Origin: Zygnema cylindricum
Lineage: Eukaryota; Streptophyta; Zygnematophyceae; Zygnematales; Zygnemataceae
Direction: 5' to 3'
Length of the DNA stretch: 58,116 bases
Assembly: GCA_037447655.1 (NCBI GenBank)
Contig: JBBHKE010001474.1
Coordinates: forward strand, 165,077-223,192
In this document: positions 1 through 58,116 of the stretch, one piece after another
Position numbering within the stretch: the stretch's first letter is position 1
Layout: the number at the start of each line of letters is the position of its first letter
Program-made: the position numbers and the translations under genes
The notes under the pieces: generated by a model
The model's input: the letters and a program-made list of their open reading frames with translations, nothing else
Databases searched by the model: none
What the model was told of the DNA's origin: nothing

Positions 1-149
1 GAAAAGGCAAACTAACGCTACTTTTGCTTTCTTGGGACGCCTCTCTGTACTGTTCATCGCAATCAAACGGAAAAGTTTCGTCTTTAGTGATGCTGGTTTT
101 CCAAAGGAGGGAACCTCTCCAACAACCGGCCTCCACCTACCTCTCCGTT

Positions 150-460
150 TTTAACGGAACGGTAACGGACAAAAAACAGGTGACTAGTTCTGTTTCCGTC
201 GACTTTTTTCTGGGGAATCGATTAGAAACAGCTTAAGCAAATTTTGGTTAACGTGCAAAAAAAGGGTGAATAGTTTCGTTTCCGTTGACTTTTTTTTTGT
301 GAAAGGACAAAAAACACGTGACAAGTTTGGTTTTCAATGACTTTTTTGAAGTTTAATCAATTTAAAACCGGTACGGAAATTTTGGTAATGGTCGAAAAAC
401 GGGTGATATTTCTGGTTTTTGTGATTTTCTTTTGGTAACAGAAAAAAAACTGGTCGAAAT
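150..460. repeat. degenerate intronic tandem repeat, about 90-bp period
   Basis: Three diverged units share the pattern 'ACGG.CAAAAAACAGGTGA.TAGTTT.GTTTCCGT.GACTTTTTT' (near 160, 250 and 310), with a weaker fourth near 375. They lie in the presumed intron before the exon at 562. Copies are much diverged. Confidence 0.4.
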
Positions 461-561
461 TTTGTTTTTTTTTTGCTTTTATATCCCTCTCCTTTGTTCA
501 CTTTTTGGAAATAATGTTTGAGAAAGTGTCTTTTTTGTTTTTTTTTGTTTTTGTTTTTTAG

Positions 562-1298
562 GTGGAGGAGTGGATTGAGAATTCGTTGAAATCCGGAGAA
601 AACTTCGATTTTCCTCCAAATGTAAGCTTTCTTTTTTCAAATATTTAGGATTTTTGTTACAAATTCATAGTCAAAAATATTAGAATTGAGAATCTCAAGA
701 TGTTGAAGGAAGGATTTGGGTTTCTTTTGGTATTGCAATTTCAATTTTTTTAAAGTAATGGTTTTGTGTTAAATGTTTCCAGAAAATTGCAGTATTCAAC
801 TTGTATACTTTAATTATCGTGATTTTTACGTTTTTAGTGTGGCTAAAAGTTTTTTTTCCCTCCCCCTCCCTCCCTCTCTGTCCCCCTCCCCCTCCTCCCT
901 CTCCCTCTCCCTCCCTTCCTCCTCCCCCCTCCTCTCTCTCCCTTATCCAGGCCTTAAGAACTCCTCCTTTGATAGAAGAAGATTCGATTTCAATTATGAA
1001 ACGAATTCAAAGATCGTTGACTTTTTTCGGCGAATATTTTTCAACAAATTTCGATTCGAGAATTCCCGGTTTCGCAAAAATAAAAAGTTTGTTTGTGAAG
1101 AATTCAGAGAGAAATAAATATTCAGGTTCAAATGGAGAATACGAGAAAAACGACAAAACTAAAGACTCTTTTTTTATGAAAATTTTAGCCGTGGGGCTGG
1201 CAATAATTTGGGGTTTTTATATGGTAAGAAAATATCGTCCACGTAATCAAATTTTAAATAAACAAGAAAGAGAAATAAATCAACAGTCGGGTTCGTGA
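562..1298 (+). CDS. 3' end of an unrecognised gene; product ends in a membrane anchor
   Basis: Two terminal exons are supported: 562-621 (after a T-rich tract and AG; donor GTAAGC) and 951-1298 (after a pyrimidine tract ending CAG; stop TGA). Both boundaries are phase 0. The first exon gives 20 residues beginning VEEWIENS and ending FPPN. The second continues ALRTPPLIEED and contains a charged linker rich in K, N and S. A hydrophobic stretch (FFMKILAVGLAIIWGFYMV) lies about 40 residues from the C-terminus and is followed by a basic tail. This suggests a C-terminal membrane anchor. I do not recognise the family. Upstream exons probably lie before the window or in its first 120 bases, but I could not fix a splice donor there. 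Confidence 0.6.
858..945 (+). repeat. C/T-only tract before a 3' splice site
   Basis: About 85 bases of CCCTCC/CTCCCT simple repeat on the coding strand end at the acceptor of the exon at 951. The same kind of tract recurs in the introns of the ORP gene. Confidence 0.8.
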
Positions 1299-3153
1299 GG
1301 AAAAACAACAAAAAAAGCAAAAAAAAAACAAAAATAATCAACTAAAAACAAATAAAAAAAAAGGGAAAAAAGAGAAGCATTGTTCAATATCAGAACAAAA
1401 CAAAAGAAAAGAAATACTGTAGGTCGTCAGAAATTTCCTTTTTTTTGCACTTTTTTTGTTTTTTGTTTTTAGGATAGTGACAAAAATTGTTGAACAGTTA
1501 GGTTAAAAAAATTTCAATTTTTTTTGTAGATTACTAAAATAAAGCTGTAATGAGTTGAAACTTAAATTACTAAATAACAAAAATTGGTCATAAGCTCGGT
1601 TTTATAGCTAGTGATAAAGAATTCATGCTATGCTTTTTTTCTCTTTTTTTTTTCGTGTTGGTTTTATGGCTTTTGAATTCTGGAATCCCAATTATTAATA
1701 ATAAAACAATCAAAGAGATCTATGTCTTTAGGGTATGTGTCTGTATTTGCGGTTACTGTTCAATAAGAAAAAAGATATGATGAATTCTATCTCTTTATTT
1801 GATGAGAATTTTACACAAAATAACAAAATAACAAAAGCCATAATAATAATATTATTTGGTAAGCAACAATTATGGGGACAAGTCTTGTTCAACTGTACTT
1901 TTTTTTTTTCTGATGCCTTAGCTTTGTTCTTATGGTTGCTTTAATGTTTAATTGTATATGTTTTCTTTGCGTGTCTTAATCATCTTTATATTCTTTTCAC
2001 TTGGCCCTTGTATACTGACTGATGTTTATGATTAGAGTATGCAATCTTGGATTAATTTGTTTAGTTGATTTACAAACCTTTTTTGGATTACCATTTTCTA
2101 AAAGAAAAAATTAGGAAAAAAAGGAAAAAGAATAGTTTGGAAAAGTTTCCACCAAGTTTTCATAAGTTTGTTTTATTGAATTGATTTCAATCTCTTGGTG
2201 TCTCCCTAGGTTGGGAAGAATCCTGGCGTGTTTTCACAGAAATCTTGCTTTCTTTTTGCACAAAGCTTCCTTGCAACACATGAGATAAAGAAATGAGAGT
2301 TCTTCTGTACTCTCCCGTAAAGTTAATTCTAAACTTTTACATTTTTGTTTCTGACACTTACCATTATGAAGGAAAATAACTCATTCAGGACAAACTTTTC
2401 CAATATTTTGAGGTATGCATAATCACTGTTTTATCATGCCAGAGGCAAGAGTTAATTGTCAAACCCTCACTTTTGAAAAAAATTGTATTGAATAGTGTCA
2501 CGAGCAATAAAGAAATGTTTTCTCCTAATTATTCAATCATAGTCGAATTTTGCATATATTTCACCAGTTGACATGCACAAAATTGTCGACATAACATGTG
2601 CTCCGCACACTACAGAAATTGTACGATTTCAAAAACTTCACCTAAAAGATTGCCTGCAATTAATACCACTTCATCCTGTTTATGTACAATAATTGGTGTA
2701 CATGGAGTCCAGATCTCATATGGAGATATTTACAGCGATCAAGAAATCTGATTGTCTATTCTTATTCTATGTGCCGAGAACCGAAAGGTACAGAATCCAA
2801 ACCATCAGTGAGAAGAACTGCGGCAACAATAAATAATACGATAACTTACTCTCCTCCATCATTAGATCAAAGATACAGACCATTTTTATGCGAAATATTT
2901 GCAAATTTTCGCCTCTCCTCCGAAAAAAAAAAAACGGTACAACTTATCTTTCCTGTCATTAGACTGAAAGTACCACCGAGTGTGATCCGAGTTTCCTGCA
3001 AATTCTCTCCTCCTCTCTTCCGAAAAAACAATAGACGGTACAACTTATCCTCCTCTCTCTTTAGAATCAAGATAGTGACCAGTGTGCGTATCCTCTCTGC
3101 CACCTCTCTTCCAAACTCTCTCCTCCACTCAAACTCTCTCCTCCACTCATCCT
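1299..3153. other. convergent intergenic region, 3' flanks of two genes
   Basis: It lies between the stop of the plus-strand gene at 1298 and the stop of the minus-strand glycosyltransferase at 3154. The base composition is A/T rich with long A and T runs. No coding exon with consistent splice sites was recognised apart from the tandem repeat near 2.85-3.13 kb. Both genes' 3' UTRs and polyadenylation sites are expected here. Confidence 0.5.
2840..3140. repeat. degenerate tandem repeat, about 100-110-bp unit
   Basis: Units contain 'CTCTCCTCCGAAAAA', 'ACGGTACAACTTATC' and 'TTAGA.T.AAGA' in the same order (near 2915-2965 and 3010-3075, with a partial first unit near 2850). The repeat sits immediately beyond the GT14 stop codon, so it is probably transcribed in that gene's 3' UTR. 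Confidence 0.55.
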
Positions 3154-6100
3154 TCATACAGCTTCTCCTTCCAACCGCCCTTCTTCTTGGGACAACCCAA
3201 TTACTGTAGGCATATTATTGAGAATACTTAATCCTGCGCTTTTCGTGAATTTTCTTGCAAAAAGGAAGCATGGACGAGGGTCCTCCAAAGTCCCGCATAT
3301 TTCTGTCCGTGACTCTTCATGAAACTTAATATTGTCAATTACCTACAAGAGCGTTGAAAAATGAAAACTTCAGTTTGTAAAGTTTTCTCATTGGTTCATT
3401 AATTCTGCACAGAATCTTTCCCAAAGAGCATTCATGATTTCCCCAGGTGGACCACAAATTACAAATTTCCTATTCCCACCTAAAATAAGTCACATGGGAG
3501 AATCACAGTTTCCAGGAGTAAAACTCATTAAATATAACTCCGTAAATGTATGATTTTTGTATGACTTGAATAGAAATTCTCTGTTTGATACCCCTCTCTG
3601 TCTGATATTAGTGCAAATCAGAGGGGGAAATCAATGTTCCAGTTTTATGGTTGTAGACAAAATTATCGACTATAACATGAATCGCTATTAGCGTTAACGA
3701 ATATTTTACATGGGGAGTGTAAATAATTTTATCTCCGGTCCAAATGGCGTGGACGATTGTGAACCACAAAAAACAATTAAGATTATTAATGCTATTTTGT
3801 GTTCAGAGGACAAATTAGACAGGGGCCAATCTAGTGTTATCAACGCTAATAGCGATTCAAGAAGTAGTCTAAAATCTCACCTGGATGGAATTTATCTTCT
3901 GGGGATTGAGTTCAGACCCATTGAAAGTGACTGGATGATCACTTTCCTTTCCCCCTGGCCCTTGCCATTCACTGTACGTAAGAGATCGTCTCTGAACCTC
4001 ACTCGAATGCCATTTTCTCTGCAGTTGAAAGAGATTGTCAGTGTGCAAAAAAAAGACGAGTAGAATAGTATGACCCTCTAAATGGTGAAGGAGAGTTTCG
4101 TCACCGGTTTGATTGAGAATAACGACACAAACAACATTGTCAAACCTCCATTGAATCTTTCTTTTTGACGACTGAAACATAAAGGCTTGACACTGCTTAA
4201 TACATAGTGTGGCGTCTGCGATGCTCATCATCCAGGGTCAGAACTTGATGTAAAATGAGTAATATGCTCATTTCCAAATGGTTTTGTTTACGTTGTCTAT
4301 GTTTCAATGCCGTGAAAGACAATAGGCATATCCTCTGATCATGCTTTGGTCACCTTGTGGTCATGTTACCCGATGCTTGACTTTTGGGTCATATGATCAA
4401 AAAAATGTAAGTGACAATATGCCTAATGAATAATGCTCAATTTCTCATACTCTGTCTTAAATGGTGACTTTAGGAGTACTCAGAATATAATGCATGTGAA
4501 CTCACCACAGACAAAACTGCGACGTAATGTTCATCTGGAATGCAATTGAGAGCGGATTCGCCTGACACATCAACGCCCTGCAATAGTAGGAAAATCCAAA
4601 ATAGCAAAATTGGAACACCGATCTTCTGGAACCAGGCATATGCTTTAATGGGGAGATTACAGGAAAGAAAGGCTTAAAAAGTGCTTAAAATAAAATTTAG
4701 GTGGTTAGGAATTTGAACCTTAATGGCCATTTCTACCATATTGACGAATGCCGGCTGCAACGCCCCACATACCCCTCTCAAGGTGTCAGCAGATTTTCAA
4801 TTCTGGCACCCAGTAACAGATGTTTCTTCTTTTTTGTCACTTGATTGTTACTTAATCCACTCACAACTTTTCTTGTTGTCCACTTGACAAGTCAAAAATA
4901 AACACCATAAATTAAGGAACATCAAATTACAACCAACCTCAGTTTCCTGCTTGAGACCCTCAAGGGATTATCTTCTGCCTGAATTTCCGTGTTACTTATG
5001 ACCTTTTTTCACCCAAACTGGAAAGAACAAGGCAAGACCAGAAAGGCTTATTCTTCCCAACCTTGCAGTGCTTCTGGAAAACTTTATAAACAGCTTTATC
5101 CCTCGCAACTGACTGCGCATGTTTCCGAGTAAGCATGAACCACTGTCCAGAACCAAACATAGAACCATGATTTGTAATTGTCAATTGGAAGATCTTTAGT
5201 GTAACAGTATCTCGTAAAGCTTCTACCGATGTGCAGAAATGAATGTAAAACATAATACAAATACAACGCAATTGAGTGTAGTAACCATAGAAATAATGAA
5301 AAAGAATCGTGAAGATGTCGGATGGCATGAATACCAAACTCTGACTTAAGCCATAACAAACAAGCTGCAGTGCCTATCACTATTAGTGTTGATCGCCTTT
5401 TCCTCTTCAAAATTTACAAAATAGTGTTAATAATATTTGAGGGATTGAATTGAAATCGGCCATATATCCTATCCTAAATTAGTATTGTTGATCCAAATTT
5501 TGTTTTACTACTTTTAATTCATTTATACTAATAGCGATGCGTAGTGTAATGCTCGGAGTCTACTGAATATTTGAGGTTCGAACTCTCTAAATTTATCACA
5601 GAGGTTAATTAAGGATTCAAAGAAAACCACACTATGGCCCATATATTACCTGAGATCCCTTTCGCCAGGACTTTAATGGAACTGTTGGACTCATTTTGGG
5701 ATTGTAATGCTTCTTAACTTTCTTTTCAACTTCCTGAAAACTGTACATGAAAGAATTTTCAAATTTTAGTAAGGCTTCTCAAATCAAAACCAAGCACAAA
5801 AAGATGACCAGAAAATTAGCAGCAGACAAAACTACATGAGAAGATTAGTTAAGGGTGTGACAGGCAGGAAAAATATACAACCTGTCCACGTAGCTTTTTG
5901 AAGAAGAGAAGACGAAGTCGTATATGTAGTTGTAGTCATGAAGGAACAAACAGCTGCAGTCAATTTTTGAACACAAACAATTAACCGGCCATACACGCAG
6001 ATAGCCTCAGACGTACAAACTAATTAGCAATTTGAGCTGATGCACACACTAAACCTATACATACATACATAGATATCCACTCTAATCATTGCTCTCTGCC

Positions 6101-7179
6101 AAGTAAGAGCTTGTACACCATCCATACCTCAAACAGAGTCTTACCTCTCAGACAAAAGAATGAAACGCTTATTCAGAGGGTCCTTCAGAGCATGTCCCAG
6201 CAAAAGTCGCTCTGCATCAAGCATACTCATTGTAGCCCATTTTACCTGCAACAATGTGCATAACCCCATATAAAACAGTTACTGCGTGCATTGGCTTTTC
6301 CTCTCTACGATATTCAGCATTCTCACTTACATTTTCTTGTCCAAGTTTTGGTCATCTTTTGGCTATGCCACCCGATATTTGGCCAAATTTTGATCAAATA
6401 TCCAGTAACACGACCAAAAGACAACCTAATATTGAGTAGCATGACCAAAAGGTGACCAGAACATGACTGAAACATGATCAAAAGGTGTAAGTGAGAATAC
6501 GCCTAAAATATTCAGCATGGTTCACACGGTAGAAAATTGAAAGCAACCAAGTTTTGTATTTTTCACACAGAATCTTCCAGCCATGTGAAGCAAATAGGAC
6601 ACACCATTACACTGTCAGGAACCTGCCGGTTCAGAAAAGCGTCACAACTTGTCACATTGGAGTCAAAAATTACTCCTGGTCTTGAATGGATGTAAACTGA
6701 ATAAGGCCGGCCGGGATCTGCACCCTGCCAAAGATGACCATTGTCACAATTTACTCATGGTGTATTCATTGTCGCTCCCAACTAGCCTTAGGTTTCACAT
6801 TAAGCAGCTTGACGACATGAATAAAAACAGGCCTCCATTCACTAGAACAAGAAAGGAGATATGAATAATTTCGGGTTTCGAAACCAACACTGGCAAAACA
6901 ACGGAAACAAATTCAATTAGTGAATTTTGAGGGGCATCCGCATAAGAGGTTCACCTTAAAAAATCGATCCCAGAGAAAATCTAATGGCAGGTCACTTTTT
7001 GTGAGAAATAAGAACGCAACTTTCGGACGATGTCTGTACTCATTCTGGAATGGTATGTCAGGTGAGAATATATAAGTCTCCAGAAAACCAGTTATACATA
7101 TTAAAAAGGCCAGGCCCAGCAGCAGCCTGCGAACCTTCTGCCAGGAGAGCAGATGCCAATGATGGCGAGTAACACCCAT
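3154..7179 (-). CDS. GT14-like (DUF266, core-2/I-branching type) glycosyltransferase, complete, nine exons
   Basis: Exons in coding order: 7179-6955, 6724-6605, 6245-6145, 5953-5882, 5740-5650, 5142-5062, 4577-4506, 4018-3881, 3342-3154. All use GT/AG sites, phases agree, and the total is 1089 nt (362 residues plus stop). The product starts MGVTRHHWH and has one hydrophobic segment at about residues 18-38, as in a type II Golgi protein. It then carries family landmarks: PKVAFLFLTKSDLPLDFLWD (from about 53), YSVYIHSRPG, MLDAERLLL, YNPKMSP, KSWRKGSQWF, NCIPDEHYV (about 241-249), HPVTF and PCFLFARKFTKSAG near the end. Plant DUF266 proteins are Golgi enzymes thought to add sugars to cell-wall polysaccharides or glycoproteins; acceptor and linkage are not known from sequence. 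I chose the ATG at 7179 because it precedes the membrane anchor directly. A small MITE lies in the last intron. Confidence 0.9.
3678..3859. mobile_element. short MITE in the last intron of the GT14 gene
   Basis: Inverted ends TGAATCGCTATTAGCGTT and AACGCTAATAGCGATTCA bound about 182 bp. The ends match the core of the TA-flanked MITEs seen elsewhere (AATCGCTATTAGCG) but lack the outer TACACC. It lies about 15 bp inside the intron from the donor after codon 300. Confidence 0.75.
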
Positions 7180-9609
7180 GGAAATCACACATTCCCTTCT
7201 CTTCCCTAATATCCAAGATGATTGTTTGCTTGTTTCTGCTCGAATACTTCAACATCGATGCTCCTGTTTCCTCTGCATATAATAATCACCCATCCTTATT
7301 CAAGTCAGATGACATTCAAAGAACAGAGTTAACTGAGAAGCGTACTGAAACTGTAAATGTAACGGTTGTTGTTATAAAAAAGGAAACCATACACAATCAT
7401 CTCATCGGGTTAAACAGCAAAGCATGTGATGTTAATACAATGTGACAAGGAGACATTCATAGGATTGCACAATTTGTGAGTTAAGTGAAGGACAGCTTTC
7501 AACTTCACATAATTATAGCAGCTTAAATTTCTCCAAAAGGATCTTAAACCTTTTGTGAAAGAAACATGTTCAGTCTTGGAAAGTCTTGCATAAGGCAGCC
7601 TATGGAAACTCAACGTCCAACACATGATTGTCAGACAGAGACATGCTTCTCTAGTTTGTTAACAAAGCACACGGCAGTACGAAAATATCAATAATAAAGA
7701 AAACAGCAAACGCTTAACAACATACAAGGGTATAGCCAAACAACACTGACGTTTACGAGCTCCTGTTTCAAAGTGAAATTGTCCAAAATTTGCAACTATC
7801 ATTAAACTTTGCCACACCTTTGGGTGTTGAAAAAAGTACAACACGTGTACAGAAACGACATGGAAAGTTGCTGCCAAATCCTGGAATCGCCAACGTTTGC
7901 ACAAGTGGATGACAAATAACTTTGCACAATAATCTGCAACAGATCAGAGGACTTGAAAGTAAGAACGAGGCTCTCACAAAAATAATGGTAGCCCTTCAAT
8001 GCTACTTCCAAAGCAAAATCTTCAAGGGTTGAAAAGAGATATACATATGGCATGCATATCTTTGAACTTTGACTTGGCTGTAGTCATGTATCGTTGATTG
8101 GCATTGGAATATAATCTAAGGTTTGAACAGTGTATTACCAACAAACAATAAATGTTACAACTCAAACTGGCTTCAGCCGTAGCTTTCAAATTTTAGTTGC
8201 CAGGTAATTAATGCCAACCAAGAGAAAATCTTCCAAGATATTTGCTGAATAAATGTCCTTAATTTGTTTTAAAGAGATTCGTCTGAATGTCAGATAGTCG
8301 ACTTGTTTGTTTTTTTTTAAAACAGGACAGAATAATGTACTAAGTGATAGATGACTGGTATTGAACAACAAACAAATCAAAAACATTTAGAATTTCGTCA
8401 CCTCCCCATAAAATCGTCCATCTCCATTGACAAAACAGACAAAAAAATTAACACCTCATACCTATTGAAATTGCGGTTTTGGTTTTTTTAATGCAGATGC
8501 TGAAATTATTGATACAATCACCGTAGTTCTTTGGATTTTTGGACATGTATAAGCATACTAAAAACGTTATTTCTTATTTTTTAGTTACTGAGCTCTGAAA
8601 TCAGTTGTGATCCACATTGTTACATGTCACGGTAGATTCGCAGAAAACCATTAATTAACTTGAATGACTTACAGCGAGACCTGCAGTAATCTATAGTGTG
8701 GTAGATGACATAATATTCACATTTTTTTAAGGCAAAGCTTGCAGATAAAATTTCGACGAAAGTGATGTTATTGCAAAAAATGTGCAGGATAATACTAAGC
8801 ATTAAAAAGCTCTTAATGTTCAAGAACTTGCACTGTCTACTTCCAGGTTCATCCCCCTTTCTTTGCATTGCCGTATCATCTTCCGTATTACATTGCCATC
8901 GGTAATTAAAAAGCTTTTGCATAGTCATCTTTTCTTTTCCTACACCAATCTCCTCGTTGACATTTCTATTTCAAGTTGCATTCTCTTCCTGATCCATTGT
9001 ATCTTTCAACTCCGAAATGCTAATGAGTCAGTTTTTCCTTCTAAAATAATCAATATTGGGAGAATGAGCTGAATACTAACTGCAACAAATGATTTCGTTT
9101 ATGACACAGATGGAACTTCTTTGCAGAGTCACTTATTCGAATCGTATTGTTGAAAAATCCGAAGTTTTAGCCTCGCTTACCTTTTATGTAGATTCAATGG
9201 TTCCTTACAATCAGCTATTACAGGGCAGAAATGGTTTTATTAAAAACAGAGATCCAAATTTTATTTTCCTGCAAGTGTGGCAAAATACTGCAAGTTGAGG
9301 AATGCCAGAGATCTGTATTGAGCACAGTAACAATAATAACAAAACAGCTTGTTCACTGTGGAAGGGGATGAAGTAAGTCAAGAAAGTATTATCCACCCTA
9401 CAGATTTCCGCGCAAAACAAGATTTGGAGCAGAGTTCTGATGGGGCACTGACGACCTATAAATAGTCAAAATAAAGTGATGAGTCTGCTGGAGTGGAAAT
9501 GGTTGATGGCCTTCAGGGTACGGCCTGCCGCTAAGAGTATCCACGTGTTGACATTTGCAGATCATCCACGTGTCCGTACTTTGCCTTCGGGCGGCGGGAT
9601 CCTGTACTG
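7180..9609. other. upstream region of the GT14 gene; no other gene recognised
   Basis: This holds the 5' flank, and probably the 5' UTR, of the minus-strand glycosyltransferase. Open frames are short, and none gives a recognisable protein or a consistent exon chain. From about 9.5 kb the sequence becomes rich in CGTAC/GTACG, the signature of the transposon nest that follows. Confidence 0.5.
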
Positions 9610-10813
9610 TACACCGTGAATCGTTATTAGCGTTTAGAAATTATTAGTGTCAATAGTTAATTAGTGTAATCAATACTAACTTGGGTATTGTAAAATTTAA
9701 AAAAAAAATGTTTAATTGTAAATTCTCCATAACGCTGATTTAGGTACACCGGATCTGCCGTCATTATATAAACAGTAAAATAGGTATTAGTACAAAATCT
9801 GACGGTCCGTACAGCGTCGCGTCCTTTTACTATATATTAGGGTATGGTTACATCAGACGAAAAGTGAGGTTTAATACAGAATTTTGTACTTGACCGTACC
9901 ATGCCGTACTATATTTTCGTGAGTTTCTTGAAAACAACATTACAGAAAATAAGATTACGATTCTCCAAGTATCCAGGAGAAGACATCGACCGTCCGATTA
10001 CATTTTGGTCTTCATCTGCGAAGCAATCGCTCCATACGCCTCTGTATTGGTGAACCCACCTCGCCGAGGTGGGTTCAGCAATACAGAACCAGTCAAATCG
10101 CTACACCTGGACGTCAAACACGTGCGTCGATGAAATATGAAAATTTTCACACGTCCCCAAAGTCACGTGCTTTCGGACAAGGTGACCGTAAAATTTTTGC
10201 CGAAAAGAAATACGGTTTTTTCCTGAAAGTCAGCAGTGTGAAGGAGATCTCTGAGGTACATTGACGCGGTACACTTGTGAAGTACACGTACGTAATACAC
10301 AAGTACGGATTTTTTAACGAAAATGGTCGGTTTCCAAATCTTTGACGATTTTATAGATTTGATCGTCGACCTACGTGGAATCACTCAAATTTGAACACGT
10401 ATGTAAAAACTTGTTTACAGATGATACGCGATGTAACCGAGGCCTCTGTAATACAGAAATTTTGCTGTCCGTACTATTACAGAGACCTCCTGATGTAACC
10501 ATACCCTTAATCCATAATTCTAATTTGGGTTTGCGAACGCGTTTGTCGCAAACTCGACTCTACGTTTATTCTAAGCGCAGTTCTGTATGCGACCGACATA
10601 AGTTAACTATTGTACCATTTCTGTACGATTTTCGGTAACAAAGTACAATTCTGTACGAACAAACACTTTCCGTACGCCACACTATTCATGAAATAAGTAC
10701 GGTTAATTAACGTCAAGGAAAAATTAGATTTATTAATTGTATTTCAGGTATCAATGTCAAAATTTAGGGGTGCCGATACAGCGTACATAAGGCTAATAAC
10801 GATTCACGGTGTA
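9610..10813. mobile_element. MITE B1 (TA-flanked), interrupted by a PIF/Harbinger-like element
   Basis: Left end TACACCGTGAATCGTTATTA at 9610 is mirrored by TAATAACGATTCACGGTGTA ending at 10813. Flanking TA dinucleotides are consistent with a TA target duplication. A 667-bp PIF-like element (9840-10506) sits inside, so the unbroken MITE was about 534 bp. It has no coding capacity. Confidence 0.8.
9840..10506. mobile_element. non-autonomous PIF/Harbinger-like element C1
   Basis: Terminal inverted repeat GGGTATGGTTACATCAG and its mirror CTGATGTAACCATACCC are flanked on both sides by TTA, the usual 3-bp duplication of PIF/Harbinger and Tourist elements. A near-perfect 45-nt palindrome lies inside (10042-10086, core TGAACCCACCTCG-C-CGAGG). 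The subterminal sequence CATCAGACGAAAAGTGAGGT is shared with element C2 at 28 kb. No transposase frame. Confidence 0.85.
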
Positions 10814-10876
10814 GTTTTAAAGCTACGAATTGAAATTGAACCGGGTGAATCCTCGATTATGTTTCAGGCTTTCAGC

Positions 10877-11776
10877 CATAGATGTTTCATTCGTACTATG
10901 CGCACGGAAAAGTATTTTGAAAAAGAACGCATATGCGCATTATTCAAAATTTCACATTTTTTTAAAATGCGTTGACCGACTTTGACTTATTATATAATAA
11001 AAATACGAAAAACTCAAAAAAAAAAATCAGAATAAAATACATTACGACATCTTAAACGATTAAAGTATATCCGTACATACCGTGGAAATGAAGTACACCG
11101 TGAATCGTAATTAGAGTAGAAAAAAAATTAGAGTAAAAATAGAAAAAAAAAGTTATAAACTCTAATTTAGTAATTTGTGTGATCGAACTTTTTCAAAAAG
11201 GAATTTTACTCTAATTTGGACGTAAATTTGGGCGCTGAATGTAAATTATACAAGTACAGAATCTGACAAAACGTACAGTTTCACGTCATTATGACGTTTG
11301 CGTTACGCGGTTTGTTAAAACACAGTTACATGAAAACTGCCTGTACTAAATCATTATTTGTACTTTTCTACTTAATAAAGTACAATTTTGAACCGTCCGA
11401 CACCAACGTACGACACACTATTTAAAACGGAAAGATATTATTAACGCTCATTCAAAAAGTACCTTAAATAACGTAAAGAATAATTTAGAATAATGTACTC
11501 TATTTATAGTGAAAGAGTCAAAATTTGGGGTGACTGAATTAGCGTACAGAACTCTAATTACGATTCGCGATGAAACGTATAATTTTTTATTTAAATTTCG
11601 TACATACCACATGTCCGTACAATTTACACCCGTAATTTCCGTACGTACGTACAAATATATTCCGTATAAACTGTCCGTACACTAAAACTATACGAAATTT
11701 ACGAAAAGTTCAAAAAACCCAAAAAATAACGCATAATCGTAAAATTTTCGAAATTTTAACGAATGAAACATCTATG
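10877..11776. mobile_element. hAT-like non-autonomous element H1, carrying a nested MITE
   Basis: Inverted ends CATAGATGTTTCATTCGT and ACGAATGAAACATCTATG are flanked by the 8-bp direct repeat CTTTCAGC (10869-10876 and 11777-11784). An 8-bp duplication and a CA..G.TG terminus fit hAT elements. MITE D1 lies inside; without it H1 is about 420 bp. Confidence 0.75.
11094..11573. mobile_element. MITE D1 (TA-flanked family), nested in H1
   Basis: Left end TACACCGTGAATCGTAATTA and right end TAATTACGATTCGCGATG; the right TA has decayed. The interior matches MITEs D2 and D3 near 29 kb, including a shared segment around 'CGTCATTATGACGTTTGC'. Confidence 0.75.
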
Positions 11777-11784
11777 CTTTCAGC

Positions 11785-12265
11785 CATAGTTGTTCAAATC
11801 GCGCGATTTTTTCATTTTTTCCGATTAAAACGTATAATTCGTGACTTTTGAATAAATCGGAAAAAAACGCGATGTACTTTCTGTCCGGTAAACTGAACGG
11901 CTAATTCACGGAAACTGTACGGTATTTTACGATGTCTGTACGGCTTTGTACGGTAAATGTACGAAATCTGACGAAAAGATGCGTTGCACTTCGTAGTACT
12001 TTCTGTCCGGTAAACTGAACAGAAATTTTACGGAAATGTACGAAATTGTACCAAAAATGTACGGACAATTACTAAAAGATACGGAAAATGTACGAAAATG
12101 GTACAAACTGCGGTATATGTGAAATTTATTTTGTTTACATGTACGAAATAGTACGGACGAAAATTCATTAACGATTTTTACGATTTTTTCAAAAGGTTCA
12201 ATGCGTTTGTTACGTATAATTCGTCGCGATTAAATCGTTCGCACTAAACGCCGTGAACAACTATG
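11785..12265. mobile_element. hAT-like non-autonomous element H2, abutting H1
   Basis: Inverted ends CATAGTTGTTCA and GAACAACTATG. The left flank CTTTCAGC (11777-11784) is the same copy that forms the right flank of H1; the right flank CTTTCAGC is at 12266-12273. The interior is unusually rich in GTACGG and CCGTAC words. Confidence 0.75.
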
Positions 12266-12644
12266 CTTTCAGCCAATAGATCAAAAGTACCGCATTTTAC
12301 AATCAGACGAAAAATTTATATTTTATTAAACGCGTATAATACGGTGTGCCCCACACACCACATAGTCAATGTCAAATCTGCTCCACGACGACAAAAACAG
12401 ACGTCAGCTAGAAATTTTGTAGCGTACTTTTCCTCGGCGTCAAAGTACGAGGAAAAGGACACGTAAAGCGAGGATAGGTCGGAAACCAGCAAGTTATATC
12501 CAGGTGTCAGTTTTCAGTCAGCCGTCTTCCCAACATAGCCTGCCAGCTGGGATAACCTTTTCAACAATGAAAGCCGTAACTCGCGTTCGTTTGTCGCCCC
12601 ATTCTCAAAACCAGACGACAAAATTGGAGTCGTATGGAACGTAA

Positions 12645-14030
12645 GGGCGTGTTCCCATGTAACTGAAACTTTGAAACGTTACTTTGGATTTTAGCGCAGA
12701 TTTTACGGTGTACTTTTCAAAGTGTGCCTATGTCAGTCGTTACTTGCGCCTTCATTACTTCCAATATGTGACAGTTGTAGACGTCGCCAATATCTTGCGA
12801 CACCTGTAGACGCCAACAAACTGCGGACATTTGTACATTAGAACGAGCTCCTGACATACTGCGGACATTTGTCGACGCCAACGAGCTCCTGACATTTGTA
12901 GACGCCCACACGTGGACAACATTAGCAATCGCCTACGTCTACAAATGGGCTGCACAGTACACCGCCAATCGCTATTAGCGTTGTGTACGCTAATCCCGTC
13001 CCGCTTTTTTTTTGCTTTATTCTCAAATAGCGTAGTTTATTCTATTTTTTTTTCTTTATTCTATTTAGGGTTATATTCAGTACGTTGTCTCTTAAATAGA
13101 GTGGTGTACGGTCAGTGTCAGACCGTACATAAATGTACCTTTTTAAGTTAAAAATTACAATAAATTAGTTTTAGTAACCGCGGACGCATGAGAATGTGCG
13201 TTCTAAAAAGGAAAAAAAACCAGGTCGTAAAAAATCCCGCTCGCACATATTCGTCCGACAGCCGCGTTTCGACCGTGTGAATGTACGATTTGTGTACGAT
13301 TTGTCAGATTTTGTACGGAGACCTATATTAGTGTAAGCATGTTTGCGACCGACATTTTTTTTTTCAAAGATCCAAATTACCATAATCAAACAATTAGAAT
13401 GTATGATTTTTTCCAAAATTTTCAAATTCTTAAATAGCGTACACCACGGTAATTATTTGTATACGCTAATGAAACCTACACGCTAATAGCGATTGGCGGT
13501 GTACTGTACTGTAGTGAAAGTGACATTGAATGTTCAGCGTGACATTGTAGACGTCGGGCTTTCTTTCACTGCCATGTGCGTAGTTCTGGCGGATCCTGTC
13601 CGGCTGCCTGTTGCCATGTTCTACGCTCTTCCATTTAACGCAATTACATACAAATTCTGTACATCCAAACAAACAAACAAATTGTTTGCAAACGGACAAA
13701 CAACTTTTTTTTAGTGTACTCTCCCAACTGCAAAAAAAAAAATTGAAAACGTTTGACGCGTGCAATCCAGGGTTTCTATTCGTCAATAGGGTAGTATTTT
13801 GATTAAAATCAGGTCGCGATTTGATTCCAGTGCAAGTGTGAAGATGAGCTGGAAGTGGGTCGCGATGATAATAACTCCAACTTGCCGTACCTTCCAAGTT
13901 CCAAGAAGACGCAAAATGTACTTGTGTTTCTGCCCATTTTTAGTACGGCGTAATATTTTCTCGTTGGAAGTCCCATTTTCTGTCAAAACGACAGAAAAAA
14001 ACCCTTACTTGAACACATGGGAACACGCCC
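12645..14030. mobile_element. non-autonomous PIF/Harbinger-like element C3 with a nested MITE
   Basis: Ends GGGCGTGTTCCCATGT and ACATGGGAACACGCCC are flanked by TAA on each side (12642-12644 and 14031-14033). MITE A1 (12958-13503) is inserted inside, leaving about 840 bp of its own sequence. No transposase frame. Confidence 0.85.
12958..13503. mobile_element. MITE A1 (TA-flanked), nested in C3
   Basis: Ends TACACCGCCAATCGCTATTA and TAATAGCGATTGGCGGTGTA form a near-perfect inverted repeat of over 20 bp. The interior matches MITEs at 27.5, 30.0, 40.3 and 41.4 kb, for example CACACTATTTAAG-like and GTCGGTCGCAAACATGCTTA blocks, in inverted orientation. Confidence 0.85.
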
Positions 14031-14033
14031 TAA

Positions 14034-14721
14034 GCAACTGCCTCAAGCAACTCAACTCGCCATTTGACGGCAGCATTGCTTGTTCTTAACGGCTTAAAAC
14101 TTAACCGTACGCTTTGGCTGTAGCAATAACGTGTACCGCGCTATTTTTGGCTGTAGCACTTCCGCGTATGTGCTGTTTGTGAAACTGCCACCGTGTAACG
14201 TACACCTCCAAAGGACATGTGTCATTTCAAGGCTCCAAAGGAGACACGCTGGACACTTCTGGACGAATCATCTGCTGTAGCTTTGGTAAAAATATACTCT
14301 CTCGGACCTCAGCTGAAAGACTGAAACACCACTGCCAATACTGCAGTACTGTACAGTATTGCAGTTTCATTCTCGGAGGGAACCGTTACTACAGAGCTCC
14401 TCCAGTTTTAGGGTTTGCAGCACAGGAATAAGAAGCAAAAGCTCATTCAAGTTTCACGCAAAAGGAACTCTTTTGCAGAGCCTTCCTGACTTTTAGGTCA
14501 TTTTAAGCTTCAAAACTGTAACATATAAACACAGCAAGACTGCAAAATTATAAAGCTAAAAAACATCATTTTTCGTTTCAATTCACAAAGACACTCCAGC
14601 TCTGATTGAGTTATTAAAAGCATATTATTTTCCGGATTTTGTGATCTCTAACCTTTGATTCCGCTGTTTTTTAGCTTAAAATCTCGTTATTATCTCTCAC
14701 TTTTTAATGTTCTTATTCAGA
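14034..14721 (+). promoter_or_regulatory. 5' flank of the ORP gene with a likely 5'-UTR intron end
   Basis: The base just before the ORP ATG follows a pyrimidine tract ending ATTCAG, a good 3' splice site (AG at 14719-14720), so the 5' UTR is probably spliced. The start of that intron was not located. A short palindrome (ATACTGCAGTACTGTACAGT, near 14338-14357) lies upstream. No TATA box or transcription start was assigned. Confidence 0.4.
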
Positions 14722-17700
14722 ATGGGAGCTCAAACGTCATCCAATGGGAAGCCAGCGAAATTCAGTAGTGTCCTTCCTGAACCCTCCGAGGAAGCCATGG
14801 CTGACAAAGCTCAAAAACTTCACAGCAAAAACGTAATATTAGACGAACTTTCCAAAGCAGATGAGGAAAAAAATCATAAACCAGACACAGAACCGGAGGA
14901 CCAATACGCCCCTACGGAAATTGTTTCTTCCTGTCGACTAACTCCTCCCCTGGGAGTCGTTGTTCCATCCGATTCACAGAAAAAAAAGGGGTATATAAGG
15001 AGAGTTCTTGCCCTTATACGCAGTTTTGGAGGCGATTTGAGTCGCCTCCGAGTTCCCGTAAACTTCAATCTCCCGAAATCTCAACTCCAGTTGTATGGCG
15101 AGAGTGTGTACAGCTGTCAAATGGATCTTTTGTCAGCTTGTGATGATGCTGCGCTGCCATTGGACCGTTTTCTGGCTGTGCTGACGTGGCACCTTTCTAC
15201 CACTCGGCAACCGCCATTTGGCAAGGCGCCCTACAATCCAATTTTGGGAGAGACCCACCACGTGGCAGCAGGAGACCTCAGAGTTCTCTTGGAACAGGTG
15301 AGAGTTTACAGCCCTCCCTCTCCGTCTCCGTCTCCGTCTCCCTCACTCTTCCTCCTCCCCCTCCCTCTCCCTCTCCCCCTCTTCCCCTCCCCCCTTCCCT
15401 CTCCCCCTGCCCTCTCCCTCTCCTTCTCCCTAATTGCCTTATTCCACTTATAATCTCTGACCTAGATGCCTTGTCAACTCACTGATGCATTCGTGGATCT
15501 GATTTTGCAATGTGTTCTGTTCAGTTTCTTATTTTTGTTGACATTGTGACAGGTGTCACATCATCCTCCTGTATCGGCTTTGCATGCAACCAATGAAAAA
15601 AAACAACTCAGAATGACATGGTGGCAAAAAGCTGAGCCAAAATTTTACGGTAAGATATGGGATATTTGTTTGTATAACCTTCTACACTTTGATTTTATAT
15701 GTTTCTTCTAAGGATCTATACGTTAATTTCTAAGAGGTCTCGATATTTTTTTGCAACGAGTCAATCTTCAACTCATTATATTTCTACGTTCGAGTTTTAA
15801 ATGCAATATGAAAATGCCCAACTTCTTCCATTGGTTCTCCATTAAATCTCATCACTTTGTTATTGCTTTGTCATTGTCCCTGTTCCTCGTTCAGCCATGA
15901 TAAAGATAATAATGAGCTGGTGATTATTGATTAATCAAATGAACAAGATTGAATTAATGAGGAATCAACAAATAATTGAATAATTGATGGTTTGATTATT
16001 AGTACACAACTGCTGTTGTGATTGAATGATTGAGAATTGAGTAAATGAAGTTGTATGATAGATTTATTGAATAATTTATTGAAAGGCTGAAGAATTGGGT
16101 AATTGAATTACGTAATGTTTGATGTGTAAATGTTTGAATGATTGAACAATCAAACAACTGTTCAATCAAAGAATTTAACAATTGTACAATTGAACAATAG
16201 AACAATCCATTAATGAACAATTGAACGATTAATTAACCAGTTGGAAAATCGAATAACTGAATGATTTTAATTCTCAAATATTCCACATCGACTTCTTGTA
16301 GGTGGATCTCTTGAAGTGGACATCAAAGGAACCCGAAAACTTTTTCTCGATCGTCACGGAGAAACTTATGACCTCAATTCCCCTCGTTTATCATTTCAAT
16401 TTGTTCCCGTGCCAATCGCGTCATGGTTGGGAGATACAACTATTAAATGTAATGAGGTAAGCGAGAATATAGTTGTAATGCTCTTTTTGAGATGCAATAT
16501 TTGTTATGTACAGAATGTTCTCTTTTATATGAAATATTTTTTTTTGAATTAAATGTTTTTGTCTAATATGGAATGTTCAAACAACTTGTTTTTTAAAGTT
16601 AGTTTTTCTTTTTAAATGTGGGATGTTCTTGTTCAGTGGAATTTGAGATGGAATTTTTTTTTAAGGTGGAGTAATCTTTTGAGATGGAAATATTTTGTTG
16701 AAGATGGAAGACTCTTTTATGATGGAGGCCCCTTTAAGATTTTCTTTTAAAGTCTATTTATGATGAAATAGTTTCATAAAGACGGTAATATTCTATTGAA
16801 AATGGAACATCCTTTTAAGATAGAATATGTCTTCTAAGATGACATCTTCTTTTTACGATGGAAGATCCTTTATTACAGAATATTCTTTATTACAGAACAT
16901 TCTCTATTATAGAATATTCTTCATTACAGAATATTCTCCAAAAGTGATCATTCTCTACGAGGAGCAATTTTCGCGAGAAATTGTTCTACATTAGAAAAAT
17001 GTTAGGTTTTGTTCAATTAGATTGGAAATGTGAAATTGGGACATCTAATAATAATGAAGAGGCTTACTACTTTATTTGTGAAACTTTACATTTAAGACTC
17101 ATTCTTCAACCTCGATTTTTTGGCTTGCTTATTACTTGTGTTTGTTTAATTTCTTGACATTTTAGAATCATGTATTAACTTTTATCTTTTTTTCTCTCCG
17201 TCTCTCTCCCTCTCTTCCTCTCTCTCCCTCTACCCCTCTCTTCCCTTCTCCCTCTCTCCCTCTCTCCCTCTCTCCCCCTCTCCCTCACTCCCTCTCTCCC
17301 TCTCTCTCCCTCTGCCCCTCTCCCCCTCTCCCTCTCCTCTCTCTCTTCTCTCTTTTCATGTTCTTTTTTTTTATTTCAGTCGAACTTTGAAGCCACTGTT
17401 ACCTTCACAGGAAAAACATATTTTGGGTTGCAAGGATCCCCAAATTCCGTAAAAGGGAAAATTTTAAATACAAAAACCGGCGAAACTCTATTTGATTTGC
17501 ATGGAAAATGGGACGGGTGAGTTTTTTTCTCCTTATTGCGGTTTTAAAACTTGGTGTTTTGTCTAAACTCTTATAAGAAATTGTCTGTAGTTTGTAATTG
17601 AATATTTTTTACCGCTTCTCCTCCCTCTTCTCTTCCTCCCTTTCTCTCTCTCTCGCAGCTATCTATTTCTTTTTCTACACGCACTCTTTCACCTCTACTC

Positions 17701-19027
17701 TCCTCTTGTCCTGGTTTTTCTGCATAGCTTAACCTTCTTTCTCTCCCTCTCTCCCCCTTCTCCTCCCTCTCCCTCTCCCTCTCCCTCTCCCCCTCCCTCC
17801 CCTTTCCCCTCTACCTCCCCTTAGCCTCCCTGCCCTCTCCCTCCCCTTCCTTCAATTCTTATTCTGGTCGATGTAAAACATGTTATTTTTTTTCTGTATA
17901 TTATATAGGAATCTGTAAACTCTCAACTGTTAGAGTACTTTTTTTAAAAAACAGAGTCTTGAATCGCAGAATCAAAAAAGGACAATTATTATTTCAAATT
18001 TTTGATCTATTCTTTGATTCTCTCTTTGTTCCTGTGTTTAAAATTATCCTTTAATCAATTTTCTATTTTTCAATTTTTTTTATCAAAAAGTAATCATGGT
18101 TTTTTATGATACTTTTTAGCTAACCATTCATGTAAAATATCGTATTTGTAAATGTAATGTGGGATTATTTTCTCCTCGTGACATTGTTTAAATCAAAAAT
18201 GTTTATGTTTATTGAAAAGCAGAAAAGTTTTTGCGACGGATGCGAAAACAGGAGAAGTTCGAGAGATCTACGATAGTACGAAGGCTTTTTCAGGTTTAAA
18301 AACGCCGACAATTGTTAACTCAGAGGTAAAGTCTAACTCTAGGGAGGGAGAGGGAGGGAGGGAGGGAGGGGGGGAGGAGGGGTACATTGCACATTTTTAA
18401 TTTAGCAATTAAGGAAAATCTCAACCTTTTGAGAAAATGTCTTTGTTGGATAGGTGTACTTTGTATCTTTTTACAGTGATATCCCGGAAAATATTATTCT
18501 TTAACAATGGAGTATATATATGAATGGATATATTGAAAACTTTGATAAAGATTTTAACTAGCACTTGTTCTGATGCTCGCGAAAAGTACCTAATCTGTTC
18601 TCAGACATTAAATCGGATACAAACCGTTATAAACTTAAGTATACAACTCTCTATCTGATCTATTCGGTTATTGGGTCATACTCTTTAACGCACAATGGAC
18701 AAACCATTCGCTTTTGCCGACTTTTATCTTATTATCTGACGTCCATTTTTTGTTTTTTTCTTTTCTTTTTTTTTTTTTTGACAGAAAGTGGCAAAATCGG
18801 AATCGATTGTAGTATGGTCAAAACTTACAAACGGTCTTTTGGACGAAAATTGGGATGTTGCCGGAGAGGCAAAAAATGAAGTTGAAGAGGATGAACGAAG
18901 ATTACGGAAAAAAAGAGTCAAAAATAGCGTGGATTGGAAACCAAAATATTTTGTATTGGTCGACGGAAATTGGGTATGGCGTGAGCCGTCAAAATCTGTC
19001 GATGATGCTCCCATTAAAATGCCATAA
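14722..19027 (+). CDS. oxysterol-binding protein-related protein (ORP), complete, six exons
   Basis: Exons: 14722-15297, 15553-15649, 16302-16456, 17380-17516, 18223-18325, 18785-19027. All junctions are GT/AG with matching phases, totalling 1311 nt (436 residues). The N-terminal 75 residues are polar and low in order. The sterol-binding ORD follows: LRVPVNFNLPKSQLQ, KAPYNPILGE (168-177), the family fingerprint EQVSHHPP (191-198, split by intron 1), a beta-rich core, and GNWVWREP near the C-terminus. There is no PH domain or FFAT motif, as in short plant ORPs. Such proteins move sterols and phosphoinositides between membranes at contact sites. I prefer the ATG at 14722 to the in-frame one at 14707, because 14707 lies in a probable intron. 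The resulting N-terminus MGAQTSS fits an N-myristoylation site. Confidence 0.93.
15311..15430 (+). repeat. C/T simple repeat at the start of ORP intron 1
   Basis: About 120 bases of CCCTCTCC/TCCGTC repeat begin a few bases after the donor. It is pyrimidine-only apart from a few G and A bases. Confidence 0.85.
15890..16262. repeat. ATTGAA/TTGAAC degenerate repeat in ORP intron 2
   Basis: Words such as AATTGAACAAT, ATTGAATGATTGA and CAACTGTTCAATC recur every 10-20 bases on both strands. They form many short inverted pairs. It looks like slippage-derived simple sequence, with no sign of coding. Confidence 0.6.
16868..16935. repeat. short tandem repeat TTATTACAGAATATTC in ORP intron 3
   Basis: Four imperfect 16-bp units follow one another (TTATTACAGAATATTC, TTATTACAGAACATTC, TCTATTATAGAATATTC, TTCATTACAGAATATTC). 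Confidence 0.8.
17200..17350 (+). repeat. C/T simple repeat before ORP exon 4
   Basis: Long CTCTCCCTC repeat on the coding strand, about 30 bases before the acceptor of exon 4. Confidence 0.85.
17610..17855 (+). repeat. C/T simple repeats in ORP intron 4
   Basis: Two blocks of CTCCCTCTC-type repeat on the coding strand. They are complementary to the purine tract in intron 5, so exon 5 lies between complementary tracts. Confidence 0.8.
18342..18382 (+). repeat. GGGAGGG purine tract just inside ORP intron 5
   Basis: Repeated GGGAG/GGGAGGG with at least four G-runs begins 17 bases after the donor at 18326. It is a candidate RNA G-quadruplex beside a 5' splice site. It is the only purine-rich tract on the coding strand of this gene's introns. 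Confidence 0.75.
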
Positions 19028-19034
19028 ACATAAA

Positions 19035-19195
19035 AGGATAATAAGAAAGGAAGAGAAAATACGAAAGGAAGAGAAAATGCGAAAGGAAGAGAGAATAAGA
19101 AAGGAAGAGAGAATAAGAAAGGAAGAGAAAATAAGAAAGAGAAAATAAGAAAGGAAGAGAAAATAAGAAGGGAAAGAAAATAAGTAGGGAAAAAT
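19035..19195 (+). repeat. purine minisatellite in the ORP 3' UTR
   Basis: Repeats of AAGGAAGAGAAAATAAGA-like 18-bp and shorter units start just after the stop codon. They are all purine except for the T of each unit. Being directly downstream of the coding end, they should be part of the mRNA. Confidence 0.75.
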
Positions 19196-19199
19196 AAGA

Positions 19200-21060
19200 A
19201 AGTTGTAAAGTGAAAAGAAGGAATTTTTGAAGACGAAGAAAACAAGATTCTTTTGTCGAAAAATGGGATTTGAAACGGGATAACAATATCTTATCCAATA
19301 GGAAAAGTTAGGTTGGGAAAGAAAAGTAAAAAGTCGGAGGAAGTTAACTGGTACAAATTAGTGTTTAATGTGTTTTGTACATAATTGGTATTTTTGTTCT
19401 TTGTATCATATACCTAGTAATTTGCTAGTTGTAAGTAAAAAAAAAAAAAAAAATCTAATTGTTTTGTTCAAAAACCTATGTTAAAATTTTATGAACATTT
19501 CCTTTTTGATTAGTAAAGCTTTTTTGAATTGCTGATTCCAAAAGATGGTACAAATTTTCTTATATTTTTTATGGTTTACTGTAAGAAAGTGAGTGTTTTT
19601 TTTTTGTCTTTATGAGTATTATTGCAAAAGTTTTCTCTTACTTATAGATTTAAAAAATGCGCGTGTATTTGAACTAACAATATTAAAGAACGCACAAATA
19701 ACTAAGTCAAAGATGATAAATAAGTGCATAAATAACCTAGTTAAAGATATTAAGTGGTGCTCTTAAGCCATGAAGAGCGAATTAAAAGGTCCATTTTATC
19801 TTGTTTTAGCGTGCCTTTGTTACAAGTTGTTAAAATAATAGACACGTGCGATTGTAACATTTTATTTCACAGCAATGCAAATTATTTAGTACATCTCGAA
19901 TAATAGAGAACTTAATTTTCACGGGTCCGAAGTAAAAACTATATATCTTTCATCAAATGCCTAAAAATTGTTCACATTGCGTTCCAATTCACCAGAAAAA
20001 CAATCTTGTTTTTTTAACAACTCTTTAAATTAAACAGTGACTTAATATATCCTTATCAGAGTTGATAAACACTATATAGATGTCCCTAAATGTCAGCCTT
20101 TGAACCTAAATAATCTTAAAATAATCTAGATAACACTATTTTACGCTGATTCTTGAAACTGTGGAGTACCAACCACGGCGTTTGAAACCGGATTGGTCTC
20201 AATGAGACTAATATAAACCTCATACTAAAAATTTCTTCATTTTAATAACATTTCACAAAGCCCGATTTCATTGACTGAAATGAGGATTGTATATGCAACC
20301 ACTATGAAGCATTCCCCCTTCTAAACTTAGTAATCCATTTTTTGTTCAATCTTACGGTACTCATACATTGACTCGGTATTCACACCCGACAAATCCTTGC
20401 AACAAAGAAGCCCTAAAAGAACCCTAAACATCAACAAATAGCCACCCAACTAACAACAAAAAAAGAAAAAGGATACGAAAAGGAAAAATAACTCACAGAG
20501 ACAAAATTCCAACCAATCAAAGAATTTGAAAGTACTGCACATAAGCTTAAAGGCATTGCAATAACATTTATCGGTTTCCATGTTATCTTTCCTTTACTGT
20601 ATGTACTTGCCTGCGATCAAACTACTTCCGTAGAGTCTTTACAAAGAAGCATGAAAATAGTGTCTCTAACAATTTTCATTGTGTCTCTAACAATCCTCTT
20701 GGAGACAATACTCCTTTAATCCGTTTTTTCCCTTCTTTCCCTTCGTGTTATACTACATTTACAAAAATACTATCTTCCTAAATGCATAACTGTATATAAA
20801 CACTTTACTTCCTACTCCCATCAACTTTTTAACAAACGATCTCCGAGGACTTGTGAGAAACTCTCGAGGAAAAGGCATTTTTAGACTTAAGATCTTCCCG
20901 ACAAACTTTTCATGCTATAATTACCCCTTTCACCGTTTTAACTTTCATCGTTTTAACTCAAACCCAAAATAGCATACCCAAAATACCCATCAACGTGACT
21001 CCTTTTTTCTCTGAAACAGTTTTTATTTGCAAGCATTGCCACCCTGTCTCTAATCTTCGA
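19200..21060. other. intergenic region, convergent 3' flanks; no gene seen
   Basis: This is the tail of the ORP gene (AT-rich, A-run at 19438-19453) and the 3' side of the minus-strand CCCH gene. I see no exon pattern, RNA gene or inverted-repeat element. It ends where the 7.5-kb duplicated segment starts. Confidence 0.5.
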
Positions 21061-21107
21061 GCGAAAACATTTCTATTGTTAATACTACCATTTGTTGATG
21101 CCCTTAA

Positions 21108-21182
21108 CACATTAGTATTATTATTGCCGTCCATTATTATTATTATTATTACTATTGCCGTCCATTATTATTATTATTATTG
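21108..21182. repeat. ATT/TTA simple repeat interleaved with TTGCCGTCC words
   Basis: TATTATTATTG, TGCCGTCCATTATTATT and TTATTGTCGTCC alternate three times. The same block is present in copy 2 near 33,911-33,980. It lies beyond the stop of the CCCH gene, so probably in its 3' UTR or flank. Confidence 0.7.
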
Positions 21183-21289
21183 TCGTCCTCCTCGCATGGA
21201 AAACCTGTACATCTTATAAATTGCTATCAAACGAAAAATTATCGAAAAAGTATCGCAATCGAACAAAGAAGTTAAACACAGTTAGTTTC

Positions 21290-22740
21290 TCATAGAGAAA
21301 CCTTAGGTGTTTTATTAGCTTGAGAAGTACTCCCGGGCGCAATTTTCTGGAAAATGGGGAGACGCCGAGGCGAAGATTCCGATGGGGAGGTCGTTTTTAT
21401 CGGAAGAGGTGGTGTGGGACTAACAATAGTTGCCGGTGCAATATTTGAAGTCGAAGGAGAGTTAGTTTTAGAAGTATGGTGAATGAATCGACATCGAGTT
21501 CCATAAGGACACGTGCCGTTTGTATTGAAGGTACGACAAATCTGTATCAGGAAAAAGGCAAAAAAAACAAAAAAGAAACAAGTAAAAGATAAATCGGTGG
21601 CCCGAAAAAACGAAACAAAAACAGTTTTATAAGGTGATAATGTTAAAATAAGGGAAGTTTAAAAAGGTCAATGCAACAAGAATGTAAAAAAAGGTCAAGA
21701 TCATGCTTCTTATCAAAGAGGACTATTTATTGAGAAAGGTTCAAATAACGTTAAAAACCCCGAAAAAAACCCTAAGAAACTCTAAAAACCCTAAAAACCC
21801 TAAAAAATCCTAAAAGAATATTGTATGGAAAGAAAATCCTAAAAGTACATTGTGTAGGAAAAAAAGGTTCTTTACCTCGGTTTTATATTTAGGATGTCGA
21901 GCAACCGGCCGAAGCTCCTCCTGTCCATGAGCAAACTGCAGAAAAAAATAGTATACGGGACCCAACAAAATATCACTTAGAAAGAATTATCAATTAACTT
22001 TCAAATGATAAACAACGATTTATCCGATCGAAAACACAAGCTACAATCATGAACCCAAAAAGTTGACTAAAACTCAGTGGAAAAAAGGGATCTCCCTCTG
22101 TTTTAACCAAATAACAAGCAAAAAACGGTTATACAGGAGAATCCAAAGTTGCAAGCCTTAATATATAAAACCCTCATATAAAAGAACTTTTAAAAACTCA
22201 AAAAAAATCGGAAGAATTATATCTAGTGAAGACGGTCAAGGAAAACGACGAGATAAAGGAACAAACTCAAGAACAAAAATGAAAGATGTATTAGTAATGT
22301 TGATTCCAAGGGAACAAAACAAAAAGGCACAGAAAATTGAATATCATTCTTATCAACCCAACTTTTCCAAACAGTAAAATAATACCCGATAAACTGACTA
22401 AAAAACATAATAAATAAAAATCAAAAATTGTTGCATAATCAAAAACTATTACCTGACATTTGGCGCCATATCGGCATGAGCCGGTCTCTTCCCAAGACCG
22501 ACAAAGTTCAGTTTTATAAAGACTGTTGGGAGATTGTGGAGTAGTGGCAGAGACTCCAGAAACATTTGAATTGGAAACTGGACTTCCCGGAGATCCCGGA
22601 GTCAAAACTTGTCCTCGTTGAGAGTCTAAAAGTCCCTCAATTAAGAGTCCTTCCTTTCCATCTGCGAAGACCGTAAAGATGGTCAAAACTCATCCATGCG
22701 ATTATTATTATTAGTAGGAGTAGTAATAATAGTAGTAGTG

Positions 22741-22830
<90 letters not shown>

Positions 22831-25800
22831 TGATCCTTATGTCATCTTTTTTTTGTGGTTGTATGCTATCATGCATGAAACAGTACAATTCGACAAAACC
22901 GGGAAGCCCCTCAAGGACAGAGGATTGGGAGATGTCATATATATTGTGGATTGTAGGAATTTAAAAAATCTGAGCAATCTAATACTAATTAGCTCAAATA
23001 GTTTTAAAGGGATGTGATTACGATGGGGATTGTATGGCAGCTTGATACTAATAAACTTAAAGATTTTTAAAAGGACTTCAAAATTAGGGTTAGGAATGTG
23101 ACTATAATGTGGATTGCACGTATTTCACAAAATCAGACTGGGTAGCAGCATGCCATTGTATTAATTTCAAATATTTAGTAAAAGGACCCAGAATTGGGGA
23201 TGTGGGGATGTAACTACAATGTGGATGGTACAAATTTTACAAATCAGAGCAGCTTAATACAAATAAGACTGAAAAGTGGGAATGTGATTACAATGTGGAT
23301 CAATATCGGGAATATCGAGTGCTGAAAGATTGAGCACTGGATGCAGAAATTCCTCCCTTCGAGGTCCACGTGTCAGTCCTGAGGGAACTCCAGCTGAGAT
23401 ATTTTCCAAAATTGACCACATATCTCTGCACGCCTCAAAGGAATGTGTGTCCAACGAAGACCTGCAGGTGGCGACCGCTCCCATCATACACCCATTTACC
23501 TGTGACAAATGTCATAAGTGTAGCAAAATAAGACGAGAAACGGGGACACCGAATTTGATGTAAATACTGACTTTCCCATTCATACGAGTCTCATTGCACT
23601 CATTTTCAAAAAGACAACATAGACCGGTTCACCCGTGAGAAATGTCACAAGTGTATCAAAATAAGACGAGAAAAGGGGACACCATATTTGAAGATAGTGA
23701 ACTTCCCATTTACATGAGTCTTGCTACACATATTATAAAAACGATGACATCCACCTATTCACCTGAGACAAATGTCTCAAGTGTAGCAAAATAAGAGGAA
23801 AAATGGGGACACCGAATTCAATATAGACATTGACTTTCCCATTCATAAGAGTCTCATCGTTTACCTATGATAGTGTCATAACTGTAGCAAAATATAACAT
23901 GAAATAGGGACACCAAATGGGATGTAGATACTAACTTTCCCATTCAGACGAGTCTTATTAGATTCCACATTAGACACATATTTTCAGGGGAACTCATACA
24001 CCTATTCACCTGTGATAAATGTCACAATTTTAGCAAAGTAAGACGAGAAATGCAATGGGAATACCTAATTTGATCTACATACTAACACAAAATTTGATTT
24101 AGATACTAGATTTTCCCTTTACAATTTCTGCAGCCTCACATTGTTGTTATAGAGCAGCAATATTTGTTGTTGTATCGCTTGATTGTTAACGATGAGGAAT
24201 CAATTAACACATGTTTCCAAAATGGCTTACATTCATCTGTGAGTGTATCAAAATAAGATAAAAAATGGAAAATCAAATCTAATTTTGATACTAACACAAG
24301 ATTTGGTTCAAATACTAGCCATTCCATTTACAGAGTCATCTTAGTAAACAACAGATTCGGACAGTATGGCTGGAAAACAATTCCTCGCGTTCGTAACCGT
24401 TTTGCATACGTCATTCTTCATGCAGTCAATAACATCCTATAAAACAAATTAGTACCAGTTCTTCATCTAGTATTCCATTTAACTGACCAATAACTCAAAG
24501 CCCAACCCAATCCTCCTTACGTTGGTGGTTGAATACTGGCTGGTGAAACAATGGGCCCAAAGCCCATTATAGGCCCCTTCCCCCCTCGAAGGGAAGAAAT
24601 CGTCGGTCCAGAGCCAAATTGTATTCCTCTTCCTCCTTCACTCCTCGTCATTGCCTCCTCGTGGCCCACATGAATACTTGCCATTCGATTGTAAAGTGGC
24701 CTCCTTTCTGACAGAGATGGCGAGGATAAGGAAGGAACTTGGAAGAATCCCATACTGGTTTCATCTTCCTCGGTATTAGAAAACTGAGTGTTTTTGTACG
24801 ATTCAAAACCATGAGGGGTATGGAAATTCGGTGAAGACGACCGTCCCGGAAAAAGCATTGGTGGAGACGACCGCCCCGAAAAAAAATTTACTCCTTGCAT
24901 GTATTCAGAAAGGCCATAATCATCTTCATAAGATCTTTCCAGTGACTCCCTCTCCTTGTACGGAGAAACAGCTCTTATTGGATTGATCGAGGTTCCTATT
25001 GGACGAAGCAGATTGTTATTTGCAGAAACCTGCAAATGTTGTTAGTCAGAGAATAAACTTAGTATTAGTACCGGAAATGGTAAATAGTCTAATAGATGTT
25101 GGGAAATACCTTTTTTTACATTGGTTTTACTTTTCTGCTTCTAGATTGCTGTAATCCTGCTAATTTTGAGAGCCAGAGAATGCTTATAAATACCAGGACG
25201 TAAATCAAAGAGATGATACAAAAACCGTCAAACCTTCCAGTTTTTTACGCTGTTTTTTTTGGTTTTCTTCGACTCTGTCACAACTACACAACTAAAAACA
25301 TATTTTTCAGCATTCGAAACTTTCTTCCTGGATTTCTTGGAATTTTGTATAGTTGATATAATGGACTTAATGAAGCTTTGACTACTATGGATCTACTATC
25401 TGCACTTTTTCCGGAATTCTTTGTACTTTTGGTTCTTTCCAAATTGATATCAAATAAAAAATTAATTGTTGTGTATATAATCCAGAACTTGCACAGATAT
25501 GCCCAAAAGGTAAAATGTAAAGGGGAAAAGGTAGAAGGTAAAAGAAAAAAAAAAAAAGGTCCATATAATAGCCCCTCCTTCCAAAATATTGCTCTTAAAC
25601 AGATTTAGCAACATCGCCATCATTTTTCTTTTATACTTTCCTATAGGTTGTTGACAAAAGATCTCCGATCTTTATTAAATCCGAATAACAAAGTGAATCA
25701 GCTTACAAACCATTTACCTTTTTTTTAAGGATATACAGTTTGGTCGCTATTCTTTTGAGGCATTTTTGTTTTTTTGTTTTTTTTTTTTCTTTTGTAAGTG

Positions 25801-26429
25801 TTGCTTCCCATAAACACTTCCACGAAAAACGACAACATCTTTGCAGACACAAAAAAAAATATATATGCTTCAAAACATACTTGAAAATAATTCATTTCTC
25901 TTGAAAATACTTCTTTTATCTTTTCTTCATCTTTCAAGCACCATGTTTTACTGACTGAACAATTCCTAATTTCAAAATCCCCGAATAATAATCCAAACAA
26001 AAGCCACAGTTTACCGAACCTATCAATCTCATACGATTATTTTATCTTTTGCGAGCTATTTCAATACAAAACCTGAGGTTTCTGACTTACTCTTGCCAAT
26101 TGTTGCCAGGAAGCCCCTAAAATATCTCTCGAGGGCTCTAAACCCTGAACGGATCCTCCACTATATCGCTGTGATCCATCTTCATGAGAAGCTACAGAAA
26201 CAAACGACGCAGTATTGCTATCATTAGAAGAAAGAGTATTTCCATCCGGGTCTCCAAAGTTTAGAGCTCTCCGGACAGATGATGTCATCTGACGAGACAC
26301 ATGTCCCTGTTGAAGGCTTGAAGAGACCGAAGATGGAGACGGGGCCATGGCTGACTTATGAATCAGCGGCCTTCTATGTCCGTCGGAAGAGAGGGATTTC
26401 TTGCTGACTGACCGAGGTTCGACCGCCAT
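21290..26429 (-). CDS. tandem CCCH zinc-finger protein (TTP/TIS11 type), copy 1
   Basis: Exons in coding order: 26429-26091 (starts MAVEPRS, ends LAR), 25029-24521 (VSANNN to QPP), a possible 27-nt exon 24436-24410 (DVIDCMKND), 23499-23292 (VNGCMMG to DPH), 22661-22453 (finger 1), 21935-21876 (FAHGQEELRPVARHPKYKTE), 21541-21290 (finger 2, stop TGA). Both fingers are C-x8-C-x5-C-x3-H with the lead-ins YKTEL and YKTEI and an 18-residue linker, the layout of proteins that bind AU-rich mRNA elements and promote decay. The long N-terminal half is Ser/Pro rich. All junctions agree in phase except exon 2 to exon 3: exon 2 ends in phase 2, while the only open frame of the next candidate needs phase 0. 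Upstream in-frame ATGs exist at 26531 and later; I prefer 26429, just after a pyrimidine tract with CAG that could be a 5'-UTR acceptor. Confidence 0.82.
21768..21816. repeat. CCCTAAAA-type telomere-like repeat in a CCCH intron
   Basis: Several CCCTAAAAA/CCCTAAGAAA units in a row resemble the plant telomere word CCCTAAA. The copy-2 equivalent is at about 34,566-34,614. Units are imperfect, so this may be A-rich drift and not a captured telomere. Confidence 0.5.
22713..22830. repeat. TAG/GTA trinucleotide microsatellite in a CCCH intron
   Basis: About 30 uninterrupted TAG units, with a few TAA and TGG variants at the left. The copy-2 array at about 35,512-35,629 has the same length by eye. 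Confidence 0.9.
23486..24065. repeat. intronic tandem repeat, five units of about 100-145 bp
   Basis: Five diverged units share 'TTCACCTGTGACAAATGTCACAAGTGTAGCAAAATAAGACGAGAAA..GGGGACACC' followed by 'ACTTTCCCATTCATACGAGTC' (starts near 23489, 23626, 23756, 23858 and 24003). On the minus strand the phrase CATTTGTCACAG in the last unit is the actual 3' splice site of the exon at 23499. Copy 2 has the same array at 36,285-36,864. Confidence 0.85.
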
Positions 26430-27462
26430 TGTTGTTGGGAGTTCTGGAAAACAGAAAACCTCCATGACAATCCGGCCATTTAGGGTTTGCATGACGAAGC
26501 CGATAACTACTTGTGAGGTTTGAAGTAACATGCATTGGCAAGCGACCGTAGATGTTCGGAATTTTCACGTGTGAGAACAAGATCGACGGAAGGCGTTAGG
26601 GACCGGCTAAGAAATGGGCGATGGGGATAAGTGGCCGATGAAGATCGACGGTTGGTGCGGTTATTTGTGATTGTGACTGTGACAGGGGAGACGCATGCAT
26701 AGAAACGGGCCGACGATTATTGAGTTAACGCGTGTGTAAACTAGATAATGTGTGCATCGACGGTGGATTTGAGGAGAGCGGTGGCGAGGAAGACGACAAA
26801 AGAAGATGAAATCGACGGCTGAGTGTCAAGTTGTGAATTTTTGAGTTGTGACAATCTGCTGGTGACTGCACTGCAAAAGACCAAAAGACAAAACTGCAAA
26901 TTGTAAATGATCCGTACTCTTAATGGACGCCCAAGGATCTTCTTTCAAAATAAACCATAGTTTAGTATGGATAGCATCTGATCTGGGAGATGTCTACTAA
27001 CATTAGCGTGTATATTTTACTTTTCAAATATTTAGCAAACTGTTGACAGAAAGCCACTCTGTTAGTGGCAAATCAGAAAATACTTTCACAAAAAAAGGGA
27101 TATGAAGTTCTAAATAGCAAATACTGTAGACAATCCAAAAATCTGAGTTGTGTATGTGACATGGAGAGATCTTAATGGATGATGACTCCCATGGTTTCCG
27201 TGAAGCCCTCGGATTTTGTCGGTCGAGGTTCGGGCCGGTTGGTCTGGACTTTGGACATACCACGCGACCATAGATTACGAGCCCGGAGTTCGACGAGTAC
27301 GGTGGAAACTGATGGGAGATTTGATTTTGACAGCATAGAAGCCACCAACCAACAGCGAGAAGCTCGTACGGGTGTCACACTATGAAAAATGGCTAACCAC
27401 AAATGTGTGTACGGTAGAACGGGATTACACGGACGAATGCGGAAAAGGCAAAATGTCTATGC
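26430..27462 (-). promoter_or_regulatory. 5' flank of CCCH gene copy 1
   Basis: This region contains the presumed 5' UTR and promoter. From 26,600 to 26,870 it differs from copy 2 (39,450-39,725) at about a dozen positions, while the exons and introns next to it are almost identical. From 27,180 to 27,385 one frame is open in both copies but resembles nothing I know, so I do not call it a gene. Confidence 0.45.
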
Positions 27463-28028
27463 TACACCGCCAATCGCTATTAGCGTAGAAGTTTCTTTAG
27501 CGTAAATGAAAAATTACCGTGGTTTACGCTAATTAAGAATTTGAAAATATTGAAAAAAAACATACATTCTAATTGTTTAATAATTCTAATTTGGATCTTT
27601 GAAAAAAAAAAATGTCGGTCGCAAACATGCTTACACTAATATAGGTATTCGTACAAAATCTTACAAATCGTACACAAATCGTACGCTCACACAGTCGAAA
27701 CGTGGTTGCTGGACGAATATGTGCGAACGTGACATTTGACAGCCCGATTAGACCCCCTTTTTAGAGTGCACATTCTCATGCGTCCACGGCTACTAAAACT
27801 CATTATTTATACTTTTTCACTTAAAAAGGTACAATTTTGTACGGTCTGACACTGTCCGTACACCACACTAATTAACTGATGGCGTACTTCCATTTTGTAC
27901 GGTATTAAAAAATTAACCCTAAATAGAGTAAAGAAAAAAATAGAATGAACTACGCTAATGGAGAATAAAATAATAAAAAAAGCGGGACGGAATTAGTGTA
28001 CACAACGCTAATAGCGATTGGCGGTGTA
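27463..28028. mobile_element. MITE A2 (TA-flanked)
   Basis: Ends TACACCGCCAATCGCTATTA and TAATAGCGATTGGCGGTGTA. The interior matches A1, A3 and A4, including 'CTCATGCGTCC' and 'ACTTTTTCACTTAAAAAGGT'. It is duplicated at 40,316-40,881. No coding capacity. Confidence 0.88.
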
Positions 28029-28034
28029 CTGTAA

Positions 28035-28769
28035 GGGTGGCGTTCCATCAGGATTTCCTGTAATTGTACGGCGAACATTACAGGATGCTACATTTTGAAC
28101 GATGTTCTTTCACGTAAAGTCTGTAATCCACGTGCTCGAGAATGAGTGGTACCACGTAAGATAAGATCGTATTTTGAAATCGTCAAATATTTTTTTCACC
28201 GACCAACTTCAACTCGAAATCATCATTTGCATACCATGGACGTGCGGACCAAGGCATCGTACCACACAAATTTTGTACTCTTTGCAAACGCTTGTCAGAT
28301 GCCAGCTCACTTTTTAGGGTTTTTGCTTTTTCGCGTGACGAATGAGAGTTTCCGCAAATAGTGTGACGAATGGCTGGTAACAAAAATAGCGCGACGAAAG
28401 TTCGTACGAAATTACTTTTGTGATTTCGGTTGGATTTTTGAATGTATATATCACGTGCGAAATTTTTCGATTTTCGTTGGTTGCCGTCTTGACACGTATA
28501 TTCATTGTCCAACGTGTCGTCGCTCAATTTTTTCTGTAAATGGTGATGTACCTCCTCGAGGTACATCACCATTTTCAGAAAATTTGGAAGCGAATGCTTC
28601 GCGAAAAAGCATCCAACGGTCATTGTTACCTCCTAGACCTTTGGAGAATATTGGCAAGATTCTCTGTAATGTTGTTCGCCTATAAAAACAGAATAGGAGG
28701 TACGGCGTAGTACGGAGAAGTCCGGATTTCTGTAAACAACCTCACTTTTCGTCTGATGGAACGCCACCC
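28035..28769. mobile_element. non-autonomous PIF/Harbinger-like element C2
   Basis: Ends GGGTGGCGTTCCATCAG and CTGATGGAACGCCACCC are flanked by TAA on both sides (28032-28034 and 28770-28772). The right subterminal sequence, read inward, matches the left end of C1 (CATCAGACGAAAAGTGAGGT). A near-perfect palindrome centred at about 28556 has arms TGGTGATGTACCTC. The left half is included in the 7.5-kb duplication; the right half is not. Confidence 0.88.
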
Positions 28770-28879
28770 TAACTCTCAAAGTGAAACTTTATCGCAAAAC
28801 TTGCGATGTAAATACCATCGGGGTTTAAAGGGGGAGACTCCACAAATTGAAACAACTGGCGCGCACTGCGAAGTTACAG

Positions 28880-29334
28880 TACACCGCGAATTGTAATTAG
28901 AGTAAATAGCGCTAATTCGGTCGCCCTAAATTTCGACTCTATCACGTTAAATAGAGTAAATGATTCTAAATTTTTCATTATACTATTTAAGGTACTTTTT
29001 GAATGAGCGTTAAGAACTCTAATACAGTGTCGTTTTAAATAGTGTGGTGTACGGTCTGTGTCTGACCGTGCAAAATTGTACTTTATTAAGTAAAAAAGTA
29101 CAAATAATGATTTAATACAGGCAGTTATCATGTAACTGCGTTTTAACAAACCGCTTAGTGCAAACTTCATAGTGACGATAAACTGTACGTTTGTCAGATT
29201 CTGTACAAATACCTAATTTACAGTAGAGATATTCAACGCGTCAAATTATAATACTTAAATAAATCAGAGTAAATTCCTTTTTGAAAAAGTTCTATCACAC
29301 AATTTTCTTTACTCTAATTACGATTCGCGGTGTA
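28880..29334. mobile_element. MITE D2 (TA-flanked)
   Basis: Ends TACACCGCGAATTGTAATTA and TAATTACGATTCGCGGTGTA. The interior is homologous to D1 and D3 in inverted orientation. Confidence 0.82.
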
Positions 29335-29491
29335 GTTCACATAATGAGGCGTGTAGGGTTGATAAGCCGATATCTAGGCTCATAAAAAAAACGCAGCAAA
29401 TGTTAGTCCGCGTCTATGTGCGAGGCCGAGGTTGCGATACGAAACGATCTACTGTCGCAAGGAAGTACTACGGTTTTTTTGAAAAGTGCAC

Positions 29492-30006
29492 TACACCGCG
29501 AATCGTAATTAGAGTAGAGAACAAATTAAAGTAAAAAAAAAATAAAAAAAATCAGAGTTATGAACTCTAATTTGTGTGATATAACTTTTTCAAAAAAAAA
29601 AATTACTATAATTTATCAATAACTCTAATTTCGGCGTAAATTTGGGCGCTGAATATATCCACTGTAAATTACGTACAAGTGCAAAATATGACAAAACGTA
29701 CAGTTTCACGTCATTATGACGTTTGCATTACGCGGTTTGTTAAAACGCAGTTGCATGAAAACGGCTTGTACTAAATCATTATTTATACTTTTTTACTCAA
29801 TAAAGTACATTTTTGCACGGTCAAACACCGACCGTACGCCACACTATATAAAACGACACTCTATTAGAGTTATTAACGCTCATTCAAAAAATAACTTAAA
29901 TAACGTAAAAAATCATTTATAATAATGTACTCTATTTATAGTGAAAGAGTCAAAACTTGGGGTGACGGAAATAGCGTACATAACTCTAATTACGATTCGC
30001 GATGTA
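29492..30006. mobile_element. MITE D3 (TA-flanked)
   Basis: Ends TACACCGCGAATCGTAATTA and TAATTACGATTCGCGATGTA. The longest and best preserved D member; its interior contains a 68-codon open frame that I regard as chance. Confidence 0.82.
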
Positions 30007-30014
30007 CTGTAATG

Positions 30015-30503
30015 TACACCGCCAATCGTTATTAGCGAACAAGTTTCTTAAGCGTATATGAATAATTACAGTGATTTACGCTAATTAATAATTTGAAAAT
30101 TTTCAACAAAAACATAGATTCTAATTATTTACTAATGCTAATTTGGGTCTTTGAAAAATATGTATGTCGGTCGCAAACATGCTTACACTAATATAGGTAC
30201 TTGTACAAAATCTGACAAATCGTAAGTTCACACAGTCGAAACGTGGTTGCTGGACGAATATGTGCGAACGTGATATTTGACAGCCCGATTTCATCCCCTT
30301 TTTAGAGTGCATATTCTCATGCGTCCGCGGTTACTAAAACTCATTAATTATACTTTTTCACTTAAAAAGGTACAATTTTGTACTGTGTGACACTGACCGT
30401 ACATCACTCTATTTAAATGACAATGTACTTTCGTTTTTACCCAAATTGGACAAAAAACCCTAAATGGAGTAAAGGAAAAAACTTAATAATGTATGTTATT
30501 TAA
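30015..30503. mobile_element. MITE A3, right end missing
   Basis: The left end TACACCGCCAATCGTTATTA lies only 8 bp from the TA that ends D3. The interior follows A2 and A4 closely up to TATTTAAG, where a different GGG-starting element begins. The expected right end does not reappear downstream. Confidence 0.75.
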
Positions 30504-30960
30504 GGGAACGTCCCCATGTATTAAAGTATCTACTTTTCTCTGTCTTTTTGCCCTAAAATTCAGGGAACTTTGACAAAAAATTTAGTCGTACGAATAACTC
30601 AATTTTACCAAAGTAGAGTGAACGTCAATTCATACTTTGGATGTACGGCGTGTTTGTCGTCATGTGAACGCATTTAGGAGTTTTCCCCTTTTCAACCCCC
30701 GGGCAAGAGAATCCAGCCCAAAAAAAAACTTCATCTAAAATCACCTGGAGGGGGTGATTTTAGTTCAAGTACCGCCCAAACATCGAATGAAAAAAAACCC
30801 ACGCACACGCTAAAAGAGTGTGAAAATTTAGGACGAGGGAGAGTCCTCTCTATTTTTCTCTGTGTCCGTCACGCACATGTACGGAAAAAAAAATGCAGGG
30901 GTCTTGAACCTCCACTTTAATTCATGGGGTCCTTTGCAAGATTTTGCACCGTCGTCGCCT
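30504..30960. mobile_element. probable left part of a PIF/Harbinger-like element (C4)
   Basis: TAA then GGGAACGTCCCCATGTA resembles the C3 end (GGGCGTGTTCCCATGTA) in the same context. I could not find the mirrored end, so the right boundary is arbitrary. A hairpin 'AAAATCACCTGGAGGGGGTGATTTT' core lies near 30,750. Confidence 0.4.
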
Positions 30961-31445
30961 CTCCCCTCTCTGTAACAGGGTTACAGAATTGGGTACTTAG
31001 TGGCTAGGGCTAGGCTGTTATAGTTGCAATTCCAAAGCAGCGCAGCTGCGATTCCAGACCAGCGTAGCAACTTAGCGGCGTAGCAACTAGTAGCGCAGCG
31101 GCGCAGCAGCGCAGCATAGCAACGCCGCAGAATGTAGATGGAGCTGTATAGTTCTAGAAGGAAGTTTTGGATAGATCTCGATTGACCGTGAAGGTCCACG
31201 TGTACAGCTGTACAGTACTAGGTTGACTAGCAGTTAGTTTAAATAGTCAAGTAGACCTGGTGAATGGAGAGCTGAAGTAGACCTACACAGCTAGCGCAAT
31301 CTTGTACTCTCTTTCAAGTAATAAAGCGCAACCTTGTCTGTGAGTACTGTGTGCTCTTGCTGTTGCTACGGGAAGATCCTTGGTGTTTTCCGCTGTGCAC
31401 TGTAACGTGTTGTGGTGTACTTGTTTGCTTCTTTTACATGAGCTC
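30961..31445 (+). mobile_element. possible solo LTR or other transcribed repeat end
   Basis: The segment has a GCAGC-rich block (31,030-31,135), then an AATAAA in 'TTTCAAGTAATAAAGCGC' followed by GTGAGTACTGTG and T-rich sequence, as at an LTR R/U5 border. There is no matching partner and no target duplication was identified, so this is a weak call. Confidence 0.25.
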
Positions 31446-32486
31446 TCTTAAAACTATGTATACTTCAATAGTTAGACAATCGTAATTTTTTCTTTTCTCA
31501 TCTAACACGTTCGAAAATGCATTATGCAATGCCGTGAACACGAGATGTATACTTTTGTCTTAATTACTCACGAATGGTAATTTAACTAAAAATCCATAAA
31601 GAGGTATGTTGGTTAATTTCACACACAGTGTACGACGTTGATTTTTTCATTCTTCATGCAAATTTCAAATTATAATTGTCGACTTACTAAAGATGAGGCA
31701 AGAGTAGTCATCACAGAATTAAAATAATCAAAAAGCTTTCACAGATGATCAGAAAAACATACAACTTTGAAACATAGCCAAAGAAAATTTAGGCAACCAA
31801 ATGGCCTACAAATCTGCCACAATGTAGAGATTACAAAGAGGAACACAAGTGCATATTTACACAGAAATTTACAAACAGATATGAGAAATACTCTCAGTCA
31901 AAGATATCAAAATGCTAAAGCATAATTTGATACAACAAGTTCCTACCTTTGAAATGGTTAAGTCCTACTCTTAAACCTAAAAGATCTAACCTTCTAAAAG
32001 CTAATAGCCACTAACTAACCTAACCAAGGTAAGAAGGCATATTAGCCATGCATCCATAATATCTACCTAAGCTAAGGGGGATACATCAATATGTCAAGGT
32101 ATGTCATACAGAATGAATCTGAACTGAGTGCTTAATCAAACAAAACACGCCTATGTATAAAACAGGGATATGTTACGTCACACCGTAATCTACAAAACAC
32201 GTCGGATAATCATATACATGGTCTCGGTTAATCAGCGTTCGTCAGTAGCAAATCTCCGCCGTCCATCTTTTAGAAGATTCATCCAAGATGAAACTTTGTG
32301 TGACACCTCGGTCTTCCGGTGAATCTGAGTTGTAGAACAAAGTCTATCGCAGTGTCTCATCTCAGTTTGCTGACGCGTGTCCCGCTAATATTATACACAG
32401 TGTACTCTCTCGCTGTTCACTGTCACACTAATTCTGGTACATATTAAACCAGGCTTCCACAAAATAAACCAAGTACCCAGAAGACA
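31446..32486 (-). mobile_element. probable 3' LTR region of the copia fragment
   Basis: On the minus strand a polypurine tract (GTGAGGGGGG) precedes TGTCTTCTGGGTACTTGG, fitting a 3' LTR that starts at 32486 and runs leftward. The far end could not be fixed because no second LTR is present. Confidence 0.4.
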
Positions 32487-32591
32487 CCCCCCTCACATAG
32501 GAGGCTTAGTGAGGACAAAAGCTTTCAAAACAACACTCTCCTAAAGCTTTAGACTCTACTAGCCACTAAGACCACATGCCTCTCTACAAAA

Positions 32592-33858
32592 TTATAATTT
32601 TGGTGCAGGCAAGGGTTTTGTCATCATATCTACCAGCATTTCCTCATCGGGTAAATAGCTAAGCTTCAGAATTCTAGCCATCACCTTTTCTCTCACAAAG
32701 TGTAATTTAATATCAATATGCTTACTTTTAAAGTGATGACTTGGATTAGTAGCAATAGCAATAGCAGCTCGATTTTCACACCATTGGACTTCAGGACATG
32801 ACTGCATAAATTTCAGTTCTTGTAAAAGAGACTTTACCCAAAGAAGTTCTTTAACAGCTGAGATGGCTGCCATATATTCAGCTTCCATGGTTGATTGAGC
32901 AGTCACCTTTTGAAGCTTGCTAGTCCAACAGCAAGTACCATCACCGATCTTCAAAATGAATCCAGTGGTAGAGCGTCGGCTTGGCATGTCACCATAACTC
33001 GTATCACTCTAGGTGCTAATTTTCTTTTCATCTCCTCCGAGAGAAAGTCGGATATCCCGTGTTCCTGCAAGGTATCTTAGAACTCGTTTTGCTGCCTCCC
33101 AATCTGATCTTTTCGGGTTTTGAAGGCTTCGGCTCAGAGCTCCAACTGCCGTTGCAATATCATGACGCGTGCACTTCATGAAATAGATAAGACTCCCAAC
33201 AACTTGTCTGTAAGGAATTGTGGACATGAACTTTGACTCCCCTGGTTCAATGTCTTACTCGAGTAGCATTCCTCTATCTGTCTCCTTTCCTTCCACTTTT
33301 TGCCTAAACTCCATAGGGGTGGCACTCCCCTTTGCCTCTGCCATGCCAAATCTTTCAAGTACATTTCCAATGGCCTCTCTCTGAGTGAGATAAATTACTT
33401 TTTGATTCCTATCTCTCTCTACCTGAATGCCTAGGATATACTTTGCCTCGCCTAAATCTTTCATTTCAAACCTGGCATTCATAGATGCTTTTATCTTATT
33501 TATCTCATTTATAGACTTACTAATAAGCAGTAGGTCATCAACATACACTGCGACATAGATCACACCATCCTCTCCTTCCATGACGTAAACGGAGTGATTT
33601 GAGATGATCTTTGTGAAACCTAGACTGGTAAGAAACTCATCTAATTTCATATTCTACTGACGTGGAGCCTGTTTTAATCAATACAGTGATTTCAACAATT
33701 TACAGACTAGATTTTCCTTTCTTTTTCTGCATACCCTTCAGGTTGTTTCATATTAATTTCTTTCTCTAAATCCCCATGCAAGAAAGCAATTTTAACATCC
33801 ATTTGATGCAGCTCCATATTCTCTATTGCAGCTAGAGACAACAAGACTTTGACAGTGG
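32592..33858 (-). pseudogene. copia pol fragment (reverse transcriptase and RNase H), truncated and broken
   Basis: Reading leftward: RT (ENMELHQMDVK; YVDDLLLISKS), then GSLIYFMKCTRHDIATAVGA, RNase H (SRRSTTGFILKIGDG, STMEAEYMAAI) and the end MMTKPLPAPKL. In-frame stops replace expected tryptophans (RQ-stop-N near 33,655 and T-stop-SD near 33,009), and there is another stop near 33,255. Gag, protease, integrase and the first part of RT are absent: homology stops at 33,859, exactly where duplication copy 2 starts. It differs from the copia elements at 44-58 kb. Confidence 0.88.
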
Positions 33859-34087
33859 GCGAAAACATTTCTATTGTTAATACTACCATTTGTTGATGCC
33901 CTTAACACATTAGTATTATTATTGCCGTCCATTATTATTATTATTATTACTATTGCCGTCCATTATTATTATTATTATTGTCGTCCTCCTCGCATGGAAA
34001 ACCTGTACATCTTATAAATTGCTATCAAACGGAAAACTATCGAAAAAGTATCGCAATCGAACAAAGAAGTTAAACACGGTTAGTTTC

Positions 34088-35539
34088 TCATGGAGAAACC
34101 TTAGGTGTTTTATTAGCTTGAGAAGTACTCCCGGGCGCAATTTTCTGGAAAATGGGGAGACGCCGAGGCGAAGACTCCGATGGGGAGGGCGTTTTAATTG
34201 GAAGAGGTGGTGTGGGACTAACAATAGTTGCCGGTGCAATATTTGAAGTCGAAGGAGAGTTAGTTTTAGAAGTATGGTGAATGAATCGACATCGAGTTCC
34301 ATAAGGACACGTGCCGTTTGTATTGAAGGTACGACAAATCTGTATCAGGAAAAAGGCAAAAAAAACAAAAAAGAAACAAGTAAAAGATAAATCGGTGGCC
34401 CGAAAAAACGAAACAAAAACAGTTTTATAAGGTGATAATGTTAAAATAAGGGAAGTTTAAAAAGGTCAATGCAACAAGAATGTAAAAAAAGGTCAAGATC
34501 ATGCTTCTTATCAAAGAGGACTATTTATTGAGAAAGGTTCAAATAACGTTAAAAACCCCGAAAAAAACCCTAAGAAACTCTAAAAACCCTAAAAACCCTA
34601 AAAAATCCTAAAAGAATATTGTATGGAAAGAAAATCCTAAAAGAACATTGTGTAGAAAAAAAAAGTTCTTTACCTCGGTTTTATATTTAGGATGTCGAGC
34701 AACCGGCCGAAGCTCCTCCTGTCCATGAGCAAACTGCAGAAAAAAATAGTATACGGGACCCAACAAAATATCACTTAGAAAGAGTTATCAATTAACTTTC
34801 AAATGATAAACAACGATTTATCCGATCGAAAACACAAGCTATAATCATGAACCCAAAAAGTTGACTAAAACTCAGTGGAAAAAAGGGATCTCCCTCTGTT
34901 TTAACCAAATAACAAGCAAAAAACGGTTATACAGGAGAATCCAAAGTTGCAAGCCTTAATATATAAAACCCTCATATAAAAGAACTTTTAAAAACTCAAA
35001 AAAAATTCGGAAGAATTATATCTAGTGAAGACGGTCAAGGAAAACGACGAGATAAAGGAACAAACTCAAGAACAAAAATGAAAGATGTATTAGTAATGTT
35101 GATTCCAAGGGAACAAAACAAAAAGGCACAGAAAATTGAATATCATTCTTATCAACCCAACTTTTCCAAACAGTAAAATAATACCCGATAAACTGACTAA
35201 AAAACATAATAAATAAAAATCAAAAATTGTTGCATAATCAAAAACTATTACCTGACATTTGGCGCCATATCGGCATGAGCCGGTCTCTTCCCAAGACCGA
35301 CAAAGTTCAGTTTTATAAAGACTGTTGGGAGATTGTGGAGTAGTGGCAGAGACTCCAGAAACATTTGAATTGGAAACTGGACTTCCCGGAGATCCCGGAG
35401 TCAAAACTTGTCCTCGTTGAGAGTCTAAAAGTCCCTCAATTAAGAGTCCTTCCTTTCCATCTGCGAAGACCGTAAAGATGGTCAAAACTCATCCATGCGA
35501 TTATTATTATTAGTAGGAGTAGTAATAATAGTAGTAGTG

Positions 35540-35629
<90 letters not shown>

Positions 35630-38600
35630 TGATCCTTATGTCATCTTTTTTTTGTGGTTGTATGCTATCATGCATGAAACAGTACAATTCGACAAAACCG
35701 GGAAGCCCCTCAAGGACAGAGGATTGGGAGATGTCATATATATTGTGGATTGTAGGAATTTAAAAAATCTGAGCAATCTAATACTAATTAGCTCAAATAG
35801 TTTTAAAGGGATGTGATTACGATGGGGATTGTATGGCAGCTTGATACTAATAAACTTAAAGATTTTTAAAAGGACTTCAAAATTAGGGTTAGGAATGTGA
35901 CTATAATGTGGATTGCACGTATTTCACAAAATCAGACTGGGTAGCAGCATGCCATTGTATTAATTTCAAATATTTAGTAAAAGGACCCAGAATTGGGGAT
36001 GTGGGGATGTAACTACAATGTGGATGGTACAAATTTTACAAATCAGAGCAGCTTAATACAAATAAGACTGAAAAGTGGGAATGTGATTACAATGTGGATC
36101 AATATCGGGAATATCGAGTGCTGAAAGATTGAGCACTGGATGCAGAAATTCCTCCCTTCGAGGTCCACGTGTCAGTCCTGAGGGAACTCCAGCTGAGATA
36201 TTTTCCAAAATTGACCACATATCTCTGCACGCCTCAAAGGAATGTGTGTCCAACGAAGACCTGCAGGTGGCGACCGCTCCCATCATACACCCATTTACCT
36301 GTGACAAATGTCATAAGTGTAGCAAAATAAGACGAGAAACGGGGACACCGAATTTGATGTAAATACTGACTTTCCCATTCATACGAGTCTCATTGCACTC
36401 ATTTTCAAAAAGACAACATAGACCGGTTCACCCGTGAGAAATGTCACAAGTGTATCAAAATAAGACGAGAAAAGGGGACACCATATTTGAAGATAGTGAA
36501 CTTCCCATTTACATGAGTCTTGCTACACATATTATAAAAACGATGACATCCACCTATTCACCTGAGACAAATGTCTCAAGTGTAGCAAAATAAGAGGAAA
36601 AATGGGGACACCGAATTCAATATAGACATTGACTTTCCCATTCATAAGAGTCTCATCGTTTACCTATGATAGTGTCATAACTGTAGCAAAATATAACATG
36701 AAATAGGGACACCAAATGGGATGTAGATACTAACTTTCCCATTCAGACGAGTCTTATTAGATTCCACATTAGACACATATTTTCAGGGGAACTCATACAC
36801 CTATTCACCTGTGATAAATGTCACAATTTTAGCAAAGTAAGACGAGAAATGCAATGGGAATACCTAATTTGATCTACATACTAACACAAAATTTGATTTA
36901 GATACTAGATTTTCCCTTTACAATTTCTGCAGCCTCACATTGTTGTTATAGAGCAGCAATATTTGTTGTTGTATCGCTTGATTGTTAACGATGAGGAATC
37001 AATTAACACATGTTTCCAAAATGGCTTACATTCATCTGTGAGTGTATCAAAATAAGATAAAAAATGGAAAATCAAATCTAATTTTGATACTAACACAAGA
37101 TTTGGTTCAAATACTAGCCATTCCATTTACAGAGTCATCTTAGTAAACAACAGATTCGGACAGTATGGCTGGAAAACAATTCCTCGCGTTCGTAACCGTT
37201 TTGCATACGTCATTCTTCATGCAGTCAATAACATCCTATAAAACAAATTAGTACCAGTTCTTCATCTAGTATTCCATTTAACTGACCAATAACTCAAAGC
37301 CCAACCCAATCCTCCTTACGTTGGTGGTTGAATACTGGCTGGTGAAACAATGGGCCCAAAGCCCATTATAGGCCCCTTCCCCCCTCGAAGGGAAGAAATC
37401 GTCGGTCCAGAGCCAAATTGTATTCCTCTTCCTCCTTCACTCCTCGTCATTGCCTCCTCGTGGCCCACATGAATACTTGCCATTCGATTGTAAAGTGGCC
37501 TCCTTTCTGACAGAGATGGCAAGGATAAGGAAGGAACTTGGAAGAATCCCATACTGGTTTCATCTTCCTCGGTATTAGAAAACTGAGTGTTTTTGTACGA
37601 TTCAAAACCATGAGGGGTATGGAAATTCGGTGAAGACGACCGTCCCGGAAAAAGCATTGGTGGAGACGACCGCCCCGAAAAAAAATTTACTCCTTGCATG
37701 TATTCAGAAAGGCCATAATCATCTTCATAAGATCTTTCCAGTGACTCCCTCTCCTTGTACGGAGAAACAGCTCTTATTGGATTGATCGAGGTTCCTATTG
37801 GACGAAGCAGATTGTTATTTGCAGAAACCTGCAAATGTTGTTAGTCAGAGAATAAACTTAGTATTAGTACCGGAAATGGTAAATAGTCTAATAGATGTTG
37901 GGAAATACCTTTTTTTACATTGGTTTTACTTTTCTGCTTCTAGATTGCTGTAATCCTGCTAATTTTGAGAGCCAGAGAATGCTTATAAATACCAGGACGT
38001 AAATCAAAGAGATGATACAAAAACCGTCAAACCTTCCAGTTTTTTACGCTGTTTTTTTTGGTTTTCTTCGACTCTGTCACAACTACACAACTAAAAACAT
38101 ATTTTTCAGCATTCGAAACTTTCTTCCTGGATTTCTTGGAATTTTGTATAGTTGATATAATGGACTTAATGAAGCTTTGACTACTATGGATCTACTATCT
38201 GCACTTTTTCCGGAATTCTTTGTACTTTTGGTTCTTTCCAAATTGATATCAAATAAAAAATTAATTGTTGTGTATATAATCCAGAACTTGCACAGATATG
38301 CCCAAAAGGTAAAATGTAAAGGGGAAAAGGTAGAAGGTAAAAGAAAAAAAAAAAAAGGTCCATATAATAGCCCCTCCTTCCAAAATATTGCTCTTAAACA
38401 GATTTAGCAACATCGCCATCATTTTTCTTTTATACTTTCCTATAGGTTGTTGACAAAAGATCTCCGATCTTTATTAAATCCGAATAACAAAGTGAATCAG
38501 CTTACAAACCATTTACCTTTTTTTTAAGGATATACAGTTTGGTCGCTATTCTTTTGAGGCATTTTTGTTTTTTTGTTTTTTTTTTTTCTTTTGTAAGTGT

Positions 38601-38653
38601 TGCTTCCCATAAACACTTCCACGAAAAACGACAACATCTTTGCAGACACAAAA

Positions 38654-38721
<68 letters not shown>

Positions 38722-39282
38722 TTCAAAACATACTTGAAAATAATTCATTTCTCTTGAAAATACTTCTTTTATCTTTTCTTCATCTTTCAAGCACCATGTT
38801 TTACTGACTGAACAATTCCTAATTTCAAAATCCCCGAATAATAATCCAAACAAAAGCCACAGTTTACCGAACCTATCAATCTCATACGATTATTTTATCT
38901 TTTGCGAGCTATTTCAATACAAAACCTGAGGTTTCTGACTTACTCTTGCCAATTGTTGCCAGGAAGCCCCTAAAATATCTCTCGAGGGCTCTAAACCCTG
39001 AACGGATCCTCCACTATATCGCTGTGATCCATCTTCATGAGAAGCTACAGAAACAAACGACGCAGTATTGCTATCATTAGAAGAAAGAGTATTTCCATCC
39101 GGGTCTCCAAAGTTTAGAGCTCTCCGGACAGATGATGTCATCTGACGAGACACATGTCCCTGTTGAAGGCTTGAAGAGACCGAAGATGGAGACGGGGCCA
39201 TGGCTGACTTATGAATCAGCGGCCTTCTATGTCCGTCGGAAGAGAGGGATTTCTTGCTGACTGACCGAGGTTCGACCGCCAT
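34088..39282 (-). CDS. tandem CCCH zinc-finger protein (TTP/TIS11 type), copy 2
   Basis: Exons, by alignment to copy 1: 39282-38944, 37828-37320, the uncertain 27-nt exon (37235-37209), 36298-36091, 35460-35252, 34733-34674, 34339-34088. Both C-x8-C-x5-C-x3-H fingers are unchanged. Differences seen: Ser to Leu in the second exon (SLSSPSL becomes SLSLPSL), Thr to Pro in the tail (IKTTSPS becomes IKTPSPS), and the last residue Leu to Pro before the stop. All splice sites are kept, as is the unresolved phase at exon 2. The gene appears as intact as copy 1, so either both are functional or both share the same oddity. Its promoter-side sequence has diverged more than its body. Confidence 0.82.
38661..38719. 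repeat. TA microsatellite in intron 1 of CCCH copy 2
   Basis: About 29 TA units. The same site in copy 1 (25,858-25,866) has about four units. Confidence 0.95.
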
Positions 39283-40315
39283 TGTTGTTGGGAGTTCTGG
39301 AAAACAGAAAACCTCCATGACAATCCGGCCATTTAGGGTTTGCATGACGAAGCCGATAACTACTTGTGAGGTTTGAAGTAACATGCATTGGCAAGCGACC
39401 GTAGATGTTCGGAATTTTCACGTGTGAGAACAAGATCGACGGAAGGCGTTAGGTGCCGGCTAAGAAATGGGCGATGGGGATAAGCGGCTGATGAAGATCG
39501 ACGGCTGGTGCGGTTATTTGTGATTGTGACTGTGACAGGAGAGTCGCATGCATAGAAACGGGCCGACGATTATTGAGTTAACGCGTGTGTAAACTAGATA
39601 ATGTGCGCATCGACGGTGGATTTGAGGAGACCCGTGGCGAGGAAGACGACAAAAGAAGATGAAATCGACGGCTGAGTGTCGAGTTGTAAATTTTTGAGTT
39701 GTGACAATCTGCTGGTGACAGCACTGCAAAAGACCAAAAGACAAAACTGCAAATTGTAAATGATCCGTACTCTTAATGGACGCCCAAGGATCTTCTTTCA
39801 AAATAAACCATAGTTTAGTATGGATAGCATCTGATCTGGGAGATGTCTACTAACATTAGCGTGTATATTTTACTTTTCAAATATTTAGCAAACTGTTGAC
39901 AGAAAGCCACTCTGTTAGTGGCAAATCAGAAAATACTTTCACAAAAAAAGGGATATGAAGTTCTAAATAGCAAATACTGTAGACAATCCAAAAATCTGAG
40001 TTGTGTATGTGACATGGAGAGATCTTAATGGATGATGACTCCCATGGTTTCCGTGAAGCCCTCGGATTTTGTCGGTCGAGGTTCGGGCCGGTTGGTCTGG
40101 ACTTTGGACATACCACGCGACCATAGATTACGAGCCCGGAGTTCGACGAGTACGGTGGAAACTGATGGGAGATTTGATTTTGACAGCATAGAAGCCACCA
40201 ACCAACAGCGAGAAGCTCGTACGGGTGTCACACTATGAAAAATGGCTAACCACAAATGTGTGTACGGTAGAACGGGATTACACGGACGAATGCGGAAAAG
40301 GCAAAATGTCTATGC

Positions 40316-40881
40316 TACACCGCCAATCGCTATTAGCGTAGAAGTTTCTTTAGCGTAAATGAAAAATTACCGTGGTTTACGCTAATTAAGAATTTGAAAA
40401 TATTGAAAAAAAACATACATTCTAATTGTTTAATAATTCTAATTTGGATCTTTGAAAAAAAAAAATGTCGGTCGCAAACATGCTTACACTAATATAGGTA
40501 TTTGTACAAAATCTTACAAATCGTACACAAATCGTACGTTCACACAGTCGAAAAGTGGTTGCTGGACGAATATGTGCGAACGTGATATTTGACAGCCCGA
40601 TTAGACCCCCTTTTTATAGTGCACATTCTCATGCGTCCACGGCTACTAAAACTCATTATTTATACTTTTTCACTTAAAAAGGTACAGTTTTGTACGGTCT
40701 GACACTGTCCGTACACCACACTAGTTAACTGATGGCGTACTTCCATTTTGTACGGTACTAAAAAATTACCTCTAAATAGAGTAAAGAAAAAAATAGAATG
40801 AACTACGCTAATGGAGAATAAAATAATAAAAAAAGCGGGACGGAATTAGTGTACACAACGCTAATAGCGATTGGCGGTGTA
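40316..40881. mobile_element. MITE A2', duplicated copy
   Basis: Copy 2 of A2 with the same ends and TA flanks. It carries a handful of base differences (for example TCGTACGTTC against TCGTACGCTC). Confidence 0.88.
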
Positions 40882-40887
40882 CTGTAA

Positions 40888-41408
40888 GGGTGGCGTTCCA
40901 TCAGGATTTCCTGTAATTGTACGGCGAACATTACAGGATGCTACATTTTGAACGATGTTCTTTCACGTAAAGTCTGTAATCCACGTGCTCGAGAATGAGT
41001 GGTACCACGTAAGATAAGATCGTATTTTGAAATCGTCAAATATTTTTTTCACCGACCAACTTCAACTCGAAATCATCATTTGCATACCATGGACGTGCGG
41101 ACCAAGGCATCGTACCACACAAATTTTGTACTCTTTGCAAACGCTTGTCAGATGCCAGCTCACTTTTTAGGGTTTTTGCTTTTTCGCGTGACGAATGAGA
41201 GTTTCCGCAAATAGTGTGACGAATGGCTGGTAACAAAAATAGCGCGACGAAAGTTCGTACGAAATTACTTTTGTGATTTCGGTTGGATTTTTGAATGTAT
41301 ATATCACGTGCGAAATTTTTCGATTTTCGTTGGTTGCCGTCTTGACACGTATATTCATTGTCCAACGTGTCGTCGCTCAATTTTTTCTGTAAATGGTGAT
41401 GTACCTCC
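40888..41408. mobile_element. PIF/Harbinger-like element C2', left half only
   Basis: Same left end (GGGTGGCGTTCCATCAG, preceded by TAA) as C2. The copy stops at GTGATGTACCTCC, one base short of the centre of the internal palindrome. The right half and second TAA are missing. Confidence 0.88.
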
Positions 41409-41409
41409 G

Positions 41410-41973
41410 TACACCGCCAATCGCTATTATCGAAGAAGTTTCTTTAGCGTATAGGAATAATTACAGTGATTTACGCTAATTAATAATTTGGAAATTAAAA
41501 AAAAAAAACATTCATTAGAATTGTTTACTAATGATAATTTGGGTATTTGAAAAAAATATATGTCGGTCGCAAACTTGCTTACACTAATATAGATACTTGT
41601 AGAAAATCAGACAAATCGTACACAAATCGTACGTTCACACAGTCGAAACGTGTTTGCTGGACGAATATGTGCGAACCTGATCTATGACAGCTTGATTTCA
41701 TCCTATTTTTAGAGCGCATAATCTCATGCGTCCGCGGTTACTAAAACTCATTAAATATACTTTTTCACTTAAAAAGGTACAATTTTGTACGTTCTGACAC
41801 TGACCGTACACCACACTATTTAAATGACAACGTACTTTTGTTTTTACGATAATTCGACTAAAAACCCTAAATGGCGTAAAGGAAAAAATATAATAATTTA
41901 TGCTATTTAATAACTTGGAAAAAAAAACGGGACTGAATTAGTGTTCAATACGCTAATAGTGATTGGCGGTGTA
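41410..41973. mobile_element. MITE A4 (TA-flanked)
   Basis: Ends TACACCGCCAATCGCTATTA and TAATAGTGATTGGCGGTGTA. It starts one base after the truncated C2' and is followed after CTG by MITE B2. Confidence 0.85.
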
Positions 41974-41976
41974 CTG

Positions 41977-42179
41977 TACACCTTGAACCGTTATTAGCGT
42001 ATAGAAATTATTAGTGTAAAGAAAAACTTAGCGTCATTCATTCTAATTTAGTAGAAGGAGACGTGGCAGATTATGGTCAATGTCCTTAAATAGTGTAATT
42101 TATTATATTTAATGTATCAATGTCAAAATTTTGGGGTGCCAATATAGCGTACATAAGGCTAATAACAATTCACGGTGTA
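41977..42179. mobile_element. MITE B2 (TA-flanked, short)
   Basis: Left end TACACCTTGAACCGTTATTA and right end TAATAACAATTCACGGTGTA; 203 bp. The right part (GGTGCCAATATAGCGTACAT) matches the right part of B1. Confidence 0.8.
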
Positions 42180-42182
42180 TTG

Positions 42183-42384
42183 TACACCGCCAATCGCTAT
42201 TAGAGTATATAACGCTAATTCGGTGCCCCTAAATTATGACCCCAAAACCTGAAATAGAATTAATAACGCTATTTAAGTACGTGGACCATAATCTGCCACG
42301 TCTCAGGCACTAAATTAGAATCAATAACGTTAATTTTTTTTTGACGCTATTTAATCCTTGACTCTAATAGCAATTGGCAGTGTA
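42183..42384. mobile_element. short MITE E (TA-flanked)
   Basis: Ends TACACCGCCAATCGCTATTA and TAATAGCAATTGGCAGTGTA; 202 bp. The centre contains ACGTGGACCATAATCTGCCA, the reverse complement of sequence in neighbouring B2. Confidence 0.78.
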
Positions 42385-42740
42385 CTGTTATTAGCTAAAG
42401 TAATGATTACTAGCCGGTAAACGTACAAAATTCGTACTGGATTCTTGCAGTCTTGCTGTAGAGGAAAGCGCTTGTGTGAAACTCTGGCTGACCATCTATC
42501 AGCGTGAAATTCGGGTACATAAAGTATCGGTTCTAGCGTCGATGAGACTATGTCGGTGACTCGAATGTTGACCCATGAAGTCATGAACCTAAAATGTTGT
42601 CGATAACAAAAAAAATGAATCTTTACGCTGATGGTTTAAACGGTTGGGAATCTGACACGTAAGTTAGCACTAAATCACAAATAAAAATACTACATCCTAT
42701 ATCGTTATCAGTGTTGACACTAATAGTGATACACGGTGTA
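42385..42740. mobile_element. MITE remnant F, only the right end clear
   Basis: The right end TAATAGTGATACACGGTGTA at 42,721-42,740 is well formed. No mirrored left end is present, only TTATTAGC right after element E. Probably a left-truncated member. Confidence 0.45.
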
Positions 42741-42743
42741 TCG

Positions 42744-42965
42744 TACACCGCCAATCGTTATTAGCGTTTAGAAATTATTAGTGTTAAAAAGGAATTAGCG
42801 TTGTTAACTCTAATTTGAGCTTTTCAAAATTTCGAAAAAAAAAAAATGCTCTAATTGATCTATAATGCTGATTTAGGTACAAAGGATATGCCATCACGAT
42901 CTTCAGAGTAAAATAGGTAGGAGTACAAAACATGACAAATCGTATTTAAAGAACTTCCTTCTAGT
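42744..42965. mobile_element. MITE remnant G, left part only
   Basis: It starts TACACCGCCAATCGTTATTA three bases after F, then follows the left interior of B1 (GCTGATTTAGGTAC..., GTAAAATAGGTA). Homology fades near 42,965 with no right end. Confidence 0.55.
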
Positions 42966-43286
42966 ACCAAACATGAACCGTTTAAACACTCTTTACATAC
43001 AAATCAACACAGTCTGATCCGACCGACTCCCTAAAGTTCGTTTTTAAACTTTTCCTTTCTCAACTTTTCTTAATTTACACCTTCGTGTAGTAAAAACAAT
43101 GAATGTTGTTTTCATATAAATAAACACGTCTGCAGCGCACAGATTGGATCCGCATGTTTCAACCGACTCTAGTTTTATTGTCGGAGATAAACGACCAAAA
43201 AATTATTAGAGCGTAAACATAATCAAAGTTATAGCTAATTATGTATACGTGGTAACACGGACTCAACATATAGAAAAAAAAAATAC
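42966..43286. other. no feature recognised
   Basis: AT-rich sequence between the MITE array and the copia array; no frame, repeat or inverted ends noted. Confidence 0.4.
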
Positions 43287-43693
43287 TGAAATTCTGTGGT
43301 CTCCATTGATCCACAAAATGAGCAGCCTATGTAAAGCCTCTAGGATAATATTTGGCCCTTCTACTTTCCCGCTGAATAAGCGCCGCCCAGGCACACAAAT
43401 ATTCTGACCACTCTCACCCCTGTGAGGACAAGACTCCCCTGAGTCAAACGCAAAAAGAATCACTGAATTTGCTCACCTGAGCCCCCACTCTCACCAGTCT
43501 TATAAACACACGGACCCGCCGCGAATAAGTCGCCCTTTCATCTTCCCGGTTTATAATAGGATCTCCGAAATGTATCCGACGAGTAAAACACCTAGTTACC
43601 TCTGGTGTCTTAAAGTCATAAAAAAAAAAGATATACAACTCAGGCACAATGGTGCATATGTATTAATCGATATTGAAACTAATACAAATGCGA

Positions 43694-43703
43694 NNNNNNN
43701 NNN
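43694..43703. other. assembly gap (10 N)
   Basis: Ten consecutive N. The true distance and even the adjacency of the two sides are unknown. Confidence 1.
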
Positions 43704-43971
43704 GCGCGTACATAAATAATGCCGGTGCTAATTTCGGCTTAAATTAGCCTGCCGGCGGCTTTAATCGTGGCCGTAATAAATACATGCGCGGTATTTGTTT
43801 CATTTACGAAACAAATGCGCGGTACTCATTTATGACCGTACCGTAAGTCGTACATTACATATTACTGGATCTATGTATCCCGTAATTAATTCTAGTTAAA
43901 TGGTTTATCGCAAGAATACATATGTAAATAATTATCAAACTATATGCTACGTAACAATACCTCTAGACGAA

Positions 43972-44040
43972 ACGGCTAAGGCTACCGGCTACTCTGTGTC
44001 TGCCGGCCGGCAGGTACATGGATCAAATCCTGCCGCCGGC
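43972..44040 (+). other. tRNA-like module in the left LTR
   Basis: ACGGCTAAGGCTACCGG (A-box-like) and GGATCAAATCCTGCC (B-box-like) are about 45 bp apart, with GCCGGC stems between and after. It reads opposite to the retrotransposon. Confidence 0.5.
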
Positions 44041-44250
44041 ATATACATTTTAATCAAATATATAAACCCTAATATAAAATTCCCGTAAACCTCAGGATAG
44101 CCAAGGTAGCCATGGCTCTAGCTTCCTCTCCAATTTCTCAGTGACTGCGACAAGTTTGAGAGTTGGAGAGAGAAGTTAGAGATAGACTGCCTCGACTTCT
44201 ATATTTCTTTTCAGACCTAGAAAATACTAATAAAACCATTAGTTTCTACA

Positions 44251-46310
44251 TATTACTCCCTCTTCCATTCTCCCCTCACTTCCCTTCTTTAGCTCCACCC
44301 GAGTTGTACAACTATTAGCCTTGTCCATCTAATTTTTTTTCCAATATGTTCCCAATTGCCTCCTTCTGAGTTAAACTGATTACCTTTCTATCTCTATCTC
44401 TCTCTACTTGAATTCCCAAAATATATATTGCCTCTCCCATATCTTTTCTCTCAAATCTACCTTTTAGATCCATTTTCAGTGTATTAATTTTATCCATAGA
44501 CTTACTCAATATAAACAAGTCATCAACATAAATTGCAATAAAAATGATTCCTTCCTCATCTTCAAACATATAAATTGAGTGATCTGAGCTGATCCGAATG
44601 TATCCCAAACCGGTAAAAAACTCATCGAGCTTCTTGTTTCGTTGCCTTGGCACCTGTTTCAGTCCATACAAAAATTTGATCAACCGTCATACCTTGCTCT
44701 CATCCCCTTGCTCCACAAATCCTTAGGGTTGTCGCATAAAAATCTCCTCTTCGAGTTCTCCATGCAGAAAGGCCATTTTGATATCCATCGGGTGCTCCTT
44801 TATGTCTTTCGCTGCCGTTAGACTGAGAAGAATAATGACGGAGGGAAACCTGACCACCAGGGCAAATGTTTCCTTGTAGTTGTTTCATTCTTTCTGGGTA
44901 ATTGCTTTGGCCACTAACCGAGCCTTGTAGCACTCAATGGTGTTATAAGGGTTCTATTTCAGTTTGAATACCCTTTTACACCTGATTGGTTTTCGGTCGG
45001 GTGGACAGTCCACCAACTCCTAAATATTGGCCGCCATAATAGAGGCCATCTCCTCATTAATGGCTGTCTTCTATCGATTTCTTGACAGTTCAATGCCTGA
45101 ATATAAGTTTGAGGTGCATCCTGATGAGATAGTTTGGTTACCTTGTTGTTGAATTGTTTTTTTTGCAGCCTTTTGCTTCTTCTCTTTCCTCCTTCAAAAT
45201 TTGTCGCTGGAAAAGTGGCTGTCGTGGATTCTTTCTAGTGATTTGAGCTTCTCCCATCTCCCTTGGTTTCGGTTCAATTTCCACTTCCGCCTCTCGCTAG
45301 GTTGTCACTTAAGGTTCCACTGTTGGTTCCTTCTCGGTCTGATTTGTACCTCAAGATTATCATCTTCTTGGAAACATGGATAATTAGGGAGCTCAAAGTC
45401 ATCAGAATTTTCTTACTCAAATATGAATTTGAATGATTTTGTATGCTTAAAGGGATCCACAGATTTTTCTCTATTTATAACTACTAGGTGCTTAACTAGA
45501 ATTATATCTTTCTTTCTCATTTCATAAACTATATACCCTTTTACATCTTCATCATATCATAGTAGATATCCTAGTTTTCGTTTACGGTCAAACTTGCTAT
45601 TTGACCAATCTGTATGTAGATTGAACACTTGACTATCGAAAACCTTTAAGTGTGAAACATCTGGTTTTCGGCCAGTCCATCTGTCATATGGTGTTTTTCC
45701 TTTAATTGGCCAAGTAAGAACTCTATTGTTGAGGTAGTTGGCGCAATTTATTGCCTAAGCCCATAATATTTTTCTTATTTTGTTATCTAACAACATACTT
45801 CAGGCACTATTAGTTACTGTTCTATTTAACCTCTCGGCTACACCATTTTGTTCACGATTTTCTGGAACTGTCTTTTCATGTTGTACTCCATCTTCTTCCA
45901 AAAATTCCTCAAACTGGTTTCAGGTATACTCCCCCCAATTATCACTCATATTTCTCTTAATTGGAGTTTCATCGAGTTCTCACTCCATGCCTTGTATTCT
46001 TGAAATACTCCGGGGCTTCTGATTTATTTTTCAGAAAATATATTATTGAATACTAAGACCAATCATCGGTGATGGTCATCATAAACCTCTTACCTGTAGG
46101 TGAGGACACTTTTGCCAGTCCCTAGATATTTGTGTGTTCCAAATCTAAGACTTTTTATCCTTTATAGGTGGTTGTTTTTGGGAAGGGTTGTAATTCTGTG
46201 TTTCCTATTGGACGAGAGAATTCAGGAAGCCTCTAGATAGTTTTTGACTATCCCTTCTTCAGCAATGAAAACGCCCAACCAGGAGATTAATTATCAAGTG
46301 GCAAAGATGC
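44251..46310 (-). pseudogene. degenerate copia internal region 2
   Basis: Minus-strand remains of RT (LDEFFTGLGYIRISSDHS, YVDDLFILSKS, ILGIQVERDRDRKV) lie at 44,315-44,683. The earlier RT part is at 44,700-45,060, and an integrase region at about 45,480-46,180 is visible in several broken frames. RNase H is deleted, since RT runs straight into LTR-proximal sequence at about 44,300. Gag and protease are missing on the right. It is most like the intact element but too broken to act alone. Confidence 0.8.
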
Positions 46311-47026
46311 CAATATTTAAACAAGCTCATTGGGAGAGAGGCGGCTACTTCCTCAATCCTATAAGTCATAATCCCCTCTCACAACACCTATCTATTGATG
46401 TACGAACCAATCAAAGAACTGTAAAATACAGAAAGGTACCATTGCCGATGTAATTTTTTTACGGCCTGTGTACGACAGTGCCATGGAGTGGACGCCTGTC
46501 TTCTATAGACTTGTTCTCATGCTATCCAAGATTCGTGCTTTCTAATCCTATCGTGCCTCGTGGCTCTAAGTCATGTCACTCCCGAAAACCGCCAAAGCGG
46601 CTATTCTGAGATCTCGACGATGATACGTGCCGTCGGATCTATACCGGTTTTTAATATTAGCTGTTTAAAACAAATGCCCGATACATTTGTTTCGTGCGGG
46701 TTCTGGTTTGTACTATATTACACCTAGTCTCTATGCTTGCTATCTATAATTTTGTTAATCGCATTAATGTTCTTTAGCACTATTTAAGTAGAAGTTAAAC
46801 CCTATATAATCTAACAAACTTCTACGACATATGGGTTAGAGCTGACGGCTACGTCTCGCTCTTCCGGTAGAGGGTTCGAGTCCTGCCGGACTCAACCTTT
46901 TTGTTAAGTGTGACTTATGTTACTCCCTAGACCTGCCTGTGTAGCTAAGGTAGCCATAGCTCCACCACATGTAGCCAAGGCAGCCATGGCTCCACCACTC
47001 TCCCTCTCACCTTCAATGACTATAAC
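46311..47026 (-). mobile_element. middle LTR of the copia array, left part
   Basis: It is homologous to the LTR at 57.4-58.1 kb (GATGTACG.ACCAATCA; GTAGCC.TGGCTC) but lacks the U5 end. It breaks at GACTATAAC (47,026), and the remainder resumes at 53,239 (AAAACAAGTATGGGGG). The break is the insertion of the intact element, and the 5-bp flanks are ATAAC and AAAAC. Confidence 0.8.
46838..46893 (+). other. tRNA-like module in the middle LTR
   Basis: GAGCTGACGGCTACGTCTCGC followed by GGGTTCGAGTCCTGCC, the latter an excellent B-box/T-arm sequence. Too short for a whole tRNA fold. Confidence 0.5.
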
Positions 47027-47917
47027 TGAAATTCTGTGGTCTCCATTGACCCACAGAATGAGCAGCCTATGTAAAGCCTCTAGGATAATATTTGCCCCTT
47101 CTACTTTCCCGCTGAATAAGCGCCGCCCAGGCACACAAATATTCTGACCACTCTCACCCTTGTGAGGACAAGACTCCCCTGAGTCAAACGCAAAAAGAAT
47201 CACTGAATTTGCTCACCCGAGCAGTAAGTTATGGCTGGTCAAAGATGACCTTTATAGTTACAAGCTCTCTTAGAGAGAGAGGTACCTAAATATTACTAAG
47301 TCTCGGTCTTCCTACTCACGACTACCTACTATTAAACCCTAGTCCAATAGGAACACTATAAAGTACAAGAAGGTACAATGGGCGATGTACTTATTGTACA
47401 ACTATTGTACGACAAGGTCTACAAGGTGACACTTGTCATATCGGAAGCCATGGTTCCTCCTCCCATCTTCTTCGGTATCAAATAATGTGGCGCCACGTGG
47501 CACCGCGTGACGCTATATCCGTATGCCGCCGAAAAGCTCACTTCGCGTGGCGGCTATAATGCCGGCCGTCCGATCAAAACATATTTTACACGGTTCAGAT
47601 TCGCGTACATGCAGAAATTGCTCATTTTGGTTAGTCTGCTGTTAATTAGCTGTTTCGTTAATATTTATATATTTATGAAACCCGTCACGTGTATCGTTTC
47701 GTAACGCCTTAATGGTTAAGGCATTAGGCTACCAAGAATATAGAGGTCACAGGTTCAAATCTAGTATTAGGCACTATTTTAGCCAAAATACCCTTAACTG
47801 CAAAAACTGCCGCTTTCTAAATATGGCGGCAGCCATGGCGCGCCTTTGATCCTCACTCTCTTTCTATAAAACAAAACTAAAATAGGGAAGTGAACTATTA
47901 ATTACCTCTTTTCAACA
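47027..47917 (-). repeat. 3' LTR of the intact copia element
   Basis: Starts TGTTGAAAAGAGGTAATTAA after the polypurine tract and ends CACAGAATTTCA at the target site. Same length as the 5' LTR. Confidence 0.93.
47701..47775 (+). other. tRNA-like module in the 3' LTR
   Basis: GCCTTAATGGTTAAGGC forms a D-arm with a 4-bp stem and reads as an A box. GGTTCAAATC is a B box 46 bases on, and ACAGG/CTAGT flank it as a weak T stem. The sense is opposite to the retrotransposon. The acceptor stem is poor, so this is tRNA-like and not a tRNA gene. Confidence 0.55.
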
Positions 47918-47930
47918 CTCCCCTTAATTC
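47918..47930 (-). promoter_or_regulatory. polypurine tract of the intact copia element
   Basis: AATTAAGGGGAG directly before the 3' LTR, where plus-strand DNA synthesis is primed in this family. The stop codon of Gag-Pol directly precedes it. Confidence 0.9.
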
Positions 47931-50900
47931 CTAGTCACTTTTCAATTTTAATCCATAGTTTTCTCTGCAATAAATCAACTTAGGGGAAGGCACTGCTTTT
48001 GTCATCATGTCAGCAATCATTTCTCTATCAGTTTTATGAACCAGTTTAATAATTTTATTTTCTACCTTCTCTCTGACAAAGCTTAGTCTAATATCCATAT
48101 GCTTAGCTTTGAAGTGATGTTTCGGATTAGCTGCAATTGAGATAGCAGCTTGATTATCACAAAAAACATTTTGAGTTCCAGACTTCATGAACCCAAGTTC
48201 TTCAAGAAGAGATTTAACCCACATTAATTCTTTGGTGGCAGCACAGGAAGCCATGTATTCAGCCTCCATAGTGGACTGAGCAACTACTTTTTGTTGCTTG
48301 CTACTCCAACAACATGCACCGGATCCAATTTGCAACACATATCCAGTCGTACACCTCCTTAAAGGCACATCTCCATAACTAGCATCACTCCAAGTGGTGA
48401 TGTCAGTGTGCTCCCCTCCCAAATGCAACCATAATTCCCTTGTCCCCACCAGATACCTCATCACTCTTTTGGCAGCCTCCCAATCTCTCTTTCTTGGTTC
48501 ATTTAGATTTCTACTAAGGACACCTACAGCTGCAGCTATATCCGGACGGGTACAGTTCATAAAATAAATTAAACTGCCTACAATCTGCCGATAAGGGATA
48601 TTTTCCATAAATTTTCTTTCTATCTCGTCCATCTCATCATTAATGATGAATATTCCTCCTTCTTCACTCCCCTCACTCACTTTCTTCAAATCCATGGGAG
48701 TAGTACATCCGTTTGCTTTCTCCATTTGAAATTTTTCTAGCATATTACCGATTGCTTCTTTTTGAGTGAGTCTTATAATTCTATTCCCTCTATCTCTCTC
48801 CATCTGAATTCCCAAAATGTACTTTGCTTCGCCAAGATCTTTCATATCAAAACTGCTTCTAAGATCCCGTTTTAGTTTGTTAATTTTATCTAAGGACTTG
48901 CTTAAGACCAACAAATCATCCACATAAATAGCAATAAATATCACTCCATTCTCATCTTCAAATAAATATATAGAGTGATCTGAACTAATTCTGATATACC
49001 CCAAACCGGTCAGAAATTCGTCGAGCTTTATATTCCACTGTCGCGAGGCTTGCTTAAGCCCATAGAGTGATTTTATCAGTTTGCAAACTTTGTTTTCTTC
49101 CCCACTTTCCACGAATCCTTCCGGTTGCCTCATGTAAATTTCTTCTTCCAACTCTCCGTGCGAAAAGGCAGTTTTAATATCCATCTGGTGGATTTCCATA
49201 TCCTCCGCTGCGGCTATACTTAAAAGGATTCTAACAGAAGGAAATCTGACTACAGGTGCAAAGGTTTCTTCGTAGTCTATCCCCTCTTTCTGTGTATAAC
49301 CTTTTGCAACTAACCTAGCTTTGTACCTCTCAATGGTATTATCCGGGTTTAATTTAAGTTTAAACACCCACTTACATCCGATCGGTTTTCGGTCCGGTGG
49401 ACAATCTACCAACTCCCATGTATTGGCTTCCATAATAGAGGCCATTTCTTCATTTATAGCTGTGATCCACCGGCTACTTTCTGGAGTGTTTATAGCCTCT
49501 AAGTATGTTTGAGGTTCATCTGGGTGAGACATCTTTGTGAGTTGGTTATTTGCTTGTCTTTCTTGAAGTCGTTTACTACTTCTTCTTCCCCCTTCAAAAT
49601 CGGACGCCGGTATGGAAGGCATCCTTGGGTTTCTTTTTGGGAGATTTTCAGCTCCCCTATCTTCCAATTCTGGTGTCTCATCAAGTTCCTCATCGGTTTC
49701 CACTTCGTATTGTGGCGTTGCCTCGGATGTTGTCCTTTCCTCCTTCTCCTTTGGTAGATCTGCAGATTTTTCTTTTTCTCCCTCTTCCTTCTCTTCATTT
49801 TCAAAGTCAAAGTCAGAAAACTGATCCGTTTCAAATCTGATTTTGACTTCCTTATTATATTTGAATGGATCAATGGACTTCTCTTCATTCATCACCACTA
49901 TGTGTTTTACCAAAATTATATCTCTCTTTTTCAAGTCATACACTCGGTATCCTTTTGTGCTCTCATCATATCCTACAAGATATCCTGGTTTCCCTCTTCC
50001 CTCTAACTTCCATTTAGTCTTATCGGAATCCAAACTGTAGACTTGACTTCCGAACACTCTCAAACTAGACAAATCAGGCTTTCTTCCTGTCCACCTCTCA
50101 TACGGAGTTTCCTCCTTATTTGCTGAAGTTAGGACTCTATTTTTGATGAAATTAGCATAGTTCATAGACTCAGCCCAAAACTGCAGCCCTATCCTCTTAT
50201 CACTTAACATACTTCTGGACATATCTCCTAAAGTTCTATTCACTCTTTCTGCTACTCCATTTTGTTCCGGATTATAGGGAACATTTTTCTCATGATGAAT
50301 TCCTTCTTCTTTAAGATATTCTTCAAAATCCCTTGAGGTGTATTCTTTCCCATTATCACTTCTTATCTCTTTTATTGAGGTTTCATGTAGCTTTTCACTC
50401 CATACTTTATACTCTTTGAAACATCTTAATACCTCTGACTTATGTCTAAGAAAGTATACCTTCGTGTATCTAGACCAATCATCTGTGATAGTTAACATCC
50501 ATCTTTTCCCCCCATGTGAGGCATACCTAGCAGGTCCCCAAACATCAGTGTGAACTAGATCTAATACTTTCTCTCTCCTAAATGTGGTTGCCTTTGGAAA
50601 TGGAAGTCTATGAATCTTCCCTTGGGCACATCCACTACAATCATCAGAGGTCTCATCATCTTCAAAAGTAACACCCTCCACTATTCCATTTTTCTTCATT
50701 TTCTTTAATCTATCTAGATGCACATGCCCCAACCTTTTATGCCAAAGCATCATCTCACTTGCACACGAGTAGAGAACACTCTTTTCATTGCAAAGTACAA
50801 TTTTGAACATTCCTTGACTGCCCTTCTCAGCTATGAAATAAACCTCATTATCAAAGCTTGCTGTGAAGATTCCTTTCCTAGTTCCTGTTTCAAACTCCTT

Positions 50901-52367
50901 TTCATCTAGGACAGCTGTTGAGACTAGGTTCTTGCTAAGTTGTGGAATGTAAAGAACGTCTGAGAGTGTTACAATTGAGGCCTTTCCATCAACTAGAACC
51001 TTCAAGTCAACAGTTCCAACAAGACTTGTGGTTTCTACTCTACCATCTCCGTACTCTATCTCAACTGTTGGGATCTTTCTCAGTTTGGTGAACCACCGCT
51101 TATCTTTGCACATATGCATTGAAGCCCCTGAGTCTATGATCCACCCATCCTCGGGTGGATCCCTCTTACCTCCGAAAGCACACTTTTGTCTCCGTGGAAT
51201 GTCGACATGCTTTTCAGTGTTTTTCGGATTAAGGAGAAGCTCCTCAAGCACCTCTTCAGATTCAGTTTTTTCTTCCACTTCCTCATCAAGAACTTGAGTC
51301 AGGAAAGCCTTTTTCTTTCCTCCGTCCTTTGAGGTTCCTTGACCATCTTTCAGTCGAAGATCTGCAAGTCTGACACAATCTGCCATATAGTGTCCCGGTT
51401 TCTTGCAAAAGTGACATAATCCTCCTCGAGAAGTTCCTCTCCCATGTCTATCAAATCTGCCACCTCCTTGTCCTCTTCCACCAAAGTTTCGATAAGGATC
51501 TTTCCCTCTCTCCTCATCACGCTTCCGCCAATCAGCTCCTGCAGACAATGCTTGAACACTTGGACTCCCTCTCCTAAGCACTATGGTGCTTTCTTTCACT
51601 AAAATCATTCCCACAGTGTCATCCCAATTCCAATTGCTATCTCCTATGTCCTGCAATCGGTTAATGATATTCTCATACTCTTCAGGTAGTTTCATCATTA
51701 ATGTGTTCACTCTTTGTCTCTCAGACCATGAGTTACCTGCACTCTCTAACTCTCCAAACAATGCTCCTAAATCATTGCAATAATTATCCATACTTCCTCC
51801 CTTATAAGTATAAGCTGCAATCTTATTTTCTGCCAACTGTTGCTGCTGCAATGATCCACTCTTATATTTGTTAACTAGTGATATCCAAATCTGAGATGAA
51901 GATTTGACATGCATAAGAGGAATGGCAATGCCCTTTGCTACACTTTTAAGAATTAAGAGCTTAGCAACCTTGTCTTTGTAGTTCCACTTTTCAGACTCTG
52001 ATCTTTCGGTCTGAACCCTTGTCGTTGTTGCTGGTGGTGCTGCTGCCGGTATCGCCTTCGGCAATGGTGTTACTTGAGTTGCAACTCCTTCCTTTTCTCC
52101 TTCCATGACAATCTCTTCTCCTTCCTCATCTTCATCCTCGGTGATGGTGGCAGCTGATCTACCAACTGTAGAGGCGGAGGTGCCAGAAAAACGTGTCCCT
52201 CCAAACCCAGGTGGAGGTGGGCATCGAATTTGTCCAGACACTATGCCCCATAAATGCTTCTCAAATAGTTCTCCCTCCATCATCATTTCCCAATAAAGAA
52301 AGTCTGATCCATCAAATATGGGCACCCTAGAGGGTGGGCCCATAACCTGAAATTCTGTGGTCTCCAT
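47931..52367 (-). CDS. copia Gag-Pol polyprotein, intact, 1478 residues
   Basis: One uninterrupted frame encodes all copia functions in the standard order. Gag includes a zinc knuckle (C318-x2-C321-x4-H326-x4-C331). Protease has DSGA at 412-415. Integrase has a zinc-binding start (H543, H548, C577, C580) and catalytic D608, D671 and E707, the last two 35 residues apart. RT has YVDD at 1148-1151. RNase H has D1328, E1368 and D1404, and the protein ends GLKLKSD. There is no frameshift between gag and pol, as is usual for plant copia. The first ATG (52,367) is inside the 5' LTR and a second in-frame ATG (52,343) is inside the primer site. The region between LTR and gag is absent. I take 52,367 as the start because a decayed relative at 57.1 kb keeps MEVSEFQVLG at the same place. 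Confidence 0.95.
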   Translation of the reverse strand: METTEFQVMGPPSRVPIFDGSDFLYWEMMMEGELFEKHLWGIVSGQIRCPPPPGFGGTRFSGTSASTVGRSAATITEDEDEEGEEIVMEGEKEGVATQVTPLPKAIPAAAPPATTTRVQTERSESEKWNYKDKVAKLLILKSVAKGIAIPLMHVKSSSQIWISLVNKYKSGSLQQQQLAENKIAAYTYKGGSMDNYCNDLGALFGELESAGNSWSERQRVNTLMMKLPEEYENIINRLQDIGDSNWNWDDTVGMILVKESTIVLRRGSPSVQALSAGADWRKRDEERGKDPYRNFGGRGQGGGRFDRHGRGTSRGGLCHFCKKPGHYMADCVRLADLRLKDGQGTSKDGGKKKAFLTQVLDEEVEEKTESEEVLEELLLNPKNTEKHVDIPRRQKCAFGGKRDPPEDGWIIDSGASMHMCKDKRWFTKLRKIPTVEIEYGDGRVETTSLVGTVDLKVLVDGKASIVTLSDVLYIPQLSKNLVSTAVLDEKEFETGTRKGIFTASFDNEVYFIAEKGSQGMFKIVLCNEKSVLYSCASEMMLWHKRLGHVHLDRLKKMKKNGIVEGVTFEDDETSDDCSGCAQGKIHRLPFPKATTFRREKVLDLVHTDVWGPARYASHGGKRWMLTITDDWSRYTKVYFLRHKSEVLRCFKEYKVWSEKLHETSIKEIRSDNGKEYTSRDFEEYLKEEGIHHEKNVPYNPEQNGVAERVNRTLGDMSRSMLSDKRIGLQFWAESMNYANFIKNRVLTSANKEETPYERWTGRKPDLSSLRVFGSQVYSLDSDKTKWKLEGRGKPGYLVGYDESTKGYRVYDLKKRDIILVKHIVVMNEEKSIDPFKYNKEVKIRFETDQFSDFDFENEEKEEGEKEKSADLPKEKEERTTSEATPQYEVETDEELDETPELEDRGAENLPKRNPRMPSIPASDFEGGRRSSKRLQERQANNQLTKMSHPDEPQTYLEAINTPESSRWITAINEEMASIMEANTWELVDCPPDRKPIGCKWVFKLKLNPDNTIERYKARLVAKGYTQKEGIDYEETFAPVVRFPSVRILLSIAAAEDMEIHQMDIKTAFSHGELEEEIYMRQPEGFVESGEENKVCKLIKSLYGLKQASRQWNIKLDEFLTGLGYIRISSDHSIYLFEDENGVIFIAIYVDDLLVLSKSLDKINKLKRDLRSSFDMKDLGEAKYILGIQMERDRGNRIIRLTQKEAIGNMLEKFQMEKANGCTTPMDLKKVSEGSEEGGIFIINDEMDEIERKFMENIPYRQIVGSLIYFMNCTRPDIAAAVGVLSRNLNEPRKRDWEAAKRVMRYLVGTRELWLHLGGEHTDITTWSDASYGDVPLRRCTTGYVLQIGSGACCWSSKQQKVVAQSTMEAEYMASCAATKELMWVKSLLEELGFMKSGTQNVFCDNQAAISIAANPKHHFKAKHMDIRLSFVREKVENKIIKLVHKTDREMIADMMTKAVPSPKLIYCRENYGLKLKSD
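52333..52347 (-). promoter_or_regulatory. primer binding site for a half-molecule of initiator tRNA-Met, overlapping gag
   Basis: The minus strand reads GGTTATGGGCCCACC immediately after the LTR terminal CA. Fifteen of fifteen bases are complementary to the anticodon stem and loop of plant initiator tRNA-Met as I recall it (GGTGGGCCCATAACC). This is the site type known for Drosophila copia, primed by a cleaved tRNA. The ATG of the site pairs with the CAU anticodon and is codon 9 of the Gag-Pol frame. Confidence 0.88.
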
Positions 52368-53238
52368 TGACCCACAGAATGAGCAGCCTATGTAAAGCCT
52401 CTAGGATAATATTTGCCCCTTCTACTTTCCCGCTGAATAAGCGCCGCCCAGGCACACAAATATTCTGACCACTCTCACCCTTGTGAGGACAAGACTCCCC
52501 TGAGTCAAACGCAAAAAGAATCACTGAATTTGCTCACCCGAGCAGTAAGTTATGGCTGGTCAAAGATGACCTTTATAGTTACAAGCTCTCTTAGAGAGAG
52601 AGGTACCTAAATATTACTAAGTCTCGGTCTGCCTACTCACGACTACCTACTATTAAACCCTAGTCCAATAGGAACACTATAAAGTACAAGAAGGTACAAT
52701 GGGCGATGTACTTATTGTACAACTATTGTACGACAAGGTCTACAAGGTGACACCTGTCATATCGGAAGCCATGGTTCCTCCTCCCATCTTCTCCGGTATC
52801 AAATAATGTGGCGCCACGTGGCACCGCGTGACGCTATATCCGTATGCCGCCGAAAAGCTCACTTCGCGTGGCGGCTATAATGCCGGCCGTCCGATCAAAA
52901 CATATTTTACACGGTTCAGATTCACGTACATGCAGAAATTGCTCATTTTGGTTAGTCTGCTGTTAATTAGCTGTTTCGTTAATATTTATATATTTATGAA
53001 ACCCGTCACGTGTATCGTTTCGTAACGCCTTAATGGTTAAGGCATTAGGCTACAAAGAATATAGAGGTCACAGGTTCAAATCTAGTACTAGGCACTATTT
53101 TAGCCAAAATACCCTTAACTGCAAAAACTGCCACTTTCTAAATATGGCGGCAGCCATGGCTCGCCTTTGATCCTCACTCTCTTTCTATAAAACAAAACTA
53201 AAATAGGGAAGTGAACTATTAATTACCTCTTTTCAACA
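52348..53238 (-). repeat. 5' LTR of the intact copia element
   Basis: 891 bp, TG...CA, matching the 3' LTR. It holds the promoter, the tRNA-like module (53,022-53,096) and, at its 3' end, the first codons of Gag (METTEF). Confidence 0.93.
53022..53096 (+). other. tRNA-like module in the 5' LTR
   Basis: Copy of the module at 47,701-47,775, with two differences (CTACAAAG and TAGTACTAGG). Confidence 0.55.
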
Positions 53239-53339
53239 AAAACAAGTATGGGGGCTAGAGAGAGAAGGTGGAGGCAGACTACTTGTGCTTTAATCTATTT
53301 AGACGTAGAAAATACCCCCTAAATCTAGTGATTTCAACA
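53239..53339 (-). mobile_element. middle LTR of the copia array, right part
   Basis: It continues the LTR broken at 47,026. Its end, TGTTGAAATCACTAGATTT on the minus strand, directly follows the polypurine tract of internal region 3 (AAATTAAGGGGAG, 53,340-53,352). Confidence 0.8.
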
Positions 53340-56300
53340 CTCCCCTTAATTTCTAGTCTAATATTAATTTTTCATTTAATCCACACTTTTTTCTACAATA
53401 TTTTAGCTTGGGAGATGGCACAGGTTTGGTCATCATATCAACCACCATTTCCCCATCACCTCTATACACAAAATTCACAATTTTGTTTTCAACTTTCTCT
53501 TGTACAAAACTTAATCTTATGTCCATATATTTGGCCTTGAAATGATGTTTTGGATTGGCAACAATCGCAATAGCATCCTGGTTATCACAGAAATCTTCAT
53601 GCACTCCCTCATAATCCATAGATATAACCCAGTTCTTGCAATAAATACTTAATCCACATCAACTCTTTCACAGTGAACTAGAGGCAATGTACTCAGCCTC
53701 TATAGTGGACCGAGCAACCACCTTTTGTTGTTGCTACTCCAACAGCAAACACCTTCCCCCATATACAATACATATCTAGATGTACATCTTCTCATAGGTG
53801 CATCCCGATAGCTGACATCAGTCCAAGTAATGATGTCAGTATGCTCCCCTCCTAAATGCCACCATAAATCTCTGGTTCCCTCCAAATATCTCATGAATCT
53901 CTTGGCTGCCTCCCAATCTCTCTTCCTAGGATCATTTAGACTCTTACTAAAGACTACAACTGCTGCCGCTATGTCCGACCAAGTACAGTTCCTAAAGTAG
54001 ATCAAACTTCCTACAACCTGTCTGTAAGGAATAGACTTCATAAACATTCTCTCTTCTGGACTCATCGGATCAACTAAGATAATCACTCCTTTTACACTCC
54101 CATCGCTTACTTTCTTCAAGTCCATGGGAGTAGTACAACTGTTTGCCTTTTCCATCAATAATTTCTCAAGCATATTCCCTATAGCTTTCGTTCTGAGTAA
54201 GTTTGATAATCTTCTTCCCCCTATCTCTCTCCATTTGAATTCCCACAATGTATCTTGCCTCCCCTAAATCCTTCATGTCAAACCGACTTCTAAAATCTTT
54301 CTTCAATTTATTTATCTTTTCCATAGACCTACTTAACACCAGCAAATCATCCACATAAATTGCAATGAAAATCACACCATTCTCATCTTCAAACATATAT
54401 ATATAATGGTCAGAACTGATCCGAATATATCCTAGACGGGTGAGAAACTTATCTAGTTTCTTATTCTATTGCCTGGGAGCCTGCTTCAATCTATATAAAG
54501 ACTTTATGAGTCTGCAGACTTTACTCTCATGTCCTTCCTCTAAAAACCCTTCTGGTTGCCGCATGAAGATTTCTTCCTTCTTCTAACGGTTGAGGAAGGC
54601 GGTCTTAATATCCATCTGATGTATTTCCATGTCTTGCGCTGCTGCTAGACTAAGGAGAATCCTTACTGATGGGAACCAAACCACTAGAGCAAAAGTCTCC
54701 TCATAATCCATCCCCTCTTTTTGGGTGAACCCCTTTGCTACCATTCGAGCCTTATATCTCTCAATGATATTATCTAGAATCAGTTCTAGTTTAAACACCC
54801 ACTTGCACCTAATCGGTTTTGCGTCCAGAGGACAGTTCACCAACCCCCAAGTATTTGCTTCCATGATGAAGGCCATCTCATCATTTATGGCTCTAACCCA
54901 TCTGTCTTTCTCCGGACTGTTTATTGCCTCCGAATATGACTGAGGCTCATCAGGGTGAGACAACTTTGTTACCTTGTGAGCGGTCTGTTTTTTCTGTAGC
55001 TGGTTGCTGCTTCTTCGTCCTCCTTCAAAATCCCAAGCTAGAATGGAGGGAAGTCTCGGGTTCCTCCTCACTGTCTCATCAGCTCTTTTATCTATGGAAG
55101 CTCGTTCTGACTCCTCCTCCTTTTGTCTCTTCGGAGTGTATAGGGATATGGAGAGATTATGGTATTTCTACCCTATCTGGCATCTTCCCTGAATCTGCAA
55201 TCACTTTTTCACTCTTGTCCATTTCGGGAGAATCCGAGTCCTCCTTACTCTCGGACTCAAAACTGATTTTTATTTTCTTAGTATATTTGAAGGGATCAAA
55301 TGACTTCACTTCATCCATAACAACATAGTGTTTTACCAAGATGATATCTTATTTTGCTAAGTCAAAGACTCTATAACATTTGACATACTCATCATATCCC
55401 ACAAAATATCTAGGTTTTTGTTTGGCATCTAGTTTCCAATTTTTCCTGTCGGTATCAAGACTGTAAACTTGACTACCGAATACTTTCAGGTGAGAGACAT
55501 GTGGTTTCATTCCAACCCATCTCTCATAAGGTGTCATCTCTTTCACAACTGAGGTAAGGACTCTATTCTTAATGTAGTCAGCACGATTCATGGCCTCTAC
55601 CCAAAATCTTTTTCCTACCTTCTTGTCGGCCAGCATACTACATACACTATCTCCTTGAATCCGATTCAACCTCTGAGCTACCCCATTCTGTTTTGGATTA
55701 TACGGAAGAGTTTTCTAATGGTGAACTCCCTCATCCCTCAAGTATTCCTTAAACTGGTTAGAGGTATATTCTCCTCCATTGTCACTCCTTATCCTTTTAA
55801 TGGGGGTTCTATGCAACTTCTCACGCCAGGCTTTATACTCTTTGAAGTTAGTTGGTGCCTCTGACTTTGTTTTTAGGAAGTATACTCTATAGTGTCTAGA
55901 AGAGTCATCAGTGATTGTCATCATATACCTCTTTCTCTTGATCGAAGGTACTTTTGCCGGTCCCCAGATATCTGTGTGGACCATATCTAGTACTTTCTCA
56001 CCTTTATATGTGGCAGTTTGGGAAAAGGGATTCTATGAGCCTTTCCTTGGGCAGAACCACTACAATCATCCATCATTTTACTATCCCGAAACTGAATCCC
56101 TTCTATTACCCGAAGCTTTTTCATTTCCCTCATCCTATCAAAATGAACATGCCCCAACCGTTAATGCCACATCATCATGTTTGGGACACTAACATAGTAA
56201 GCATTCTTCTTTTCATTACTCAAGTTAAGCCTAAACATTCCTTAGCTACCCATATCTGCTGTGAAGTAGACTTTATCCCCATACTTTGCTGTAAAGACTC

Positions 56301-57137
56301 CTTTTCTAGTGAAGGTATCAAATTCTTTATCATCTAATACATACGTAGAAACAAGATTTTTGCTCAGCTGAGGAATGTAGAGTACATCTGAAAAGGTGAC
56401 TATAGAATTCTTACCGTTTAGTAAGACTTTCATATCTGCCGAGCCCACTAGATCTGTGGTAACTACTCTCCCATCCCCATACTCTATCTCTACAGTAGGG
56501 ATCTTTTTTAGCTTGGTGAAGAGGTGTTTGCACGACACATATGCATGGATGCACCTGAGTCGATGATCCAACCTTCTTGTGGGGCTTCTCGAATGGCTCG
56601 AAGGGCACACTTTTGTTTTATAGGGATCTCCTACTCCTCCATTTTCTTGTCAAGAAGAAGCTCCCCATCCTCCTCCTTATTGGACTGGTCCTCTTCGGTC
56701 TCCCCTTTTACTTATATAACCACAAGTGCCTTTTCCTTCCCACTGGAAGAACATCTTGCAGGGTTCTCTTGGAGTCTTAGCTCCGACAGCTTGGTACAAT
56801 CCGCTATGAAGTGTCTCGGCTTCTTGCAAAAATGACAAAGGCCCTTTGGGGGCCTCGGTCCCCCAGATTGATCTTTCTCTCATTTGAAGCTGTTGTATGG
56901 CTTCCTCGAATCTTTCCCCCATCGGTCTGTTTTGGCAGCTAGAGCTTCAACGCTTTTTCCTCCTCTCCGAATCTCAATAGTGTTTTTCTGCACAAGTATC
57001 ATTCTAACCACTGTATTCCACTTCCACGAACTGTCATCAATTTCCTAAAATTGGTATACTATTTTCTCATACTCATCAGGCAGCTTCAAGATGAGGGTGT
57101 TGACCTTCATCTTTATTGTTCTTATCCACCTAGCACT
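53340..57137 (-). pseudogene. degenerate copia internal region 3
   Basis: Reading leftward from 57,137: a gag scrap (KLPDEYEKIVYQF), a zinc-knuckle region (56,700-56,920), protease/pre-integrase (56,242-56,610, KKIPTVEIEYGDG), integrase core (55,715-55,984: HTDIWGPA, IRSDNGGEYTS), integrase C-terminus (55,349-55,669), RT (54,583-55,071 and 54,166-54,396 with YVDDLLVLSRS), and RNase H (53,353-53,760). Frames are split by stops and frameshifts. Most of the N-terminal gag is deleted, so the LTR end runs almost straight into mid-gag. Clearly a relative of the intact element. Confidence 0.85.
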
Positions 57138-58116
57138 TGAAACTCTGAGACCTCCATAAGTCCTCACAGTGGACAGCTTCCAAGAAGCCTCTAGGATAAT
57201 CCTGACCCCTTTGTGTTTAAGCAAAAATAACTGCCACCCTGGCAGACAAAAACTCTGACCAACTTCACCCCTGTGACGACAAGACTCCCCTGAGTCGATA
57301 GCAAAAAGAATCTCTGAATTTGCTCCCCTGAGCAGTAAGTTATGGAGGGTCAAAGTTGACCTTTTGTACAGAAGCTCTCTGGGAGAGAGGGTCCTATCTT
57401 CTAATTTTTCTAAGTCCTATCTCTCTCACAAACTCTATCTACTGATGTACGGAACCAATCAGAATTGAGTTCCGTACGTAAAAGTACAGCTGCCGGTGTA
57501 CTTTATGTACGGACATTGTACCACATGGCCAAAATGTCGACACATGTCAAATCCGGATTCGGTGCCATAATCTTCGGAGATTCCACAATCCAACGGAATT
57601 TCGCCACGTGTCATCCGATGTGGCGATGGCCACAAACCGCCGAAATCTTCCTCCGCGATCTGGGCGCTAATCTCGGCCGTCCGATTAAAGTCGGCTTTAA
57701 TCGTAGCCGTAATAAATACATGCGCGGTATTTGTTTCATTTACGAAACAAATGCGCGGTACTGATTTGTGTCCGTACTGTAAGTCGTACATTTATATTTT
57801 ACTGGATCTATGTATCCCGTAATTAATTTCAGTTAAATGGTTTATTGCACGCATAAACATTTAAATAAATATCAAACTATATAGTACGTAACACTACTGC
57901 TAAACTTAACGGCTAAGGCTACCGGCTACTTCCTATCTGCCGGCCGGCAGGTACATGGATCAAATCCTGCCACCGGCACATACCTTTTAATTAAATAAAT
58001 AAACCCTAACATAAAATTCCCGTAAACCTAAGGATAGCCAAGGTAGCCATGGCTCTAGCTTCCTCTCCAATTTCTCAGTGACTGCGACAAGTTTGAGAGT
58101 TGGAGAGAGAAGTTAG
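57138..58116 (-). mobile_element. right LTR of the copia array, running off the window
   Basis: Its U5 end (minus strand ...AGTCTCAGAGTTTCA-like) is at 57,138; the other end lies beyond the window. It shares GCGCGGTATTTGTTTCAT, CCGGCCGGCAGGTACATGGA and later blocks with the left LTR at 43.7-44.2 kb. It contains a tRNA-like module at 57,905-57,975. Confidence 0.8.
57905..57975 (+). other. tRNA-like module in the right LTR
   Basis: Same arrangement as in the left LTR: AACGGCTAAGGCTACCGG, then GGATCAAATCCTGCC, with CCGGC stems. It is antisense to the element. Confidence 0.5.

Follow-up and report, generated by a model that had tools for sequence, protein, structure and literature searches.

The locus described here raises the question of whether one short stretch of RNA can serve a retrotransposon both as the primer site of reverse transcription and as codons of Gag, and which AUG then opens the reading frame. 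The window, i.e., the whole stretch of DNA that was analysed, comprises 58,116 nt of a contig of the alga Zygnema cylindricum. The element of interest (element A) lies on its minus strand. It belongs to the Copia superfamily of LTR retrotransposons and is very abundant in the genome. The best explanation of the data, to which we assign a probability of about 0.8, is a Copia element primed by a tRNA half, in which Gag starts in U5 and its codons continue across the LTR end and primer site.

Element anatomy and the putative coding primer site

The overall organization of the element is as follows.

52348..53238, minus strand: 5' LTR, 891 bp, TGTTG...TTTCA, with borders read in the sequence
47027..47917, minus strand: 3' LTR, 891 bp, identified by its match to the 5' LTR
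47931..52367, minus strand: intact gag-pol ORF, 1478 codons, from the ORF list, translation and Pfam
47918..47930, minus strand: polypurine-rich tract, 13 purine-rich bases between the gag-pol stop and the 3' LTR, read directly
53239..53243, minus strand: 5' flank GTTTT, which pairs with GTTAT at 47022-47026

The two LTRs match at 99%, with 8 substitutions between them, and the flanks form an imperfect target-site duplication with 4 of 5 positions equal. Pfam assigned Retrotran_gag_2 (residues 116-257), rve (602-700) and RVT_2 (982-1225) to the gag-pol protein. The element thus has LTRs, gag, and an integrase ahead of the reverse transcriptase, the arrangement of Copia (Pseudoviridae). The protein begins METTEFQVMGPPSRVPIFDG, and its predicted Gag N-terminus is METTEF|QVMGPP, in which the bar precedes the codons shared with the LTR end and the primer site. 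The features at this junction are given below.

52365..52367, minus strand: ATG within U5 (5' LTR), the likely start codon of Gag
52348..52367, minus strand: U5 tail coding METTEF and the CA of a Gln codon (translation)
52332..52349, minus strand: codons Q V M G P P across the LTR end and primer site (translation)
52333..52347, minus strand: putative primer-binding site GGTTATGGGCCCACC, a 15-mer, in frame
52341..52343, minus strand: ATG within the primer site, in frame, a possible secondary start
52368..52757, minus strand: LTR leader ahead of the U5 start, 390 nt, with no ATG in any frame

The 15-mer lies directly behind the 5' LTR end ...TTTCA (52347 down to 52333), and no second match to it with up to 3 mismatches occurs in the window. 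The frame reads CAG GTT ATG GGC CCA CCC and is continuous with the 1478-codon ORF; the terminal CA of the LTR and the primer site together encode QVMGPP. The first-pass annotation had proposed that the site directly after the LTR CA is also coding, in the Gag frame, and the LTR borders, translation and ORF all confirm this.

GGTTATGGGCCCACC is taken to be the complement of the anticodon arm of a plant-type initiator tRNA-Met. Under half-tRNA priming, the host initiator tRNA-Met would presumably contain GGTGGGCCCATAACC at nt 25-40. The complementary 16-mer was present in 18 viral contigs, and in 5 of the 18 it lay inside a tRNA-Met gene; these are viral and not host genes. The 15-mer occupies nt 26-40 or 27-41 of the five genes, across the CAT anticodon. 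The complementarity to the anticodon arm suggests that the element is a half-tRNA-primed Copia and on this ground supports the earlier proposal of copia-type priming. Because the proposed pairing involves the anticodon arm, the paired triplet would itself be the in-frame AUG.

Other repeats lie in the window. A related but broken element (element B) occupies 53239-58116 on the minus strand and shares approximately 74% DNA identity with element A in pol. Element A appears to be inserted approximately 100 bp inside the 3' LTR of element B; the rest of that LTR was unmatched on the other side of A. An LTR fragment at 43286-43482 (minus strand) shares 97.5% identity with the final 197 bp around the LTR end of element A and ends in ATGGAG...TTTCA. 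Upstream of it, past a gap of 10 N, 43756-44179 (minus strand) resembles the LTR of element B (91.5%), and the two pieces are perhaps a chimeric LTR. Two stretches of approximately 7.5 kb each, 21061-28555 and 33859-41408, are 99.1 to 99.6% identical in the same orientation; they stem either from a recent duplication or from a single element present in two copies.

The start of Gag

The gag-pol ORF opens 24 nt (8 codons) upstream of the primer-site ATG, inside the LTR. This start was absent from the first-pass annotation, the coordinates of which had 52367, its first base, as their upper end. The nearest stops upstream in the gag frame are 12 and 19 codons before the U5 ATG. An ATG-free stretch of 390 nt, a segment bounded post hoc by its two ATGs, was equalled by 0.05% of 2,000 dinucleotide shuffles. 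Since these 390 bases hold no ATG, the U5 ATG would be the first AUG of any transcript that starts within them.

We compared the junction with its copies elsewhere in the genome (352.8 Mb, 2,689 contigs). The primer-site 15-mer has 5,974 exact copies, far above chance, against 6 for the reversed control. Of 100 loci listed, 80 were inspected; they are related by descent and are therefore not independent tests, and because they were selected by the exact primer site, the invariance of the site among them is uninformative. A CA directly precedes the primer site in 73/80 copies. An ATG stands exactly 20 nt ahead of it in 74/80, and the next commonest offset was found in 2. The U5 leader is open in frame in 65 of the 80 copies and interrupted by a stop in 9; the other 6 have no ATG at this place. 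At least 100 codons stay open in the primer-site frame of 41/80 copies and in the other two frames of 0/80. The expected conservation of site and frame among family members is supported. Sixteen of the sampled copies have 300 or more open gag codons; all 16 carry the U5 ATG, and the leader is open in 15, i.e., in all but L011. The leaders themselves vary among subfamilies (MEVSEF, MEDTEL, METTEF, MEPIEF and others), while the start position and frame are constant.

Judged by eye, 79 of the 80 copies have a recognisably related U5 end. The remaining copy, L020, is of another type: it has the same primer site and a MAEIGMDN-like leader outside the primer-site frame, resembling the leaders of the database proteins P0018 and P0021 described below. 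It perhaps belongs to a second family in the same genome.

The scarcity of ATG extends to the copies. Among 73 of them, the ATG density was 0.16-0.60 per 100 nt at positions -350 to -21, compared with 1.36-2.22 farther upstream. ATG was the rarest of the seven triplets counted in each of the four leader bins; other triplets were low in single bins.

The first-pass annotation had suggested a Gag start at the primer-site AUG, so that initiator tRNA-Met would read and prime the same triplet. This AUG is in frame and has a strong context (GTTATGGG, G at -3 and G at +4), better than that of the U5 AUG, and a protein that starts there would still keep the FDGxxFxYW stretch of Gag. Moreover, the leader contains a TAA in 159 copies with the primer site and in 646 LTR ends with the 20-mer, and those 159 copies could start at the primer site. 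They include L011, which has a stop in its U5 leader and at least 505 open codons downstream.

The partner LTRs allow the age of these stops to be judged. During reverse transcription, a single RNA end supplies the U5 of both LTRs of a new retrotransposon copy; therefore, an inherited TAA should stand in both. We fetched the predicted 3' LTR ends of 20 TAA copies, of which 8 had an LTR end and 12 had no recognisable end. In all six informative elements, the first base of the codon in the partner 3' LTR is G (5 GAA and 1 GAG), with TAA in none; the predicted 3' LTR of L011 reads GAA. The partner LTR of L099 lacks one base at this codon and is hence uninformative. The exception is L095, where a second element in tandem carries both the primer site and TAA; this either contradicts the rule or results from recombination. 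The absence of stops from the partner 3' LTRs indicates that the U5 stops mostly arose after insertion, and the primer-site AUG as the sole start is therefore not supported by them. A lineage of TAA copies starting at the primer-site AUG likewise found no support in the same six informative elements.

The change itself, G to T, which converts the fifth U5 codon from GAA to TAA, has occurred repeatedly, in at least two subfamilies, and apparently mostly after insertion.

Two further observations argue against initiation at the primer site: the in-frame AUG upstream, preceded by 390 ATG-free bases and kept in 74/80 copies, and the upstream in-frame Met in the database ORFs of P0004, P0018 and P0021. 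We therefore do not follow the earlier suggestion for the Gag start and regard the primer-site AUG as a very improbable sole start.

A second alternative is the use of both AUGs. Mostly U5 initiation, with some leaky scanning to the primer site, would yield Gag with and without eight extra residues. Both AUGs are in the same frame, and the -3 base of the U5 AUG is C, a poor context, in 55/74 copies. A weak U5 context followed by the strong one at the primer site makes leaky scanning plausible. There is, however, no sign of selection for it, and we consider dual initiation a tentative possibility. Accordingly, the earlier idea that the same initiator tRNA reads and primes one triplet is not supported for a sole start and may survive for secondary initiation.

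The reverse alternative is that the primer site is open in this frame by coincidence, the sequence being kept only as RNA, and that Gag starts downstream, e.g., at M28-M30. The six U5 codons agree with this in part. Across the 74 copies that possess the U5 ATG, their mean entropies at positions 1-3 were 0.66, 0.44 and 0.49; this lack of a codon-position pattern gives no sign of selection on the U5-encoded peptide. In the 15 gag codons behind the primer site, however, the corresponding values were 0.40, 0.43 and 0.95 in the same 74 copies. Because variation there is highest at the third position, the protein is selected from that point on, i.e., before M28. A start at M28 would also lose the FDGxxFxYW stretch, and the same frame and an upstream Met are present in three relatives, the polyproteins of which align locally at 36-57% identity. 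A start at M28-M30, which the first-pass annotation had named as a finding that would speak against its own reading, is thus given hardly any credence. The start in U5, with Gag read through the primer site, remains the preferred reading.

We also examined the predicted RNA structure around the two AUGs.

52352..52380, minus strand: predicted hairpin whose loop holds the U5 start codon (RNA fold)
52398..52408, minus strand: U5 arm of a predicted stem around the start codon and primer site (RNA fold, copy comparison)
52323..52333, minus strand: gag arm of the same predicted stem (RNA fold, copy comparison)

The fold of the region has a z of -2.05, and 6 of 200 shuffles fold equally well. In it, the U5 arm pairs with the codons just behind the primer site. 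Complementary U5 and gag arms of at least 11 nt were found in 30% of the 80 copies, compared with 7% after shuffling. CATCTAGG in gag is mostly accompanied by the matching change CTAGAT in U5, with the exceptions of L022, L023, L042, L050 and L063. The evidence for a conserved U5-gag stem enclosing the start codon and primer site is suggestive only. The hairpin in U5 is reminiscent of the complete anticodon arm of the tRNA, which is likewise a hairpin.

Relatives of the element

Element B provides a diverged example in the same window. Across its LTR/gag junction (LTR end 57138) it reads MEVSEFQVLG, and the ATG at -20 is kept, after 356 ATG-free bases. The frame is also kept, while the primer-site sequence is lost and part of gag is missing.

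More distant relatives were sought among database proteins. The protein set of 123 consisted of that of the window element, 2 from a gag-only search and the best 120 of 6,711 matches to the pol search. Gag-only searches returned 2 matches each, the query itself among them in one. QVMGP was found near the N-terminus in 4 of the 123 proteins, namely that of the window element and, at residue 10-11, P0004, P0018 and P0021. The last three are the best-scoring relatives of fewer than 1,600 residues among the pol-search matches listed, and their local-alignment identities to the window protein are 57%, 37% and 36%, respectively. They start with MGSSMETIESQVMGP (P0004), MAESDDENSQVMGP (P0018) and MATDEDETQQVMGP (P0021), and in each of them the first methionine is 10 or 11 residues before VMGP. 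In a reverse transcriptase tree of the 123 rows, the window element and these three proteins form one clade with a support of 100/98. As read from the protein, QVMGP in the three relatives would correspond to the primer site. Many other database proteins may be deposited without their true N-terminus. Because the pol search was limited to the best 120 of 6,711 matches, these proteins give a minimum estimate of how widely QVMGP occurs.

Contig searches yielded few additions. CAGGTTATGGGCCCA had 9 matches in viral contigs, none of them Copia-Gag-like in short translations, and no protein-related loci were found in viral contigs. Among genome contigs there was a single such locus, with a match from 1,731 bases onward in its contig. 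This is a Copia-like reverse transcriptase in a bacterial assembly (Robertmurraya kyonggiensis record, L010, contig of 4,351 bp, coverage 0.3), and it is most likely a contamination.

Comparison with known systems and the proposed mechanism

Drosophila copia primes from a half-tRNA and starts Gag downstream of its primer site. In the window element, in contrast, Gag most likely starts in U5. The genus Hemivirus (Pseudoviridae, type copia) is set apart by the use of only a short tRNA segment as primer (PMC8515867). By complementarity, the window element would share with it a short internal tRNA segment as primer.

In plant Copia, primer sites for half-tRNA-Met have been described for Osser, Bryco and part of Gymco-II (Neumann et al. 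2019, PMC6317226). These lineages and the window element have the Copia domain order in common, and in the latter a putative primer site of the half-tRNA-Met type adjoins the 5' LTR. The available portion of PMC6317226 describes them without a primer site inside Gag or a start in the LTR, whereas both are predicted here.

A coding primer site is known from Ty1. According to PMC5454406, its 5' UTR is 53 nt long and its primer site (nt 95-104) lies within the GAG coding region, with the AUG upstream. Ty1 and the window element therefore share a coding primer site with an in-frame AUG upstream, and in the window element the frame is open through the site into Gag. However, the primer of Ty1 is the 3' end of tRNA-iMet, while that of the window element would be the anticodon arm, by complementarity. 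For BARE of barley, PMC3735527 reports that translation and replication are split into two RNA pools. BARE and the window element are both plant Copia elements with a single ORF, in which one transcript has to serve translation or replication; BARE, however, has an untranslated leader between the LTR and gag, which the window element lacks. A literature search conducted mostly outside subscription journals gave, in the texts accessible, no instance of a half-tRNA Copia lineage with a primer site that is translated. The half-tRNA primer site and the coding primer site are each known, and their combination looks unreported in the searched literature.

On the preferred reading, the cycle of the element may be pictured as follows. 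Cleavage of initiator tRNA-Met in its anticodon stem would leave a 5' half that anneals behind the LTR and primes reverse transcription. Translation of Gag would start at the first AUG of the genomic RNA, within U5, and the ribosome would then move across the LTR end into the primer site, reading QVMGPP from the two. If Gag is read through both, the integrase end (CA), the primer site and the Gag codons share bases. An RNA under translation could presumably not hold the annealed primer; by analogy with Ty1, a switch from translation to packaging and priming would be needed first. A bolder extension is that a whole clade carries the start, the integrase end and the primer site as one coding block with a fixed QVMGP, and that annealing of the tRNA half over the secondary AUG is itself the switch from Gag initiation to cDNA synthesis. 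We consider this extension unlikely.

Retroelements use one RNA as messenger and as template, and in this element the conflict between the two uses becomes explicit. Extrapolated from the 80 copies examined, the primer site appears to lie within the first Gag codons of thousands of copies, and a wider clade apparently shares this arrangement. As a protein-level marker, QVMGP close to the start of Gag may help to find half-tRNA-primed elements in protein databases. An LTR with a start codon and six codons could, in addition, give rise to fusions with neighbouring host sequence if a 3' or solo LTR is transcribed. The family would offer a natural case for studying how translation and priming are kept apart.
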